A DNA stretch of 64,000 nucleotides, taken from the IMG/VR virus record IMGVR_UViG_3300036670_000258, positions 33,412 through 97,411 of that record, one strand, 5' to 3'. Under the pieces are notes generated by a model that saw nothing but the letters and a program-made list of their open reading frames with translations, had not been told where the DNA came from and did no database searches. A program made the position numbers and the translations under genes. Below are positions 1 through 64,000 of this stretch, one piece after another (the stretch's first letter is position 1; each line of letters starts with the position of its first letter). The stretch is from a virus.

Positions 1-181
1 CCATAACAGCTAAGTGTTCTACCATTATTTGGCGGTAGCTTAATGTATATGCGCTTACATCCTGTAGATTGTTACCTAATTTTAAATCTTCAGTTAATTC
101 TTTGATTTTTAAAGTCCAATCTTCTCGCTGTTTGTTTAAATATTCATCTAACTGCTGAATTTTATCTTTAGCCTCTATCAT
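1..181 (-). CDS. N-terminal part of an unidentified protein, cut by the window edge
   Basis: An ATG at 179-181 opens a minus-strand frame that stays open for 60 codons to the left edge, so the 3' end lies outside the window. The visible protein begins MIEAKDKIQQLDEYLNKQ and is charged and probably helical. It is the last gene of the gp32-primase-72 aa run and starts 11 nt after the preceding gene stops. Its position beside replication genes allows a recombination or replication accessory role, for example a UvsY-type mediator, but the 60 residues do not prove this. The reading frame is reasonably certain; the function is unknown. Confidence 0.6.
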   Translation of the reverse strand, partial: MIEAKDKIQQLDEYLNKQREDWTLKIKELTEDLKLGNNLQDVSAYTLSYRQIMVEHLAVM

Positions 182-192
182 TGTGTTTTATT

Positions 193-411
193 TTAAAAAA
201 GTGAGTTTCCTTTGTTGTTTTTCTTAATATAGACAGAACTAGTAAACTTTGCTTTAAGCTTTGGCTTTGTCATTGTAAATTCCTTAGAGGAATGAATAAC
301 ATTATTAGAATTAAAATCGATAATCATTTTAATATTCTTTCTTTTGTTTTTTTCATTTTCGAATTCTTCGAATTCTTCGTCAATCATTTGTAAAAATTCT
401 TTTTTTATCAT
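193..411 (-). CDS. Small charged hypothetical protein (72 aa)
   Basis: Unrecognised. The N-terminal 30 residues are rich in Glu and Lys and probably helical; the rest is basic with no motif. The ATG at 409-411 overlaps the TGA of the primase gene in an ATGA junction, so the two are probably translationally coupled. That coupling and the position beside gp32 and primase suggest a replication accessory role, which is inference only. Confidence 0.6.
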   Translation of the reverse strand: MIKKEFLQMIDEEFEEFENEKNKRKNIKMIIDFNSNNVIHSSKEFTMTKPKLKAKFTSSVYIKKNNKGNSLF

Positions 412-1532
412 AGGTAATATGCATCAAGTTTAGAATCTGAAAAATATTTATCTAAGTTAGACAAGCATTTGTTTTGTGTTAACCATGCTGCAATGACTAA
501 ATCATTTAAATCACCTATTTGTTTAGGATATTTATCTCTTTCATTTTTATCAGTATTTTTAAGGAATTTTTCTAGGTGTAAATCTATTTTTGTTTCTTTA
601 AGGAATTTTTCCCATGTAAATATTTTTTTACCTCTTTTTAACTTTTCCATCATTTTACGTTTACCTGTACTATCATTATCGAACATATATCTAATAGTTG
701 GTATTTCATCAAATTCCGTTGTTGATCTTCCAGCAGTTGCAAGTCCTATAGAATTTGAAATAAACATAGCATCGATAGGTCCTTCGAACATTGTTACTTC
801 TCTTTGAAAATCAACAAGCATTACTCCGAATAGTGTTGATAATTTCTTAACACTAACAAGTTCTTCTTCACTCAGGATCATCTCACGTTTAGTCTCTTGA
901 TATATCTTTTCTAAATCGTATGTTAAATACCTTGAGTTAGATTGTTTATTAAGTGACCTTGTTTGAAATCCAATAACCTTATCCTTAGGTGCTAAATTTA
1001 ATACTACAATTCTTTTATCCTTAGGAGAATACATAAATCTGTCGAGGCGATGTGAAAGCAATCTATTTTTTAAATAAAAGTACGCTGAATCTCCTGGTAC
1101 TATTTCTTTAAAACCAAACATTTGTGATAATTCAATGCGTGTAGGGGATAAATCATATGTTAATTTAAAAATATCATGTTCTAATACTTCAATATCATTG
1201 ACTTCCATCTTATGTTCTTGGATATAGTCTATGATTTGAATAGAGTCATCTGTATTTTTAAATTTAACATGATGGTCTTTAAGTAATTGATATGCATTTG
1301 AGTGAATGCCGCAATTAAAACAGTGATATTGTAATGTGTCCCAATATAAATTACCTCTCTTCTTTTTAAGATCTGTAGTAGAGTCACCACAATATGGGCA
1401 TGCGATCGTTATTCGACCTGGCATTTCCTTAATCATTTGTTTACTAGAGTCATGATGCGCCTTTAACACTACTTGCTTAAATAGGCTTCTGATTTTAGAC
1501 TTTAGTTCTTCTGTTATTTTTTGACCTTTCAT
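408..1532 (-). CDS. DNA primase, T4 gp61-like (zinc ribbon plus Toprim)
   Basis: Synthesises RNA primers for lagging-strand replication. Using the ATG at 1530-1532, a CHC2-type zinc ribbon lies at residues 45-74 (CPYCG, then HCFNCG). A Toprim-like core follows in the C-terminal half, with the acidic motif MFEGPIDAMF and the metal-binding DND of YMFDNDSTG. Length (374 aa) fits phage primases. A longer frame begins at a TTG at 1557-1559, but that codon lies inside the gp32 terminator hairpin, so the ATG at 1532 is preferred; it follows an AT-rich stretch that includes TATAATACAT. No helicase motif is visible, so a separate gp41-like helicase is expected elsewhere. The stop overlaps the next start. 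Confidence 0.85.
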   Translation of the reverse strand: MKGQKITEELKSKIRSLFKQVVLKAHHDSSKQMIKEMPGRITIACPYCGDSTTDLKKKRGNLYWDTLQYHCFNCGIHSNAYQLLKDHHVKFKNTDDSIQIIDYIQEHKMEVNDIEVLEHDIFKLTYDLSPTRIELSQMFGFKEIVPGDSAYFYLKNRLLSHRLDRFMYSPKDKRIVVLNLAPKDKVIGFQTRSLNKQSNSRYLTYDLEKIYQETKREMILSEEELVSVKKLSTLFGVMLVDFQREVTMFEGPIDAMFISNSIGLATAGRSTTEFDEIPTIRYMFDNDSTGKRKMMEKLKRGKKIFTWEKFLKETKIDLHLEKFLKNTDKNERDKYPKQIGDLNDLVIAAWLTQNKCLSNLDKYFSDSKLDAYYL

Positions 1533-1550
1533 ATGTATTATATACGAAAA

Positions 1551-1578
1551 AAAGGCCAAGTTTTAAAACTTGGCCTTT
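1551..1578 (-). terminator. Rho-independent terminator after gp32
   Basis: A perfect 10-bp stem (AAAGGCCAAG pairing with CTTGGCCTTT) with an 8-nt TTTTAAAA loop is followed on the minus strand by further T residues (TTTTCG). It lies 21 nt after the gp32 stop and separates that highly expressed gene from the primase, so gp32 can be made in excess of the replication enzymes. Confidence 0.9.
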
Positions 1579-1599
1579 AATTTTATTAATTATTTAATA

Positions 1600-2508
1600 C
1601 TATAGTTCAAGATCATTCAAGAATGAGTCTAAGTCATCTGAAGAATCTACATTGCTTGGAGTTCCTACCATTTCTTTTGGAAATTCAAAATCTACTGCTT
1701 GTTCTGATTTTGCTGGTACTTTTTTAGCAGCTTGTTTTGAAGTAACGGAGTTCATAGAATCGCCAGGGTTTAAATAGCTTCTAAGAATACCGTTTACAAA
1801 ATCAAGCATTTCTCCATCCCATGGCTTATATTCATAAGGTGTTAAACTAGGTGCAGTATCTAATTCTGCCTTAATAGCAGTCATTGTATCTGCGTCTCGC
1901 TTAGCTGGAGTACCTTTCATATCAATTGAACTAGTACTTGAAGAAAACTTTGACTTATCATAGTTATTGAATTCTCCTTGTCTTGTTATAATTAGTTCAA
2001 AGTTTTTCCCTTCGAATAAATCAAAAACTTGAGTTGGCTCTCCAAACGCTGGTTTTAATTCTTCATCAATTTTTTCTTTGATTTTATAACCAAACTTAAA
2101 TACCTTATATTGTCCTTCTAATTCTGGACTTTGAGGGTCTTTAATAATTTTTACTAATGCAAAATATTGCTCGCGTCTTTTTAGTTTTTCGCTCATTTTA
2201 CGATCAACTGCTGAATCACTTTTACGTAATTTGAAAAATACATCGGCGATTGGGCATTTTTCTCCAATAGTGGATGGTGAATCTACCATCTTGCCATCTC
2301 CACTTGCATTAGTTAGCCAGTGTACGTATTTTTTTACCAGTGAGTTCCTAGGGTTAGTTGGGTTCGGTACAAAGCGAATCATTGCTTTATATGTTCCATC
2401 TTTTCCATCATCTGCTGTCGGTTTAAATAAATCACTTCCGGTTGAAGCTTGTGTTTCATGTGTTTCAACGTCAGATACTCCTAAGTTAAAAATGTCAAAA
2501 TTTTCCAT
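1600..2508 (-). CDS. Single-stranded DNA-binding protein, T4 gp32-like
   Basis: Coats ssDNA during replication, recombination and repair. The central region follows the gp32 OB-fold pattern: EQYFALVKIIKDPQSPELEG, then a YKVFKFGYKI strand, then FEGKNFELIITRQGEFNNYD before KSKF. The last 15 residues are acidic (DSSDDLDSFLNDLEL), the protein-recruiting tail typical of gp32 and SSB. Length (302 aa) is close to T4 gp32. Of the T4 zinc ligands (one His, three Cys), only a His (VHWL) and a single Cys (GEKCP) are apparent, so the structural zinc has probably been lost. A 19-bp tandem repeat ends 2 nt before the ATG and a strong terminator follows, making this a separately controlled unit. Confidence 0.9.
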   Translation of the reverse strand: MENFDIFNLGVSDVETHETQASTGSDLFKPTADDGKDGTYKAMIRFVPNPTNPRNSLVKKYVHWLTNASGDGKMVDSPSTIGEKCPIADVFFKLRKSDSAVDRKMSEKLKRREQYFALVKIIKDPQSPELEGQYKVFKFGYKIKEKIDEELKPAFGEPTQVFDLFEGKNFELIITRQGEFNNYDKSKFSSSTSSIDMKGTPAKRDADTMTAIKAELDTAPSLTPYEYKPWDGEMLDFVNGILRSYLNPGDSMNSVTSKQAAKKVPAKSEQAVDFEFPKEMVGTPSNVDSSDDLDSFLNDLEL

Positions 2509-2510
2509 GT

Positions 2511-2566
2511 CTTTAATGTTTGTTAATTTCTTTAATGTTTGTTAATTTCTTTAATTGCTTTGATTT
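2511..2566 (-). repeat. 19-bp tandem repeat abutting the gp32 start codon
   Basis: CTTTAATGTTTGTTAATTT occurs twice head to tail (2511-2529 and 2530-2548), followed by a degenerate third copy to about 2566. Read as mRNA this is an unstructured A/U-rich leader with ATTAAAG three times and AATTAAC twice, ending 2 nt before the gp32 ATG. Established knowledge: T4 gp32 represses its own translation by cooperative binding to an unstructured, repeat-containing leader. Inference: this repeat is the equivalent operator here. Confidence 0.6.
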
Positions 2567-2593
2567 ACTAAGCTGTTAATTATATAATAATAT

Positions 2594-2785
2594 TTAATAA
2601 TGTTTCAGTTTTTTCATATTTAATTGTGAACCTGTTTCGTCTAGATATATGTGGTCTTTAACTAAATGAAGACCCGCTTTAGACAATAGAATTTCCATAT
2701 CCTCTTTGGATAGTTTTTCTAAAGTAACTAATTTACTTAGCAAAGTATGTAAGTTGAAATGTTCAGTTGTTGTAAATATACTCAT
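2594..2785 (-). CDS. Small hypothetical protein (63 aa) upstream of gp32
   Basis: Unrecognised. An N-terminal helical, leucine-rich half (HTLLSKLVTLEKLSKEDMEILLSK region) is followed by a short polar end. It precedes gp32 with an 85-nt gap and follows a GATATATAA element about 27 nt upstream, so it probably leads the gp32 transcript. No motif supports a function. Confidence 0.55.
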   Translation of the reverse strand: MSIFTTTEHFNLHTLLSKLVTLEKLSKEDMEILLSKAGLHLVKDHIYLDETGSQLNMKKLKHY

Positions 2786-2811
2786 TTTCTACATTTTAAA
2801 TATTAATATAC

Positions 2812-2825
2812 TTATTATATATCTC
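2812..2825 (-). promoter_or_regulatory. Candidate late-type promoter (GAGATATATAATAA)
   Basis: The minus strand reads GAGATATATAATAA about 27 nt before the 63-aa gene. The same GATATATAA core precedes the operons starting at 31306, 39065, 53274 and 59914. This is motif resemblance only, and the AT-rich background raises the chance rate. Confidence 0.3.
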
Positions 2826-3046
2826 TTTCAATTTAGTTTCATTAATTACTTCTTTATTTGTTTATTAAGGTACATTAAAACTATTTACAAATATTTTATC
2901 AGATTGCTGAAACATTCCAGTCAACTGTCAATATAACTAAAGTATTTAAGCCTTTGGGTAAGATTAGGTTGCAAGCTTAAAGATATCAAAGATAAGATTT
3001 GGTTAACATTAATAAAAATAAGTTCACCTTATAACAAAAAAGAAAG
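2826..3046 (-). other. Intergenic stretch between the RuvC-like gene and the gp32 unit
   Basis: No open frame with coding character, tRNA or clear terminator is seen. On the minus strand, positions 2994-2987 read TATCTTTG, which matches the Bacteroidota -7 element TAnnTTTG, but no TTTG -33 element sits at the expected distance. Its promoter status is therefore unproven. Confidence 0.4.
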
Positions 3047-3700
3047 TTACTTATTGTAATACAAAAATCTTGATAAATGATTTAGAAAGTATGCATCTAC
3101 AAGATCGTCCATTGGCTTTGGCACCTTTGAAACTATTCCAATTGAAGATTTACAGAATGAGAGCAAAGACGAGTCATTTAGATATTCATCTTCTAGGTAA
3201 TTTTCAAGGAATTTAACCCAAAGTTCATCTTTCTTAAGGCGACCTGAACCTGCGTGTTTTTTAATTGATGAAGGAGCAACTGTTAACATATTTATAACAT
3301 TAAGTCTAGACATCATTTCCATCTTTAGTATTGCGGCTCCTGCTGCCATGTCAATTATATTATTAGTTCCGGAAGATGATCCAAATGATGTACCTTCAAA
3401 TGCAATTATAAAGGAATCATCATTACCTGTAATTTCTATAATAATGTCAATAATGTCTTTAGCAGTTTGAGTGTGTCTTTGTATTTTAATCATCTCACTC
3501 CTAGAATAATCCTCGTTATTCGTCCAATCTGGTTGCTGAAGAATTTGTGTGTCTTCAAGTATATTAAGTTCTTCTTGTAGTTTTTGTTCCTTCTTTGTGC
3601 CTGTCTTTGGTTTTAAGTATCCAACGAAACTATATTTATTATCTTTAAATATACAAATTCCTGGTGAATTTAAAGAAAAGTCAATTGTTACAAAATTCAT
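3047..3700 (-). CDS. RuvC-like Holliday-junction resolvase/nuclease
   Basis: Predicted RNase H-fold endonuclease cutting branched DNA, needed to resolve recombination intermediates before packaging. The four acidic positions of the family are visible: D7 in TIDFSLNSPG, E102 in IAFEG, and D198/D199 with D202 in KPMDDLVDAYFL. VAPSSIKKHAGSG at about 141-153 matches the RuvC loop that precedes the last helix. Length (217 aa) is slightly above bacterial RuvC (about 170-175 aa). T4 itself uses gp49 (endonuclease VII, another fold), so this would be a functional replacement. It lies 10 nt after the 122-aa gene, at the boundary between tail and replication genes. Confidence 0.75.
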   Translation of the reverse strand: MNFVTIDFSLNSPGICIFKDNKYSFVGYLKPKTGTKKEQKLQEELNILEDTQILQQPDWTNNEDYSRSEMIKIQRHTQTAKDIIDIIIEITGNDDSFIIAFEGTSFGSSSGTNNIIDMAAGAAILKMEMMSRLNVINMLTVAPSSIKKHAGSGRLKKDELWVKFLENYLEDEYLNDSSLLSFCKSSIGIVSKVPKPMDDLVDAYFLNHLSRFLYYNK

Positions 3701-3710
3701 TTATAGTGAT

Positions 3711-4079
3711 TTATAGTGATTTACCAAGAGAAGCTCCTAAAGCAGCCCCTACGAGCCTACTCGTTAACATATCATACATTACGCCTGACTGGATTCCTAA
3801 TATTTTAGCAACTGTTTTTCCTATTGTTTTTCCAAGTGCAAAACCAGTAAGTCCACCAAAAATACTTCCTAGAATTCCCTCGTTAGTAAGTTCATTATTG
3901 AATTGATGAACATCATATGTTCCATCTTCTTTTAAATAGGTACTAGCAAATTGTTCTAATGCTGAATCTACTTTAAATTCTAAATCAGAAGTCCATTCCG
4001 ATTGTAAAGATTCATTTAAAGTTAAAAGATCTGATTCAGAAGTATTTTGTTCTTTCATGTAATCTACGAATGTTTTCAT
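3711..4079 (-). CDS. Small protein with glycine-rich hydrophobic C-terminus (122 aa)
   Basis: Unrecognised. Residues 1-65 are polar and acidic. Residues about 68-122 alternate Gly/Ala with hydrophobics (GILGSIFGGLTGFALGKTIG, later LVGAALGASLGKSL), like glycine-zipper or membrane-active segments. It closes the tail-gene operon. A minor virion protein or a membrane-active ejected protein would fit; neither is shown by the sequence. Confidence 0.6.
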   Translation of the reverse strand: MKTFVDYMKEQNTSESDLLTLNESLQSEWTSDLEFKVDSALEQFASTYLKEDGTYDVHQFNNELTNEGILGSIFGGLTGFALGKTIGKTVAKILGIQSGVMYDMLTSRLVGAALGASLGKSL

Positions 4080-4097
4080 ATTTTATATATACGTTTT

Positions 4098-4649
4098 TTA
4101 ATCTATTTCTAATACTAAATTGAACTTATTATAAAAAAAGTTCAATTCAAATGTTGTAAATTCTGCAATATTAGAACTCATATTTAAATCTAACTCAGAA
4201 ATTTCATGAAGTATTGGCTTTTCAAACACAATACTAATTACATGAATTCCCTGTGCATCCATTATTTGTAATTTAATATCATTTAAAAATGGGTTTTTAA
4301 CACCCTTTGAATAATAATACAATAAAGTGTCTTGCATTATCCAATAGTTTATATAACCATCTAACAGCTGCATTGTAATCGAAAATTGACGCTGTATTGT
4401 ATTTTGTATTGGAATAGAACCTCTATGATATGTTATCGTTCCATCATTTTGCGATGTTGATATTGGATCAAAACTAATTCCAGGAATAGCACATCCTTGT
4501 ATAGAATAATTAATAAAATCAATAGGCTCTGTTATTAAGTTGCCTGGAATTCTATTTAAATATTTTTTATACTTATCAGCGACCTCCTTTGGAATAAAAG
4601 TCCTTGGAAATCTTATATTAAATAAATTATTTCTACTGTTTATTATCAT
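4098..4649 (-). CDS. Putative tail-tube-fold virion protein (183 aa)
   Basis: The pattern resembles the tail-tube/baseplate-tube fold (T4 gp19, gp48, gp54 family). An early strand is followed by FINYSIQGCAIPGISFDP, where the IPGIS loop is typical. Then come FSITMQLLDGYINYWIMQD, an amphipathic segment, and a final run of beta strands ending FTTFELNFFYNKFNL. Length is similar to gp19 (163 aa). The start overlaps the stop of the 685-aa gene (TAATG), so the two are coupled. It could be a tube, tube-terminator or baseplate adaptor protein; the fold call is moderate and the exact role is not resolved. Confidence 0.45.
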   Translation of the reverse strand: MIINSRNNLFNIRFPRTFIPKEVADKYKKYLNRIPGNLITEPIDFINYSIQGCAIPGISFDPISTSQNDGTITYHRGSIPIQNTIQRQFSITMQLLDGYINYWIMQDTLLYYYSKGVKNPFLNDIKLQIMDAQGIHVISIVFEKPILHEISELDLNMSSNIAEFTTFELNFFYNKFNLVLEID

Positions 4650-6706
4650 TATATTATGTTAACGTTTCCGAAATATAGAAGTGATTCCGTATTTCCATTT
4701 TTAATATTTATATAAAACATATCTTTGTTTTGATTTGTATCAGTCTGATCAAATCTAACAGCTATTGCCTTTGAAACTTTAAAAAATATCTCGCCGGCTC
4801 CCATGTCTATTCCCGGAAAAGAAGGATCATGTGATATTCTTTCTTCAATTTTCCCACTCTTAATAATTAAAATCATATCTTCAGCATTAACTAAACTTAT
4901 TGATTTGTAATTATCTCCATCAGGCTGTACTACTTTAAATTTTATAAAGTTATCAGATACTTTTGATATATTTATTATTGCAACTCCTTCTGGTTCATAT
5001 ATAAAATTAGATGTTGAGTTTACAATAGCACCGTCAACTGTTACCTTGGTATTTGCTCCTAATATTCCATATGTGTCTAATGCAACTGGAACATATTTAG
5101 TTTCACCTATAGCAGGTCTAATTGAGTTAATAAATTGATTTAATTCCCTATTGACTGATGTATTTGGTAACTTATTATATACTATTGTTGGAGAAAAACT
5201 AGAGTTTAAATTTAACTTTAATAGTTTTTTTCCATATTTTTTAGGCTGATTATATATTAACGATGCTACTTTAACTATTTGTGTATTATCAGTTTCATTA
5301 TAAACCCGCATATTAACCGTAATTAAAAAATTGCTTGATATAGAAGAGTTCATAATAACAGGTCTAAATATAATAGGCTCATCAAACTGACTTGTTTGTG
5401 TAAATGTATTGTTAAATGTGTTAATATAATTAAGTCCTAATTGTTCGCTCACTTGTACCTCATAAAAAACAAGTATGTCATCACTTGAATTTCTAATTCT
5501 TCCATTAATATATCCTTCGAATCCAGTAAGTGATCCATCTTTCGTTCCATATATTTTAAAGTAGTCTCCGTCTGTTGCATGCTCTATATTGACAGAAAGA
5601 TCTATAAATTCATCTTCCTGTGAAAGAACTATGGATTTTCCAGTATCTAGGTTAATGTATTGATATCCATTATCTTCAAATAGTGAGTTAATTAGTTTAA
5701 AATCAAATTCATAATTAATAGAGTTATTGATGGCATTAATAGTTCCTGTTGCTCCAAAAAAACTTTCTTGAAAATCAAGGTTTAAGGAATACATATCGAC
5801 TAAGGAAGGAACTTTAATTTCGATATACTTAGAGTATGATGATTCTCCTAAAATAAATGGATTTGGATTTTGTATTTCAAAATTTGAAAAATTTAAATAA
5901 ACAGTTGAATTAAAATAGTTATAGATTCCCGAGCTTCTTTTAATCTTTGTTTGAAATAAAAATCCATCATATCCTCTTGCACTAAATGAATAACCTGTTC
6001 TTAAATGTAACTTAATAGTATCGTATATTACGGATTCAACATCGCCAACAGGTACTACAATTAAATCAGAAGAAGATGTTCCATTCCATTCAGGTGAATC
6101 TAAATAATTAAGCGAATTAGTTAAAAGTGCTAATGTATTTTCAACACCGGTTGGAACTGCATAATATCTTCCTACCTCACCTGGCGCTGTTTTAATATCG
6201 TTTCCGGTTTGTGCTTCCGGTACTGAAAAAAGAGAATTAGCATTGTTAGAAACTTCTATATTTCCACCAATTGATGCCGTATTTGATAAATCAACATAAG
6301 TGTACTTGTATTTTCCATTAGTAGTTGGAGTGTATATATATGTAAATCCTATAAGGTATCCGTTTCCGTTTGGAATATTAAATCCCTGTATATTATTTAT
6401 TGATGCATCACTTAAATTGAATTTATATGTTTTTCCATTTCTTAAAAGAAGTTGACGTGATGCAAAATTATTAATAACCACATAACCGCTTGCGATTTTA
6501 ACATCAAATTCAACAACGTCTGCGCCTAATTCATGAATTAAAAATCTAGAAGCATTTCCATCACCGTCAACTGTATCTAAATACTTTAATTGACTTCCGT
6601 TGTTGTCATTTTCTATCCTAGCCAATACTGGATTTGATTGATCGTGATATATAAATTCCAGTAAAATGTCTTCGTCTATTTTAAGGAATCTTGATGATTT
6701 TGCCAT
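4649..6706 (-). CDS. Large beta-rich virion structural protein (685 aa)
   Basis: Not assigned to a known family. It has no signal peptide or membrane segment and is rich in Asn, Ser, Tyr and Ile in a beta-strand pattern with many short loops. Residues about 80-110 (LLLRNGKTYKFNLSDASINN) resemble beta-sandwich modules of phage fibre and decoration proteins. It sits in the distal fibre/baseplate part of the tail operon, between a spanin-like protein and a tube-fold protein. A tail-fibre or baseplate-attached receptor-binding protein is the likely class, inferred from context. Confidence 0.5.
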   Translation of the reverse strand: MAKSSRFLKIDEDILLEFIYHDQSNPVLARIENDNNGSQLKYLDTVDGDGNASRFLIHELGADVVEFDVKIASGYVVINNFASRQLLLRNGKTYKFNLSDASINNIQGFNIPNGNGYLIGFTYIYTPTTNGKYKYTYVDLSNTASIGGNIEVSNNANSLFSVPEAQTGNDIKTAPGEVGRYYAVPTGVENTLALLTNSLNYLDSPEWNGTSSSDLIVVPVGDVESVIYDTIKLHLRTGYSFSARGYDGFLFQTKIKRSSGIYNYFNSTVYLNFSNFEIQNPNPFILGESSYSKYIEIKVPSLVDMYSLNLDFQESFFGATGTINAINNSINYEFDFKLINSLFEDNGYQYINLDTGKSIVLSQEDEFIDLSVNIEHATDGDYFKIYGTKDGSLTGFEGYINGRIRNSSDDILVFYEVQVSEQLGLNYINTFNNTFTQTSQFDEPIIFRPVIMNSSISSNFLITVNMRVYNETDNTQIVKVASLIYNQPKKYGKKLLKLNLNSSFSPTIVYNKLPNTSVNRELNQFINSIRPAIGETKYVPVALDTYGILGANTKVTVDGAIVNSTSNFIYEPEGVAIINISKVSDNFIKFKVVQPDGDNYKSISLVNAEDMILIIKSGKIEERISHDPSFPGIDMGAGEIFFKVSKAIAVRFDQTDTNQNKDMFYINIKNGNTESLLYFGNVNII

Positions 6707-6721
6707 TTCTTTATAATTTTA

Positions 6722-7534
6722 TTAAAATCTAAGCCATTTCGGAGACCACTGTATACCTATATTAATAGAAGGACCTACTGTTATTATTTGATCTGTATTT
6801 AAATTTAATCCATATCCGATACCTACCCCTAGTGACCAATGTTTTACTCTTTCTTTGTTATTAAGTTTATCGTTTACTAAATTAATATTTTCTATATTTG
6901 TAAACTCTAATCCAGGATAAGGTGTTGTTATTTTTAATGAATTAACACCCTTTTCATTAACTATTGCTGCTTTTAATTCTATTCCTTGACTAAAATTAAA
7001 CCTACTAGAAGTTAATGAAATTTCATTTATAGATTTATTTCTTAAAAGATTTACAGTTCCATCAAAACGTCTCCAATTGTATTTATCCCAGTTTTTTTCG
7101 TCGACAAATGTTATAACATATGTTGAATCGCTTATACTCACAATATCACCACCGGAATTAATGATAGAATCCTTAATCCTGATTTCAGCTCTTAATAGAG
7201 AATTAATATTTCTAATATCTTTAGTTAAATTAAGAGCACGTTGATAATCTGCAACCTCCCTTTTCGTCATGTTAGATAGAGAATTAACGTCATACTCATA
7301 TGAAAGTTTAGAAGATACTAATTCTCCTTTTTTGTTTCTTTCGTTTTTTATAGTATCTTGACTTGCTTTATAATTATTTAGGGCCCTATCTGCAACAACT
7401 TTCGTTAATTCTAATTCATTTTTAAGATCAGATGTTGTGTTACATTGTCTTAAAAACAATAAAGTAAATAAAATAACTCCAATGAACACTAAGGTATTTT
7501 TATTTGTAGGTATGTATTTTTTATAATCTATCAT
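6722..7534 (-). CDS. Membrane-anchored coiled-coil protein, candidate spanin (270 aa)
   Basis: One hydrophobic segment at residues about 14-30 is followed by a Cys in FLRQCN, which is not a canonical lipobox. Residues 33-125 are a long charged, heptad-like helix. The C-terminal third is beta-rich, ending WSLGVGIGYGLNL and GPSINIGIQWSPKWLRF, which looks like outer-membrane beta strands with an aromatic terminus. An inner-membrane anchor, periplasmic coiled coil and outer-membrane-like end is the layout expected of a spanin that joins or disrupts both membranes at lysis. The function is inference; it is embedded among fibre genes, so a membrane-associated structural role is also possible. Confidence 0.45.
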   Translation of the reverse strand: MIDYKKYIPTNKNTLVFIGVILFTLLFLRQCNTTSDLKNELELTKVVADRALNNYKASQDTIKNERNKKGELVSSKLSYEYDVNSLSNMTKREVADYQRALNLTKDIRNINSLLRAEIRIKDSIINSGGDIVSISDSTYVITFVDEKNWDKYNWRRFDGTVNLLRNKSINEISLTSSRFNFSQGIELKAAIVNEKGVNSLKITTPYPGLEFTNIENINLVNDKLNNKERVKHWSLGVGIGYGLNLNTDQIITVGPSINIGIQWSPKWLRF

Positions 7535-7563
7535 GTTTTATATATTTAAATTATTTTTAATGA

Positions 7564-9864
7564 TTAACTGCATATCATGTAATCTGGAGGATTAATTGAT
7601 GTAATTGCAATATACTCTCTGTATTGTAGTTCACATTGTCCCTGTCCACAATCAACGTAGTCTGATGATAGGTTACTATATTGTACTGACGTGCTTCCTG
7701 CAGGAATAGTTAACACAACATAATCGGTACTCGGCGTTGAACAACCGGCTTCAGATATTTCAATCGTAATATCTACATCTTCATTAGTGATGGCTGACAA
7801 TTGTAACGTTAAAGTACTATATGATGCATTTGTTGAATTTCCAAGACATTCTCCTATGAAATTCGTTGTATCTAAACTTGCAGTAACACATGGGATTGCA
7901 ATAGGGCCTCCTATGACATTATATTCGAATTGGCTTCCAATAGGTGTGCCGTTTGGAACTGTTATTGTTATATTTTTAGTAAGTCTTGTGTTTGAATTAG
8001 ATAATGATTGACTATTCACTGTAAATGTAGAACCCTGTGGAACATTTGATCCTGACGTATCAACATTACTAACATCATTAAATTTATATCCACTAATAGC
8101 ATCTATCACTATGTTAAACGTATATCCTGCAGTATAGTCATATATTATATTTTCATCCTGTACTGGAGTTAATGTTGAATTAATTGGATTAGAATTTCTA
8201 TGCAATATTAAATTATTCTGGAGAGAAGGTGACATTGCATCAGATGTATCAACGCTTAATGGAATAATAGTATTATTGGCAGGTTGAGAGCTAACATATA
8301 TTGCTAAGTTTAACACACTAGGATACGCACCGCTACCTAAAGTTCCAACGACATCTGAAATATAAGAAGGAAACCCTATTACAGGTACAGATACCCAGTA
8401 ATATCCAGAAGGTGCATTAACAATAGAGTTGACTTGATATGATGAACCCTGTGGGTTGTTCGTAGACACTATATCCTGTGGATTAGGGCTTATGCTATCT
8501 GGCGATGAATTAGTATCTGTTAATCTAAACGTTGTGTTAGAAATAGAAGCCTGTCCATCACCAGCTGACATCCAGTATAAATCAACCTCATCTAAATATA
8601 TAATCTGAGGAAGTCTTTTTATTTTATATATAGTACCACCCTGTATTATTCCTACTAAATCATCATTAGTACTAATAACTGAATTGACATCGTAAATTCC
8701 ATTATTTGAATCACTAGCCACCATTGTAGTATCTGCACCTCCTATTAAATTCACAAAGGTGTTTGTACTAAATGAATATCCTTGACCGCTCGGTTCATTC
8801 GATATTGAATTATCTTCTATACTGTAACTGAATGAATTTAAATTTGGAACAATATGACTTTCAGTATCTCCAATCCATTGTTGTCCATTACATAAATACC
8901 ATCCTTTATATCTACCAACACCTGAACCTACTCTGATTCGAATTGGAAGATCAGGAAACTGTGTGGTATCTATTACTTCATTATTTATAAATTTAGTACT
9001 ATCACTAAAAATAGAAGGAAGTACTGAAATAATAGTACCAAATGGAACGGTTCCTCCTAGTTCTTTAACACTTTTATATATTACTGTTCCTTCTGAATCA
9101 GCAGATACTGCTACTTTATCGGTCGATGCCGGATACTCTGTTGTTCCTTTTATAATTAATATGTTGTTAAATGTTACCTTTGAATTAAATATAGTATCTG
9201 TATTATATTCAGTAATACTTTGTCCTATTTTAAGTAAAATAGCACTATTTATATTAGATTTAAATATATGGTCTTCTGCATATAATATAAATGAAGTATT
9301 TTCTATATTTGCATCTTGAGATTTAAACTCCATAGTAAATTCATTCACAGAATTTAAACTATTAAGTTTCATTGTGAAATCAACCCAATGATCCGGAACA
9401 TCATCACTTGTGAATCTTAAATTAGAGGAAAATTGATTTTTTCTGTTTATAATCCACTGATATGGAAGATTTCCATTTAAAAAATTAGGTGTTGAATCAT
9501 ATTGAACATCTCCTGGTAAAAAACCAACACTTATTATTGGTGGATATGTATTTTCAGGTGAATTATTAGGTCCATTATATATCGGAACTAAAGTGTCAGT
9601 AGTTGGCACGGTAGGATCTCCTTGTATATTTTTCCAAAATACTTCATTATTATCACCTGAAGGCCCTTGGGTTCCTTGAAATCCTCTATCTCCTTGAAAT
9701 CCTCTTTTGCCAGTGACACCTTGTGGGCCCAGTTCACCCTTAATTCCCCTTGGACCCTGTGGACCTCCTCCGTTTGCAACTAGTTGATCAAAATTATAAT
9801 TAATTTTGTCTAGTTTAATATTGTCAGCGTCCGCATTACTTACTTGCTTTAGATTTATTATCAT
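7564..9864 (-). CDS. Collagen-like, tail-collar-domain fibre protein (766 aa)
   Basis: Short-tail-fibre-type protein, paralogous to the next gene upstream. Residues about 20-26 carry the motif KINYNFDQL, also found in the neighbour. Residues about 34-70 are G-x-y triplets (GPQGPRGIKGELGPQG and on). After a beta-rich region comes a collar-like module: GTIISVLPS, then GWYLCNGQQW, then VPNLNSFSYS, the pattern of T4 gp12-type collar domains. The C-terminal part is made of Ser/Thr/Asn-rich beta modules and ends in a Cys-containing segment. It is expected to trimerise and sit at the baseplate periphery as an adhesin. Confidence 0.7.
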   Translation of the reverse strand: MIINLKQVSNADADNIKLDKINYNFDQLVANGGGPQGPRGIKGELGPQGVTGKRGFQGDRGFQGTQGPSGDNNEVFWKNIQGDPTVPTTDTLVPIYNGPNNSPENTYPPIISVGFLPGDVQYDSTPNFLNGNLPYQWIINRKNQFSSNLRFTSDDVPDHWVDFTMKLNSLNSVNEFTMEFKSQDANIENTSFILYAEDHIFKSNINSAILLKIGQSITEYNTDTIFNSKVTFNNILIIKGTTEYPASTDKVAVSADSEGTVIYKSVKELGGTVPFGTIISVLPSIFSDSTKFINNEVIDTTQFPDLPIRIRVGSGVGRYKGWYLCNGQQWIGDTESHIVPNLNSFSYSIEDNSISNEPSGQGYSFSTNTFVNLIGGADTTMVASDSNNGIYDVNSVISTNDDLVGIIQGGTIYKIKRLPQIIYLDEVDLYWMSAGDGQASISNTTFRLTDTNSSPDSISPNPQDIVSTNNPQGSSYQVNSIVNAPSGYYWVSVPVIGFPSYISDVVGTLGSGAYPSVLNLAIYVSSQPANNTIIPLSVDTSDAMSPSLQNNLILHRNSNPINSTLTPVQDENIIYDYTAGYTFNIVIDAISGYKFNDVSNVDTSGSNVPQGSTFTVNSQSLSNSNTRLTKNITITVPNGTPIGSQFEYNVIGGPIAIPCVTASLDTTNFIGECLGNSTNASYSTLTLQLSAITNEDVDITIEISEAGCSTPSTDYVVLTIPAGSTSVQYSNLSSDYVDCGQGQCELQYREYIAITSINPPDYMICS

Positions 9865-9902
9865 TTACATGTACTATATTTATATTCTATATATTACTAT
9901 TA

Positions 9903-12170
9903 TTAACGTGTGCTTTCTTGATTAGGTACACACTCATTAGGAAAATTAATAGTACCATTGAATGCGTTAATTAATGCATTCTTATTTTCTAAATCACTAT
10001 TAATCATTTCATTTAAATAAATTCTTTTAAATGGATAACTGCTTCCAGGTGCCGGTTGACTAATTACGCTAACTAGTCCAGGTGTTTCATTTAATATCCT
10101 GGCATAATTTATAGGAACATATACTAATAATGAGTTATCATGTACAAATACAAGATCAGCTATTATACTAGTATCATACTCTACAAATGATTCTCTAGAC
10201 AATATAGAAGCACCACATGCTGACGGGGTATTAGTAACATTATTAAATCCAGTTACTCCATTTCCCACTGATATTGAAATAATAAAATTTTTAGTAAAAA
10301 TAACACCTTCGAATTGACTTCCGTTCCAATATCTTCTTTTTCCAGTAGAAGTGCTACGATACCATCCCCTGTCCGCATTTAATAAAGAATCATTATTATC
10401 ACGCAAAACTGTGGCGTTTTCAAATAAAACAGTATCTATAGAATAATTTAATCCAGGAAGAAAAGAATAATTACCATTAATTCCATCAACTCTCATTGAA
10501 TATCCTAAAGAAGTAGTTTCATATTGTTCAAAGGCACAATATACTTCACCTGAAAATGTAAGACTTCTAGGATTCCAAAATCGCACGGAGTTATCTGTTA
10601 AATCTATATAGTATCCGAGGGGTGCAAGATTTGTTGTTCCTGCATTATATAGATATGTTTCTTCTAATGTTTCGCGAAACGTACTCCATGTACCTGGTTC
10701 TCCGTTCCATGTGTATTCAATAGATGAGCTTACTTTACATATTTCACCCGAATCATTATTAAAACTATATCCTAATGATATACTATTAGTAACAGGTGGC
10801 TCCGATACATTATCTGACACTGACCATATTAAATTATCATTTTCTAAATAAACAATATGAATCATTTTACTAACGTATGCATTTACGTTTGTACTTCCAT
10901 CTTGAAGTCCAAACGTAAAGGTGTCATTTGCTGAAATAGCATCATCATTACTCTGAAACACATTATCAAAAGAAACATTATATACTCCATTGGATTCAAC
11001 TGCTGCTAATGATATATCATACCCTGCCATAATAATAGAAGTACCGTCTCCGCCTAATACAATCTCGTTTTGATCTCCTTCATTAGAAGATATAGTATAT
11101 TGAAAAGAATTTAGATTTGGTGTTGAATATGAGTTAACACCATTTTCTATTTCCCATGATAATCCATTGCACAAATACCATCCAGCGTATTGTGTATTAG
11201 GAATTCCTCTTCCATACCTATTACGCAATACCGGTAATGGATTCCCACTCTGTGATATTACTTCATTAAGATAAAAATTAGATGAGTTAAACTCATTTTC
11301 TCTAATTGAAATAATAGATCCTATTGGAAAACTACCAAACAGAGAGTTTTTATCTTTCCATGTAACGGTACCATTTGCATCGCCTGAAACTAATACATCT
11401 CCTTCAGTTGCGTTTACATTAAACTGAAACTCAGCGTTTGCCCTTGACAATTTATCAGGAAATCTACTTAATTCAGCAAAACTTTCACGAATAGTATTAC
11501 CGATTACTATATTTAAATCACATATACTATGACTTAATGCGTTTAGAATATCAAGAGTATCTCCTACTGATTTAATTATAGTACTATTAGATATTATAAT
11601 CTGCTTAAATCCGGCGTCTGCTGTTACTATTTTTCCAATATGTAGCGTTTGACGTTCAATGTTGTCTATTACTTGAACATCCAGTTTAAAGTCAGAAACT
11701 TTAGTTTCGCTCTGTAATCTTAAATTAATTTTTGAAGGACTTGAAGATGCCACATTACCAATTACAACATATTCTCTAGAAGATGTTGCGGTATTATATT
11801 CTGCATTGTTTATATCAAATCCAATCTTAAGTGTTACCGGACTTATGTTTTGAATACTGTTTACATTATATTTAGGTATTAAATAAGAAATTCCACTATT
11901 TGCCTCTAATCTATATGTCCATACATCCTCTGTTGAATATCCTTTAACCCCTTGATATCCATCAACACCTTGATATCCTTTAACCCCTTGCATTCCTAAA
12001 GGTCCGGGATTACCGTCATATCCTAATATACCCCGGGGTCCTGCAACCCCTCCACCTGTCATTTGACTAAAATTATAATTAATCTTACTAATTTTATCAA
12101 TTGACCACCACGTGGCCTCATTTGGATTCAAGTCACTTGCAAATAATTCTTTAATATTAATAGTAGCCAT
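9903..12170 (-). CDS. Collagen-like, tail-collar-domain fibre protein, paralogue (755 aa)
   Basis: Same architecture as the downstream 766-aa gene. It has the N-terminal motif SKINYNFSQM, G-x-y triplets at about residues 43-78 (GPRGILGYDGNPGPLGMQG and on), and a beta-rich shaft. The collar-like module reads GSIISIREN, GWYLCNGLSW and TPNLNSFQYT. The C-terminal receptor-facing half differs strongly from its paralogue and contains WNGEPGTW and YWNGSQFEG motifs typical of beta modules. Tandem duplication followed by divergence of the tips is the simplest reading. It starts 3 nt after the 1834-aa gene stops. Confidence 0.7.
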   Translation of the reverse strand: MATINIKELFASDLNPNEATWWSIDKISKINYNFSQMTGGGVAGPRGILGYDGNPGPLGMQGVKGYQGVDGYQGVKGYSTEDVWTYRLEANSGISYLIPKYNVNSIQNISPVTLKIGFDINNAEYNTATSSREYVVIGNVASSSPSKINLRLQSETKVSDFKLDVQVIDNIERQTLHIGKIVTADAGFKQIIISNSTIIKSVGDTLDILNALSHSICDLNIVIGNTIRESFAELSRFPDKLSRANAEFQFNVNATEGDVLVSGDANGTVTWKDKNSLFGSFPIGSIISIRENEFNSSNFYLNEVISQSGNPLPVLRNRYGRGIPNTQYAGWYLCNGLSWEIENGVNSYSTPNLNSFQYTISSNEGDQNEIVLGGDGTSIIMAGYDISLAAVESNGVYNVSFDNVFQSNDDAISANDTFTFGLQDGSTNVNAYVSKMIHIVYLENDNLIWSVSDNVSEPPVTNSISLGYSFNNDSGEICKVSSSIEYTWNGEPGTWSTFRETLEETYLYNAGTTNLAPLGYYIDLTDNSVRFWNPRSLTFSGEVYCAFEQYETTSLGYSMRVDGINGNYSFLPGLNYSIDTVLFENATVLRDNNDSLLNADRGWYRSTSTGKRRYWNGSQFEGVIFTKNFIISISVGNGVTGFNNVTNTPSACGASILSRESFVEYDTSIIADLVFVHDNSLLVYVPINYARILNETPGLVSVISQPAPGSSYPFKRIYLNEMINSDLENKNALINAFNGTINFPNECVPNQESTR

Positions 12171-12173
12171 TAA

Positions 12174-15100
12174 TTATGATTGTATTTTAACATGGATTTT
12201 AAAATTATATGAATATCCAATTATTTTATTATATATTAATCTAAAACTTAAACCGTCCTTTTGATAACTTAAAATGTTAAAATTAGTAAGTTTAACAAAT
12301 CCGTTTTTATTTAAATCATCAACATTATCGACCGATACGAATGATGTTGATAAATCCTTTCCCTTAGTTCCATAAATATCTATTAAATCTATGATGAAAC
12401 GTGGAATTATGTTTCCATCGGTATATACCTTTAAATCGTCATCTATGGTAGTTTCATTACCATATGATAATGAAGGCACGACATACTTTCCAAAACTCTC
12501 TTGAATTCCATCTTCTATTAATTCCTGCAAAATAGCAAAAGGCAAATAAACGTCCATTAACACTTGCGCATTATCCTCATACCAATGAATTGAATTTGTA
12601 TTTAGACTATTTAATCTAATGTTATCAAGTATCTCAATTGTATTTTCCTTTTTATTAGTATATCGAGTAATATCATATGATTCTTTAACTTTCATAATAG
12701 TTGAAGCCATAAAGTTCTTTTTTTCTATTGGACTTAGAGTTCCGCTTACTAATTTTATAAATCCACCCGGCAACGCCTTCGTAAAAAAATTGCTTGAATA
12801 CTTAGATTTAAAAAGGTTAAGCTTCTTTTTATCAATTGCTATTTCTCCAATTAAAGGATATATTGGCAACTTATCAGAAGTACGTGACAATTTTAATATG
12901 TTTTTAGAATTTTCATCATTCACTTTGTGATAAAAATAGTTATTTATAAATCCATAATCTTCTCTATTGTTTTTATATGAATCAAATGCTATTCCAAGAT
13001 CATTGAATTTTTTATACATTAATATATTTCTTTCGGTTGAATTAATATTAACTTTATTAAAAGAATATCCATCCCCGAATGTAATTACACTATTAAATAA
13101 AGGATCATATTCACCGTTCATTCTTCGCAATATGGTAAGATATCCTCCATCCTTTCTATTTGATATTATGCTTCCAATTTCACCTGAGAATAATTGATAC
13201 GCCCTTGGTTTGTCAGGGTCGCTTGTGGCGGTAACTATTGACGGTTTAATTATGTTAACACCTGATTCTATTGACAATGAGTATGCGTTGTTAATTATAT
13301 TACCTTTTTCTTCTATCGTAATATACTCTATGTTTTCAAATTTATTAAACTTGTTAGCAAATTTATAAGCATTAATTTCATTTAATAGAACATTAAATCC
13401 ATTTTTTCCTCCTTTATAATATTTAAAATTAGTAAGAGGAATTAGTTGAATATCTTCTACATTCATTCTAATACCTTCAGCCTGTCCTGTTTGTGTATTA
13501 AATTTCCATGGAATACCAGCTATCGTTATTTGGGTATCATCAATTACATTTATCACCTTTACTGCATAGGTATCCCCTTCGGCTTTGAAATAAATCCAAG
13601 AAAAATCTCCATTTTCGTCAACAGTTATGTATTTTGTAAATTCAGCAGGAAATGGTGTAATTTCAGAAGATCTAATAACAGTAGGTTGGTTAGGATAACT
13701 ATTACTAAATTCAGCATGATTTAGTGAAAAATCAATCCAAAATGGAATTTCGTTGTCTATAATTTCTTCTTCTAACTTAATATCATTTAATGTATATAAT
13801 AAATGTCTATCAATATCCGATACGTCATTATCTACTACATTTACTGTTATATAAATACATATAAACTCAAACTTTTCATTTTTAATAGACTTAATGTTTA
13901 CAGAATTATTAGTGATAAGGTTGTCATCGACATCTCTGTCTTTATAATATGATAACACAACTCCAAACTTATAATTATTAATATTTGAATCATTTATGAA
14001 CTCTGTTGGAAATTCACTTACATTTTCTTTTCTTTTTAAATATTCATATCTAAGCCCTCTAAACACAGTAGAAGAATTCTTTTCTAAATTTCCTATATTA
14101 AATTTGCTCCATAAAACCTTCATGGCATTGTCATGCCATATTTGATCAGCTGAGTTGTAATATCCGTTCCAATTAAAATGACTTTTAAAATAATCAAAAT
14201 CTGTACTTTTTAATTTTTCAATAGTCAATCCTCCATCATCAGCAAAGTCAACATAATTATTAAAATCAAACCCATTTTCTACTAGATTATTTCGCAGACT
14301 ACTAGGTATTTTATTAATTAAAAAATGCTCCATATTCATGAATTCAACATTTCTATTTGAATCTATTTCAATATTAGGCGATAAATTGTCTTCACCAAAC
14401 GCTTCATATGCGTTTAATATATATGGCAAGTTTCTTGCGTTTAATGCGTCTTTTAATTTAAACTTATTAATAGTTGGAACTATTCTACTTCTTAAAGAAG
14501 TCTCTTTCAAACTATTTTCTCGTAGTCTGTCATATTCATTATTTACATAATTTTCTAAAATAGTTTCATCCGTGATTAATTCATTTCCTAGAACAGAGTT
14601 TAGTCCAGCATACGTTGTTTGTTTTTCATTAGGATGCGAATAAACATCTAAAGATAAATCACCTAGATCTGAATTACGTGTAGAATAAAAATCAAAATCA
14701 AAGTCTTTAAAGTCATACGCAGCAAATCTTCCATGTGAAGTTTTATAGACATCATATATTTCAAAAACGTTATCATTTGAAACAGAAACTACCGAATTTA
14801 AAATAATTCTATAAAAGTCTTTAATGATAGGATCTTTTTCAATTTCAATAATCTGTATATAATTATCCTTATTTTTTTGCTTTACCCATTCTCCGACATT
14901 TACGTTTCCGATTTCACTTGATTTCACTAGGATGGATTGACCTTCCCTGGAACCACCTACCATTGAGTATATATCCCATTCACTAAATATAGTATCTTGA
15001 AAAGAAGAAGAGTCGGTAGCAAAAACCCTATACATATACTCACCATACACTTGACGGTATATATTATCTCCAATAATTACTAATGTAGAATTAGGAACCG

Positions 15101-17678
15101 TATTAGCAAAAAATACAGTACCGTCTCTATTTAGTACTATGGTTCTATATGACATTATCCCATTATATTCACTATATATTCCAGTAACTAGTAATTTATC
15201 ATCGAATACAATTGACATCGCATATACATTACCGTTAAATCCAGTTCCTGTATTAAACGACATGTCAACATCTCCATTATCTTGTAATTTTATAGCTCTA
15301 TTATGGATAACATCATTATATGTTGTAAAATATCCAAATGCATAGAAAGAAGATTCTCCTTTTATTCTATCTATAAGAATAGGTTTTATATTACCTACAT
15401 TAAAACCAGTTCCTCCATTAAAAGATAAATCTATTTCACCATTATCCAGTAGTTTTGTTATTCCAGTAGGAACTGTTATCCCCTTGTACTTTGTAAAATA
15501 TCCTGTTACAAACATACTGTTGTCAGGATTGCTAAGGACATCGATGGTAAACTTATCAAATCCATCACCTACATTAAATGTTGGATCAAACGCACCATTA
15601 GGCGTTAACCTTATTAACTTATTAGAATAATTTCCATTATATGTACTAAACGTACCTGTAACTATTATTCTGCCTACACTATCTATTTCTGATTTTGTTG
15701 TATAGCTATTAAACCCACTACCCTGTATAAACGAATTATCTATCGATCCATCTGTATTAATTCTTACTATATTTTTCACTGTATTTCCACCGAAAGATGA
15801 AAACAATCCACACACTATTATTTTTTTATCAAGTTGCTCTGTTATAGAAAATGTACTATATACCGTTGCAACTATACCACTTCCAATATTAAAACTACTA
15901 TCTATTGATAGATCCTTATTAACTTTAATTAAGTTACTACTGTCAAATGAATTAGTACTATCACTATATCCATTAAATCCTCCATAAAAATAAGAATAAG
16001 AAGAATTGCCAATGGTGTCTGTGAAATAAAAACTATTTAGAGGCAAAAATCCATAATCAGTTGGTAATATATCGTCTTGGGATGGAACTATTGAATCTAT
16101 TAACCCAATATTATTTAGTTCACCTGCCGTAACTTCAATAAAATCAACTAAATTAGAATTATATACACCCAATGCATTTTGCATTCTATCATTACCCGCT
16201 GCATAATCCTCTATTGTAATAGAATTACCTGAAACATAAACATTATATGTTATAATTTCTCCGTTCTTAATTGCCTGTGCCATGGCAATTGCAATTTGCT
16301 GAAAACTCCCTACACTAGAGAATTTATTTTTAATGGCTCTCCCTGCTGGAATTGCCGAACTAGCTATTATTAAATAATCACCTAAATTATAATCAGATAT
16401 TTTTATTTCGTTTTTATCTCCTATAAAAATCTTATCATTATCGCTAGGTGTATCTGTGATTGTTATCTTGTAAAATCCTCTTGGATTTGGAATAATAGAT
16501 TCAGATATAATTTTTTTGCCGTTTCTAGAAAATCCATTAAACAGTGATTCTTTACTTTTATTTAATTCGACTAGCATTCTATAATTCGGAATTGATTTAC
16601 TTCCATTTAAGTTATAATACTGACCTTCTTTATCCTTAATGTATCTTAAAAAAGGTATATTGAAATCATTTCCAGAAGGTATCATATCGAATGGAACTAA
16701 TGATGTGTCATTTAAATTATATGTAGTTTCATAACTATTATCTTTAATAAATACTTCTCCTCTATTTGTTATACTGTCTATTTTGAATGTTCCTTCATCT
16801 ATATCGTCTACATATATTCCAAAATATCTGTATATCTTATAATCATCGGCAACATTATCGTCAAACAAGAACTCCAGATTTATTATATTGGCAGAAATCA
16901 AACCGTTTCTTTCAAACCCATTTGTTATAATTTCATTACTAAAAATTTCAGGATAATCTACTTGTGTGTAATATTTATCAAGTTGTTCATTTTTAGTAGC
17001 AAATCCTCCATTAACAATGTCTATTCCATTAAAAGAAGACATCGAACCTTCACCGAAATTAATACTAATTGAAGATCTAGGAAAGAGTTTTTCGTTAACA
17101 TGATTATTTAAATACTCTCCTATTTTTGAAGAATTTCCTAAATCAAATGTTTTAACAATTGATGCCTTTTTTAAAAGTTCCAAAATTCTAGAATTTTGAC
17201 CTACTGTATTTTCTTCGTAGTTTGAATTATAATCAACATCTTCTACTCGGTATATTACGAACTTACTAGGCACTTTTTTCTCTAACCATATTGGAGCAAA
17301 TATTTTGTATTGTTCGTCATATAGTTTAGTAGAATTAAAAGCAGCGCCATAATTATATTGATCCTCATACTGAAATTCATAGCTTGAATAAACAGCATTG
17401 TCGTCAAATAATCTAAGAGTTTGGTATATTGAAGTAGTGGCTAAGTCTCTAAAGAATTTAGAGATATCATATGAATATTTACCAAATGAAGAAACTTCGA
17501 ACTTTTGATACTCTATGCTTGAAAGTTCCTTGTTCGCTTTAAATGCACTCAAGTACAAATCACCAATAGAGTTAACAAGTAGCTTTACATTACTTGTTAA
17601 CTTTGGATTAGTTCTTAATATAGCAAAGGATTTGCTATCTACTGAATTGTTTTCAATATTTGTATTTATAGTAGACAT
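12174..17678 (-). CDS. Giant virion protein with a delta-60 beta-propeller (1834 aa)
   Basis: The longest gene in the window. Residues about 590-860 contain at least five repeats of D-x-S/T-F-x-x-G-x-G-F, followed by strands such as RIIVTGTFSTYNG and SMFVTGYFTKYKG. This is the delta-60 repeat pattern, which builds a beta-propeller in bacterial surface proteins. The N-terminal 330 residues and the C-terminal 900 are beta-rich with no recognised domain. It lies after the wedge genes and directly before the collagen/collar fibres, so it is probably a large peripheral baseplate or fibre-network protein. The propeller may bind glycans or protein on the host surface (inference). Confidence 0.6.
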   Translation of the reverse strand: MSTINTNIENNSVDSKSFAILRTNPKLTSNVKLLVNSIGDLYLSAFKANKELSSIEYQKFEVSSFGKYSYDISKFFRDLATTSIYQTLRLFDDNAVYSSYEFQYEDQYNYGAAFNSTKLYDEQYKIFAPIWLEKKVPSKFVIYRVEDVDYNSNYEENTVGQNSRILELLKKASIVKTFDLGNSSKIGEYLNNHVNEKLFPRSSISINFGEGSMSSFNGIDIVNGGFATKNEQLDKYYTQVDYPEIFSNEIITNGFERNGLISANIINLEFLFDDNVADDYKIYRYFGIYVDDIDEGTFKIDSITNRGEVFIKDNSYETTYNLNDTSLVPFDMIPSGNDFNIPFLRYIKDKEGQYYNLNGSKSIPNYRMLVELNKSKESLFNGFSRNGKKIISESIIPNPRGFYKITITDTPSDNDKIFIGDKNEIKISDYNLGDYLIIASSAIPAGRAIKNKFSSVGSFQQIAIAMAQAIKNGEIITYNVYVSGNSITIEDYAAGNDRMQNALGVYNSNLVDFIEVTAGELNNIGLIDSIVPSQDDILPTDYGFLPLNSFYFTDTIGNSSYSYFYGGFNGYSDSTNSFDSSNLIKVNKDLSIDSSFNIGSGIVATVYSTFSITEQLDKKIIVCGLFSSFGGNTVKNIVRINTDGSIDNSFIQGSGFNSYTTKSEIDSVGRIIVTGTFSTYNGNYSNKLIRLTPNGAFDPTFNVGDGFDKFTIDVLSNPDNSMFVTGYFTKYKGITVPTGITKLLDNGEIDLSFNGGTGFNVGNIKPILIDRIKGESSFYAFGYFTTYNDVIHNRAIKLQDNGDVDMSFNTGTGFNGNVYAMSIVFDDKLLVTGIYSEYNGIMSYRTIVLNRDGTVFFANTVPNSTLVIIGDNIYRQVYGEYMYRVFATDSSSFQDTIFSEWDIYSMVGGSREGQSILVKSSEIGNVNVGEWVKQKNKDNYIQIIEIEKDPIIKDFYRIILNSVVSVSNDNVFEIYDVYKTSHGRFAAYDFKDFDFDFYSTRNSDLGDLSLDVYSHPNEKQTTYAGLNSVLGNELITDETILENYVNNEYDRLRENSLKETSLRSRIVPTINKFKLKDALNARNLPYILNAYEAFGEDNLSPNIEIDSNRNVEFMNMEHFLINKIPSSLRNNLVENGFDFNNYVDFADDGGLTIEKLKSTDFDYFKSHFNWNGYYNSADQIWHDNAMKVLWSKFNIGNLEKNSSTVFRGLRYEYLKRKENVSEFPTEFINDSNINNYKFGVVLSYYKDRDVDDNLITNNSVNIKSIKNEKFEFICIYITVNVVDNDVSDIDRHLLYTLNDIKLEEEIIDNEIPFWIDFSLNHAEFSNSYPNQPTVIRSSEITPFPAEFTKYITVDENGDFSWIYFKAEGDTYAVKVINVIDDTQITIAGIPWKFNTQTGQAEGIRMNVEDIQLIPLTNFKYYKGGKNGFNVLLNEINAYKFANKFNKFENIEYITIEEKGNIINNAYSLSIESGVNIIKPSIVTATSDPDKPRAYQLFSGEIGSIISNRKDGGYLTILRRMNGEYDPLFNSVITFGDGYSFNKVNINSTERNILMYKKFNDLGIAFDSYKNNREDYGFINNYFYHKVNDENSKNILKLSRTSDKLPIYPLIGEIAIDKKKLNLFKSKYSSNFFTKALPGGFIKLVSGTLSPIEKKNFMASTIMKVKESYDITRYTNKKENTIEILDNIRLNSLNTNSIHWYEDNAQVLMDVYLPFAILQELIEDGIQESFGKYVVPSLSYGNETTIDDDLKVYTDGNIIPRFIIDLIDIYGTKGKDLSTSFVSVDNVDDLNKNGFVKLTNFNILSYQKDGLSFRLIYNKIIGYSYNFKIHVKIQS

Positions 17679-17746
17679 GTATGATATTCTTTTGTTTAGA
17701 TTATATATCCTAATTATAAGAATATCTAATCAAAAAATATCTTATA

Positions 17747-20700
17747 CTATTGTATTTCCGGATATGCGAAATTTGTAGTATTATCGGTCAAGTACTTTCT
17801 TCTTCCTGAATTAGTAGAAGACGAACTATTATCAAAATTTGTATTATAATTAGATAACATAGAACTCGTTATATTGTTTATATTTTTACCCTGTGTTGTA
17901 TATTTAGAATAAACTTCAATATCAAATTGAAAGCTATTTCCTCCGAAATCTAAGATATCTATACCTATTTTTTTAGAGTATGTTAGATTTGTAAAAATAG
18001 AAGATATAACTCCAGCAATTCTACCAGTTCCATTATCTCCGGCTCCATAATAATCTGTCATTCTGTATTGAAAAATCAAATCAACAACAACAGAATTAGC
18101 CTTTCCACCTGGTATTATTTTTTTACCTCTCTTATTATCCGCATCAACTATTAGTGAATCTACATTAAGAGGAGAAACATATAGAAAAGATCCACATGAC
18201 TTTCCACCTAATAGATATTGATCATCTGGCGAAAATCCAGTAATAGCAGTCGATCTAAGTCCTAATGTATTTAAATTATTCTTTGTCTCTATTATTCTTA
18301 ATGGTGTTTGTTTTTTACCATTAGCATCTGTTGATTTTAGAGGAGCTGTTTTTGGCATTCCTACCATTCCATTGCTAATAATACTAATAGCAGATATGTT
18401 ACCATTTAATAATAATGGATGATTAATATGCATAAATATACCGTTACTATATATCGCATTAGTTACATTAAAAACCGAAGTTCTTTTTGCTAATTGATTT
18501 CCATCAAAATCTCCAGTCCATATAAAATCATCAGGACTTACTGTACTTGGCCATGGTGTAATAGTTGAGCTGTTAAAATTAGTAATTTTAGAAACTCCAC
18601 TGATTGTTGGAACCGTATTATAATTAAATGAAAGTCCATACTCGTACGAATCATATCCATATCCATATCCTTCGCCAGAAGAATCCGGATTAATGTCTCC
18701 ATTATCACCTTCGTTGATTACATATAGGTTTTCATCATTTGCTAGGTTTTTAAATCTAGAATAAATAAATTGTCCCTTTAATTGGGTAGATTGGCTTGGC
18801 CCAATATTAAAATATGTTTTATCATAAGCGGACCCTGCTATATTTGGAACGTTCTGATACATTACCGGAACTAAATCGTATTTAGCTTCTCCAGTATAAT
18901 ATGAATCGTTACTATATGATTCTTCAGGAGTTCCGTCCCCTAGTCCAAATATCACATTACTAGAAGATACTGGCAATGCTTTAGAAGTATCTCCAATTAT
19001 TCTAGCAATTAATTCAAGATTAGTTGCCTTTGTATTTGAAAGTTCTATTTTAAAATTCTTTGAGACAATAAATCCCTTTCCACCTGTTGTAGGAATTTCA
19101 TTTACATAATATCCAGCAAACAATTGAACCGTCGTGTTATTCGTAACCTGTGTTACATTACCTGATTCGTCAATAATTCTTACTAATAATTCCCCCAGTG
19201 TTCCCTCTATCACTGCACGTAAACTCAGCACTTCGTTTTGAAGTTCAAGTAGTTTTTCGTATACTGATATAGGATTTTGTTGAGATGTTAAAAAACCAGA
19301 TGCAAGTGAGTTAGCACTATGTGCATATGTTTTCTCATCTACTTTAAATGATTCAGCAACGTGTGAATATACTCCTATGGAATCTAAGTCTTGTTGAATT
19401 TGAACCCGCAGTGCATCCATTTCGTTAGTCTTAATAACTGAAGCCATTTCGTCAGTGTTAACTTCTCCTTGTGGAAATTCAAATTTATAAATTTCTGACC
19501 AAGATGATTCAATTGGATTTGCAGGAAATCCTGCCTCAGAAACCGACTTAATCATAAATTCAACAACTTCTCCTGGATTAATTGAAACATCAATCGAGTT
19601 AAAGTTTACTGCGTCAGCATCCTCTTCACTTTCTATAATCCAGGAATAAATTCCCAAACTATTTAATTTTCTTTTTCTAACTGGACCTAATACTTCTACC
19701 CAATTCGAAAAGGCAGCTGTTTTTTCAGTAGAATTAGTTTCATCTTTAAATTTAATCTGATCGATTATTGCAGTCTTACCCGAAGTAGATGCATATCTAT
19801 ATCTAATTCTAAATTGTACAACTTCTTGTGAAACTTCATTTCCTATTTTCTTAGGCTCAGGTATTGACCAGAAACCCCTCATTCTATATTTAGGTGATAC
19901 TGTTTGCAAGTCAGAAGATTCTGCTGAAGATTTAATTTCAGTAATTATAGATGAAAATAACTTAGATTCAGTTTCCTTTTGTAATACTAAAGAGCTAAGC
20001 TCGTTCATGTTAACATCCTTTTCCGCAGATGAATTAAACTTCTTTGTGTTAATTAAAGATTTTTTTTGTTTAATAGATTCATCTAATCTTTTTAAAGATT
20101 GCTCTGTTGAAATTTTATCAGATTTCAACTGCTTAATTTTATCAGTAGTTGAGTTATCAGTAAGGTGTTTATTAACCTGAACTACTTTAAAATTTGAAGT
20201 AGTAATAACAGGTGAATTCGGTACTATTCCGACAGATGAAGGTGGAATGTAATCTACCTTTAATGATTTAATAAATTGACCAAAATCAGAAACTTCATTT
20301 TTATAGTATGCAGCGAGTGTCATACTATTTCCTGTAGAATTTACTATCTCTAATTCATTTGAATAGAAAGAAACACCAGGTGAAAAGTATTCTGCCGGAA
20401 TTTTTGAAGTAGGATCGATTGGCTTAACAAAAATTATTTGTCTTTCATTAAATCCTACCTTTATTTCTATATTAAGATTTGTATCTACGTCCTTATAGAT
20501 TCCTAACTGATTAGCTCCTAATTTAATAGATTCAAAACCTTCTAATAATAAAAGTTCTAATTGTGAAGTTGCACTGTCAATAGAAACAACTTGATATCTT
20601 GTTCTGTATTTTCCAGAATTAACAATTAATGAATCATTTATCTTTAGTGTCTCTGTGTCCTTTAGCACCTTATTGGTATCTGTATATGATAATTTGTTAA

Positions 20701-21418
20701 CTGTAAATAATTTAACAGTTTTTGTTGAAGTTACACCATTAACGATAAAGTTCTTTTCAATATTTTCTACCCTAATAACATCAAACAATCCTGCGTATTG
20801 AATCATTCTCATTGGCATGTTTAATACCTCAGAATCTATAGTGTATACATATGCATTGTCTATTAATTGAGTTTTAAAAAGTGAGTAATCTATTTCACTC
20901 TCTCCTTTATATATTTCATCGAAATCTGTAACAGTTCTTAAATCACTTTCATTAAAAATATATCTTTCAACATATACTTTTTCGGTTTCAACTGGAATTT
21001 GTCCAGTAACATCTAAGTTAATTACAAGCAAAGGATTTAAAAAATCTTCGAAAAAAGCGTTTAACTTTGTATTAAATGTAGTCGGAGAGTCAAGTGATGT
21101 TATAGAAGGAGATGGTCCTTTTAATCTAGAGGTATGGACGGCTCTAATTGAACCATCTTTAAGTCTAATATTAGCATTAGATCCCTCTAATCCACTTAGT
21201 GAATTAAGATTAATATTTAAACGTTCAATTTCTCTCTTTAAATATCCAAAAGCGGGTATTTGAATAGTTTGTGTTTTATTAGTGCTAGGATTAAACAAGT
21301 CAATAACCACGGTTTCTTTGTCTGTGGTTATTGCTTCATTAATTCTATTGAAAGTTTCTAGTGAATTTGTATTCAGTTCTAGAAATTGTTCAAGTAACTG
21401 TGATATTGAATTGCTCAT
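17747..21418 (-). CDS. Large virion protein with central coiled coil (1223 aa)
   Basis: Unassigned structural protein. Residues 1-60 are helical. A charged coiled coil at about 425-500 (KIKQLKSDKISTEQSLKRL region) sits between beta-rich halves. Residues about 515-660 look like an Ig/FN3-type pair (VVQFRIRYRYAS, then VEFMIKSVSEAG). The C-terminal part has GYGYGYDSYEYG and long strands. The start lies 1 nt from the stop of the 643-aa gene. Its place, after gp6/gp7-like wedge genes and before the fibres, suggests a peripheral baseplate component connecting fibres; T4 gp10 holds a similar position, but no homology is claimed. Confidence 0.5.
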   Translation of the reverse strand: MSNSISQLLEQFLELNTNSLETFNRINEAITTDKETVVIDLFNPSTNKTQTIQIPAFGYLKREIERLNINLNSLSGLEGSNANIRLKDGSIRAVHTSRLKGPSPSITSLDSPTTFNTKLNAFFEDFLNPLLVINLDVTGQIPVETEKVYVERYIFNESDLRTVTDFDEIYKGESEIDYSLFKTQLIDNAYVYTIDSEVLNMPMRMIQYAGLFDVIRVENIEKNFIVNGVTSTKTVKLFTVNKLSYTDTNKVLKDTETLKINDSLIVNSGKYRTRYQVVSIDSATSQLELLLLEGFESIKLGANQLGIYKDVDTNLNIEIKVGFNERQIIFVKPIDPTSKIPAEYFSPGVSFYSNELEIVNSTGNSMTLAAYYKNEVSDFGQFIKSLKVDYIPPSSVGIVPNSPVITTSNFKVVQVNKHLTDNSTTDKIKQLKSDKISTEQSLKRLDESIKQKKSLINTKKFNSSAEKDVNMNELSSLVLQKETESKLFSSIITEIKSSAESSDLQTVSPKYRMRGFWSIPEPKKIGNEVSQEVVQFRIRYRYASTSGKTAIIDQIKFKDETNSTEKTAAFSNWVEVLGPVRKRKLNSLGIYSWIIESEEDADAVNFNSIDVSINPGEVVEFMIKSVSEAGFPANPIESSWSEIYKFEFPQGEVNTDEMASVIKTNEMDALRVQIQQDLDSIGVYSHVAESFKVDEKTYAHSANSLASGFLTSQQNPISVYEKLLELQNEVLSLRAVIEGTLGELLVRIIDESGNVTQVTNNTTVQLFAGYYVNEIPTTGGKGFIVSKNFKIELSNTKATNLELIARIIGDTSKALPVSSSNVIFGLGDGTPEESYSNDSYYTGEAKYDLVPVMYQNVPNIAGSAYDKTYFNIGPSQSTQLKGQFIYSRFKNLANDENLYVINEGDNGDINPDSSGEGYGYGYDSYEYGLSFNYNTVPTISGVSKITNFNSSTITPWPSTVSPDDFIWTGDFDGNQLAKRTSVFNVTNAIYSNGIFMHINHPLLLNGNISAISIISNGMVGMPKTAPLKSTDANGKKQTPLRIIETKNNLNTLGLRSTAITGFSPDDQYLLGGKSCGSFLYVSPLNVDSLIVDADNKRGKKIIPGGKANSVVVDLIFQYRMTDYYGAGDNGTGRIAGVISSIFTNLTYSKKIGIDILDFGGNSFQFDIEVYSKYTTQGKNINNITSSMLSNYNTNFDNSSSSTNSGRRKYLTDNTTNFAYPEIQ

Positions 21419-21419
21419 A

Positions 21420-23351
21420 TTATCTTATAATTTCAAGTTCAAACGTCTTGTTTATTTCATCAACACATATTAGTTCAATGTATGGTGATATGCTTAATAG
21501 ATTAGATGTACCTATTACTGCCTTTAATTTCCATCCATCATTCCGGTCTGTGTAGAAATTTATTTTATTATTTCCTATATTTAATAATGCATCTTTAAAT
21601 GAAATTTTAATGGTTTGTCCCTTTTTCCATTGATTAATGCTATCATCCAAATATATATTTAAATCTCCAGAGGGTATACCACCATCAGTGTGAATTCTCA
21701 ATAAGTTATCAAATGGTCTAATTCTAGTAATTATTCCATTAGCAGCTGCCAATGTCATATTAAACTTATTTGTTAAGTTGATTATGGTTCCTGTTGTCAT
21801 TGAAATAAAATCAAATTCAAATAAATCGTTTAGATTATATCCATTATTATTATTTACTATTTTTATTTTAGATGGATTAGTTTTATCAATTAAAATTCCA
21901 TTTCCAGGGGATAGTACATCCGTATTATATTGAATCTCACTTGGGATTACACCACTAATTACTTGATTTAATCTATTATTAATAGAAGATATCATGTCGA
22001 CAATAGAGCTTGAATTTGAATAGTTTAATATTGCATTTTCGAGCATAATTTCTATTTCATTAAGTCTAGATTTAACGCCATTTGATTCATTTGTTGTTAA
22101 TAAAAGATCTTCAACTGCAACGAGTCTATCAAAAATAGATGTAAATCTACTGTTAGCTTCTATCATTAATTTAGCAGCATTTTCCAAGGCAGTCGTCGTG
22201 TCTAGAAAAATGTCCATCGAAAACGTAGTGTAATCGTTTATATTAGATTCAACACCTACATTATCAAGTGAAGAGTTAAATTTAACATTTAACTTTAATG
22301 CAAATGCATTACCATTTAATCCTGTAACTTCATTTGGCTTATACTTAGTTAATTCAGGTATATATGATCCAGTCGAAGCTGCATCATTTTTAAAATTATC
22401 AAGTATTATAACACCATACAGATTCGTAGATCTATTAACACTATTTGACTTTGAATATAAATCATAATAAACAAGTATTGCATTAAACCTAAAGTCTCCA
22501 CCTCTCTTAGAATAATCTAATAAATTATTTAATAAAGGATCATTTATTATTCTAGCGTACGATGAAGCATCAAAATCTATTCCATAATTATATGAGTCAA
22601 CCGGATTAAGGCTAATTGCACCATCAGATTTCCTGTCACCTAATGATCCTAATGTTAAATTTGCGTCAGGATGGGTTTGACCCTGTCTACCATTAATAAA
22701 ATCAGTAGGCAAATATGATGTTGCTGTTGTATTATAATTAGATGACTTAAATAAAACATCAGGTGTAAATCCAACCGAAGATGGAACGTTTATGAATATT
22801 TCATTGTAAGTGTTTCCTTGATAGTTCTTATCATTGGAAACATCAATATTTCCAATATATTTTACTAATCTATTATAATTACTTCCTGTTTCTGCAATTT
22901 CTTCAAGTTCTATTGCTCTAGAAATACCACCAGCAGCGTATTGAGATGACGCATTTTTTAAATCAAGAGCGCCAATGTGATTCATCCATTTAAAAAAGAT
23001 CTTTTCAGAATCCGCTAAAAATAAAGAAGGATCAAAATCATCGTCACTTAATATAAAGTTTTCTAGATTTAATGCATAGTTTTGAAATGTTTCTGCAAAT
23101 TCAATATTAGCATCTCCACTTGGAATATAAGGTGTATCCTGTGCACCTCCTTCAAAAAGATTTTCAAATTGAATATAGTTTTCACTATTACCTGGAGTTG
23201 CAACGGCCGGAATATCTATTAACGCAAATTTAGAATACTCAAAATTAATGTCTGGATTATTATATGCTCTTGTCAAATCTCTAGCAGCACTTGAAAACGC
23301 ATACATGGTTCCTCCTTGTTCTTGTGGTATTCTTATTAATGGTGTAGCCAT
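21420..23351 (-). CDS. Virion structural protein with central coiled coil (643 aa)
   Basis: Unassigned. The N-terminal region is polar and mixed (MATPLIRIPQEQGGTMYAFS). Residues about 395-470 form a probable trimeric coiled coil (RFTSIFDRLVAVEDLL region), and the C-terminal 170 residues are beta-rich. This layout is common in baseplate-attached fibres and adaptor proteins. It is cotranscribed between a 188-aa fibre-like protein and the 1223-aa protein. Confidence 0.5.
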   Translation of the reverse strand: MATPLIRIPQEQGGTMYAFSSAARDLTRAYNNPDINFEYSKFALIDIPAVATPGNSENYIQFENLFEGGAQDTPYIPSGDANIEFAETFQNYALNLENFILSDDDFDPSLFLADSEKIFFKWMNHIGALDLKNASSQYAAGGISRAIELEEIAETGSNYNRLVKYIGNIDVSNDKNYQGNTYNEIFINVPSSVGFTPDVLFKSSNYNTTATSYLPTDFINGRQGQTHPDANLTLGSLGDRKSDGAISLNPVDSYNYGIDFDASSYARIINDPLLNNLLDYSKRGGDFRFNAILVYYDLYSKSNSVNRSTNLYGVIILDNFKNDAASTGSYIPELTKYKPNEVTGLNGNAFALKLNVKFNSSLDNVGVESNINDYTTFSMDIFLDTTTALENAAKLMIEANSRFTSIFDRLVAVEDLLLTTNESNGVKSRLNEIEIMLENAILNYSNSSSIVDMISSINNRLNQVISGVIPSEIQYNTDVLSPGNGILIDKTNPSKIKIVNNNNGYNLNDLFEFDFISMTTGTIINLTNKFNMTLAAANGIITRIRPFDNLLRIHTDGGIPSGDLNIYLDDSINQWKKGQTIKISFKDALLNIGNNKINFYTDRNDGWKLKAVIGTSNLLSISPYIELICVDEINKTFELEIIR

Positions 23352-23367
23352 TTATGCTTTTTTATTT

Positions 23368-23934
23368 TTATGAATATACTATAGTAGTATTTGATGTATT
23401 TGATACAATATAGAACGCTCCTCCTACCATAGTAAGCGTAATAGAACCTGCGACAGGCACAGTTACTGAAGATACTCCATTTATATTTGTAGTATTAAAT
23501 GTAACTTCTTCTTCATCAACAATAAATGTTAATGTTTGGCCTTCAATTGCATCAGTGAGCAATATAGGATTAGGAAACAATTGACCTCTTAACACATAGG
23601 TTGCACTCTGATATGAATTGGCGGCAGGTAAAGATGATACATCTGCTTCAATATTACATATTAGCGCATTGTTTAATGTAACACTTTCATTTGCTACTAT
23701 TGGTAAATTAGCAACAATATCTGCATTATTTACTAGTAATGTATCGATAGTTCCATTATTAATACGCAATAGTGATGCTGTAATTCTGCCAGAAAGTATA
23801 AGTGTTTGTTGTTCTGTGTTAAATAGAGCAGCAATAGCCGCTAATTCTTCATTTAGCGATGTAAAATTGTTGTTAATTACAAGTCTAGAAGATGAAACAC
23901 TATCGGTTCCCTGTATTAATGTTATATTTGCCAT
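23368..23934 (-). CDS. Small fibre-like virion protein (188 aa)
   Basis: Residues 20-33 (VINNNFTSLNEELA) match the I-N-x-N-F motif at the N-termini of the two collagen/collar fibres, probably a shared attachment or trimerisation element. The rest is an Asn/Ser/Thr/Val-rich beta stretch with no enzyme motif (ending YIVSNTSNTTIVYS). It follows the gp7-like gene after 1 nt. The likely class is a short baseplate fibre or connector. Confidence 0.5.
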   Translation of the reverse strand: MANITLIQGTDSVSSSRLVINNNFTSLNEELAAIAALFNTEQQTLILSGRITASLLRINNGTIDTLLVNNADIVANLPIVANESVTLNNALICNIEADVSSLPAANSYQSATYVLRGQLFPNPILLTDAIEGQTLTFIVDEEEVTFNTTNINGVSSVTVPVAGSITLTMVGGAFYIVSNTSNTTIVYS

Positions 23935-23935
23935 T

Positions 23936-26692
23936 TTATATAATTTTTAATATATTTTTGTTTATTTTGTTTTTATTTCCATTAGAGTCTGTTAATTCTA
24001 GTTCCAAACTATAGTCTCCTTTGTGTTTAAATAAATATGTAAGCCATTGATTATTATAATATATATCATCTACATTTTTGCTATTGTTTTTTAAAGTCCA
24101 TTTTTGCAAAATAATGCCTGGCATTCTTGTATTATCATATGAGAATGTAACATGGTTTAACATATTAACATTTACGTGTGTGTCTATTACATATAAATTA
24201 TTAAAATTAGGATTATAACTTTCAAAGTGAACTTCGGAATTTATAATTATATTACCACCTAATATGTTAGAAAAACCTACTTCCGAATAGTCATGTGTTC
24301 TCGACGGTATTTCTGCGACAATTAACATAAAGTTACATTGGTCTAATGCTCCATTTCCATTACTATCAGTTATAATAGGATTATAATTAAACTTTGAAAA
24401 TAATGGATGTTCATTTGGATCTAAGTTTGAAAGTTCAGTAGCAATATTATTCCATGCCGTTATATCTGATCTATTTATTGGATATGTACTTAGTATTTTA
24501 TATTCGTCTAATACCTCGATATTAGTTAATGTATCTATTTGCTTGATAAAAAATGTATGTCCGTTTGTTTTTTGATTAAGGTTTATTTTAAATGATGAAT
24601 TAATATCGGCTCCAATTCTCATCATTTCCCAATTAATGGTAACTCCATCATTCCAAGTGTGTTCTCTTAATTCTTTCCATTGATAAGGTCCTGCTGTTTC
24701 GCTAAATCCAGTTGGACTACTATTATTGACATATCTACTGACTGTTGAAAATTCGATTCCATCGTCACCATCATGCACATAATTTGCCCTATCTAGTGTT
24801 AAGTAGTACGTTGCAATAATACTATCTAAATCTGCAACGTTTTCCCTAGACCAATTCCAGTCACTTCCTGCTACGTCCCAATTATATTTATATTTGCTCC
24901 AGTCTAATTCAGGAACCATCTTTTGATAAATTCCATATATCTCAACATTTTTATTTTTAACGTTAATAAAATCTTTTTTTCGACATACACTACGGACATT
25001 ATATAGATCATAAAGTGCTAGCTCTACTTGATAGTTTCCCTCATATGGCAATACTATTGGAAATTCCTGATACTCTGGTTTAAAATCATCATTATTATCC
25101 CAATATCCAACAAGACCGCGATATGTTTTTTCATAATTATTTGGACCCTTTACATTCCATTCTATTTCATAAACGCCATGATTCCACCATGTATTCCATG
25201 TCAACATATGATCTCCGGTGTCTTCTGCATCCATATATGAAAAATCAGCAGAATCCCATGATGTCATGAATGAATCTGATTTCAATATAACGGGGCATCC
25301 GATTGGAATTCCACTAAGAGTATTGTAGGTTGACATGTCAGCTGTGTAATATCCATCATAAAATCCTGTAATAGACTCACATATTTCAATTCTGTCGTCA
25401 CTTGACAACATGTTAAGATCTTGATTAATTCCAGTTAATCTGTAATCCACCTTTCTAAGATCTTCTATAAATAATTGACGAGTCTCTGGAAATTTAATAA
25501 ATTCAACGTTTACACCTGCTTGTTGGTATTTAATAAGATGTTGATTATTCCAAACATTTAAATTAAATTGTGAAAAGTAATCCCCTTCCCCTGTAATATC
25601 TACTATTTTTGCATGTAATGGTAAAAAATCACTTTGTAATTTATTTTTTAAGCCATACAATTTAATTAAGACTTCTTCTGGAGAATAATCAAAGGCCTCT
25701 TTAACGGTTGGGATATCCCACTCGTCAATTCCACCATCTACATCATTTAATCGATATACTAAAGAAAATCTGCTTGTCTTTTTTAAATTAGAGCTAGGAA
25801 GTACGATCTCTTTATCTTTATTTGCTAAAAATCCAACGACATCTTGACCTGGAACAGGAACTGCCTTTAATTTACCAAAATTTTCAGACTGATCATTAAT
25901 ATACAACCAATATTCCTTTAAAGTTAACTTATCATAACCGAAAAAATCAATAGCGTTTAATATTGCCTTGTATGTTCCAATAAAGGGTTTGATTTTGCTT
26001 GCTTCTAATAATAATTCCTTTCTTTTTTGATTCATTAGAATCCAATCAGGAGACAATTCATTTATGTTAGAATCCTTAAGTATAATAAATTCACTAGGTG
26101 ATAATGTCATTCCAATATTTGAAAGTAATACACCTAATCTCTCATCTTCTTCTTCTGTTTCTCCGTAAATTCTAATAGTTGCGATTAAAGTCTCAACTCC
26201 ATTATTAATTTCAGTAATATCAAGAAGTCTTGTATGATAATTGTCGATCATACTCATTAACGCAACATTACACTTAATAGGCTCAAACGGTAATGTTGAT
26301 TCTATTATCTTTAATCCTGTTGATTCTTCTATTGAATTACTATTATTCGAATCAAGTAAATTAAATATTTGAAATTCATCTTTTTGAATTTCTAAATCTC
26401 CATTAACATTAGAGGCACTGTACATAAATATATCTTCACTAAATTCATATCCACTAAAGAATTTAAATTTAAAAGTAGAGTTGCCTGCATTCTCGGAAAT
26501 AGGAGTAATATATTTAGTATTTCCTAATATTCCCTTTACCTCTTCAAGTATGTAAATTGTAAGTGTTTCATATAAACCTACAGATACTTTAGGCAAATAG
26601 CAAACACCTTCCCATATATTTGTATCGGAATTATATATAAGGTTTATGTCATTCGATTCACTATCAAAAAATCTTAAATTTTTATATGCCAT
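23936..26692 (-). CDS. Baseplate wedge protein, gp7-like by position (918 aa)
   Basis: It follows gp25 and gp6 homologues in the same order as T4 gp25-gp6-gp7, and its length is close to T4 gp7 (1032 aa). Residues about 215-260 (WILMNQKRKELLLEAS, then GTYKAILNAIDFFGYDKL) resemble the tail-P2-I/gp7 segment that docks to gp6. Two PKD-like beta domains are suggested near residues 505-560 (VLPYEGNYQVELALYDLY) and at the C-terminus (FKHKGDYSLELELTDSNG). Trp-rich segments lie between them. The function, a wedge arm linking hub and periphery, is inferred mainly from synteny. Confidence 0.5.
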   Translation of the reverse strand: MAYKNLRFFDSESNDINLIYNSDTNIWEGVCYLPKVSVGLYETLTIYILEEVKGILGNTKYITPISENAGNSTFKFKFFSGYEFSEDIFMYSASNVNGDLEIQKDEFQIFNLLDSNNSNSIEESTGLKIIESTLPFEPIKCNVALMSMIDNYHTRLLDITEINNGVETLIATIRIYGETEEEDERLGVLLSNIGMTLSPSEFIILKDSNINELSPDWILMNQKRKELLLEASKIKPFIGTYKAILNAIDFFGYDKLTLKEYWLYINDQSENFGKLKAVPVPGQDVVGFLANKDKEIVLPSSNLKKTSRFSLVYRLNDVDGGIDEWDIPTVKEAFDYSPEEVLIKLYGLKNKLQSDFLPLHAKIVDITGEGDYFSQFNLNVWNNQHLIKYQQAGVNVEFIKFPETRQLFIEDLRKVDYRLTGINQDLNMLSSDDRIEICESITGFYDGYYTADMSTYNTLSGIPIGCPVILKSDSFMTSWDSADFSYMDAEDTGDHMLTWNTWWNHGVYEIEWNVKGPNNYEKTYRGLVGYWDNNDDFKPEYQEFPIVLPYEGNYQVELALYDLYNVRSVCRKKDFINVKNKNVEIYGIYQKMVPELDWSKYKYNWDVAGSDWNWSRENVADLDSIIATYYLTLDRANYVHDGDDGIEFSTVSRYVNNSSPTGFSETAGPYQWKELREHTWNDGVTINWEMMRIGADINSSFKINLNQKTNGHTFFIKQIDTLTNIEVLDEYKILSTYPINRSDITAWNNIATELSNLDPNEHPLFSKFNYNPIITDSNGNGALDQCNFMLIVAEIPSRTHDYSEVGFSNILGGNIIINSEVHFESYNPNFNNLYVIDTHVNVNMLNHVTFSYDNTRMPGIILQKWTLKNNSKNVDDIYYNNQWLTYLFKHKGDYSLELELTDSNGNKNKINKNILKII

Positions 26693-26693
26693 T

Positions 26694-26963
26694 TTATTTA
26701 ACTTTTTTATCGTCCTTTTTGATTGTAAAAGATTTATATGCCTTTAAGTATGATACTGAATCAACGAAATCTGCAACAACATGCTGAATCATGATTACAA
26801 AATCATTCATAGTATCGTTTCTTTGAATATACTTTGATAATGAATTAACTAATATGTTATTTCTATAGTCATTTCCTACATGTAATCTTTTGTCCATTAT
26901 CGACAAACGAGAACTGTATCCTTTTACTTTACGTACTTTAAATAAATTACTAAATAAATCCAT
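26694..26963 (-). CDS. Small protein between gp6-like and gp7-like genes (89 aa)
   Basis: Unrecognised and basic, with a helical middle (NDFVIMIQHVVADFVDSVSY). The start overlaps the stop of the gp6-like gene (TAATG). Its constant tight position within the wedge genes suggests a minor baseplate or assembly protein. Confidence 0.55.
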   Translation of the reverse strand: MDLFSNLFKVRKVKGYSSRLSIMDKRLHVGNDYRNNILVNSLSKYIQRNDTMNDFVIMIQHVVADFVDSVSYLKAYKSFTIKKDDKKVK

Positions 26964-28783
26964 TATAATGTTCTTCTATTTTGTGATTGTATTCTAGAAA
27001 AAACCGTGTTTTTAACAGCTGGCTCGTCAAAATAAATAGAAAGTGCTGCCATTTCTCCCATTTTCACATCATCTAATACTACAATTCCATCTCTATCCAT
27101 CCACCCACCTCTAAAAAGTGCAACCTCTTCTTTATCTAATAAGATATCTCCAAATGAATCAAGATTGATTACATTCTCAGGCAATGCTGCACCTTTTTCA
27201 AAGGTAATGTTAGTAGAATTTACTGTTCTTTTAAAGAAAACATATTTTTGTTTTCCGTTTCCAATATCCTCAAGTAATGGAATACTCGGTGTTACTGTAA
27301 TTGTTTCACTAGCATAATATCCAAGTCTTCTTGCATTTTCTTCAGTCTCTGAAACAAATCTAACATTTACTGAATCGATTCCATCAACACCCTCTAGTAA
27401 TGCAATAATATCAGATTTAGGTAATCTATCTCTACGTGTAATATTAATTAAATAATTAGATATTTTTGAACGAATTACATTACTTAAATTTGTCTTATCA
27501 AATCCTTCAAAATATCTAACCTTAATATCCATTCTAAAATATTGAACTTTAGGTTCAACTATTTTAACTTCAGTTGTTAACATCTGTTGCCCGGATTCTT
27601 CGAGAACTCGTAAAATTCCATTTTTTTCATTTTCAGAAAAGAAAAACTCTTCTAAATTTAAATTAAAATAGTCATTATTTTTTGTAAGTTTTCTTAAAAC
27701 ATCAGGTAACATAAATAAATAAATAACATTATCGTCGTCTAAATATCCATCATCTGTTGTGTTGTATGCTTCTAAATACGAGAACATACCATATTTAGAT
27801 AAAAATGCTTCGTAATTCTTTGGAGTTGCTAAAACAAATGAATGACTCTGTAGGGGTGCTATTAACTTGGTAAGTTCAATTGGCTCTGGATCTGCTCCCA
27901 TTACAGGTGCTACTGTGAATGAAGCCTCTAATAATTTATTTAAATCATAAAAATTTCCTAATGAATCAAATCCTTCTGTTTTAAACTTAAAATTAAGATC
28001 GTTAGAACCTGATAAATTACCAATGGAACCGGAAGTAATAATATAGTCAATTCCAATAGTAGCTCCTTCTGTTGGAATATTTCCAAATGATCCATTTCCG
28101 AAATAAATATCTAATCCCCCTGAAATTCCAGTCTTTACAATATATCCTTTAGTACCAACTTTCATATCATATAAAGAATCATACTTAGTCCATAGTTCAC
28201 TATTAACAGTAACTCTTACTGAATCATGATCTGTATTCTTTTTAATAATTATGTTGAATGATTGAAGTTTTTCACCAGTACCTGTTACTTCCTGGCTCTC
28301 TACCTTTCCCTGTATTATTGGTATATAAATATAGTCTGCGTTGTTTTTATCAATTCTAAATTGATCAGCACTTGTTCTTAATACATACTCGAGTCCATTT
28401 TTAGTTGAAGTTATAATCGAGTTAGAAGATATATTAATAGCATCACCTCCTATTTCATTAAACGCACTTGTATTTAATCTTACTTTAATTTCACCAATAG
28501 ATGAAGAACCCCTAAACGCATCATGTCCAGCTAACCTGGCCAAACCATATATAGATTCTTTATGTTGAGCAGTTAATATGTTTTGTTCAACCGTTGCATC
28601 TTCGATATAAAAAAAAATTAGGTTTGAAATCTCAGCTAATACTTGTAATATTTGAGAAAAAGGAGAAGCTGTTGTAAATAGCTCTCCACCTCTTCCATAT
28701 AATCTACTGATATATGTTCGAGTGTCTGCTATCATCTCGGTAGCCTTTATTCTTGTTTTTGATAAAAATTTAAGTTCTTCCAT
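26963..28783 (-). CDS. Baseplate wedge protein, T4 gp6/gpJ-like
   Basis: Core wedge protein that forms the inner baseplate ring and rearranges on sheath contraction. The N-terminal region follows the gp6/gpJ pattern: helical FLSKTRIKATEMIADTRTY, then SPFSQILQVLAEISNLIFFY and HKESIYGLARLAGHDAFRG. The central LDIYFGNGSFGNIPTEG segment is the family's beta-domain hallmark. The C-terminal RDRLPKSDIIALLEGVDGID motif precedes the last strands. Length (606 aa) is near T4 gp6 (660 aa). It sits directly downstream of gp25, as in T4. Confidence 0.8.
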   Translation of the reverse strand: MEELKFLSKTRIKATEMIADTRTYISRLYGRGGELFTTASPFSQILQVLAEISNLIFFYIEDATVEQNILTAQHKESIYGLARLAGHDAFRGSSSIGEIKVRLNTSAFNEIGGDAINISSNSIITSTKNGLEYVLRTSADQFRIDKNNADYIYIPIIQGKVESQEVTGTGEKLQSFNIIIKKNTDHDSVRVTVNSELWTKYDSLYDMKVGTKGYIVKTGISGGLDIYFGNGSFGNIPTEGATIGIDYIITSGSIGNLSGSNDLNFKFKTEGFDSLGNFYDLNKLLEASFTVAPVMGADPEPIELTKLIAPLQSHSFVLATPKNYEAFLSKYGMFSYLEAYNTTDDGYLDDDNVIYLFMLPDVLRKLTKNNDYFNLNLEEFFFSENEKNGILRVLEESGQQMLTTEVKIVEPKVQYFRMDIKVRYFEGFDKTNLSNVIRSKISNYLINITRRDRLPKSDIIALLEGVDGIDSVNVRFVSETEENARRLGYYASETITVTPSIPLLEDIGNGKQKYVFFKRTVNSTNITFEKGAALPENVINLDSFGDILLDKEEVALFRGGWMDRDGIVVLDDVKMGEMAALSIYFDEPAVKNTVFSRIQSQNRRTL

Positions 28784-28795
28784 TTTTATTATATT

Positions 28796-29149
28796 TTATA
28801 GTGAAATTTGAATTCCGAAAGTGTTGTCAATCACGATATCAACAAATACCAAATTTCTTTCTGTTTCTGTTGCAAATTCAACATTAACATTAACATTGTA
28901 TTTTGATGCTAGCGGAATATATGTTGATATGCTTTTTTCAATATATCCCTTTAGCATATTATCATTATAACTAAATGAATATACATAGTCTTCGAGATTT
29001 AATCCAAAATCAGCATCACCTAATACATCACCTCTTTTTGTAAAAATAAGATTTTCTATTTGGGTTAACAACATTTGAACCTCTGAGCCTACTTCTAATT
29101 GATTTGTAGTGTAATTAGGGTCCTCGATTGTTTTTATATATATTTCCAT
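28796..29149 (-). CDS. Baseplate wedge protein gp25
   Basis: Small wedge protein of the gp25/GpW family that seeds sheath assembly on the baseplate. The family signature is clear: VGSEVQMLLTQIENLIFTKR, then GDVLGDADFGLNLEDYVYSF, then a beta pair ending NLVFVDIVIDNTFG. Length (117 aa) is typical (T4 gp25 is 132 aa). It is followed after 12 nt by the gp6 homologue, the conserved order in contractile systems. Confidence 0.85.
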   Translation of the reverse strand: MEIYIKTIEDPNYTTNQLEVGSEVQMLLTQIENLIFTKRGDVLGDADFGLNLEDYVYSFSYNDNMLKGYIEKSISTYIPLASKYNVNVNVEFATETERNLVFVDIVIDNTFGIQISL

Positions 29150-29165
29150 TATTGTATATATTTGT

Positions 29166-29996
29166 TTAAGAATGCATCATCCAATCGGTTCCTTCGTCAC
29201 TTTTAATCTCTTCAATGATTGCTTCTAATTCCTCTGTACCTAGATCTTTAATTAAATCTGGATTTATTTGAATATTTCCTGGAAGAGCAAATCCAAATAT
29301 TCCTAGCTTTTGACCTAAGGATATTTTAATCTTGGCTGCACAATATCTGAAAAAAGCTTCGTCCTGGAAGAGAGCACATTCTGGAATAGTTTCATATATT
29401 TCTAATATAACATCCCTTCTAGGGGTCTCTCCCATTATTCTAAGTTCATGTGTAAGCTGATTATAATGAAAAGATATTGGATTTTGAATAATCTGTCGAG
29501 CTAAATCAAAAAAACTTTCATTAATAACATATGCTTGTAAATTTTCAGCAGCTGCTCCGGTACCAGATCCACCATACATTCCACCCATTAACATTCTTTC
29601 AACTGCAAAATCGCCTTGTATAAAGTTAACATCAGTAGTACCTCCCCAATTAGAACCTACTTCAAATAAACCATATACTGAATATACTTCATTTCCTCCA
29701 GTAGTTATATTCATTCCTGGTAAAAGAAAACTTCTTGTCTTTTTAAAATGCTCACTTTTAAATAATGCGTATGGCAATACCATAAAGCCTTCCCTAACAG
29801 AGTATTCATAATTCTTGTAGAACCATTTCTTTGCACGTTTTACTATATTTTGAACTTCTTTTTTTGGAAGATTCATAGGAATCATACATGAACCTGTAAC
29901 CTCATCTGCCAATTCATCTACAAAGTTATTAAAACATGCAGTATCCCATTCCGGATTTTGTAGTGAATCATCATTTCCTACTATCGTTTCGCTCAT
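29166..29996 (-). CDS. Putative neck protein, T4 gp13-like (276 aa)
   Basis: The C-terminal segment resembles gp13-type neck proteins: AFFRYCAAKIKISLGQKLGI, then FALPGNIQINPDLIKDLGTE and an acidic helix, matching the family pattern of a helix, an LPGG-x-x-x-N turn and an acidic helix. An early helical segment (VQNIVKRAKKWFYKNYEYSV) would be the subunit contact. A Gly-rich loop (GGMYGGSGTGAAAEN) is unusual. Gp13 completes the head-tail connector. The assignment rests on the C-terminal pattern only; its position beside gp25 differs from T4. Confidence 0.45.
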   Translation of the reverse strand: MSETIVGNDDSLQNPEWDTACFNNFVDELADEVTGSCMIPMNLPKKEVQNIVKRAKKWFYKNYEYSVREGFMVLPYALFKSEHFKKTRSFLLPGMNITTGGNEVYSVYGLFEVGSNWGGTTDVNFIQGDFAVERMLMGGMYGGSGTGAAAENLQAYVINESFFDLARQIIQNPISFHYNQLTHELRIMGETPRRDVILEIYETIPECALFQDEAFFRYCAAKIKISLGQKLGIFGFALPGNIQINPDLIKDLGTEELEAIIEEIKSDEGTDWMMHS

Positions 29997-30013
29997 AATG
30001 TTTATTTATTTTT

Positions 30014-31306
30014 TTATATTGTTTTTGATTTAATAATTTCAACATCATTAAATTTTGCTAGTTTTTTATCGTAGGTTCCTTCTCTGAATATTCCTCCATT
30101 CATTGTTCCTTTAAATGTTCCTTTACCATACACATAACAATCCTTAGCGACACATGACCCATGAACATATGATCCGTCAATTTTAGAATCATTAATCTGA
30201 GTACCTGAATAAAAATTGCAATAATGGATATCCGACCCATTTACATCAGAACCATATATATCACATTCTGTAAATTCTCCTCTAAGAAAACAATTAACAA
30301 ATTCATAGTTTCTAATATCTACACAATATTCGAGTCTTCCGTTTGCAATTTGAATTCTTCCACTATCTGAATCATAATTAATATGTCCCTTTGATAGGTC
30401 ACCGTGTGTAAATAATCGCATTACTCTGTCCTTTACAACAGGCCAATATATATCTACTATTTTTGGATTTTCGTTTAAATCAACTGTAAATTTAACATCT
30501 TTCCAGTTTTCCTTAATGGTTTTCCAATCCTTTCTAGCATCAATAATCCTTTGATTACTAGCAACTATACGCCTAAGCTCTAATGCATTTAAATTACTAA
30601 ATTCATTATTTTCAGTAGACTTCCAAACTTGTAATAGAAAACGGTCTACTAAATATAGAATAGTTGTAGTTTTCTTTTGCCAGTCAGCACCTCCAACATA
30701 TCTAAATTCAAGATAGTTTTTGTGTCTTTTGTCAAAATTGATTCCATAATATTTAGTATCTGGAAATATAAAGTTATGTGAATTAATATGGTGTCCATCA
30801 AAGAAGTAAGTATCTTCCTTTGGTAAAACAAATTTTATTGATTTAGCGTATGCTGAATTTTCTCTTTTAGGAAAGAACTTAAAGACCTGATCTTCATTAA
30901 AATCTAAAATAAATTTAAGAACATTCATTTTAGAAATCCTATACTTGTTATCTATTTTTGATTTATCAAATGATAAATTTAAGTGAATAGATGTTCTGTC
31001 ATTTGTATATCCATTTTCATCAATCCAAGCGCACATGTTAATTATCATTAAACGTGCTGCATAATAAGGAAGTGCACCGGTTACTAATTCAAGAAGTTTT
31101 GCTCCACCTGACATGTCAGGTTCTATTTTAAATACATCCTGTGTTACTTCAAACGCACTGTGCGCCTTTATTTCAACATGAATTTTTTTGCCTAAAAGAA
31201 CTTCTATTTTTTTAGCTGTTTCTTCGGCACTAAAATTTGAATAGAATTCAAATTCAACACCAACTAGGGCATTTTTCAAGATATTGGAATCATCGATATT
31301 ATTCAT
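30014..31306 (-). CDS. Amidoligase-family (GS-fold) enzyme with pentapeptide-like C-terminus (430 aa)
   Basis: Residues 1-260 carry the motifs of the glutamine-synthetase-fold COOH-NH2 ligases: GVEFEFYS at 16-23, a D-x-S equivalent in IEPDMSGGAK, the ELVTGALPYY strand, and the metal or ATP His in TSIHLNLSF. Such enzymes form amide bonds between a carboxylate and an amine using ATP. Residues about 335-415 form short repeats (FVNCFLRGEFTECDIYGSDV, then IHYCNFYSG and VYGKGTFKG) like a pentapeptide right-handed beta-helix. The gene lies inside the tail operon between a neck-like gene and an S1-like gene. A virion-associated modification or a capping/ligation of host peptide is possible; the substrate is unknown. 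Confidence 0.6.
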   Translation of the reverse strand: MNNIDDSNILKNALVGVEFEFYSNFSAEETAKKIEVLLGKKIHVEIKAHSAFEVTQDVFKIEPDMSGGAKLLELVTGALPYYAARLMIINMCAWIDENGYTNDRTSIHLNLSFDKSKIDNKYRISKMNVLKFILDFNEDQVFKFFPKRENSAYAKSIKFVLPKEDTYFFDGHHINSHNFIFPDTKYYGINFDKRHKNYLEFRYVGGADWQKKTTTILYLVDRFLLQVWKSTENNEFSNLNALELRRIVASNQRIIDARKDWKTIKENWKDVKFTVDLNENPKIVDIYWPVVKDRVMRLFTHGDLSKGHINYDSDSGRIQIANGRLEYCVDIRNYEFVNCFLRGEFTECDIYGSDVNGSDIHYCNFYSGTQINDSKIDGSYVHGSCVAKDCYVYGKGTFKGTMNGGIFREGTYDKKLAKFNDVEIIKSKTI

Positions 31307-31332
31307 TTACTATTAATATATTACTTATGTTA

Positions 31333-31345
31333 GTTATATATCTTT
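31333..31345 (-). promoter_or_regulatory. Candidate late-type promoter (AAAGATATATAAC)
   Basis: The minus strand reads AAAGATATATAAC 27 nt upstream of the amidoligase start and just after the S1 terminator, an expected site for a new promoter. It is the same core as at 2812, 39094, 53311 and 59946. Confidence 0.35.
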
Positions 31346-31388
31346 AATAAATAAATTGATGTCAGATACTCTACATCATATAAACAAA

Positions 31389-31414
31389 AAACTCCATATT
31401 TAAATATGGAGTTT
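31389..31414 (-). terminator. Rho-independent terminator after the S1-like gene
   Basis: The inverted repeat AAACTCCATATTT/AAATATGGAGTTT, continued by TTT and GTTT on the minus strand, lies 23 nt after the S1-like stop. It isolates that gene from the downstream amidoligase and wedge genes. Confidence 0.85.
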
Positions 31415-31436
31415 AATGGTGTATATATATATTTGT

Positions 31437-32648
31437 TTATAAATTCAAGAAAACTTTTCTAGTATCTACATCTATTCTAATAACCTGAACTGTCATTGGA
31501 TCATTTTTTCTAAGGGAATTAATATCGAATCCAATTGGCAATTCTGAAATGTGAAGTAATCCAACAATACCATCCCCTATATCGACAAACACTCCGTAAT
31601 CCTTAACTGATTTAATAGCACCTACTACTTCAACTGGAAATGTAGGATATTTTAACAAAATATCTTTCCAATTATCGACAGTTTCAACTACCTCTAATTG
31701 AGTTAATGTAATTTTAGAATCACTAATGATTTCCTTTACCATAAATTCAATAGTATCCCCTGGCATAATTTCTCTAGATTTGTGTTTCTTAGTCATTTCT
31801 ACATTTAGATCATTGATATGAATCATTCCCGTTAAACATTCATCAAATTCAACAAACACACCATATTTCGCTGAACCTGTAACTTTACCTGTTTTTGTTT
31901 CTCCAATACTTTCCTTAAGATCTTCTACTTTATTTGGAATAAGAGCTTGCAAGTATTTTCTATGAGATACTATAACCGTTCCTCTTTCAGGAGAAAAGCT
32001 CATAGGTACTACATACATTGTAGTGTTTAACACTGATTCAAAATCAGCTAGCTTATTAATTCCAGCTAAAGATCCTGGCATAAAGCACTCAATTCCTTGG
32101 ATGTTTACGAAGTATCCACCATTTGGAATCATTCCAGTAACAATTCCACTATATGCTGTATTTCCATCTTCTGCAGCTTGCAATATTTCCCTAAGAGTAG
32201 CTGCCTTAATTCCTGCTTCAACTGATCCTAATACAAAGCCTCTGGAATTTGAACCTCTATCTGCTGTTATTTCTATATCTACATTTGCGCCTATGATTAG
32301 TCCATCTTTAGAAAATTTAGATTCTCTTGACATATCAACATATATCATTTCTCTATAACCCACATCAATCGAAGCCCATTCATTGTCGATTGCATATACC
32401 TTTCCGGTATGCATTTCTCCGATAACAACATTAGAAATAGATGGTGAAAGCGATTCATGATTTCTCATTAAATCAAATAATTCTTGAGCATAAGTATCCC
32501 TTGAGTAAACCTTCTCTGTGGTATTATTTTTAATATGTGGATTTGGTTTTCTAAAGATAGTTGGGCAATCAACCGTGTGTTCTGACCAATTAAAGTCAAG
32601 TAATTGAATTGATAAATCTTGCGGAGTTGTAACGTCGTTTGACATCAT
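31437..32648 (-). CDS. Ribosomal protein S1-like protein with four S1 domains (403 aa)
   Basis: Four S1/OB repeats can be read. They run at about residues 75-140 (MHTGKVYAIDNEWASIDVG), 163-235 (YSGIVTGMIPNGGYFVNIQG), 250-322 (GKVTGSAKYGVFVEFDECL, then TGMIHINDL) and 335-403 (GAIKSVKDYGVFVDIGDGIV, then GLLHISEL). Repeats 3 and 4 are the most canonical. Cellular S1 brings mRNA to the 30S subunit and is especially important where Shine-Dalgarno pairing is weak, as in Bacteroidota. The gene lies in the tail operon, is closed by its own terminator, and has an A-rich leader. It may favour phage mRNAs on host ribosomes; a role in RNA processing or RNA binding is the alternative. Confidence 0.8.
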   Translation of the reverse strand: MMSNDVTTPQDLSIQLLDFNWSEHTVDCPTIFRKPNPHIKNNTTEKVYSRDTYAQELFDLMRNHESLSPSISNVVIGEMHTGKVYAIDNEWASIDVGYREMIYVDMSRESKFSKDGLIIGANVDIEITADRGSNSRGFVLGSVEAGIKAATLREILQAAEDGNTAYSGIVTGMIPNGGYFVNIQGIECFMPGSLAGINKLADFESVLNTTMYVVPMSFSPERGTVIVSHRKYLQALIPNKVEDLKESIGETKTGKVTGSAKYGVFVEFDECLTGMIHINDLNVEMTKKHKSREIMPGDTIEFMVKEIISDSKITLTQLEVVETVDNWKDILLKYPTFPVEVVGAIKSVKDYGVFVDIGDGIVGLLHISELPIGFDINSLRKNDPMTVQVIRIDVDTRKVFLNL

Positions 32649-32707
32649 GTTTTTTGTTTGTTAGTTAATAAATTATTAAGTTATATATTATATTTTCTAG
32701 GATACAC

Positions 32708-33271
32708 TTAAACAGGAAGAGCATCAAGTTTATTTTTAATAATGGCAAGCACACCTATCATTGCTAAAATAGAATCGGGTATTTCAAACTGAATTTTAAG
32801 AGATGAAGACAACATTCCGGAAAATATAACACTTATTGTATTTAATATTGATGATATTGTGTTAACTTTCTCTTTAGTTGATATGGCTATCTGTGGAACG
32901 TTAGGCACTGCTGCCGGTACTGCTATTACTGATGGTAATAATGCGGAAGATACTATTGAGCTTATACTAATTGGTAATTGTTTTATAGTATTAGTTGCCA
33001 TTTTAAAAGAAGATTTAATATTGTTTATTTCTGCATTTATCATAGTTTTTACATGCGGAGAATCATAATATTCCTCGAGTTGTTTTTTCATTTCTTTGGA
33101 TTCAGCATCGGCTTGCTCTTCACTATCACTTACTTCTTTAATTTTGCTTTCAACTGACTTTACTTGCTTATCGATGATATTTTTAACTACCTCATCGTAG
33201 CTTAAGCCGGGTATTCCTCCTTCTTTGTTTAAGTCGTCTAGTGACTTTGATATTTCTATAGATGATGCCAT
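32708..33271 (-). CDS. Hypothetical virion-operon protein with hydrophobic C-terminus (187 aa)
   Basis: Unrecognised. Residues 25-75 are a charged coiled coil. Residues about 95-185 are hydrophobic and rich in Ile, Ser, Val and Ala (SISSIVSSALLPSVIAVPAA and later IFSGMLSSSLKIQFEIP), suggesting membrane contact or a buried structural core. It follows the spike gene after 2 nt, so a hub-associated or ejected protein is plausible. Confidence 0.5.
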   Translation of the reverse strand: MASSIEISKSLDDLNKEGGIPGLSYDEVVKNIIDKQVKSVESKIKEVSDSEEQADAESKEMKKQLEEYYDSPHVKTMINAEINNIKSSFKMATNTIKQLPISISSIVSSALLPSVIAVPAAVPNVPQIAISTKEKVNTISSILNTISVIFSGMLSSSLKIQFEIPDSILAMIGVLAIIKNKLDALPV

Positions 33272-33273
33272 TT

Positions 33274-33993
33274 TTATTTGTTTTGTTGTTGATATTTAAT
33301 ATGTGTCTTCTTTAATTTCGAAATAATAACAGGCGTTGTTGCGGTAGGAGGACCTGATGGTCCCATGGGTGTTGGATGAAAATGATTTTTATAGTCATCT
33401 AATAACATATCTAGCCATTTTTGTAAAGAAACACCACGAACTGCCGGCTCTGTTGCATCTTCACCTGGCTCTCCAGTATTACTTAAAAATATATTTCCAG
33501 AATCTAAAAAAATTTGATTATCAGTTGATATTTTAATATTTCCATTTTCATCAATTTGTATAAGAGGTCTTTCTTTTGCCCCTCTTCCTCTTGTGATAAC
33601 AAGACCGTCCTCCGGGGAATGATATATTCTAATATTACGTACCTCATCATATACTAACGAAACTACATTATGTGCTTCAGCTGAGTTATCTAGGATGTCA
33701 TTCTTTAATGATTTACTTTGATTAATCTGAAACCAATACTCTGGATGATATATGTTACCATTATCAAATCTAACCGCCACGATTGTTCCTATATTCGGAA
33801 CACTATGGAAACCAACACTATCTCTATTCATAGGTGTTGCCCATGGAATTGAATCAATAGGAAGCTTATCAAACTTTCCATATACTTTAATTCTACATCG
33901 ACCTAGAGAAACAGGATCAATATTATCTACTACCTCACCTATCCAGTGAGTTTCTCTAATGTTATCTTTTTCTAATTCTTTATCAGTTGCCAT
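33274..33993 (-). CDS. Baseplate central spike protein, gp5/gpV-like, without lysozyme domain
   Basis: The N-terminal OB-fold is clear: HWIGEVVDNIDPVSLGRCRI, then IPWATPMNRDSVGFHSVPNI, then TIVAVRFDNGN. After it comes a short beta-helix-like region (IQIDENGNIKISTDNQIFLD) and a C-terminal HFHPTPMGPSGPP motif common at spike tips. At 239 aa it lacks the T4 gp5 lysozyme domain, so peptidoglycan cleavage during entry must come from another protein. The start overlaps the stop of the 396-aa gene (TAATG). The gp27-like hub gene is two genes upstream, consistent with a gp27-gp5 complex. Confidence 0.8.
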   Translation of the reverse strand: MATDKELEKDNIRETHWIGEVVDNIDPVSLGRCRIKVYGKFDKLPIDSIPWATPMNRDSVGFHSVPNIGTIVAVRFDNGNIYHPEYWFQINQSKSLKNDILDNSAEAHNVVSLVYDEVRNIRIYHSPEDGLVITRGRGAKERPLIQIDENGNIKISTDNQIFLDSGNIFLSNTGEPGEDATEPAVRGVSLQKWLDMLLDDYKNHFHPTPMGPSGPPTATTPVIISKLKKTHIKYQQQNK

Positions 33994-35183
33994 TAATCAT
34001 TTACATTTCCTAAGTTATTTATTGCGCCCTGTGTTAATCCTTGACCAATAGTTGCACCTGGCGGAATTCCATGTACGTTCTGCTGGATTGCTATCCCTAT
34101 ATTTCTAGTTTGTTGAGTAACATCAGTTGCCCTATCTACTCCTCTGACAAAATTTGAAAATATATTGTCAAATGATGGTATTCTATTTATTGTAAGGTCG
34201 CGTGCCTTCTGTGTTAGTTGATTCTTCTTTGCAATCGCAAGGTTATTAAGTGCTTCCTTTCCTTTTCTAGATACCTCATCAATTTTCCCATCAATTTTTT
34301 CTCTAGCCAATTCTGCCGCGTTTGTTGCTGTTGAGAATATTTCAGAATCAGGAGAAGGCGATAATTGAGGTTGAGTATATGGTAACGGAAGAATAATTCC
34401 ATTTAATACTCTCGCTTCTATTCTTTCTAACTTTTCATACTTGATTGCAATACTATTAGTGGCAACATCAGTTGGGCTTTTTGAAAGATCTGCAAAAATA
34501 TTAGTTCCCGATGTTAAATCAAATTCACAGTATCCTAATCCTATCATAAAATAAGGTCTTGCTCCCGTGCCCGCTATATTTGAATTGCTGTTTTCAACGC
34601 CTAATTTAGGTTTAAAATTTTCAGGAAATCCACTTATAGCATCTTTATTTAATTTAGTAGGAATTCCATTTACAACTATTTTTGTATTGATTTGTATACT
34701 TCTAACTTCAGTCACATATACATACATTCTAAATTGACGCAAATTAATAGGTAGTATATAATTCCATTTACGTTCATCAAATACGGCTCTTCTATATAAA
34801 TGCATTAAACCTGCAATTGGAAGATTTAAAGATTCTAATGTTTCGATTTCTATCTTAGCATCATCTCCTCCCATGTATGCATTCATTGGATTATATTGTT
34901 GTAACCTTTCTAAACCTTTCAATGATTGCCAGTACCATGGTAATTCATTGTTAATCGTTTGTAATGCAGACTTGAATGCCTTTAAATCAGCAAGTCTTTC
35001 GGCATAATATGGATCACTTGAAATATTTTCTAGAAAAGCCTCTGCCGGTCCTGCCAATAATGGAGAACTTTCAGGAGAGTAGAAATCAAAAAGAAGCGCA
35101 AACGAAAGATACGTAGGGTCTTGGTATGGAAATCTCTGATATGACCCTTTTCTAAAGTCATCGGGTGTTTTAAAATCTGACAT
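33993..35183 (-). CDS. Putative baseplate tube adaptor with tail-tube-like fold (396 aa)
   Basis: Residues about 145-255 suggest a tail-tube-type beta domain: LRQFRMYVYVTEVRSI, then PYFMIGLGYCEFDLTSGTNI, then SIAIKYEKLERIEARVLNG. The C-terminal 110 residues are helical and then Gly-rich. Tube-fold adaptors (T4 gp48/gp54) join the hub to the tail tube, and the location between the gp27-like and gp5-like genes fits such a role. Which T4 protein it corresponds to cannot be decided from sequence reading. Confidence 0.5.
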   Translation of the reverse strand: MSDFKTPDDFRKGSYQRFPYQDPTYLSFALLFDFYSPESSPLLAGPAEAFLENISSDPYYAERLADLKAFKSALQTINNELPWYWQSLKGLERLQQYNPMNAYMGGDDAKIEIETLESLNLPIAGLMHLYRRAVFDERKWNYILPINLRQFRMYVYVTEVRSIQINTKIVVNGIPTKLNKDAISGFPENFKPKLGVENSNSNIAGTGARPYFMIGLGYCEFDLTSGTNIFADLSKSPTDVATNSIAIKYEKLERIEARVLNGIILPLPYTQPQLSPSPDSEIFSTATNAAELAREKIDGKIDEVSRKGKEALNNLAIAKKNQLTQKARDLTINRIPSFDNIFSNFVRGVDRATDVTQQTRNIGIAIQQNVHGIPPGATIGQGLTQGAINNLGNVND

Positions 35184-35196
35184 ATCTTATATATTT

Positions 35197-36699
35197 TTAT
35201 TTTTTAGCAGTAGTATTTTTATTTATATTATTAACTCTACTTGGCCATTCTCTTCTTAAAAGATTTATTTTTTGCTTCACTGCATTAAATCCGGCCTTAT
35301 AGTAATATGACATACCACCTACTATGTAATATCCACTTAAAAATTCATCAACAACATATTCACTTGGATCAACTCTATTTCTTTCATCAGGTACTATTAC
35401 ATCAAAACCATCCTTTTCTTTTTTCTCTTTTACGACCTTATCAGCTCCTACCTTTCCCTGTTCATTATTGTATATTATTACTGGCAACTTATGATATCGA
35501 TGTATCGCTGGATTAAACACGTTTAGTTCGATATCCAGCGACATCTTTTTAACTTCGTCCATATTGTATGCATTATTTACAGCAGAATATTCGTAATTTA
35601 AATGAGTATTAGATGTTTCATTACTTCCACCCTTTCTTCCAACATACTTATACTTTATTTCATTTTTGTATCTGTCTTCATCTCTTCTTCCCTTTAAAGG
35701 CTCTTCGATATCCGTCATTAATTTACCAACAGCAGCCTCAATTTCATGAGAAACCAATCCTTCTTCTGAGTCATTTTCAAAATATTGCAGAACTCTTTTA
35801 TATCCATTTTTTTTCATAGAAGCACCTGTCTTATTTTTAATAGACTGTTTTTCAATGTATAAATTAGTACCTATATTTCTTTTATGATTACTTAATAGTA
35901 ATAGTGTAGTAGCTTTGTTTATTGCAGCATCGACCTCATCCGAATCAGGTCGATCTGCCATTTCATTTTCCCATGCAAGAATCACTGATTCGAAGCGTTC
36001 TTCTGAATTCATTAATTTATTTACGTTAACATAATTAATGTAATAAAATGGATCGATACTGTATGTCTGGAAGCTATTTTCATCAATATACGAGTGTCTA
36101 ACTAAATCGTTTAATGTATCAATGACTGAATTAAAGGGCAACACTAGATTCATTGAATCGTCAGTGGCGTCAATGTTAGTAGCTACTCCTAACTTTAAAT
36201 CATTTGCAATTAATTCGATATGTTCTAATGAAGTTCCTATACCATATGACTTACAATCCTCTGAATACATTCCAGGGATTTTCATCCTACCCATAAATAT
36301 ATATTTTCCTCCAGTGAAACTATCACTCTTTTGAAAAGGAGTTTCAACATAAATAATATCAAAATCTATTCGTAAATCCTTATATGCTACCTTGTCCTGT
36401 GCTGCCATTCTTACATTTATAACATCACCATCTCTTGGAAACATATCAACATCAAATAATCCAAGACTGTCTATTATTGTAATATCGATAGTTGGAATTA
36501 CGCCATGGCAATCTATTATCATGTTAGATATATCACTATCTCTAAACACATATCCATTAATAGAAATCATAAGATCATATCCTAATGATGTATTTGCCCT
36601 CTTATTTCCTTCATTCTCACCTAATGATGCAAATTTAACCTCATCTAGTTTTATAGTAGGTTCCGTTATTGTAAGAATATGATTGTTAATTGATGCCAT
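35197..36699 (-). CDS. Baseplate hub protein, T4 gp27/gpD-like (500 aa)
   Basis: Forms the hub ring that holds the spike and continues the tail tube. The N-terminal part follows hub beta-barrel patterns: FRDSDISNMIIDCHGVIPTI, then DITIIDSLGLFDVDMFPRDG and DVINVRMAAQDK. A middle segment (FNSVIDTLNDLVRHSYIDEN) and the later LDIELNVFNPAIHRYHKLPV and FLSGYYIVGGMSYYYKAGFN match the second barrel of gpD/gp44-type hubs. Length is above T4 gp27 (391 aa), with an inserted Lys/Glu-rich loop at about 420-440. It is followed by tube-adaptor and spike genes, as expected. Confidence 0.65.
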   Translation of the reverse strand: MASINNHILTITEPTIKLDEVKFASLGENEGNKRANTSLGYDLMISINGYVFRDSDISNMIIDCHGVIPTIDITIIDSLGLFDVDMFPRDGDVINVRMAAQDKVAYKDLRIDFDIIYVETPFQKSDSFTGGKYIFMGRMKIPGMYSEDCKSYGIGTSLEHIELIANDLKLGVATNIDATDDSMNLVLPFNSVIDTLNDLVRHSYIDENSFQTYSIDPFYYINYVNVNKLMNSEERFESVILAWENEMADRPDSDEVDAAINKATTLLLLSNHKRNIGTNLYIEKQSIKNKTGASMKKNGYKRVLQYFENDSEEGLVSHEIEAAVGKLMTDIEEPLKGRRDEDRYKNEIKYKYVGRKGGSNETSNTHLNYEYSAVNNAYNMDEVKKMSLDIELNVFNPAIHRYHKLPVIIYNNEQGKVGADKVVKEKKEKDGFDVIVPDERNRVDPSEYVVDEFLSGYYIVGGMSYYYKAGFNAVKQKINLLRREWPSRVNNINKNTTAKK

Positions 36700-37200
36700 T
36701 TATATAGTAATTATACCGTTTGATATTATAATATTAGTATCTCCTTCTTTTAAAAGATTTGGAGGTAATATTTGTCTTGATCCATTATATTTCAGAGATG
36801 CCTTTCTTTGTAAATATGCAATACGTGATGCGTCAATCGCCGGGATTCTTTTAGTATCAATAAATTGATCTCTAATAGAAATAGAATTTGTAGTTCTATT
36901 AATCATAATTATTGGGATAATTGAAGCAAGGGCAGCAACCTTGTCCGGGATTTCTAATTCATCACCTTCGGCTAATATAAATGGGTTTGAAATATTATTC
37001 CATTTTAAAATGTAATCACAATAGTTTGAATTGCCATAATACATTAAAGAAATTAGGTCTATTCTACCTACTTGATCTTGCGTTACCATATGAACAGCAG
37101 TAATTTCAGTAGTAGACGCAAAGATAACAGTAGGTATTGTTATATTTATTTTAGTCTTATCATTTGATAGTACCTTTCGGTCTAGTGTTTCAAAATTCAT
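36700..37200 (-). CDS. Baseplate wedge protein, T4 gp53-like (LysM-like)
   Basis: A LysM-like core is visible at residues about 45-85: IDLISLMYYGNSNYCDYILK, then WNNISNPFILAEGDELEIPD. T4 gp53 uses a LysM-like fold to join neighbouring wedges. Length (166 aa) is near T4 gp53 (196 aa). The start overlaps the 621-aa gene (TAATG) and the stop lies at the hub gene, so it is well embedded in the baseplate operon. Confidence 0.7.
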   Translation of the reverse strand: MNFETLDRKVLSNDKTKINITIPTVIFASTTEITAVHMVTQDQVGRIDLISLMYYGNSNYCDYILKWNNISNPFILAEGDELEIPDKVAALASIIPIIMINRTTNSISIRDQFIDTKRIPAIDASRIAYLQRKASLKYNGSRQILPPNLLKEGDTNIIISNGIITI

Positions 37201-39065
37201 TATCCGTTGCTTATTTTTCTAAAAGTATTTATAAAATCATTAGTTTTAGGCCTTTCTCCTCTAAGATCTTTATTACCATATGCTGAAACATCAATTGTTT
37301 GGTTAATGTCGGCTGTATCATGTGGTTGTACGTAAAATCTACCTCTTCCTGAGTTAAACATTGATTCTATTTCAGCTTTATCACGGGGTCTACCTGGTTT
37401 TAATTTAATAACAACTACCATTTTTTCCGGAAAGTCCTGAAGAGTGTTAACACCTTCAAAATTAATTTCACAATCAGTCATACATAGATTACCAATAACC
37501 ATTATTGGATTTAAAGGATTTCCAACAGTAAGATGCCATTGCCCAGTAGGATCTCCAGTTAGTAACGAGTTAACCGCCTGTGCTCCTTGGGGTGTGTTAA
37601 ACATCTCCATCGCACTTCCACCTATTAGATTATTAAGAAGCTTATTGCCCTTAAGTGCAGCTAAACCACCTTCAATATCCCCTGATAATAACATTTTAGC
37701 GGAATTACCTACGCCTGAAGTTGAACCTTTAAACATGCTTCCGATGTCTTTTATTATACTTCCCATAAATGCAGCATAATCTCCTCCTCTTAATAGATTT
37801 AAGTTACCCAGTGGTTTTGTTATTGCTCCATCTGAAATATATCGGACAGAACCACCCCAAAATGGAGCGTTGTTATATGTTAACGCTAATATATTTGATA
37901 ACTGATCTAACATCATTATTTTCGGATTAGCTCCTTCAAAACTTCTTAATTCATATTCAAATTTAAGTGAGAATTCTTGTTCAAATTTAAGCCCAGGCTG
38001 TCTAACCAAAACATCTTTAATAACATTAAGTGGGCCGAATACATGATTCGGATATGTTTCTTTAAATGAATCATAACCTGCATTTTGTTTTCTAGAATTA
38101 GATGCAAGTGCATCTCTGCCTGCGGCAGTATTCGCTAATGCAGACAAAACCGTACTGTTTTCTACAAAACTTCCAAACTTACCAGTTGACTCTTTAGTTT
38201 TTGCTGTAATTTCCTGTACGCCTGCTGAAGCTGTTTCAAAGCTAAAACCATGCGAAAATTTTAGTATTTCAGCAAGAGTATTTCCCGTTGATTCTCCGAG
38301 CCATGTCACTGCTCTAGCAATGTCAGGCTGTTGGATTTTTACCATTCCAGTTCCATCGGCAGCAAGTCCAGCTGGTGTTATAATATCGTCTTTAGTTGGA
38401 TATGCAAATCTACGTAAAGTGATTAGCATATTATTAGGAATTCTTCCAAAATATTTCGCCAATGCAAAATCTGAATATTGATATATGTATGCAGAATTAC
38501 CAGGAAGAGAACTTGTAATTTCAATAATTTTAGTCACTGTAGGATTAATTAAAGAAGTTTGATCTATTTTTTGATATATGTTGCCTTTGTCTCCTTTGTC
38601 TCCTTTGTCTCCTATCCCAAATCCATTTTCAGATATATCGAGTGGATTGCCTCGATAGTTTATTAAAGAATATTTGTTAAATGCAGAATAAGGCTTTTTG
38701 CCGACTGTTATTGTTTTTTTAGTATCGCCAGCTCCGGTCGAAACGTATTTTTCTGATTCAAATTCAGTGTTATAATATCGTGAAGTACCTTTACCGTCTA
38801 CTACTGTAAAAGGTTCATCGGTTTTAGATGCGGCAGCTAATGTTCCATCAGGTGGCTTTTGTGATTTTATAATTCTTCCTGTTCTTACTATTGTAAGAAC
38901 CCCATCAGAAACTTCACCATTAATTGTATTAAGATTTACTCCAAATATATTGTTAATTGCACTAATTGTACCCTTAGCTAGTGAACCTTTCTTTGCTATA
39001 TTAAAGTTAGCAGAAATAGTTGACTTAAGTCGTGCGGTATAATCTTTAGGTATGCTATCTTCCAT
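37200..39065 (-). CDS. Baseplate/tail-tube interface structural protein (621 aa)
   Basis: First gene of the baseplate operon. A short GDKGDKGDKG run at about residue 155 follows a polar N-terminus. Residues about 360-420 (FSLKFEYELRSFEGANPKIM and LALTYNNAPFWGGSVRYISD) and 510-590 (WHLTVGNPLNPIMVIGNLCM, then KMVVVIKLKPGRPRDKAEIE and SMFNSGRGRFYV) look like a split tail-tube-type beta domain, with a helical Ala/Gly-rich insertion between them. T4 gp48/gp54 act at the baseplate-tube boundary. The exact counterpart is uncertain. Confidence 0.5.
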   Translation of the reverse strand: MEDSIPKDYTARLKSTISANFNIAKKGSLAKGTISAINNIFGVNLNTINGEVSDGVLTIVRTGRIIKSQKPPDGTLAAASKTDEPFTVVDGKGTSRYYNTEFESEKYVSTGAGDTKKTITVGKKPYSAFNKYSLINYRGNPLDISENGFGIGDKGDKGDKGNIYQKIDQTSLINPTVTKIIEITSSLPGNSAYIYQYSDFALAKYFGRIPNNMLITLRRFAYPTKDDIITPAGLAADGTGMVKIQQPDIARAVTWLGESTGNTLAEILKFSHGFSFETASAGVQEITAKTKESTGKFGSFVENSTVLSALANTAAGRDALASNSRKQNAGYDSFKETYPNHVFGPLNVIKDVLVRQPGLKFEQEFSLKFEYELRSFEGANPKIMMLDQLSNILALTYNNAPFWGGSVRYISDGAITKPLGNLNLLRGGDYAAFMGSIIKDIGSMFKGSTSGVGNSAKMLLSGDIEGGLAALKGNKLLNNLIGGSAMEMFNTPQGAQAVNSLLTGDPTGQWHLTVGNPLNPIMVIGNLCMTDCEINFEGVNTLQDFPEKMVVVIKLKPGRPRDKAEIESMFNSGRGRFYVQPHDTADINQTIDVSAYGNKDLRGERPKTNDFINTFRKISNG

Positions 39066-39093
39066 TAATAATTAGATATTTTTATTTTAATAT

Positions 39094-39106
39094 TATATAT
39101 ATCTAA
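39094..39106 (-). promoter_or_regulatory. Candidate late-type promoter of the baseplate operon (TAGATATATATAA)
   Basis: The minus strand reads TAGATATATATAA about 30 nt before the 621-aa gene, in the only untranslated gap of this part of the tail region. It shares the GATATATA core with the other candidates. Confidence 0.3.
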
Positions 39107-39115
39107 TTATATTGA

Positions 39116-39703
39116 CTACTCTAAATTATCATAGTCTACTGACTTGGGTCTAAATAATAATTTATCAAAATAATCATGAGAAGTGCCAGCTCTACTGTCA
39201 AGCATTTTTTTCAAATGAGCTTCGAATACTCCTCTGCTTTCATAATAATATTTACCCTTTGAATATGTTGACCTAAGTGTGAGTTCGTATAGGTCCCTTA
39301 TCGTCTTTTCAATAATAAAGTCTTGTATATTATTGTATAACAATATAACTTCAGCATGGGTTTTAACACACATAACCGAGTCAACTATTATTAGGTATGA
39401 TTCCCATTTTGAATCTATATAATTTTGAAAATCCTTTAGGTTTGAAAATCGTTGGCGAGCTACTCTAAATGAAGTTGAACCTCCACTAAATGCTTTATCA
39501 AATTTCATATCAAACATATACTTTTTAAGAAAGTCTAAGTCATCGTAGAATTTAAGTATTCTAATTTGATATCTTGGCATTTTTTCATCAAATTCAACGT
39601 CATGAATGATTGCCTTAATCGGAAACACTATATTACTGTATCTATTATTTGATATAAGTACATTTATAAGTTCTCCTTTTGAAAAAAGTTTATGTCTAAC
39701 CAT
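39116..39703 (-). CDS. Hypothetical protein (195 aa)
   Basis: Unrecognised. Mixed alpha/beta character with an N-terminal strand-rich part (VFPIKAIIHDVEFDEKMPRY) and helical C-terminus. No catalytic motif, signal or membrane segment. It overlaps the next gene upstream in a TAATG junction. Position between tail genes and nucleotide genes leaves its class open. Confidence 0.55.
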   Translation of the reverse strand: MVRHKLFSKGELINVLISNNRYSNIVFPIKAIIHDVEFDEKMPRYQIRILKFYDDLDFLKKYMFDMKFDKAFSGGSTSFRVARQRFSNLKDFQNYIDSKWESYLIIVDSVMCVKTHAEVILLYNNIQDFIIEKTIRDLYELTLRSTYSKGKYYYESRGVFEAHLKKMLDSRAGTSHDYFDKLLFRPKSVDYDNLE

Positions 39704-40098
39704 TACTTTGTTTTATTTATATAATCAAATAAATCTACAACTCTTTTTTCGATAAAAATATTACTGTTTATTATGGTTAAAGAAAACTCAAAATTGTCAG
39801 TGTTAGCATAAATTAAATTTTTAAAATTGCTCACTACCTCATAATCTATATTTCTAAATAAATAGATTACTCGATTATTTGTATTGTCGTTGCACAAAAT
39901 TCGAGTAATCTCATTAACAATTGCTAATCCAATTATCGAGTCACATGGTTCTTCTGCCTTAGGATCAGATTTAATTAATTTATTTTTTATTAAAAAATAG
40001 TCTATAATTTTTACATTACCTTTTTCGATATTTCTAATGAATCTATTAAAATCTCTACGAGAAGGACTCCATATGCATTCGATCGATGTTTTATTCAT
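39703..40098 (-). CDS. Hypothetical protein (131 aa)
   Basis: Unrecognised. Residues about 50-105 alternate hydrophobic strands and helices (IIGLAIVNEITRILCNDNTN, then VIYLFRNIDYEVVSNFKNLI), compatible with a small alpha/beta fold. It is coupled to the 195-aa gene downstream and abuts the 102-aa gene upstream. Confidence 0.55.
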   Translation of the reverse strand: MNKTSIECIWSPSRRDFNRFIRNIEKGNVKIIDYFLIKNKLIKSDPKAEEPCDSIIGLAIVNEITRILCNDNTNNRVIYLFRNIDYEVVSNFKNLIYANTDNFEFSLTIINSNIFIEKRVVDLFDYINKTK

Positions 40099-40407
40099 TT
40101 ATTTAGTTCCTACTAAGGTATTTAGTGCATCTTGTAGGTTTTTTATTTTTTCTTTTTTGGCAGAATCCGAAGGAATATAATCAACTCCCCATTCCTCTAT
40201 TATTTTAATTTGTTGTTTGTTTCTAGAATTACCGAAAGACAATCCGATGTCCAAGCATAACTCATTTATAAATTTTATTTTAGTAGCTTGATTTTCAAAT
40301 TCATATACCGTAGTTGATTCAAATGATTCTCCACCTGAATTAATATTATCATCAAAAACTGTTTTGATAACTCCATTATCGGCTAGTGTTATTTTAACTG
40401 TTTGCAT
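40099..40407 (-). CDS. Hypothetical protein (102 aa)
   Basis: Unrecognised. A beta-rich N-terminus (VKITLADNGVIKTVFDD) precedes a basic helical C-terminus. The start lies 14 nt inside the end of the 130-aa gene, in a different frame, so the pair is probably translationally coupled. Confidence 0.55.
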   Translation of the reverse strand: MQTVKITLADNGVIKTVFDDNINSGGESFESTTVYEFENQATKIKFINELCLDIGLSFGNSRNKQQIKIIEEWGVDYIPSDSAKKEKIKNLQDALNTLVGTK

Positions 40408-40786
40408 TTGTTCTGTTTTTTAAAGAATTAGAAGCTTCTTTCATTAATAATTTAGCTCTTTTATTATCTTCCTTTCTGTTTTCTTTGTTCTTAATATTGT
40501 TTATGAAAAAAGCCTCTTCTAGCATTTTAATCTCTGCTTCGTTATATCCTGATTTTATCCATGTTTCCTTTACAAGGTTTACTCTACATTGTAATTCGTC
40601 TTCAATTTCATCTTTAATCCGGTTAGTATTATTCTCATGTACTAGCTTGCCCTGTTCTCTCATTTGATTTGACCATGCAATACCCTTAGGCGACAGTCTA
40701 CCAAACATATTCTTTATCTTTAAGTAGTTTGCATCTTGAAACTGCTTTCTTTTTTCTTTACGTGGGCCAGTTGCTCCTTTACTCAT
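40394..40786 (-). CDS. Basic helical hypothetical protein (130 aa)
   Basis: Unrecognised. Lys/Glu/Asn-rich and mostly helical, with the motif FGRLSPKGIAWSNQMREQG near residue 28-46 and a coiled-coil-like C-terminal half. It overlaps its neighbours at both ends. A nucleic-acid-binding or assembly factor would fit the composition, without direct evidence. Confidence 0.55.
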   Translation of the reverse strand: MSKGATGPRKEKRKQFQDANYLKIKNMFGRLSPKGIAWSNQMREQGKLVHENNTNRIKDEIEDELQCRVNLVKETWIKSGYNEAEIKMLEEAFFINNIKNKENRKEDNKRAKLLMKEASNSLKNRTNANS

Positions 40787-41318
40787 TATAATAATTAGTT
40801 ATAAATGTTGATACTTCTTTAGTTAAATATTCTTGTAGTTTATTTATCTCTATCTGTGAGATTGCAACCTTGATAACGGTTTTAATTAATTCATCTCGAT
40901 CTTCATCTGCACTTTCAATTAACATATCAAATACTGATCGGTTTAATATATTAAGATTAATAGTTGCTTGTAACGGTTCTATATTTTTTTTAGAAAGACG
41001 TGCAACTAATTCTTCTATTGGACTATTTACTTCCTTTTTAGGAGATGCTACATTTTTAACATCTTCCTGTTGTTTCGAATTAGAAACAACAGGAACGCCT
41101 ATTGCTAATTGTGATATATCATCGCTCATTGGAAACGGAATTTCATTTCCAATTATTTCTTCTAAAAATTCTTCGATTACATTATTATACATTTTAGTAC
41201 CGTCTGTAAAATATGTAAAATCCAAGTCAGTATAATCTACTGTTATAATATTTCCAAAAGAATCTCCTTTTTTCCATTGATATCTTTTAACTTCCACTTT
41301 CTCTTTTATTATTTCCAT
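40779..41318 (-). CDS. Hypothetical protein (179 aa)
   Basis: Unrecognised. The frame is open from 41429, but the N-terminal 37 codons would overlap the preceding gene and give an atypical basic/aromatic stretch, so the ATG at 41316-41318 (MEIIKEKVEVKRYQWKKG) is preferred. The middle is acidic and low in complexity (about 80-110); the ends are helical, with EELVARLSKKNIEPLQATIN at about 105-125. No motif recognised. Confidence 0.5.
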   Translation of the reverse strand: MEIIKEKVEVKRYQWKKGDSFGNIITVDYTDLDFTYFTDGTKMYNNVIEEFLEEIIGNEIPFPMSDDISQLAIGVPVVSNSKQQEDVKNVASPKKEVNSPIEELVARLSKKNIEPLQATINLNILNRSVFDMLIESADEDRDELIKTVIKVAISQIEINKLQEYLTKEVSTFITNYYNE

Positions 41319-41370
41319 TACTTTTAATTTTTTCTGATGATTCAGGTGAACTTTATTGAAAAAAAAATGA

Positions 41371-41577
41371 TTAATCCAATTTATAAAAAACTTCATTTGA
41401 CATAGTTTTTTTATGATACTTCTTTTCAAATTTTTCTATAAAATCTACGTCATCATCTTCTCCGATTAATACATCTATTTTGTTTACATACTTTTTAAAA
41501 AAAATAATACTTCCATTTATTTCTAGAAATGAAGAAAGTAATTTAATGTCAGGTGCTATTAATTTGTTAATACTCAT
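41371..41577 (-). CDS. Small hypothetical protein (68 aa)
   Basis: Unrecognised. A hydrophobic N-terminal half (KLLSSFLEINGSIIFFKKYV) is followed by an acidic stretch (LIGEDDDVDFIEKF). Its ATG lies 11 nt inside the end of the dCMP deaminase gene, so the two are likely coupled. Confidence 0.5.
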   Translation of the reverse strand: MSINKLIAPDIKLLSSFLEINGSIIFFKKYVNKIDVLIGEDDDVDFIEKFEKKYHKKTMSNEVFYKLD

Positions 41578-42028
41578 CTGTCACTGATATCTTTTCAACA
41601 GGTATGCCTGCTGCTTTAAGTAATTCAACCCCACTCATATCCCTGTAATCTTCAGTATAATATACACTCACAATTCCAGCCTGAATAATCAATTTGGCGC
41701 AATCAAAACATGGACATGTCGTTGTGTATAGTTGTGCCATATCACAACTCATTGTTGATTTAGCAACCTTCGTGATTGCGTTTGATTCAGCATGCAAAAC
41801 TTCTCTCTTAGTAATGGTTGTCATTTCAGGATGTTCAATTGTACAATTACCATGTGTATTATCTTCACATATATTATTAAATCCATATGGCATGCCATTA
41901 TATCCGAATGATATAACTTGATTTTCCTTCACTATAATGCAACCTACCTTTCTTCTCATAGCATAGCTGAGTTGCGCAAATTGATATGCAACTTGCATAT
42001 ATACTGTTTCGATTTCAATTCTAGGCAT
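41567..42028 (-). CDS. Deoxycytidylate (dCMP) deaminase
   Basis: Zinc enzyme converting dCMP to dUMP, the substrate for dTMP synthesis. The catalytic HAE is at 79-81 (LHAESNAI) and the PCxxC zinc ligands are C107 and C110 (TCPCFDC). YNGMPYGF at 43-50 is the family's nucleotide loop, and an inserted Cys/His segment (ICEDNTHGNCTIEH) precedes the active site, as in the T4 and ComEB types. Length (153 aa) is typical. It acts with the ThyA-fold enzyme at 62184-63038 in the phage dNTP pathway. It is the first gene after a strong terminator. Confidence 0.9.
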   Translation of the reverse strand: MPRIEIETVYMQVAYQFAQLSYAMRRKVGCIIVKENQVISFGYNGMPYGFNNICEDNTHGNCTIEHPEMTTITKREVLHAESNAITKVAKSTMSCDMAQLYTTTCPCFDCAKLIIQAGIVSVYYTEDYRDMSGVELLKAAGIPVEKISVTDEY

Positions 42029-42052
42029 ATTTTTACTGTTATTAATGTAATA

Positions 42053-42090
42053 AAAAAGTCTATATGTTGTTAATTATATATAGACTTTTT
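42053..42090 (-). terminator. Rho-independent terminator before the dCMP deaminase gene
   Basis: A 13-bp perfect stem (AAAAAGTCTATAT with ATATAGACTTTTT) and 12-nt loop end in a T-run on the minus strand. It lies about 85 nt after the 141-aa gene and 25 nt before the deaminase start, so a promoter for the deaminase would have to be close to or within it. Confidence 0.85.
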
Positions 42091-42172
42091 ATTTAGTAGA
42101 TTTTTAAATTATTATGATTGCTCTTCTATGAATTCAGCAATATCCTTTGCCTTTAGCATCTCAACTGACGGA

Positions 42173-42598
42173 TTAATCTACGTCGTCAGTGTCAACTGCA
42201 TGTTTCATTTCTTTTACTTCATTCATTTTCTTAGAGTAAGCCTCTGACATTCTATTTAAACAAGCTTCGTATGCCTCTGTTTCCATGTCTTCTTTCATTT
42301 GAGTCAAGCAACTAGATGATAAACCTGCGACTAATGACGCATTTTCAATCATATACGTTTCTATAGTATGATCGTCATGTGCATCTTCCTGATACATTTT
42401 TGCCTCAGATAACATTGCCTCATAACACTTCTCTAGCATTTCTGAAACGGGAATAACTTTATCTTCTACCTTTGCATTAAGATCAGCTTCTCCTTCTTCA
42501 TTGATTGTTGATTCAACTACCACAGTTTCTTCCACCTTTTTTAAATTTACATTTACTGTTTCTGAAACAAAAGTTTCAAATGATTTAATACTTGCCAT
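42173..42598 (-). CDS. Acidic helical hypothetical protein (141 aa)
   Basis: Unrecognised. Rich in Glu, Met and Ala, mostly helical, with two conserved-looking Cys segments (LEKCYEAMLSEAKMYQED and YEACLNRMSEAYSKKMNEV). The N-terminus KSFETFVSE resembles that of the 122-aa protein (KTFVDYMKE), a style also seen in head-core or ejected phage proteins. The stop is followed by a further in-frame-looking stretch in the +1 frame (see findings), so the C-terminus may have been altered. Confidence 0.55.
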   Translation of the reverse strand: MASIKSFETFVSETVNVNLKKVEETVVVESTINEEGEADLNAKVEDKVIPVSEMLEKCYEAMLSEAKMYQEDAHDDHTIETYMIENASLVAGLSSSCLTQMKEDMETEAYEACLNRMSEAYSKKMNEVKEMKHAVDTDDVD

Positions 42599-42615
42599 AC
42601 TTATTTTATTTTATT

Positions 42616-42921
42616 TTATATATCTTTTTTAAAATAAGAGAAACTGTTCGGTATAATATATCTAGAGATTTTAAAAAAATAAATAAGAAAAAAAATAACT
42701 GAACCTCCGGGTAAGATAAATATCGTAACTAGCAATATTGTCTTTAACATATTCTTTAGTTGATTTGACACTTGGTTTTTTTCAACTAGAGATAATTTAG
42801 TATTATTTAGGAACGATGTATTAACTAATGTTAATACTTTTACAGTTTCAATCCATTCATTATTTAGTGCTCTTGTAAAAAGTATAGTATTTGTTTTTAA
42901 TTTAACAAAAGATTCATTCAC
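42616..42921 (-). CDS. LETM1-like small membrane protein (101 aa)
   Basis: A single long hydrophobic region at residues about 58-90 (KTILLVTIFILPGGSVIFFL) contains ILPGGS and is followed by a conserved-type IIPNSF near the end. This resembles the LETM1 membrane core, which has an LPGGS-like turn and ends in a P-S-x-F motif. The N-terminal half is helical and polar. The role in a phage is unknown; membrane ion homeostasis or lysis timing (holin-like) are both possible. It lies between the UV endonuclease and the 141-aa gene. Confidence 0.45.
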   Translation of the reverse strand: MNESFVKLKTNTILFTRALNNEWIETVKVLTLVNTSFLNNTKLSLVEKNQVSNQLKNMLKTILLVTIFILPGGSVIFFLIYFFKISRYIIPNSFSYFKKDI

Positions 42922-42945
42922 CGTTTTATATGTTTATGATATATA

Positions 42946-43866
42946 TTACCATTTTGAATCACTAATAAATTGTTTGTGATATTTTATTAAAGCTAATTCC
43001 TTTGCCTTGGCCTCTATCTCAATATCTAATGACATATCGTACGTTTCAATAAGATCATACAAATAATCAGCATGTGCCCTTAGGATTGATGTAGTATCTT
43101 CATACAATTGCTTAGATGAAGAGTAGTGGCATAATTGTCTTATACCTTTAGGCCATGTTAACGCTGCTAATTTAAGACCTTCTTCTTCAGAAATAACATC
43201 ATCATAGCAAAAATGGTGATGATAATCAAATGTAATTGGAGTGCCACATAGCTCATAGATTTTATAGAGATCTTTTACACCATATTGACTTGGCTTATCA
43301 TCATTCTCTAAAACTAGACGGGATGTTACATTTACAGGAAGTAGTTTAAAGTTTTTTGCAAATCTTTGAATAGCAGAATCCTTATCGCCATAACTACCAC
43401 CGACATGTATATTCATAGCAGCATAATGGGTTCTTGGTAAACCCATAAGATCCATAACATCGCCATGTTGTGATAGCTCTTGAATAGCACTATCAACTAC
43501 CCTTTGTGTAGGACTTGCTAACACATTAAAAGGACCTGGATGGAATGTTAAACGTTGGCTTGTTTTCTTTGCATAATCACCTGCCCTTTTTAACAAAACC
43601 TTGATTGCTTCGTAATTTGGAAGATCTGATAAATCGTATTCTGAACTCCATGGAAACATACTTGATGACATTCTATACATTGTAATTCCTTGTGCATAAT
43701 TCCATTCTAATATCTTAATCATATCAGTTAAATTTGCCTCTGCCAATTCACTTGCATATTTAATTCCCTTTGCATCGAATGTTCTTTTAATCATTCCTCT
43801 TCCAATCTTAACACCTGTTTTATCAAGAGTTAGATTAATACAACAATATCCAAAATCTGCACTCAT
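42946..43866 (-). CDS. UV damage endonuclease (UvdE/UVDE family)
   Basis: TIM-barrel metal endonuclease that nicks 5' to UV photoproducts. Family motifs: FGYCCINLTL at the N-terminus, TMYRMSSSMFPWSS, RLTFHPGPFNVL, MNIHVGGSYGDK, LVLENDDKPSQYG, and PITFDYHHHFCYDD with the metal-binding His and Asp. Length (307 aa) is typical. The frame is open from 43893, but that ATG overlaps the promoter's 18-nt proximal element, so the ATG at 43864-43866 is chosen. It is preceded by an A-rich leader with AAAAGG. It replaces the T4 denV type of repair. Confidence 0.85.
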   Translation of the reverse strand: MSADFGYCCINLTLDKTGVKIGRGMIKRTFDAKGIKYASELAEANLTDMIKILEWNYAQGITMYRMSSSMFPWSSEYDLSDLPNYEAIKVLLKRAGDYAKKTSQRLTFHPGPFNVLASPTQRVVDSAIQELSQHGDVMDLMGLPRTHYAAMNIHVGGSYGDKDSAIQRFAKNFKLLPVNVTSRLVLENDDKPSQYGVKDLYKIYELCGTPITFDYHHHFCYDDVISEEEGLKLAALTWPKGIRQLCHYSSSKQLYEDTTSILRAHADYLYDLIETYDMSLDIEIEAKAKELALIKYHKQFISDSKW

Positions 43867-43891
43867 CCTTTTATTTTTTTGTGTTTTTATC

Positions 43892-43952
43892 ATATGTAAA
43901 TATAATCAATATATAAGTTTTTTGAAAATTTAATGTGTTAATTTTTTGTTAA
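43892..43952 (-). promoter_or_regulatory. Bipartite phage promoter, copy A (UV endonuclease)
   Basis: On the minus strand, TTAACA-N5-TTAACAC (43952 to 43935) is followed after exactly 25 nt by TTGATTATATTTACATAT (43909 to 43892). The end of the element is 26 nt before the UvdE ATG. The spacing and both boxes match copies at 45216, 45306, 49083 and 50406. Confidence 0.7.
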
Positions 43953-43953
43953 A

Positions 43954-44184
43954 TTATTTAGAGGATAAAAATGTTCTTATACTCATTAGCGCCCTTTCAG
44001 CAGAGTATGCCTCGTTTGCAGTTAGAACTTCTATATCTTGAAATAGTAATCCTCTGCCAACATTAGCAAATATAGTTCCTCCAATATGATCGATCGAATT
44101 AATACGATAAACACTAGAAGTATCTAATGTTACGATATAATCCGCTTTAATTAATCTTTCAATTCGTTCTTCAATTGATATCAT
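43954..44184 (-). CDS. Small hypothetical protein (76 aa)
   Basis: Unrecognised, alpha/beta. It starts with a charged helix (SIEERIERLIKADYIV), then strands (VTLDTSSVYRINSIDHIGG), and ends in a helix. The start overlaps the end of the next gene by 14 nt. The stop lies 2 nt before the distal box of promoter copy A. Confidence 0.55.
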   Translation of the reverse strand: MISIEERIERLIKADYIVTLDTSSVYRINSIDHIGGTIFANVGRGLLFQDIEVLTANEAYSAERALMSIRTFLSSK

Positions 44185-44587
44185 TAATTGTTTTTGTTTT
44201 ATATGCTAATAAATAATCAGTGACTGCACATTGCCTTAATCCCTCTAATATAATGACATCCATTCCTTTACCTCCTATCTTACTAATAAAAGAAGAAATA
44301 TATTGAGCTGTGCTAATATTTTCATCATTATTTGTCATAATATCCTTTTGATTTAAAACGCCATTGATAGCCATTGAAACTAATCCACTGCATATCGCGT
44401 CAGTGACAGTACTATCATCTAAAAATCTTAATCCTGAATAATAATTTCCGGACTTTGGAAATTTTAAAATGATTTCCTCTTTTGTTTTTCGCATCCTAAA
44501 TAATGACACTGCGGTTAATAGTGTATTCCTTACATTTTCACACAGAGAAATATTACTAGTCGTTAGTTTAAAATTTTCACTCTTCAT
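44171..44587 (-). CDS. Hypothetical helical protein (138 aa)
   Basis: Unrecognised. The ATG at 44585-44587 (MKSENFKLTTSN) is preferred over an upstream one at 44638 that would run through the preceding gene's end. The body is helical and mixed (VRNTLLTAVSLFRMRKTKEE, TVTDAICSGLVSMAINGVLN), without catalytic or membrane signatures. Confidence 0.5.
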   Translation of the reverse strand: MKSENFKLTTSNISLCENVRNTLLTAVSLFRMRKTKEEIILKFPKSGNYYSGLRFLDDSTVTDAICSGLVSMAINGVLNQKDIMTNNDENISTAQYISSFISKIGGKGMDVIILEGLRQCAVTDYLLAYKTKTINDIN

Positions 44588-44598
44588 TTTTTTGTTTT

Positions 44599-44916
44599 TT
44601 AAAATCGTGGCATGCCAATGTTTTGCATTAATTGACAATAAAATACTAAAGCGATTACATTAGTCGAGTCAGCTCGTCCGAATGCATTTCTAAGATCATT
44701 ATTTACAACTGCCTGTACAAAACCACCCCCAGCATATCCGATTTCCCATTTAGTGCATAGGATTGAAGTACCTATACCTATAATGTGATTTGCCTGGAGT
44801 TCGGTAATTCCGTTTAACCCCGTGTAATCTTTATTTTTAGATAAATAATCAGATACTACTTCTCTTATTTTTTCTATTTTTTCTAAAATAGAAATTTGTG
44901 TTGTATTTTTTTCCAT
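44599..44916 (-). CDS. Hypothetical protein (105 aa)
   Basis: Unrecognised. A charged N-terminal helix precedes a Gly/Ala-rich segment (LQANHIIGIGTSILCTKWEI, then YAGGGFVQAVVNN) that may be a compact hydrophobic core rather than a membrane span. It is part of the four-gene run driven by promoter copies B and C. Confidence 0.5.
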   Translation of the reverse strand: MEKNTTQISILEKIEKIREVVSDYLSKNKDYTGLNGITELQANHIIGIGTSILCTKWEIGYAGGGFVQAVVNNDLRNAFGRADSTNVIALVFYCQLMQNIGMPRF

Positions 44917-44927
44917 GTTTAAATATT

Positions 44928-45185
44928 TTAAAGTTTAGGATATTGGTTACATGTATCGAAGATTCTTGTAACTCTGGATGCTAGTTTAGTTTGTAGGTGA
45001 AGAGCCATTATTTGAAGATCTTCGTATAAATATCCATCGAATAAGCCGTATAGTAAATTTTGAAGATTAAACGATAAAGAATCTTCAATCTCATCAGAAT
45101 AACTAATTTCTTTTATAATTGAGATAATTTCATACCGTGTATCTTCTATCATGCATTCGTGCCTATTAAAAATTGAATAATTCAT
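44928..45185 (-). CDS. Small hypothetical protein, first gene after tandem promoters (85 aa)
   Basis: Unrecognised and mainly helical (IISIIKEISYSDEIEDSLSF, LNLLYGLFD-like middle). Two bipartite promoters lie 31 and 121 nt upstream, so it is likely strongly or differentially expressed at the head of the run 44928-43954. No motif indicates a function. Confidence 0.55.
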   Translation of the reverse strand: MNYSIFNRHECMIEDTRYEIISIIKEISYSDEIEDSLSFNLQNLLYGLFDGYLYEDLQIMALHLQTKLASRVTRIFDTCNQYPKL

Positions 45186-45215
45186 ATTGATGGTGTTTAA
45201 GATTGATTAATTATT

Positions 45216-45276
45216 ATATATAAATCTAATCATTTTCTGATTAAAAAAGAAATAATTAGTGTTAATCTTTTGTTAA
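45216..45276 (-). promoter_or_regulatory. Bipartite phage promoter, copy C
   Basis: TTAACA-N5-TTAACAC (45276 to 45259), a 25-nt spacer, then ATGATTAGATTTATATAT (45233 to 45216), 31 nt before the 85-aa gene. The proximal element is the most divergent of the five, but the spacing is identical. Confidence 0.65.
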
Positions 45277-45305
45277 TATACACATTACATTTGTTTTAAT
45301 TTGTT

Positions 45306-45366
45306 ATATGTAAATATAAACAAAAAAACCCTGATTTTTCAATCAGGGTTGTTAAAATTGTGTTAA
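45306..45366 (-). promoter_or_regulatory. Bipartite phage promoter, copy B, with embedded terminator
   Basis: TTAACA-N5-TTAACAA (45366 to 45349), a 25-nt spacer occupied by a terminator hairpin, then TTGTTTATATTTACATAT (45323 to 45306). It lies upstream of copy C, giving tandem promoters for the gene at 44928-45185. Confidence 0.65.
45327..45350 (-). terminator. Rho-independent terminator after the 114-aa membrane protein
   Basis: A perfect 10-bp stem AACCCTGATT/AATCAGGGTT with a 4-nt loop is followed on the minus strand by TTTTTG. It lies 21 nt after the membrane-protein stop and inside the spacer of promoter copy B. Confidence 0.9.
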
Positions 45367-45370
45367 ATTT

Positions 45371-45715
45371 TTATTTCCAAAAGAGCTGAACACATAAGAT
45401 ACATATTGCCAATCCTAGTGATATTATCGTTTTAGTAGTTAATCCCTCATTCAGCATGAAATAAGTCAAGAAAGTAAATGTGAGCATGCCACACGAAAAT
45501 CCTATAAATCTGCTTGGCCAAACAATTCCACCATAATATTCTGCAATTAACTTAGTAGCAAATATAAACAAATAACTAATAATGGATCCTCCTATCATGG
45601 CAACTAAAACTGGATTCCTTTTAAACCATGGCCATATAAATTGACCATTAGTTTGTACCCAAACTAATGATTGTCCGACTATAAAAATAGATATTCCTAT
45701 TATTAAATTTTTCAT
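45371..45715 (-). CDS. Membrane protein with about four transmembrane segments (114 aa)
   Basis: Hydrophobic spans are visible near residues 3-20, 35-58, 66-88 and 94-112 (NLIIGISIFIVGQSLVW; VLVAMIGGSIISYLFIF; IGFSCGMLTFTFLTYFM; IISLGLAICILCVQLFW). Short polar loops and several Trp flank the membrane. Family not recognised. It is the last gene before a terminator and follows RNase HII after 2 nt. A modifier of the host envelope is plausible; a holin is less likely given four spans. Confidence 0.65.
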   Translation of the reverse strand: MKNLIIGISIFIVGQSLVWVQTNGQFIWPWFKRNPVLVAMIGGSIISYLFIFATKLIAEYYGGIVWPSRFIGFSCGMLTFTFLTYFMLNEGLTTKTIISLGLAICILCVQLFWK

Positions 45716-45717
45716 TT

Positions 45718-46350
45718 TTAAAAAAGAGATGAGGTTGAAGTTAACATGTGTGATATAAAACTTGGTCTGTGTACTTCACATGGACCTAATGTCTTAATGG
45801 CATTAATATGAGCTGAAGTTCCATATCCTTTATTCGAGTTCCAACCATATCCTGGATTTTCAATATCTAATTGTTTCATCATACTGTCTCTTTCGGTTTT
45901 TGCTAAAATACTAGCAGCTGCGATTGAAATATATTTATTGTCTCCTCCTACTATTGTTTCAAACGGCTTTCCTTCAAATCCATGGAATTGATCTCCGTCT
46001 ACTAGTATAAAATCAAACTTTACTTTTTTCTGAACTTCTTCTAAGCATCTCTGCATTCCCCTTAAGGTTGCTCTTAAAATATTAGTTGATTCTATTTCTG
46101 CAGGATATATATGTTCAATATGATATGCAATTGCGTTTTCTTCTACTATTAATCGAGCGTCTTTACGTTGCTGTTCGTTTAATAATTTTGAATCTTTAAT
46201 CAATACGTTTTCAAATCCAAATGGCATAATACATGCCGATACTGTTACGGGTCCTGAAAGAGCACCTCTTCCTGCCTCGTCAAGTCCTATTTCTATAATC
46301 GAAGAATCCCCTGAGTAGGAATGTTTAAGTAATATATTTCTAGTTTCCAT
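45718..46350 (-). CDS. rnhB: Ribonuclease HII
   Basis: Cleaves RNA in RNA-DNA hybrids, removing primers or misincorporated ribonucleotides. All family motifs are present: GLDEAGRGALSGPV with D24/E25, KDSK with D53, FILVDGDQF with D118, and ASILAKTERD with D155. The C-terminal GYGWNSNKGYGTSAHINAI segment is typical of type 2 enzymes. Length (210 aa) is normal. T4 uses an unrelated 5'-nuclease (rnh), so this is a host-type replacement. An inverted repeat at 46347-46380 covers the start codon. Confidence 0.9.
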   Translation of the reverse strand: METRNILLKHSYSGDSSIIEIGLDEAGRGALSGPVTVSACIMPFGFENVLIKDSKLLNEQQRKDARLIVEENAIAYHIEHIYPAEIESTNILRATLRGMQRCLEEVQKKVKFDFILVDGDQFHGFEGKPFETIVGGDNKYISIAAASILAKTERDSMMKQLDIENPGYGWNSNKGYGTSAHINAIKTLGPCEVHRPSFISHMLTSTSSLF

Positions 46351-46380
46351 CTATATGTTTTATATAAGTTATATAGATGG
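46347..46380 (-). promoter_or_regulatory. Hairpin covering the RNase HII start codon
   Basis: CCATCTATAT and ATATAGATGG form a perfect 10-bp inverted repeat around a 14-nt loop. In the mRNA the ATG of RNase HII lies inside the 3' arm, and there is no T-run after it, so this looks like a translation-limiting hairpin rather than a terminator. Confidence 0.45.
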
Positions 46381-46396
46381 ATAGTATAATGTTTCT

Positions 46397-47110
46397 TTAT
46401 TTATTTGGATTTTCAAGCTTCCATTTATCATATCGTTTAACAACATCTTGTAAAATTTTTGCTCTTACAATATCTTTAATTTCAAATTGATGATGGCCTA
46501 CTCCATTTATTCCTTCCATTAATTTAATAAATCCAGGTAAACCTGCGTTTGCTTTAGGAATATCGTATTGACTGATATCTCCACTCACTAGTACTTTGGA
46601 AGTTTTACCCATTCTTGTAACAAAGAGAGTTAGTTGAGAAAAGGATGCGTTTTGTGCTTCATCTAAAATCATAAATGAGTCATCAAATGTATCTCCTCTC
46701 ATAAATGCAAGCGGTTTAAATTCAATTATGCCATGGTGAATTAAACTTTCAGTTAATTCATTACCAACAATTTTTTTAAAATTAGAAATATATGATTGCA
46801 TATATGGGTCTATTTTATCTGCAATATCACCTGGTAAAAATCCTAATTTCTCACCAGATTCCTGTATTGGTTTACAAAGGATTATTTTTTTTACTTTTTT
46901 TTCTGCAAGTAACATTAATGAAGAGTAGCATGCTGTATATGTTTTTGAAGTTCCAGCAGGACCTGAACAAAATGTGATTTGATTTTTTAAAATCTGTTGG
47001 ACGTATTCTCGCTGGCTATCTTTTAAATTAACACCTTTGATGTCATCTAATTTAACCGATATTCTTTTAACACCCGATGGTGATTCCGAAGTAGTCTTCT
47101 TTTGTTGCAT
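46397..47110 (-). CDS. PhoH-like ATPase
   Basis: P-loop ATPase of the PhoH family, common in marine and T4-like phages. Walker A is at about residues 48-57 (CSGPAGTSKTYTA), Walker B at 147-151 (MILDEAQNA), and a sensor motif follows (LVSGDISQYD). KPIQESGEKLGFLPGD is the family's conserved loop. Length (237 aa) is that of the short PhoH form. Its cellular role is associated with RNA metabolism or stress and is not settled. It lies between RNase HII and small genes in the non-structural block. Confidence 0.85.
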   Translation of the reverse strand: MQQKKTTSESPSGVKRISVKLDDIKGVNLKDSQREYVQQILKNQITFCSGPAGTSKTYTACYSSLMLLAEKKVKKIILCKPIQESGEKLGFLPGDIADKIDPYMQSYISNFKKIVGNELTESLIHHGIIEFKPLAFMRGDTFDDSFMILDEAQNASFSQLTLFVTRMGKTSKVLVSGDISQYDIPKANAGLPGFIKLMEGINGVGHHQFEIKDIVRAKILQDVVKRYDKWKLENPNK

Positions 47111-47123
47111 GGTTATGTTATAT

Positions 47124-47381
47124 TTAATCGCCTGTCATTATTACCAGGTCTTTTAATTTTTTTAAGATATCACATTTTTCATATTCTTCAGTTTCTATAA
47201 AATAAGCAAGCAAAACATCTATGAACATGCTTCTTTGTCCCTTTCCATGTGGAATGTCTATTGTGTTTTTACCGTCTTGATATACTATGAATCTGTTAAC
47301 TGTTTTTGTAAAGCTTTTAGTAATTATATTGTAGCTGGATCTCATCAGAGAGTCTCTTTCTTCTCCACTTACATTTTCCAT
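47124..47381 (-). CDS. YEKC-module small protein 1 (85 aa)
   Basis: Member of a four-gene paralogue family. The N-terminal 50 residues are variable; the C-terminus has the shared helix-turn pattern AYFIETEEYEKCDILKKLKD. The pattern (aromatic/hydrophobic, acidic, YEKC, then K and leucines) resembles UVR motifs of UvrB, ClpC and McsA with Ala replaced by Cys. The middle contains IDIPHGKGQRSMF. It directly follows the 88-aa paralogue, suggesting tandem duplication. Confidence 0.65.
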   Translation of the reverse strand: MENVSGEERDSLMRSSYNIITKSFTKTVNRFIVYQDGKNTIDIPHGKGQRSMFIDVLLAYFIETEEYEKCDILKKLKDLVIMTGD

Positions 47382-47473
47382 TATTGAATATTGTTTTTAA
47401 TAGTGGAAATAACTCCACCTACATTATATATTTATATGGTAACATGTTAAATATCCAGAAGTCTAAAAGGTTA

Positions 47474-47740
47474 TTATATTATAGCGGTAGTTTTTAGTTT
47501 AATTATTATTTTTTTAAGTTCTAGACATTTCTCATATGCCTCTCTTTCTAAAAAGAAATTTAATACACTTTGCACCCCTTCTATTTTATCGTTAATAGTT
47601 CCGTTATGCTTTAACGCACCCATTTTACTTTCTACTATTGAATTGTATATTAGCTCCATCATATCTTCCTTTGAAGAATTTTGTAGTTTTTTTAAAAATT
47701 GATTGCTATTTATGCTGTTGTATTCCTCTAATTCATCCAT
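47474..47740 (-). CDS. YEKC-module small protein 2 (88 aa)
   Basis: Helical, acidic N-terminal half (SSKEDMMELIYNSIVESKMG), a basic middle (ALKHNGTINDKIEG), and the family C-terminus NFFLEREAYEKCLELKKII. It lies between the J-domain gene and YEKC protein 1. The function is unknown; the module resembles UVR protein-interaction motifs. Confidence 0.65.
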   Translation of the reverse strand: MDELEEYNSINSNQFLKKLQNSSKEDMMELIYNSIVESKMGALKHNGTINDKIEGVQSVLNFFLEREAYEKCLELKKIIIKLKTTAII

Positions 47741-47793
47741 CTCTGGTTTAAATTTTTTTAATAATATAATTTAGGCTTTAAAATCATTATAAA

Positions 47794-48597
47794 TTATATA
47801 TCGTATTTTATCTTATTTAATAGCTCTATTTGCTTATTGTTTAAAATGATATTACGCGTTCTTAATTTGACAAATAAGTTTCCAAATCCTTCATTATTAT
47901 ATATTGGCATTCCCTTACCAACTATTCTAAGGAGTTTAGAATCATAAGATCCTTGAGGAACCTTAATAATTACATTTTGTAGTTTATTTTTAATTTTAAA
48001 GTCACCTCCTAATATTAAATCAATCCAATCTAATTGGAGGTCTATATGTATATCGCTGCCGTTTATTATAATGTCTAAATCGTAAAGAACATTTACTGTT
48101 AAAATAATATCCCCTGGTGTTGAGCTAATACCATTAGTAGGGAGCGCACCTTTTCCACTTACTTTAAGTTTTGTGCCATTTGGAATTCCTTTAGGTATAT
48201 TAATATTAAATCCACCCGTGCCTACATCAATGTGTCTTAATGCTCCATAATAACATTCTTCCAATGAGATCGATATTGAAACCTTAATGTCAGCACCCTT
48301 TGTTACACCACCACTAAATGCGGTATTGAACATTTGTGAAAAATCATCACTAGAAAAAAAGTTAGTCCAATCGTATTGCGTATTTGGAGCTGACTTGTAT
48401 GTTGCTTCAGTATAGCCCTTTGTTTTACCTTCGATGCCTGTTAATGTATCATACGCATGTGCAATTTTTTTAAACTCAGTATCATCACCATTATTTACAT
48501 CAGGATGATGTAATTTTACAAGCTTGCGGTATGCCCTTTTAATATCCTCAGATGTGGCTTCACGAGATATGCCTAGTACTTTATAGTGATCTATCAT
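47794..48597 (-). CDS. J-domain co-chaperone, CbpA/DnaJ type without zinc finger
   Basis: Stimulates Hsp70 ATPase and delivers substrates. The J-domain is at residues 1-65 with HPD at 31-33 (LHHPDVN). It is followed by a G/F-like linker (TNFFSSDDFSQMFNTAFSGG) and two beta-barrel substrate-binding domains (ISISLEECYYGALRHIDVG; then IIKVPQGSYDSKLLRIVGKG). The CxxCxGxG zinc domain is absent, as in CbpA. Length (267 aa) is slightly short. No DnaK is in the window, so it probably recruits host DnaK. Confidence 0.85.
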   Translation of the reverse strand: MIDHYKVLGISREATSEDIKRAYRKLVKLHHPDVNNGDDTEFKKIAHAYDTLTGIEGKTKGYTEATYKSAPNTQYDWTNFFSSDDFSQMFNTAFSGGVTKGADIKVSISISLEECYYGALRHIDVGTGGFNINIPKGIPNGTKLKVSGKGALPTNGISSTPGDIILTVNVLYDLDIIINGSDIHIDLQLDWIDLILGGDFKIKNKLQNVIIKVPQGSYDSKLLRIVGKGMPIYNNEGFGNLFVKLRTRNIILNNKQIELLNKIKYDI

Positions 48598-48607
48598 ATC
48601 TTGTCAA

Positions 48608-48793
48608 TTAAACCTGTGTATTTAAAGTAGTTTTTGATTTTAAAGATTTTAAAGATTCCCTGGATAATTCTCTAGATTCTTTTATTTTTTTAGAATTTAA
48701 TGCTATTTCCCTTGATTGAGCATTTTGCATACAGGTCGCAATTATCAATAGAGCATCTGCGATTTTTTCTAAACTTTCTGCCTCTGTTTTCAT
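48608..48793 (-). CDS. Small helical hypothetical protein (61 aa)
   Basis: Unrecognised. Ser/Lys/Glu-rich; a helical N-terminus (SLEKIADALLIIATCMQNAQ) is followed by basic repeats of KxxxESRE type. It lies between YEKC protein 3 and the J-domain gene with short gaps. Confidence 0.5.
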   Translation of the reverse strand: MKTEAESLEKIADALLIIATCMQNAQSREIALNSKKIKESRELSRESLKSLKSKTTLNTQV

Positions 48794-48807
48794 ATTAGTG
48801 TGTTTAT

Positions 48808-49065
48808 TTATTGTAGATGATATTCATATTCATCTATGATTTGTTTAATATTTTGACATTTTTCATACTCTTCAACTTCTAGAAATAATAAAATCATTTC
48901 GTGTAATGTATTAATAACAGGGGTGACGTCCATCCCTCTTTCTTTCATTTCATCGAGATCGATTCCCTTTGAAATTAACATATCGTAATTATCATTACAT
49001 AACTTAAACTTTAAGTTGTTAATTAATTCTGCTGTTGGTGGGTTAAATGCATCAAAATTTTCCAT
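48808..49065 (-). CDS. YEKC-module small protein 3 (85 aa)
   Basis: First gene after bipartite promoter copy E (proximal box ends 18 nt before the ATG). The N-terminus MENFDAFNPPTAE resembles that of gp32 (MENFDIFNLG), which may be chance. The C-terminus has the family module LLFLEVEEYEKCQNIKQII. No enzyme motif. Likely an early-expressed regulatory or adaptor protein by context. Confidence 0.65.
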   Translation of the reverse strand: MENFDAFNPPTAELINNLKFKLCNDNYDMLISKGIDLDEMKERGMDVTPVINTLHEMILLFLEVEEYEKCQNIKQIIDEYEYHLQ

Positions 49066-49082
49066 ATATTGTTTGTTTTACT

Positions 49083-49143
49083 ATATGTAAATATAATCAT
49101 TTTAAATGAAAATAAAAAAATATAAATGTTAACTTTTTGTTAA
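49083..49143 (-). promoter_or_regulatory. Bipartite phage promoter, copy E (YEKC protein 3 operon)
   Basis: TTAACA-N5-TTAACAT (49143 to 49126), a 25-nt spacer, then ATGATTATATTTACATAT (49100 to 49083). It heads the operon YEKC3, 61-aa protein, J-domain protein, YEKC2, YEKC1, PhoH and rnhB. Confidence 0.7.
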
Positions 49144-49146
49144 AAG

Positions 49147-49320
49147 ATTATTGTCTTAGATAATGAATCAACTATTAGTTTATTTATCTGATTTTGAATA
49201 TTGTTATTTGTGATAGAATCCACATAACGTGTTACTATTCCATTTTCTAATTTCAACAATTAGATACGTACTAGCAATCATACGCGTGTCATCAGTTGAT
49301 TCATTATCTAAGACAATAAT
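49147..49320. repeat. Perfect 27-bp inverted repeat with 120-nt spacer
   Basis: Positions 49147-49173 and 49294-49320 are exact reverse complements over 27 bp. A mismatch and four more pairs extend the repeat outwards. The right arm lies within a decayed glycosyltransferase frame (encoding IIVLDNEST); the left arm is an inverted copy of the same coding piece, so it most likely arose by template-switching or inverted duplication. Confidence 0.85.
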
Positions 49321-49407
49321 ATTTTCACAAAATTGTTAATAATGCCTTAGATAGTATGAAATCATCTCTTGCTCATTCCATAATGTAACGTATGCCCATA
49401 TTTTCAT
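49204..49407 (-). pseudogene. Truncated glycosyltransferase (GT2-type) remnant
   Basis: From the ATG at 49405-49407 the frame reads MKIWAYVTLWNEQEMISYYL, RHY, a TAA stop, then QFCENIIVLDNESTDDTRMI. The pattern MKIWAY...LWNE...LRHY-x-QFC-x-x-IIVxDNxSTD is the N-terminus of family-2-like glycosyltransferases, and the internal TAA is one base from GAA (Glu), the expected residue. The frame ends at 49204 after 67 codons, far short of a 250+ aa enzyme, so this is a broken remnant. The stretch lies between the exonuclease gene and promoter copy E and carries no other gene. Confidence 0.7.
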
Positions 49408-49409
49408 AA

Positions 49410-50135
49410 TTATACGATTATAGGCAAGTATGACATTTTTAAAAAAACATTTATAGTCGATTTAACATCAGACTCGCAATATGTTGCTATTTTTTCTAAA
49501 TTTCCATTCCAATATTCAAATGTAGTTTCATTTCCTCTCATTTCTGATTTAGGTGAAGGAATTTGAAGACACTCACATATTAAATCAAGTGAAGCACTAT
49601 TCCAACCTGCAAATTTCCAAATCTCATAACTATCTACTAAGCAGTTTTCCCATGGCTTCTTTTTTTGCAAGTGAAATTGAGATGGAGTTAACACATTGTT
49701 AATAATAGCCCTTTTAAGTAAAAACGGAAAGTCAAAGTTTTTTATATTATGACCTGTGAATTTTACATTAGGAATTTTATTAAATATAGAATTAGCAGTA
49801 CCCATGAATTCGGTTAATAATATCGATTCGTCATGACCGCTGAATGTTTTAATCCTTGCCATGTTTGGCATTTCGTTTTCATCAAATTGAATATGACCAA
49901 TTGATATAGTTACAATTTTAGCAAATTCGGGATTAAGAGCAGCCTTATCTATGTATATTTGATCATCCCTTAAACCGACACATGATTTTTCAGTGTCTCT
50001 ATAGAAATTTGCCTTTTTTTCCCACATTTTAGTTGCTCCGGGTCTTTTTTCTATAAATTCTTCGTATGTATGATATTCTGATACCGTTTCAATATCAATA
50101 AACATCATTGCCTTTAGTTCTTGAATGTTATACAT
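49410..50135 (-). CDS. DnaQ-fold 3'-5' exonuclease, PolB-exonuclease-like
   Basis: DEDD-type exonuclease. Exo I is MFIDIETVS with D14 and E16. Exo II is FTGHNIKNFDFPFLLKRAI with the conserved Asp. Exo III is IATYCESDVKSTINVF with Y-x-x-x-D. It resembles the stand-alone exonucleases related to the proofreading domain of family B polymerases. Length (241 aa) fits that group. It may degrade ssDNA or proofread in trans. It is preceded by a small gene whose promoter is copy D, and the two genes overlap by 8 nt. Confidence 0.8.
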   Translation of the reverse strand: MYNIQELKAMMFIDIETVSEYHTYEEFIEKRPGATKMWEKKANFYRDTEKSCVGLRDDQIYIDKAALNPEFAKIVTISIGHIQFDENEMPNMARIKTFSGHDESILLTEFMGTANSIFNKIPNVKFTGHNIKNFDFPFLLKRAIINNVLTPSQFHLQKKKPWENCLVDSYEIWKFAGWNSASLDLICECLQIPSPKSEMRGNETTFEYWNGNLEKIATYCESDVKSTINVFLKMSYLPIIV

Positions 50136-50376
50136 TTTGATTGATTTTAAAAATGTTATAAATTGATATTGGATATGTTGTTTTTTTGCCGTGCTTATTT
50201 AGTTTTTCACTGTCATCACTCATCCAATACCATGCATGACCGTATATTTTCGTTAATGGTTCATCCAATTCAATAATAGGACCATTGAATTGACTTCCTG
50301 CAAATTTAAAATAATATTTTTCACCTATTTTTGGGTTTGGAACGCTGATAGTCTGTACTTTTAAATTCTTTGCCAT
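50128..50376 (-). CDS. Small hypothetical protein (82 aa)
   Basis: Unrecognised. The ATG at 50374-50376 (MAKNLKVQTISVPNPKIG) is chosen because the longer frame starts upstream of promoter copy D. The protein is beta-rich with aromatic residues (GEKYYFKFAGSQFNGPIIEL, then YGHAWYWMSDDSEKL), like a small SH3- or OB-type barrel. It overlaps the exonuclease start and may be coexpressed with it. Confidence 0.55.
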   Translation of the reverse strand: MAKNLKVQTISVPNPKIGEKYYFKFAGSQFNGPIIELDEPLTKIYGHAWYWMSDDSEKLNKHGKKTTYPISIYNIFKINQNV

Positions 50377-50405
50377 ATTGTATATGTTTAGTTGTTTTAA
50401 TTTGT

Positions 50406-50466
50406 ATATGTAAATATAATCAAAAAACTCCATATTAAAAAATATGGAGTGTTAAAGTTTTGTTAA
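50406..50466 (-). promoter_or_regulatory. Bipartite phage promoter, copy D, with embedded terminator
   Basis: TTAACA-N5-TTAACAC (50466 to 50449), a 25-nt spacer occupied by a 10-bp terminator hairpin, then TTGATTATATTTACATAT (50423 to 50406). The element ends 30 nt before the 82-aa gene. Confidence 0.7.
50427..50450 (-). terminator. Rho-independent terminator after the glycosyltransferase gene
   Basis: A perfect 10-bp stem ACTCCATATT/AATATGGAGT with an AAAA loop, then TTTTTG on the minus strand. It ends the fibre operon and lies within the spacer of promoter copy D. The stem sequence is nearly the same as that of the terminator at 31389. Confidence 0.9.
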
Positions 50467-50477
50467 ATTAAGTATTA

Positions 50478-52325
50478 CTATTCTTGATATATTATGTTTG
50501 CAGCCATTTCTTCAGCTCCATAACGAGATTCTGTATTTAATGGTGAGTTTGGATTTTCAGAATATGCCCAATCGTTTAACCCTAAATGAGTAAACCTATC
50601 ATTAATTTGTTCATTATAGTATGATGATATGGTTCCTACTCTACGTTGAATATCTGCTCTCGCTAAATCATGTGTATTTTGTCCATTTGAATTACTATAT
50701 AAAAATTGAATATATCCTAATTTAGGTATCTTACATGTAATTGTTTTCAAGAAGGTTCTAACTACTAATTCATAATCATCGGCAATAGCTAGGTTTCGGT
50801 TATGTCCTCCTATTTCAAAATATGTCGATCTTCTCCATGCTCTTACATGATTTGGAACCCCTACTATATGTCTAATTGTTTTTGGATTAATATTATGTTG
50901 AGTTGCGATAGACATAATATTTCCATTATATTCCTCAGATCTATATTTACCATATCCAAGTGCAAATCCTTCAGGATACGTTTGGGATTCCCATTGTTCA
51001 TTGACCTCGAGGGTATCATTAAAAAAGAAGCCGGCCTCAGGATGTTTCTTCGACGCCTTAAATAAATCCATAGTACATGATGGAACCAATAAATCGTCAT
51101 GATCTAATTCTGCAAGAAGATATCCCTTTGCCAATGTACAACATTTCCATTTAACGTCTCCAATATTCCCTCCGCTTTTTTCTCTAAAGTCATATACCTT
51201 AACCCTAGGATCTTTACTTGCGATCTTTTCAGCTACTTTCAGTGACCTACCCCCATCAGTTGAATCATTGACAATTACCCATTCCCAATTAGAATATGTC
51301 TGATTCAATAATGATTGATATGTATTATATAATTTGTTTCCAATATTATAGATCGGTGTAAAATAAGATATCATATCCGCATCTTCTAATCCATTGATGT
51401 CTAACATTGACAGCATGGCACATTGGTATGCAGCTTCTCCTACTTCTTGGTTTGTTTTTTCATGCGTCATATTAATCCACTTTCTTCTAAATTGTAAAGG
51501 TAGTTGAGATAGATTTTCGAAATCTTTCCAACTATTTCCTCGAGTTACAATACTATCTGGTTTAAATGAAGCAATTTGAGATATAATATCGTCGTCATTT
51601 TTTAGATATAATACATTTAAATTGTCTGCCTCATAATTTACATATTGAATAGACCGGAGCACTGGCATATCCTTTCCAATATATATTATCTTCGGAACAT
51701 TTGCCAATGGTTTTAATGATAAAGCATTATAATAACACAATTCTTTTTTTACAAAAAAGAAGATATCTGGTTTTTCATTATATACCTTTTCGATTAGTAT
51801 TCCATCTGCACAATAATCAGGTTCGAATGAGTATTCCACATTGTTATTATATACATTTGAATGTATAATATATTGTGCTAAATCGACTAAGCCAACTTTC
51901 ATAGCAGATGGAATAGCAATCCTACTTGTAAGTCCGCTATGATCTCTTTTATCTACCTTTTGTGAAAATACATAAACACTGTGATATGGGTGATGTTGAT
52001 TTGTTTCAAATATATTTTTATAGAATTGAGGATGTAATATGTTATCGTCATCTATAAAATATACCCACGTATCAGTGAATGATTTTATTAATTTACTACA
52101 CTGTGGAAATAACATACCCACTGAATCTCCTCTTTCAAAATGATATATTGTATTTTTATCCTTGATGTCAAATAGCAATTCAGCATCAATATCTTTAAGT
52201 GATGTTACATCAAACATGACATGCCATTTAATGTTAATATCTTCGGGTATATTATTAAATATTGATTTTTTAACTTCTTTTAAATTATGTAACCGTGTAC
52301 ATCTCGTTATTATACTAATATTCAT
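50478..52325 (-). CDS. Two-domain glycosyltransferase (615 aa)
   Basis: Starts at the ATG at 52323-52325 (MNISIITRCTRLHNLKEV); an upstream ATG at 52433 would overlap the oxygenase gene. The N-terminal domain has an acidic metal motif in WVYFIDDDNILHP. Between it and the second domain is a region (IIYIGKDMPVLRSIQYVNYE) resembling a short linker fold. The C-terminal domain is a typical GT2: ISYFTPIYNIGNKLYNTYQS, WEWVIVNDSTDGG, and the DxD-type AELDHDDLLVP. Transfers sugars from nucleotide donors. With DUF2827 and the oxygenase nearby, glycosylation of fibres or of host/phage surface is a reasonable idea, not shown. Confidence 0.75.
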   Translation of the reverse strand: MNISIITRCTRLHNLKEVKKSIFNNIPEDINIKWHVMFDVTSLKDIDAELLFDIKDKNTIYHFERGDSVGMLFPQCSKLIKSFTDTWVYFIDDDNILHPQFYKNIFETNQHHPYHSVYVFSQKVDKRDHSGLTSRIAIPSAMKVGLVDLAQYIIHSNVYNNNVEYSFEPDYCADGILIEKVYNEKPDIFFFVKKELCYYNALSLKPLANVPKIIYIGKDMPVLRSIQYVNYEADNLNVLYLKNDDDIISQIASFKPDSIVTRGNSWKDFENLSQLPLQFRRKWINMTHEKTNQEVGEAAYQCAMLSMLDINGLEDADMISYFTPIYNIGNKLYNTYQSLLNQTYSNWEWVIVNDSTDGGRSLKVAEKIASKDPRVKVYDFREKSGGNIGDVKWKCCTLAKGYLLAELDHDDLLVPSCTMDLFKASKKHPEAGFFFNDTLEVNEQWESQTYPEGFALGYGKYRSEEYNGNIMSIATQHNINPKTIRHIVGVPNHVRAWRRSTYFEIGGHNRNLAIADDYELVVRTFLKTITCKIPKLGYIQFLYSNSNGQNTHDLARADIQRRVGTISSYYNEQINDRFTHLGLNDWAYSENPNSPLNTESRYGAEEMAANIIYQE

Positions 52326-52341
52326 TGTATTTTTTATTAAA

Positions 52342-53274
52342 TTAAATGTCAAAAAAGAACATGTGAAATAGTCTTGCGTTTTCCTTTTTATCTCCAAAAT
52401 ATTGCGTGGCAGCGTGAATGTTTTTAGCGTCAAACAGGACTAGTCGATTATATTTGTTTCCTATTTCATCAATTTTTTCAAAGTGACTTCCATCATAGAA
52501 ATTCATTTCAGCATTACTTCCCTTAAATGCATTTACATAACTTTCAGTCATTCTTTTTTCATTATCAAAGGAATAATCGCCAGTTACTTTACTTCGATAA
52601 AATGTAGTTCCGGAATTAGCCGGAGCGTCTGGTGATAAAAATACCATACCTGCATAATTTTGATTGTCAACATGATAAACGATAGGCTGATCTGCTGTGC
52701 AGAATTGAAATATTCCGTTTGCGTAACTATCATCATTCCAATTATAAATAGGTTTACCTATTATTTTTTCAAGTTTTTCTTTCATACCAATAATAGAAAA
52801 CCTTTCAGTTGCCCTCTCTCCTTTATGATAACTTGATGGTGAAAAATATATTTCTTTGATTGCCCATTCACGTATAAAATCAGGGTCTGAATAAAAATCA
52901 TCTACTACAATTAATCCCTTTTCTTCAGATTTAAATCCAGAATGGTATGCGATCCACTTTGCCATAGAGCCAATATCTAATAGTTCCTTTTTCCCCTTTA
53001 CCTTTAATTGAATAGAATCAAATGCATTTGATTTTTTTAGATAAAAATTAATACCAGGATTTAAATCAGTTGGATTGTAATATAGCGTCACATCTTGCCT
53101 TGGAGTAAATATAGGTGAAACAGATTTTTTATCTATTAAAATATCTTCAATATTGTATTTAGTTGAACAGATCCATCCGTGGATATCATGGAGCGTGTCG
53201 GAATGGTCTGATATGCTGTCAATATACATGTATACTTCTGGCATATTAGTCTCATGTTTAATTATGTTTGCCAT
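52342..53274 (-). CDS. 2-oxoglutarate/Fe(II)-type oxygenase, DUF6445-like (310 aa)
   Basis: The facial triad is visible: H201-x-D203 in IVYHVDNQNYAG and H287 in DAKNIHAATQYFG, followed by R301 (ARLFHMFFFD), which would bind 2-oxoglutarate. AGMVFLSPDAPANSGTTFYR is the DUF6445-like core. The N-terminal 110 residues look like a separate small domain. The substrate is unknown; hydroxylation of Pro/Lys or of nucleotides would be possible, and the adjacent collagen-like fibre makes a prolyl-type role worth testing. It starts a three-gene unit with the glycosyltransferase. Confidence 0.6.
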   Translation of the reverse strand: MANIIKHETNMPEVYMYIDSISDHSDTLHDIHGWICSTKYNIEDILIDKKSVSPIFTPRQDVTLYYNPTDLNPGINFYLKKSNAFDSIQLKVKGKKELLDIGSMAKWIAYHSGFKSEEKGLIVVDDFYSDPDFIREWAIKEIYFSPSSYHKGERATERFSIIGMKEKLEKIIGKPIYNWNDDSYANGIFQFCTADQPIVYHVDNQNYAGMVFLSPDAPANSGTTFYRSKVTGDYSFDNEKRMTESYVNAFKGSNAEMNFYDGSHFEKIDEIGNKYNRLVLFDAKNIHAATQYFGDKKENARLFHMFFFDI

Positions 53275-53310
53275 ACTAATTATTAGTTAAAGTTATTATT
53301 ATATTATATT

Positions 53311-53322
53311 ATTATATATCGC
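53311..53322 (-). promoter_or_regulatory. Candidate late-type promoter (GCGATATATAAT)
   Basis: The minus strand reads GCGATATATAAT 37 nt upstream of the oxygenase gene, just past the terminator that ends the fibre unit. It has the same GATATATAA core as other candidates. Confidence 0.35.
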
Positions 53323-53326
53323 TAAA

Positions 53327-53348
53327 AAAGATCCGATAAAGGATCTTT
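53327..53348 (-). terminator. Rho-independent terminator after the 158-aa gene
   Basis: An 8-bp stem AAAGATCC/GGATCTTT with a 6-nt loop, followed by TTT and AGC on the minus strand, 39 nt after the stop of the gene at 53388. It separates the fibre from the oxygenase operon. Confidence 0.85.
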
Positions 53349-53387
53349 AAATAGCTGTTATTATTATATAAACAATGGTAGACTTGT

Positions 53388-53864
53388 TTATAGTAAGTCT
53401 TCAATATTAGATACTCCAAAAATTGATTCTAACTTTTCCTTTAATTTACCATACGCAAATGTAAATATATCAGATTCTGTTATAGGTAAAAAATCAGCTA
53501 CAGTAACTTGTATTGTTTCAGTTACTGTCTTTAAGATGTCTCGTATTTCGGTAACAATATTTCCATTCTCATCAGTATATGTGATTTCAGTAGGTACCAT
53601 TCTTTCAATAGATACCTCCTTGTCTATTTGCTTTGTTAAAGATAAAGTTAAAGTATCGCCGATCTGATTATTTCGGGTTGAAGTCATTGACCCTGGGGTA
53701 TATTGTCCATACACTGGCATTATTGAATTTTCTATATTTAAAAAAGTTTCAATATTAAGAGACATATTCCCTGTCTTTGATATAGTATAATTTGTAATTC
53801 TAATGTAGGCCTCATTTGTTATTCCATCAGATGTTCCCACTTGTGTATTAATTCTAAGTCCCAT
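53388..53864 (-). CDS. Small virion-associated protein after the fibre (158 aa)
   Basis: Unrecognised beta-rich protein (NEAYIRITNYTISKTGNMSL; then ESIFGVSNIEDLL at the C-terminus). It follows the collagen/S74 fibre after 23 nt and is terminated right after. Chaperone, capping or fibre-tip roles are all possible for a small gene in this position. Confidence 0.5.
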   Translation of the reverse strand: MGLRINTQVGTSDGITNEAYIRITNYTISKTGNMSLNIETFLNIENSIMPVYGQYTPGSMTSTRNNQIGDTLTLSLTKQIDKEVSIERMVPTEITYTDENGNIVTEIRDILKTVTETIQVTVADFLPITESDIFTFAYGKLKEKLESIFGVSNIEDLL

Positions 53865-53887
53865 ACTCTATTGTTTTATATTTTTTA

Positions 53888-56158
53888 TTATTTATCTTTA
53901 TTTTTTAAAAGAAGTCTTACAAGTTCCTTTAATTCATCTATTTGTGATTGTTGTTCCTTTATAGCTTCAATGAAAAGACCCGCCATGTTACCATATGCGA
54001 CCGAGTACATTCCAGTTACGTCTGCTTTAACTAATTCTGGCATTACCTTTAAAACTTCCTGGGCAATAACACCAGATGATCGAGATATTTTATCATCTTT
54101 GTCATTTCTTGTAAATGTAACACCCCGGAGCGCTTTAATCTTTTCAATTGCATCTGGAATTACTTTAATGTTTTCTTTAACTCTAATATCCGAAAATGCA
54201 GTAATATCACCACTTGCTGTAATTGAGCCAGTAACAAGTAAATTGTAATTAACTCGTGTATTGTTATCTCCATTACCTACTGAGAAGGCTTCTACGTTCC
54301 TATACCCTCCGGTATAGAAAACATGTCCTCCATATCCTTGATGCGCGCTATATCTAACTCCTGTATAAAATGAAACATCTAAAGGTTGTGTCCAGTCACC
54401 TGCAGACTTTCCTATCCAGTAATTCATATCATTATTATTCAAATACATGCCTATTGCAGCTGAATTAGTAACACTACCTCCTCCTAATATAAAGGTGTTT
54501 CCTGAGATATTATTAGCAGTATTTGCATTACCATTCAATGCTCCATTAAACGTAGGTGCTGTTAATGCACCTGTTAAAGTTCCTCCACTAATAGGCAATG
54601 CATAACTTGCTACGTTTGAACTATTAAGATAATAAGCCCATCCTCCGAAAGTACCGCCTGACACACACCTTACTGCTAATTTATTAGCATTATCTTCCCA
54701 TCCCCATGCTATTTGAGTTCCCCATAAATTACCTCCGTTAGCGTGACGAAGAGTTTCATAGTTCCACCATGTTCCACCAGGACCATTAGAAATATTCGAA
54801 TTATCACCTGAGTATCTCTTAGTGCCAGCTTCTGTTGCACTAAATTCTGCGTTTGCATCAGTAAAAGATTTTCTCTGGAAAGCAGTAGCGTATGATGCAT
54901 TACCGCCAATACTTAATGAACCCGCATTCCCGGTTAATCCGCCGCCAGACCCATAATATGTTCCTGCAATACCTATGTTTCCTGATGATGCATTTAAAAA
55001 TATTCTTGAAGCACCGTTTGCTGCAACATACATTCCCCATCCAGATCCAGCACCCTGGGCACTTACACCTGCATTACCGCCAACATTAAATCCTATACCG
55101 TACATAATACCAAGGGATGTAAGGGCAGGATTATATGCACTACCGATAGTATATATGGGATTTGTGTGAGCGGCATTATCTCCGACATTATTATATGAGC
55201 CTTCGAGAAATCCGGTAATTGAAGATGTTCGTTTAATTGTACCCGATAAAGTACCTCCTGTTAATGGTAATTTACTACTGTCAGTTGCAGTGGTAGTTGG
55301 TGGTCCAACTGCACCTTGAGGTCCAACTAATCCTTGAGGTCCAATTAATCCCTGATCTCCAATAAATCCTTGAAACCCAACTAATCCCTGTTGTCCAATA
55401 AATCCTTGAAAACCTCGTAATCCTTGAGGTCCAACTAATCCTTGAGGTCCAATTAATCCCTGATCTCCTTTAAAACCCTGAGGTCCAACTAATCCTTGAG
55501 GTCCAATTAATCCCTGATCTCCAATAAATCCTTGAAACCCAACTAATCCCTGATCTCCTTTAAAACCTTGAAACCCAATTAATCCTTGAGGTCCAACTGA
55601 TCCTTGATTTCCAACTAATCCTTGAGGTCCAACTAATCCCTGTTGTCCAATAAATCCTTGAAAACCTCGTAATCCTTGATTTCCAATTAATCCTTGATTT
55701 CCAATTAATCCTTGAGGTCCAACTAATCCTTGAAACCCAACTAATCCTTGAGGTCCAGTAATACCTTGAAACCCAACTAATCCTTGAGGTCCAGTAATAC
55801 CTTGATTTCCAACTAATCCCTGTTGTCCAACTAATCCTTGAAAACCTTGTAATCCTTGATTTCCAACTAATCCTTGAGGTCCAACTAGCCCTTGAGGTCC
55901 AACTAATCCTTGAGGTCCAGTAATACCTTGATTTCCAACTAATCCCTGAGGTCCAGTAATACCTTGATTTCCAACTAATCCCTGTTGTCCAACTAATCCT
56001 TGAAAACCTTGTAATCCTTGATTTCCAACTAATCCTTGAGGTCCAACTAGCCCTTGAGCGCCTATAATACCCTGATTTCCTTGGTATCCTTGATTTCCAA
56101 TAGTAGATAACGCTTCTTCTAGCCCATCTATTTGTTTGATTTTAATTGGTGGAGGCAT
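53888..56158 (-). CDS. Tail fibre: collagen-like shaft, knob and S74 chaperone end (756 aa)
   Basis: Likely long tail fibre or host-range adhesin. Residues about 20-290 are some 90 G-x-y triplets in a hexapeptide rhythm (GPQGLVGNQGITGPQG). Residues about 330-600 are Gly/Asn-rich and include pyocin-knob-like text (NGPGGTWWNYETLRH; WAYYLNSSNVASYALPISGG). The C-terminus (FSDIRVKENIKVIPDAIEKI, then GVIAQEVLKVMPELV and VAYGNMAGLFIEAIKEQQSQ) is a peptidase-S74 intramolecular chaperone domain, which helps trimerise fibres and is often self-cleaved. The DNA of the shaft is highly repetitive, so copy number may vary between relatives. Confidence 0.8.
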   Translation of the reverse strand: MPPPIKIKQIDGLEEALSTIGNQGYQGNQGIIGAQGLVGPQGLVGNQGLQGFQGLVGQQGLVGNQGITGPQGLVGNQGITGPQGLVGPQGLVGPQGLVGNQGLQGFQGLVGQQGLVGNQGITGPQGLVGFQGITGPQGLVGFQGLVGPQGLIGNQGLIGNQGLRGFQGFIGQQGLVGPQGLVGNQGSVGPQGLIGFQGFKGDQGLVGFQGFIGDQGLIGPQGLVGPQGFKGDQGLIGPQGLVGPQGLRGFQGFIGQQGLVGFQGFIGDQGLIGPQGLVGPQGAVGPPTTTATDSSKLPLTGGTLSGTIKRTSSITGFLEGSYNNVGDNAAHTNPIYTIGSAYNPALTSLGIMYGIGFNVGGNAGVSAQGAGSGWGMYVAANGASRIFLNASSGNIGIAGTYYGSGGGLTGNAGSLSIGGNASYATAFQRKSFTDANAEFSATEAGTKRYSGDNSNISNGPGGTWWNYETLRHANGGNLWGTQIAWGWEDNANKLAVRCVSGGTFGGWAYYLNSSNVASYALPISGGTLTGALTAPTFNGALNGNANTANNISGNTFILGGGSVTNSAAIGMYLNNNDMNYWIGKSAGDWTQPLDVSFYTGVRYSAHQGYGGHVFYTGGYRNVEAFSVGNGDNNTRVNYNLLVTGSITASGDITAFSDIRVKENIKVIPDAIEKIKALRGVTFTRNDKDDKISRSSGVIAQEVLKVMPELVKADVTGMYSVAYGNMAGLFIEAIKEQQSQIDELKELVRLLLKNKDK

Positions 56159-56202
56159 ATGTGTTTACTTACTTTTTAATAATGATTGTAGTATTATATA
56201 TT

Positions 56203-57405
56203 TTATTTATATAGGTTAGTTTTCCAATTATACTTATATGTCTTTTTGTGTTTGTGTAAATCTGGCTCCCAGAGATTTCTTATTAACATTTCATATGTTT
56301 TGATTATTTCGGGATTTGTCGATATGTATCTATTTAAAACTTTATCACTTTTTTCTTTATATTCTTTAATTTGAGAATCATGTTTATTTATAGCAATGTC
56401 TAGTTGTTTCATTCCTCCTGAAATTTCAAAGTCCTTGTAATAATATCCAGCATCTTTAATAAAATCAGCATTGTGCACTACTGGATAATTAAAATAGAGC
56501 GCGTCTAAATATGAATAATTTAATGGATTTCCCCACTGATGAGCTAGCACTATATCTGTTTCCTCCGCAAGAAATGTAGTTACCGGATATCTTGGAATAA
56601 ACTTTATTAATGGACTTTTTGCATTAACTATATCCATTAATTTTAACATTCCCATAAAGTACTTGTTTTTTAGTAATCTATTACCACTTCCGACAAACAG
56701 TTGTTTAAATGAACCTTCTCCGAATTTTCTATAAAATGATTCAACAATCATAATCGGTATTAACGCGTATTTTACTACGTTTAAATTTGGTTCCATTACT
56801 GATATTTTCTTTTCAGAAATAGGACGAGGTTGATATTCTGGTATTTTTTTACCAAGTGACTGTAGTATTTTTTTGTTTTTTTCAATAAACATAGGGTCCC
56901 ATATAAATGGAACTACCTTAACCTTTCCAGGTTCATGTCTATATATTAATTCAAAATATTCTTTATTATGTAGTTCTTGCTGTGGAATTATCCATGTTTC
57001 GTCATGACCTTTATCCCATGCGGGTAATCCAGGTGCATCACTTTCTCCAAATAAAACTCTTTCCATGTCTATTACATAATTGTTGCCACATTGGTACTTT
57101 ACGACCCTTGCATTTGGATTATTTTTTCTAAGAGCTGCAGTATATATTTCAGGTAATGAGGTTCCAAGTGTTATCAATAAGTCTAATTCTTTCCATTTGT
57201 CCTTATATTTATAAGTCTTAAATATGTTAGTATCCCAAGTTACCTTCGATAGATCCTGTACAATGTTCGATGTGTCTAATATCCAAACGTCGTTGCCTTT
57301 GATTTGTAATAGGGTGTGCGCTAGATATAATGCATTGAGTTTTATCCCATTAATCCATAATGATTCGTTTTCTTGTGAAAGTCCTATAGTTATTCCTATT
57401 TTCAT
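56203..57405 (-). CDS. DUF2827-like glycosyltransferase (400 aa)
   Basis: GT-B-type enzyme by pattern. The N-terminus MKIGITIGLSQENESLWINGI matches the DUF2827 opening (hydrophobic strand, then W-x-N-G-I). Later segments NVWILDTSNIVQ-like and the C-terminal AHQWGNPLNYSYLDALYFNY, PVVHNADFIKDAGYYYKDFE resemble its donor-binding half, with E and H positions typical of the fold. Length is usual. It sits between fibre genes, suggesting modification of the adhesin or of a surface polymer. Confidence 0.7.
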   Translation of the reverse strand: MKIGITIGLSQENESLWINGIKLNALYLAHTLLQIKGNDVWILDTSNIVQDLSKVTWDTNIFKTYKYKDKWKELDLLITLGTSLPEIYTAALRKNNPNARVVKYQCGNNYVIDMERVLFGESDAPGLPAWDKGHDETWIIPQQELHNKEYFELIYRHEPGKVKVVPFIWDPMFIEKNKKILQSLGKKIPEYQPRPISEKKISVMEPNLNVVKYALIPIMIVESFYRKFGEGSFKQLFVGSGNRLLKNKYFMGMLKLMDIVNAKSPLIKFIPRYPVTTFLAEETDIVLAHQWGNPLNYSYLDALYFNYPVVHNADFIKDAGYYYKDFEISGGMKQLDIAINKHDSQIKEYKEKSDKVLNRYISTNPEIIKTYEMLIRNLWEPDLHKHKKTYKYNWKTNLYK

Positions 57406-57442
57406 ATAAGCATTAATTTTTATACTGTATATATTACATAAA

Positions 57443-57466
57443 AAAAGGACCTAAAAAGGTCCTTTT
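57443..57466 (-). terminator. Rho-independent terminator after the coiled-coil fibre gene
   Basis: A perfect 10-bp stem AAAAGGACCT/AGGTCCTTTT with an AAAA loop, continued by TTTATG on the minus strand, 19 nt after the stop of the 378-aa gene. Confidence 0.9.
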
Positions 57467-57484
57467 AATACTATTTGCTGAAAA

Positions 57485-58621
57485 TTAAAATTGATAAGTA
57501 ATCACAACAACATCGTTCGCGTCTATTGCATATCCTGGATTTGCGATAACAACCGAGGTTCCACTCACAGAGGCTATTGACGTTTTAATACCATTCACAT
57601 ACGCTTGAGCCAAATACTTGTTATTGTCCTGTACTGGATTTATAAGAGAATATGTCAAAGATATCGTTCCAGTAAATGTTTCTTCAAACATTTCAAAGTC
57701 CTGCATAAGAGCACTTTCAATTGAAGTTACTTTCGTGGTTATTGATGTTTCGGCTGCGATAGCTCTTGCCTTTTCAATAGAGTCCTGTACCGATACAACC
57801 GCCTCAACTCTTACAAAGTCAGAATTGGTAGATGAAATTTCAGAACTTAAAGCTGATGTTAATAATGTTGCTCTAGTATTTATTGAAGTTACATCGCTAT
57901 TGGTAGCTACTATTTCCGAACTTAAGGCAGCTGCGAGAGCAGTTGCTCTAGCATCGATTGAAGTTACATCATTATTAGTAGATACAATTTCTGAACTTAA
58001 GGACGCTGCAAGTGCAGTTGCCCTGGTATCAATTGAAGTTACATCATTATTAGTAGATACAATTTCGGAACTTAAGGACGCTGCGAGCGCATTTGCTCTA
58101 GTATTTATTGAAGTTACATCTGAATTTGTAGCTGCAATTTCAGCGTTTAAGTTACCAACTACTACTGCTAGTGCGCCATCATTTGTCGTATCTACTGCGT
58201 TAATTAACGAAACTATTTCAACAAAAGAGTCTTTATCGGCGTCAGACGCTGTCAAAATCGCATCAATTCTCGATTTTTCAGTGTTAATATTTGCTGACAG
58301 ATTAGATTCTACCGAAGTAGCTCTATTAATTTCCGTAGTTAACCTATTAGTTATAGAAAGCTCACTTGAAGTTGCTCTAGTTATTTCGGCTGAAATAGAA
58401 CCATCAATTCGAGTAACATCGGAATTTGTTGAGTTTATTTCAGTAGAAAGCGCAACTTCTAATGAATCTATGGATGCGTTAATATTTCCAGTAATTTGAC
58501 CCGTAACTGAGTCGATATACGCCTTAGTAGCTACGGCTCCTGCTATTTTATTTTCGGTTACCGTTGCCCAGTTTACCGTTGCTAAAAAGTCTGCAATTTG
58601 CTTAGACCTAATTTGTGCCAT
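57485..58621 (-). CDS. Coiled-coil tail-fibre protein with 25-residue repeats (378 aa)
   Basis: Residues about 45-290 are an Ala/Ser/Thr/Asn-rich trimeric-type coiled coil; four near-identical 25-residue units (ALAASLSSEIVSTNNDVTSI and so on) fall in residues about 170-280. The C-terminal 80 residues are a small beta domain (TYSLINPVQDNNKYLAQAYV; AIDANDVVVITYQF). The N-terminus (MAQIRSKQIADFLATVNW) may attach to the virion. A structural fibre or spacer protein is likely. Confidence 0.65.
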   Translation of the reverse strand: MAQIRSKQIADFLATVNWATVTENKIAGAVATKAYIDSVTGQITGNINASIDSLEVALSTEINSTNSDVTRIDGSISAEITRATSSELSITNRLTTEINRATSVESNLSANINTEKSRIDAILTASDADKDSFVEIVSLINAVDTTNDGALAVVVGNLNAEIAATNSDVTSINTRANALAASLSSEIVSTNNDVTSIDTRATALAASLSSEIVSTNNDVTSIDARATALAAALSSEIVATNSDVTSINTRATLLTSALSSEISSTNSDFVRVEAVVSVQDSIEKARAIAAETSITTKVTSIESALMQDFEMFEETFTGTISLTYSLINPVQDNNKYLAQAYVNGIKTSIASVSGTSVVIANPGYAIDANDVVVITYQF

Positions 58622-58690
58622 TTTCTTCTTTTTATTTTTAATTCACGTTATTCGTATTTATTATTATATATATTTAATAAATGTGTAGTA

Positions 58691-59914
58691 TTATCCTAAA
58701 TAGTCTATCTCATATATTAAGTTTATTTCATCACCTACTTCTAATTCGAATCCTGCGATATTGCCATTCCATATTAATTGATCTTCTCTTCGTATTTCTC
58801 CAATTAACATTGAAGTTTCACCATTGTTTCCTGAAAAGTAAACTGTCTTATTTTTAGCTCCATCGCCTACATCAACACTAATACCATTCACTTCTACCAT
58901 AACATAGGATTGTTTGTATGGAGAATATGTAATGTATATTCCTGTAGGAGAACCTGCACCATTAGTCGCAAACGCAACTCTTTTGTTCTTGTCAGTATAT
59001 GTTAATACTCCTTCTGGTTTAACTGTAATACCATGTGCATCTATACTGAATGCTACATTATCACCTACTTGCCATATTGATTTATTAACACCTGGTCCTC
59101 TTGAAAAATCTTCAAGAACAACCTTTAAACGAATTCCATCACTGTCAGCGTCAACACCATTTCCAGGAATAACATCAATTCTTTCAGATGTTAAAATTTT
59201 ATATATTGCATAAAATGATGGATTGTCTATACTGAATAATGTAATAATTCCGGTAATATTATCAACTCCCATTCGGTTAACAACAAAATTTTCAAGTGAC
59301 GCAGGTCTAATTAAATTTAAATCTAAATTTCTAAATGTCATTATGCTTATTTCAGAAGGATCCTGTGAATTAACTGACATATATCCATATCTAGAAGGTA
59401 TATCGGAATCTATGTATTCTATCATGTATTCAGAAGATCCAAATGGTTTTCTAGAAATAACCTGAACCGGTGATGGAATTATAACATCAGGGTCGTCTAC
59501 AAATTCTCCAGCGATAATGCGCCCTACTTTAAATAGTGGCATGATGTAAGTCTTTGCTGATGGAAAATAATTACTATAAACTATTCTAATCCTTGCAAAC
59601 AAATCACCAGGATCTAAGTATCTTGAAATGTTATCTATTATTTCAAACGAAATATTTCCTGCATTATTTGTGTTTACACTTCCAAGATTTAATTGCTGTG
59701 AAACTCCAGGAATTACCGGATTTCCAAATACAAGCTGTAAATCACCCGTTTCATTTAATATTTCCACCGAAATTGATGTTACATATTGCAGTGACACTGG
59801 ATTTCCAAGAAAGTCCCTATCTAATTGTATGTTATATGTTTGAGAATTTCCTTGAATCACATTGAATGTTTCTTCAATGCTCGCCAGGATATCTTCTTGA
59901 ATTACGTAAGCCAT
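58691..59914 (-). CDS. Virion structural protein, probable fibre adaptor (407 aa)
   Basis: Beta-rich without known domain. The N-terminal 120 residues look like an Ig-type unit (NIQLDRDFLGNPVSLQYVTS; then GNISFEIIDNISRYLDPGDL). The C-terminal half has short strands ending LEVGDEINLIYEIDYLG. It is the first of the fibre operon and lies upstream of the coiled-coil fibre. Position suggests a baseplate-distal connector. Confidence 0.5.
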   Translation of the reverse strand: MAYVIQEDILASIEETFNVIQGNSQTYNIQLDRDFLGNPVSLQYVTSISVEILNETGDLQLVFGNPVIPGVSQQLNLGSVNTNNAGNISFEIIDNISRYLDPGDLFARIRIVYSNYFPSAKTYIMPLFKVGRIIAGEFVDDPDVIIPSPVQVISRKPFGSSEYMIEYIDSDIPSRYGYMSVNSQDPSEISIMTFRNLDLNLIRPASLENFVVNRMGVDNITGIITLFSIDNPSFYAIYKILTSERIDVIPGNGVDADSDGIRLKVVLEDFSRGPGVNKSIWQVGDNVAFSIDAHGITVKPEGVLTYTDKNKRVAFATNGAGSPTGIYITYSPYKQSYVMVEVNGISVDVGDGAKNKTVYFSGNNGETSMLIGEIRREDQLIWNGNIAGFELEVGDEINLIYEIDYLG

Positions 59915-59945
59915 TTTTAAAATTTATTTTTAATAAGATATGATT

Positions 59946-59958
59946 GTGTATATATCTT
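59946..59958 (-). promoter_or_regulatory. Candidate late-type promoter (AAGATATATACAC)
   Basis: The minus strand reads AAGATATATACAC about 32 nt upstream of the 407-aa gene. It overlaps the stop of the upstream 232-aa gene, so part of its conservation could be coding. Confidence 0.3.
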
Positions 59959-60655
59959 AAATACCATGTTTAATTCTGTTAAATATGCAATATTGCATAA
60001 GTGGAATCATACATTCATCATGTGCAGGCATTTCACCTTTGATTTTTACGTCAAATCTAAAAAATCTAAATTTATTACTTTCTAATTCTTTCTCTGAAAT
60101 AAATTGAGCAATACTTTGTAAGTTATTTTTAATTACGAATTGCTTATTTACTTTAAAATTAATCCAATCTATTTTAAAACTCAAAGGTTCCTTATAAGAA
60201 TATACTTCAATATTTTCAAGTTTAGCATCAATATACATTATATAGCCTGTTGTATTTAATGTTCTTTTGTTTGGTATTTCAGTAATTATGCAATTTTTTT
60301 CTAGATTTCTCCATTTGTCTCTAACTAATCTATACATATCTTCTAATAGCTCAATTGCCATATCACATACTTTATAAATGATTTCGTGCTCAGTTTCGGA
60401 CTCATATTTATATTTTAAAGATAATGTGTCAGTGTCGATTCCGATGATCTTTCTAGAATTATTATCTATTATATCCCTGTTGTATTTTATATTATAAAGA
60501 ATTTCTAATTCTGTTTCAACTGTCGACATCGCAGAATAAAGGCTATTATCTAATATAAGGGATTTGATTTCCTTTATTCCAGATAATAGCCTATATTGTT
60601 TTAATTCGTAATCGTAAGGAGTTTCTGTTAACCAATTTTTATTAAAGATGTTCAT
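59957..60655 (-). CDS. Hypothetical protein (232 aa)
   Basis: Unrecognised alpha/beta protein. The N-terminal 100 residues are helical (LSGIKEIKSLILDNSLYSAM); the rest is beta-rich (YIMYIDAKLENIEVYSYKEP). The C-terminus carries DECMIPLMQYCIFN. It lies at the border of the proteostasis genes and the fibre operon. Confidence 0.55.
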   Translation of the reverse strand: MNIFNKNWLTETPYDYELKQYRLLSGIKEIKSLILDNSLYSAMSTVETELEILYNIKYNRDIIDNNSRKIIGIDTDTLSLKYKYESETEHEIIYKVCDMAIELLEDMYRLVRDKWRNLEKNCIITEIPNKRTLNTTGYIMYIDAKLENIEVYSYKEPLSFKIDWINFKVNKQFVIKNNLQSIAQFISEKELESNKFRFFRFDVKIKGEMPAHDECMIPLMQYCIFNRIKHGI

Positions 60656-60705
60656 ATACTATGTATCTCCATAGACATGCTAATATTTAACAAAAACTTA
60701 TTATA

Positions 60706-61020
60706 TTATAATATTCTTCTAGATTCTGTTGTGTTTTTACCTTTATGGATATCCATTTTATCTCCAGTTACAACAGGAAGTCCACATTGTAATATAAACC
60801 AACTTGCCTCAATCTCAGCTTCTTCTTTAGAAATTTTAAGAACATCTTTCATTCGAAGAACGCAATGATTAATAAAAACGTTTTCCTTTTCGGGTGTTGT
60901 TGTGTATTCCATATACCACATTGGATTTTCACTAACATCTTCAAACTTTACGTTATGATCGATTAATTGATAGTTTTTTAATTCAACGAGTAGATTTCTG
61001 TGTTTTTCTCTTTGTGTCAT
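60706..61020 (-). CDS. Hypothetical protein (104 aa)
   Basis: Unrecognised. Mixed, with the stretch VLRMKDVLKISKEEAEIEAS and a short C-terminal basic tail. It overlaps the preceding gene by 4 nt (ATGA). Position near ClpP leaves room for an accessory role. Confidence 0.5.
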   Translation of the reverse strand: MTQREKHRNLLVELKNYQLIDHNVKFEDVSENPMWYMEYTTTPEKENVFINHCVLRMKDVLKISKEEAEIEASWFILQCGLPVVTGDKMDIHKGKNTTESRRIL

Positions 61021-61217
61021 AATGAAAGTAAAGATATTAATAGTTCATTGTCATTTAGTCTAACATATTCGTCATGTGATATGTCTACCATATATGATCC
61101 TTTGAAGTAATTTGCAGCTATTTTAATAGGTTCACCTCCTGGCTCTATTCGTTCCTTCTCCAATAATTTATTTAAGACATAAATGTCGCTTTGTATTATG
61201 TAAAAGTGTACTCTCAT
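61017..61217 (-). CDS. Small hypothetical protein downstream of clpP (66 aa)
   Basis: The ATG at 61215-61217 (MRVHFYIIQSDIYVLN) is preferred; it lies 1 nt after the clpP stop region, while a longer frame would overlap ClpP. It is a small alpha/beta protein with a GGEPIKIAANYFKGSYMVD segment. No family recognised. Confidence 0.5.
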   Translation of the reverse strand: MRVHFYIIQSDIYVLNKLLEKERIEPGGEPIKIAANYFKGSYMVDISHDEYVRLNDNELLISLLSL

Positions 61218-61218
61218 A

Positions 61219-61890
61219 TTATCTCTTGGCAGTAATGATTTCATCTATAATTCCATATTTTAATGCCTCTTCGGCGTTTAACCATAAATCCCGAGTCGCA
61301 TCATTCATTACTTGTTCTGGTTTTTTACCACAATATTGTCCTAACAAATTAAATAATTCTTTGTTAACTTTTTTCCATTCAGCCCAATCAATTTCTGCGT
61401 CTTGAATGTTTCCACTAAATCCTCCAGAAGATTGATGTAACATAGTGGTAGAGTGTCTTAGAGAACTTCTCTTACCTTTAGTTCCAGCTCCTAATAATAC
61501 AGAACCCATCGACGCTGCCATTCCTGTGTTAACTGTTTTTATATCTGAGTTGATATATTCCATTACGTCAACCATAGAAAGACCTGATTTTACAGAACCT
61601 CCTCCAGAATCAATATGCATTGTTATATCTCTTTTATCGACAGAATCCAGAAACATTAATTGCGCCTGTACTATTGTTGACATATTATCATTCACAGTTC
61701 CGGCAACCCATAGAACGCGGTCCATCATAAGTCTTGAAAAAATATCCATCTGTGTTGCTCTCAATTCTCTCTCCTCTAAGATATAGGGGGTCATTGATCC
61801 TTGAATTTGTTTCTTATAATATTCCATAGACATTGAGCTTATATTGTGATCGCTCATTGCGTACTTGTTAAATTCTTTTTCGTGGTTCAT
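61219..61890 (-). CDS. clpP: ClpP-like serine protease
   Basis: Forms the proteolytic barrel fed by Clp ATPases. The catalytic triad is readable: S127 in TGMAASMGSVLL, H152 in TTMLHQSSGG, and D201 in DATRDLWLNAEEAL. ITMHIDSGGGSVKSGLSMVD is the conserved strand-turn. The N-terminal 35 residues are longer than in bacterial ClpP. Length (223 aa) is typical. A Clp AAA+ ATPase lies two genes upstream, suggesting a phage-encoded protease complex acting on host proteins or virion precursors. Confidence 0.9.
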   Translation of the reverse strand: MNHEKEFNKYAMSDHNISSMSMEYYKKQIQGSMTPYILEERELRATQMDIFSRLMMDRVLWVAGTVNDNMSTIVQAQLMFLDSVDKRDITMHIDSGGGSVKSGLSMVDVMEYINSDIKTVNTGMAASMGSVLLGAGTKGKRSSLRHSTTMLHQSSGGFSGNIQDAEIDWAEWKKVNKELFNLLGQYCGKKPEQVMNDATRDLWLNAEEALKYGIIDEIITAKR

Positions 61891-62187
61891 TTATAATTTT
61901 TCTAAAAGTTGTTTTACATTATTACATTTTTCATATTGTTCGTCTTCCACATAGAAATTAATGCTTCTTATAAGTGCCTGTTTGTATGCTTTCTTTGGAA
62001 GTTTTGCAACCATTATAGTTCCATCCTTTGTAATAAAATGACATAACACGATTTCATTAATTTCTCCACTTATATTTTTTGCAATAAAGTCTATAATGTT
62101 GTCATGGAATTGCGAAGTATCTGCTATTAACATTACGTCATCTACATCAATGCTAAAATTTGGAATTTTATACATGCTATCTATCAT
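61891..62187 (-). CDS. YEKC-module small protein 4 (98 aa)
   Basis: The N-terminal 65 residues differ from the other members (KIPNFSIDVDDVMLIADTSQ; VLCHFITKDGTIMVAKLPKK). The C-terminus is the shared module NFYVEDEQYEKCNNVKQLL. It sits directly between clpP and the ThyA-fold gene, overlapping the latter by 4 nt, which is the strongest contextual hint that the module relates to Clp function. Confidence 0.65.
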   Translation of the reverse strand: MIDSMYKIPNFSIDVDDVMLIADTSQFHDNIIDFIAKNISGEINEIVLCHFITKDGTIMVAKLPKKAYKQALIRSINFYVEDEQYEKCNNVKQLLEKL

Positions 62188-63038
62188 ACTTTATTTATAT
62201 TAAGATATTCACATAATATTTTATAATACTCGTGTTTATCTTTGTTATTGTTAACCGCTTCATTTATATTATTTATCATTTTAATACCATGATCAGTGAT
62301 TGTCATATTACCATTTTCAATGTTAAACAGTGGAGTAGTTAAATTCATAGTATATTGACTCACATGTGGATGATCCATTACTATCTTTTCGGCTAGCTCA
62401 TAATGCCTCTGATAAAAATGAATGTTATCCGAGTAGTGATGATATGTTCCTAATTCTAAGTCAGGATACGTTGGCTTAAGCCATAAGTGGACATGCTGCT
62501 GTACTAATGCAAAAAATGGAGCGTCAAACGTAAGACCATAAAAAATGTCATTGGATCTCATTTGCACCTTCATATCTAATACATTATCTCTAATCGAAAA
62601 ATTAAGATACATTGTGCACACAAAATCATTGTTTCCTTTTACCTGATATTTAGGTTGATTTAAGAATGCAATGGCTTGTCTTGAATTTTTATCTGATTTT
62701 AATGTGTCAACTACCCATTGTAGTTGATCTCCAAATAAAAGAGATCCGTAATTTGAATTAATTTCATTTGTTCCCGGATTTGTTATGTTTTTCCAGAATC
62801 CAGAAAATTGATTAATGTAGTCGACATTATTATCCTTGTTTAAATACCATACAAGCTCTCCTGCAAAATATTTAAAGTTAAATTCCCTGTCATTGAAATT
62901 TGCAATTGGAGAGGTTGGATCTACTTTATATCCTTTATACATTAGTTCGGCAACCTCTAATTCCCTTGGAGTAGAAAGCTTTCCATCTAATTTAATGTCG
63001 GAAATTATATTTTGAAATACTTTTGAAAAATTTCTCAT
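62184..63038 (-). CDS. Thymidylate-synthase-fold enzyme, predicted dCMP hydroxymethylase
   Basis: ThyA fold: FAGELVWYL at 58-66, NSNYGSLLFG at 94-103, catalytic C141 (DFVCTMYL), MRSNDIFYGLTFDAPFF at 160-176, and GTYHHYSDNIHFYQ. In E. coli ThyA the aligned RSCDVFLGLPFN ends in N177, which selects dUMP; here it is D172. Asp at this site is the known determinant for dCMP in T4 dCMP hydroxymethylase. The enzyme is therefore predicted to make 5-hydroxymethyl-dCMP for modified DNA; ordinary dTMP synthesis is the alternative. Its neighbours are ClpP, YEKC protein 4 and the Clp ATPase. Confidence 0.7.
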   Translation of the reverse strand: MRNFSKVFQNIISDIKLDGKLSTPRELEVAELMYKGYKVDPTSPIANFNDREFNFKYFAGELVWYLNKDNNVDYINQFSGFWKNITNPGTNEINSNYGSLLFGDQLQWVVDTLKSDKNSRQAIAFLNQPKYQVKGNNDFVCTMYLNFSIRDNVLDMKVQMRSNDIFYGLTFDAPFFALVQQHVHLWLKPTYPDLELGTYHHYSDNIHFYQRHYELAEKIVMDHPHVSQYTMNLTTPLFNIENGNMTITDHGIKMINNINEAVNNNKDKHEYYKILCEYLNINKV

Positions 63039-63064
63039 TTATTTTATTGTTTATTATTATATCA

Positions 63065-64000
63065 TTATTTGATAAAAAGTTTACCATCACCTTTTTTGTG
63101 AGAAATATTATATACTTTATTTCCTTTAACCATAGTTCCTGCAATAATTGAATCAGCTAATAGATCTTCAATATACGTTTGTATTGCTCTCTTTAGGGGT
63201 CTTGCTCCATATTGTGAGTCATATCCATTTTCTGCAATATGTTGCATTGCAGTTTTAGATACTTTTATAAGATATCCTTGTGATTCCATTCTTTTAACAA
63301 CATTTGCAACTTCAATATCTGCAATTTTAATAACGCTTTCGATTGCTAGCGCATCAAATAAAACTATTTCATCAAGTCTGTTTAAGAACTCAGGAGCAAA
63401 CTTATTTTTAAGTTCTTTTCTAATAACTGTTTCCATTTCTAGTTTAAGAGAAGTATTTGAGCTGCTGAATCCAATTCCTCCACCAAATTCTGCAACTCGT
63501 TTTGCACCAACATTACTTGTCATAATGATAATAGTGTTAGTAAAATCTATTGTTCTACCAAGAGTGTCAGTTAATCTACCATCATCAAGAACTTGCAATA
63601 GTGTATTAAAAATATCCGGATGCGCTTTTTCAACTTCATCAAATAATATTACCGAATATGGCTTACGTCTAACTTGTTCTGTTAGTTGACCACCTTGTTC
63701 ATGTCCAATATATCCAGGAGGAGCTCCAATAAGTCGGCTCACATTGAACTTTTCTTGATATTCTGACATATCAATTCTTATGAGCGCATTTTCATTTCCA
63801 AAGTAATATTCAGTTAAAGCTTTAACTGTTTCGGTTTTACCAACGCCAGTTGGTCCAATAAACATAAATGATCCGATTGGTTTTTTAGGAGAGCTTACGC
63901 CTGTTCGACTTCTTTTAATAACCCGACAAAGACCTTCAACTGCTTTGTCTTGTCCAATAATCATCGACTTAAGTTCCTTTTCCATGTCGACTATAATTCG
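63065..64000 (-). CDS. Clp AAA+ ATPase, C-terminal (D2) part, cut by the window edge
   Basis: Only the 3' part is present: the frame remains open to position 64000 beyond the internal ATG at 63983-63985 (the codons before it read RIIVD). Walker A is FIGPTGVGKTET, Walker B is ILFDEVEKAHPD, and sensor/arginine motifs (IIMTSNVGAKR; FLNRLDEIVLFD) and the SQYGARPLKRAIQ sensor-2 follow. This is the ClpA/ClpB/ClpC D2 module. An IGF/IGL-type ClpP-binding loop is not certain: GIGFSSSN at about residues 175-182 of the visible part is a candidate. It probably unfolds substrates for the phage ClpP. Confidence 0.8.
   Translation of the reverse strand, partial: RIIVDMEKELKSMIIGQDKAVEGLCRVIKRSRTGVSSPKKPIGSFMFIGPTGVGKTETVKALTEYYFGNENALIRIDMSEYQEKFNVSRLIGAPPGYIGHEQGGQLTEQVRRKPYSVILFDEVEKAHPDIFNTLLQVLDDGRLTDTLGRTIDFTNTIIIMTSNVGAKRVAEFGGGIGFSSSNTSLKLEMETVIRKELKNKFAPEFLNRLDEIVLFDALAIESVIKIADIEVANVVKRMESQGYLIKVSKTAMQHIAENGYDSQYGARPLKRAIQTYIEDLLADSIIAGTMVKGNKVYNISHKKGDGKLFIK

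Follow-up and report, generated by a model that had tools for sequence, protein, structure and literature searches.

Promoters of large Bacteroidota phages predicted to be activated by the host phosphate-starvation regulator PhoB

Introduction

Phages often bring their own transcriptional activators, T4 MotA being an example, and the T4 middle promoters are a phage promoter class in which an upstream activator box works with the host polymerase. In B. subtilis, the half-sites of PhoP are TTAACA-like.

In its published form, the Pho box of PhoB/PhoP regulators is a pair of direct repeat units of 11 nt each that precedes the core promoter of host phosphate-uptake genes (PMC4415409). In vitro, PhoB of B. 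fragilis binds to the promoter of pstC (PMC3547664), and the papers that we found give no consensus for a Bacteroidota Pho box. Cyanophage genes can come under host PhoBR, as described for pstS of P-SSM2 and for S-PM2d in Synechococcus, and the genes concerned include those of replication type, such as that for DNA polymerase (PMC10976474). PhoB binding was demonstrated in that case, 7 of the 14 up-regulated genes had boxes, which were degenerate and variably positioned, and the authors cautioned that a predicted Pho box in a phage is an unreliable guide to PhoB binding (PMC10976474). Here we describe near-identical boxes in a 64,000-nucleotide stretch (the window) of the 161-kb virus record IMGVR_UViG_3300036670_000258, and compare them with sites in other phages and in cellular genomes.

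Results

The minus strand of the window holds five 18-nt boxes, each with an exact TTAACA-N5-TTAACA, followed after exactly 25 nt by an 18-nt element (Table 1), as the initial annotation had described, and these five sites are the only exact boxes in the window. Four of the elements do stand shortly before a start codon, at a measured 17-30 nt and not the 18-31 nt claimed, and the fifth (45306, promoter 3) belongs to a tandem promoter that lies 90 bp upstream of the element at 45216 (promoter 2). For promoter 1, the element is followed after 25 nt by the likely ATG of the endonuclease gene. The first gene behind promoter 4 is followed by genes for DnaJ-like (47794-48597), PhoH-like (46397-47110) and RNase HII-like (45718-46350) proteins, the first and last of these labels being read from the sequence. 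There were no Rfam matches in 43000-51000.

Table 1. Promoter features in the window, with predicted roles
Feature	Position	Strand	Sequence	Remarks
Promoter 1, Pho-box-like activator site	43935..43952	-	TTAACAAAAAATTAACAC	
Promoter 1, spacer	43910..43934	-		T-run at the -33 position
Promoter 1, -7 core element	43892..43909	-	TTGATTATATTTACATAT	Predicted to drive endonuclease gene 42946-43893
Promoter 2, Pho-box-like activator site	45259..45276	-	TTAACAAAAGATTAACAC	
Promoter 2, -7 core element	45216..45233	-	ATGATTAGATTTATATAT	Predicted to drive 85-aa gene 44928-45185
Promoter 3, Pho-box-like activator site	45349..45366	-		Tandem with promoter 2
Promoter 3, spacer	45324..45348	-	ACCCTGAT/ATCAGGGT (stem)	Intrinsic terminator; stem, then T-run
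Promoter 3, -7 core element	45306..45323	-	TTGTTTATATTTACATAT	
Promoter 4, Pho-box-like activator site	49126..49143	-	TTAACAAAAAGTTAACAT	
Promoter 4, -7 core element	49083..49100	-	ATGATTATATTTACATAT	First gene 48808-49065
Promoter 5, Pho-box-like activator site	50449..50466	-	TTAACAAAACTTTAACAC	
Promoter 5, spacer	50424..50448	-	CTCCATAT/ATATGGAG (stem)	Intrinsic terminator; stem, then T-run
Promoter 5, -7 core element	50406..50423	-	TTGATTATATTTACATAT	Predicted to drive 50128-50433 and 3'-5' exonuclease gene 49410-50135

The five copies reported for the window proved to be part of a class about six times larger, with 29 exact TTAACA-N5-TTAACA boxes across the 161-kb record as against none for the reversed pattern, a count that is not due to chance. 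Nor are the boxes randomly placed: all 29 fall within the non-structural part at 76-161 kb (p about 1e-8 under random placement), in agreement with the earlier proposal that these promoters serve non-structural genes only. When up to two mismatches were allowed in both box and element, 28 pairs were found at a 31-nt gap and none at 30 or 32 nt, and the other 47 distances gave 7 pairs in total, 3 of them at 42 nt. That 28 of the boxes hold a core element at one fixed distance, with none 1 bp off, supports the reading of the sites as a promoter class, and the 11-bp period of the repeats fits an activator site on one face of the DNA. Six promoters of the phage have the same -7 element without an exact box, which marks the box as an activator module that can be separated from the host-type core on which it sits. 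Such boxes are missing from the structural and core replication genes, where a different motif (GATATATAA) is probably used instead.

The core partly resembles the primary-sigma promoter of Bacteroidota (-33 TTTG, -7 TAnnTTTG) in having a T-rich -33 region and TATATTT about 20 nt apart. It differs in that the phage -7 element fits TAnnTTT with A and not G as its last base and has CATAT or CTATG as an extension, and in that the -33 region of the present phage is mostly TTTT or TTTC; among the phages compared, this region, ~20 nt upstream of -7, is a T-run in group A and TTTGG in group B. The spacers had been thought to share no sequence, which the aligned sites contradict, since a T-run is kept at the -33 position. 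Moreover, the spacers of promoters 3 and 5 are intrinsic terminators, downstream of the open reading frames 45371-45715 and 50478-52433, respectively; the -33 position lies inside the loop of the former and is spanned by the loop TTTTTA of the latter. A complete intrinsic terminator occupies the spacer at 12 of the 29 sites (about 40%). The conserved columns of 28 aligned sites contain no TGCTT-type MotA box near -30, as had been noted. The sites share with T4 middle promoters their general design but not the MotA-like motif, and the box resembles a host operator. With this motif absent and the box common to hosts, both a MotA-type and a phage-only reading were dropped.

Although the promoter had been called phage-specific, the same box, equally far from the core, stands before phosphate-starvation genes in cellular Bacteroidota, where it is paired with TAnnTTTG. 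Among the matches listed from a scan of 84,980 prokaryote species, those to the strict pattern box-N31-TANNTTTG are overwhelmingly from Bacteroidota, and the host genes behind the box at the 31-nt gap include those for Pit, Na/Pi cotransporters, OprP/O porins, PstS and PhoB. The 70 dereplicated downstream proteins from the matches listed contain 5 PHO4, 4 Na_Pi_cotrans, 4 Porin_O_P and 3 PBP_like_2 proteins and 1 alkaline phosphatase, together with 2 response regulators with a Trans_reg_C domain, at least one of them a clear PhoB. For 70 proteins taken from the same loci as a control, the 25 families listed include none of these five phosphate families, so that phosphate genes number 17/70 downstream of the box and 0/70 in the control (Fisher p = 2.5e-6). 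Starting instead from the genes, we looked for boxes with no more than 1 mismatch and found one in the 300 nt upstream of 8 of the 15 PstS genes over the cut-off and inside none of the 15. No box was found before 30 pstC genes of Bacteroidales, many of which follow another open frame and may not start an operon, so that there the absence is uninformative.

The phage box has the anatomy of a Pho box, with two direct repeat units and an 11-nt period, and also its placement, the same sequence occurring in the same position upstream of host Pi-acquisition genes. Its half-site, TTAACA, differs from the CTGTCAT of E. coli, and the box sits upstream of an intact -33 region. An AT-rich box on one helical face upstream of -33 could also be an UP-like element touched by the alpha subunit of RNA polymerase, making these strong constitutive promoters. 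We consider this very improbable, as the TTAACA repeats are base-specific (exact in 29 sites), unlike a general A/T tract, and in hosts they occur sparsely, with enrichment at genes for phosphate and not at those for rRNA or ribosomal proteins.

In hosts, the distance from box to core has maxima at 21, 31 and 42-43 bp, values that differ by one helical turn. Many of the host genes downstream of the exact 31-nt pattern are not evidently connected with phosphate; examples are a MarR gene of Flavobacterium, a 180-aa family of Flavobacteriaceae and TonB-type receptors. At 21 and 42-43 bp, a TTAACAAGTCATTAACA variant lies upstream of lipoprotein-like genes, apparently another regulon. The variant and the exact boxes before the MarR and 180-aa families would suit the reading that the box belongs to another OmpR/PhoB-family regulator of the host, or to several that have a half-site in common, with phosphate as only one part of the regulon. 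This appears improbable to us, because phosphate uptake is the most frequent coherent theme at the 31-nt spacing used by the phage and the N5 sequences of the phage (AAACT, AAAGA and ATTTC) are like those before phosphate genes and unlike AGTCA.

Two phage lineages whose DNA polymerases are very different (91-100% versus 31-35% identity over part, unsplit) share the promoter layout, counts from the pattern scan of IMG/VR being lower bounds. The Chryseobacterium isolates MA9V-1/2 have the same layout, with 1-2 exact boxes. The known relatives PAU, Lak-B1 and four huge phages have no box at 31 nt; two of the records have a single match each, which is out of register. Whole-region comparison with the DNA of known phages gave three weak matches only (2-6% of the query), and BLAST of the group B promoter against isolate phages gave chance matches only. 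A phage-borne PhoB/OmpR protein was dropped as a candidate, since a Trans_reg_C (OmpR/PhoB-type DNA-binding) domain occurs in none of 18 phage records. The sharing of the layout by divergent phages and the lack of this domain in the 18 records favour a host protein. An activator encoded by the phage but unrelated in sequence to PhoB, with the likeness to host Pho sites due to mimicry or chance, seems unlikely: some 29 sites would suit a dedicated activator and relatives encode sigma-like proteins, but the same box and 31-nt gap are common to divergent phage lineages and host phosphate genes, and the OmpR/PhoB-type domain is absent from the 18 records, in which most genes are without annotation.

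Discussion

The sites are probably promoters of the host RNA polymerase that are activated by host PhoB, a prediction from their sequence, geometry and distribution. Each would be read by polymerase with the primary sigma factor and would consist of three parts at fixed distances: the two-repeat box, which we take for the Bacteroidota Pho box, a -33 region rich in T and the -7 element (TATATTTA). The box would be bound by PhoB of the host, a response regulator of the OmpR/PhoB type, which from its place upstream of the -33 region would recruit or stabilise the polymerase. At the terminator-bearing sites, the spacer doubles as terminator of the upstream gene. Most non-structural genes (small early-type genes, tRNAs, DNA ligase, PhoH, nucleases) would thereby be put under the host phosphate-starvation regulator; we infer activation by low phosphate and early timing along with PhoB binding. 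It would be odd for a lytic phage to need phosphate starvation for its non-structural genes, unless infection activates PhoB or the hosts are chronically phosphate-limited.

The likeness to the cyanophages lies in phage genes under host PhoB, for which binding was demonstrated there (PMC10976474) and is predicted from sequence here. In contrast to their degenerate boxes, the 29 boxes here are nearly identical, keep a single fixed distance and are often joined with a terminator; they form the main recognised non-structural promoter class in phages of Bacteroidota. Host PhoB control of cyanophage genes being known, the comparison suggests that what is new is its use as a main, often terminator-fused promoter class in Bacteroidota phages. 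We see an even prospect that widespread large Bacteroidota phages run their non-structural programme on host Pho boxes, with infection gated by, or triggering, the phosphate-starvation regulator, and that the fused terminator-Pho promoter cassette, by which many transcription units are insulated, is a previously undescribed regulatory part.

The sites offer a candidate Pho box for Bacteroidota and a set of candidate PhoB-type promoters that may be usable as tools. More generally, the host regulator that an uncultured phage exploits can be read from its main promoters. If the proposal is true, a host nutrient signal would set when or how strongly the non-structural genes are expressed, and the outcome of infection would be tied to phosphate supply.

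Geometry of the sites in the record

An exact TTAACA-N5-TTAACA box, Pho-box-like in form, occurs at 29 sites in the 161,411 bp of the record, against none for the reversed pattern, and the five boxes and elements that the initial annotation had placed in the window, positions 33,412-97,411 of the record, were located in the sequence at exactly those positions. Read out site by site, the arrangement is a near-constant cassette in which the box is followed by 25 nt and then by TTGATTATATTTACATAT or a near variant, the -7 element; one site (136,496) departs from this with a 24-nt spacer. When gaps of 10-59 nt from the last box base to TATATTTACAT were scanned with 2+2 mismatches tolerated, 28 box-core pairs fell at 31 nt, none at 30 or 32, and three at 42. 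Six record promoters have a near-perfect -7 element and no exact box; the box is therefore a module added onto a host-type core.

The spacers had been described as sharing no sequence, which proved wrong. Alignment of 28 sites reveals a conserved ATTTT block ∼20 nt upstream of TATATTTA, at the -33 position (TTTGG in a second phage group), and 12 of the 29 spacers are intrinsic terminators, a hairpin and then a T-run, with the -33 T-run as the loop of the hairpin. Such spacers occur at 56 of 163 distinct viral sites, compared with 12 when spacers are shuffled and 6 of 119 host sites; many units are therefore terminator-promoter cassettes.

Placement and downstream genes

Placement across the record is non-uniform: all 29 sites lie in 76-161 kb (p ∼1e-8 under uniform placement), and 1-76 kb, which holds DNA polymerase, a UvsX-like recombinase and structural genes, has no exact box. 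Among the genes behind the boxes are DNA ligase, a KaiC/DnaB-like ATPase, a poly(A)/CCA polymerase-like protein, glucosaminidase, metallophosphoesterase, HNH nuclease, PhoH, a 3'-5' exonuclease, an endonuclease and an 11-tRNA cluster, a content that resembles what the early-type region holds in large T4-like phages. The densest promoter cluster also houses a tandem family of ∼10 small proteins with MKLGK/MKLS starts and repeated S-x-x-D-S-V motifs. An EYEKC-like segment close to the C terminus is common to three of the 85-88-aa proteins in the promoter region, which are possible paralogues. A 756-aa protein has collagen-like G-x-Q-G repeats, and its gene lies in a local G+C peak (0.40 versus ∼0.30).

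The motif GATATATAA, which resembles the T4 late promoter TATAAATA, lies 12-62 nt upstream of 14 genes, many in box-free regions; at the tabulated sites the start codon is about 25-46 nt away. It may be a second promoter, late or replication, a reading that is only suggestive because the motif occurs 19 times versus 4-14 in shuffles. Sigma-like proteins are present in several relatives.

Positions of features in the record and the window
Feature	Genome	Window	Strand	Remark
Motif GATATATAA	9353, 11407, 15424, 112435, 121776, 136205		-	before start codons
Motif GATATATAA	36234, 51120, 64753, 76035, 86731	2823, 17709, 31342, 42624, 53320	-	before start codons
Promoter, no exact box	17704, 112948, 115785		-	near-perfect -7 element
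Promoter, no exact box	105754		+	near-perfect -7 element
Promoter, no exact box	143665, 145638		-	near-perfect -7 element; degenerate box remnant
MKLGK/MKLS family	105782-107420, 102736-103217			8782-10420, 5736-6217 of stretch L009 of the record
85-88-aa proteins		44928-45185, 47124-47381, 47474-47740, 48808-49065	-	clustered
756-aa protein		53888-56158	-	collagen-like

Recurrence in other phages

At least 117 IMG/VR contig stretches contain the exact pattern with TANATTTA, and in these loci 193 of 205 box-core pairs lie at 31 nt, an excess that is partly selected because the scan itself required 31. A free-gap search (20-45 nt) of 28 whole phage records gave matches in 28/28 and control matches in 0/28, with about 20 in some records (22 in 236 kb, 19 in 200 kb and 26 in 68 kb), nearly all at 31 nt. 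DNA polymerase identity to that of the record is 91-100% in the nearest phage group and ∼32% in the Chryseobacterium phages MA9V-1 and MA9V-2, which are isolates with 1-2 exact sites; the TTTGG group has an unsplit 840-aa polymerase with 31-35% identity over part only.

The pattern in host genomes

When 84,980 species were scanned for the strict pattern, here with TANNTTTG as the host-type core, the matches listed came overwhelmingly from Bacteroidota. Phosphate genes stand out strikingly behind it: as read from the sequences, they encode PstS, PstA, PhoB, Pit, Na/Pi cotransporter, OprP/O porin and alkaline phosphatase, and Pfam families in 70 dereplicated downstream proteins include PHO4 (5), Na_Pi_cotrans (4), Porin_O_P (4), PBP_like_2 (3), Trans_reg_C (2) and alkaline phosphatase (1). 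These are absent among the 25 families at the head of the list for control proteins of the same loci, below which single-member families follow; the control set does contain PhoU (2) and ABC permeases (2), as is to be expected next to Pho operons. Starting in reverse from 15 PstS genes over the cut-off, a box (≤1 mismatch) lies within 300 nt upstream of 8 and inside the gene in none. With a free gap in 395 Bacteroidia genomes, the distance from box to TAnnTTTG peaks at 21, 31 and 42-43 bp, helical-turn steps as expected of an activator required to face polymerase; the record's promoters belong to the 31-bp class.

Non-phosphate genes also follow the host pattern. In Flavobacterium genomes (L132, L144 and L152, for example) the exact box and 31-nt gap precede a conserved MarR-family gene, whose core overlaps a TTTGTATATACAA palindrome, and phosphate control is possibly linked to this regulator. 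A direct repeat resembling TTAACAAGTCATTAACA is present in Bacteroidia genomes such as L257, L259, L264-L266 and L268. Often extended by two TAACA units, it stands at 21 or 42-43 bp from a TAnnTTTG core ahead of small, lipoprotein-like genes, which perhaps form a second OmpR-family regulon. Given these other genes and the variant at other spacings, the half-site may be common to related regulators.

Host PhoB as candidate activator

The phage site, a pair of 11-nt direct repeat units ahead of an intact -33/-7 core, has the anatomy of an OmpR/PhoB-type operator (PMC4415409). PhoB of B. fragilis is required for pstC expression when phosphate is low, and in vitro it binds the promoter of that gene (PMC3547664); no box sequence was found in that paper or is given in the other literature found. 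No box was detected ahead of 30 Bacteroidales pstC genes, a result that carries little information where pstC lies behind another gene, as it does in many of them. The phage records searched yielded no OmpR/PhoB-type DNA-binding domain, although the record is linear and possibly incomplete, so that gene absence is weak evidence. Together these observations lead us to think that the activator is host PhoB, which would act at the box module joined to a host-type core; we infer its binding at the phage boxes, the phosphate response and the timing. In a cyanophage study, predicted Pho boxes of phages were not always bound by PhoB (PMC10976474).

In cyanophages, phage genes are already known to come under host PhoB. 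What is new is the scale, with Pho-box-like promoters as the main recognised promoter class; in addition, their geometry is fixed, many are fused to a terminator, the hosts belong to a different phylum, and the layout recurs across divergent phage lineages.
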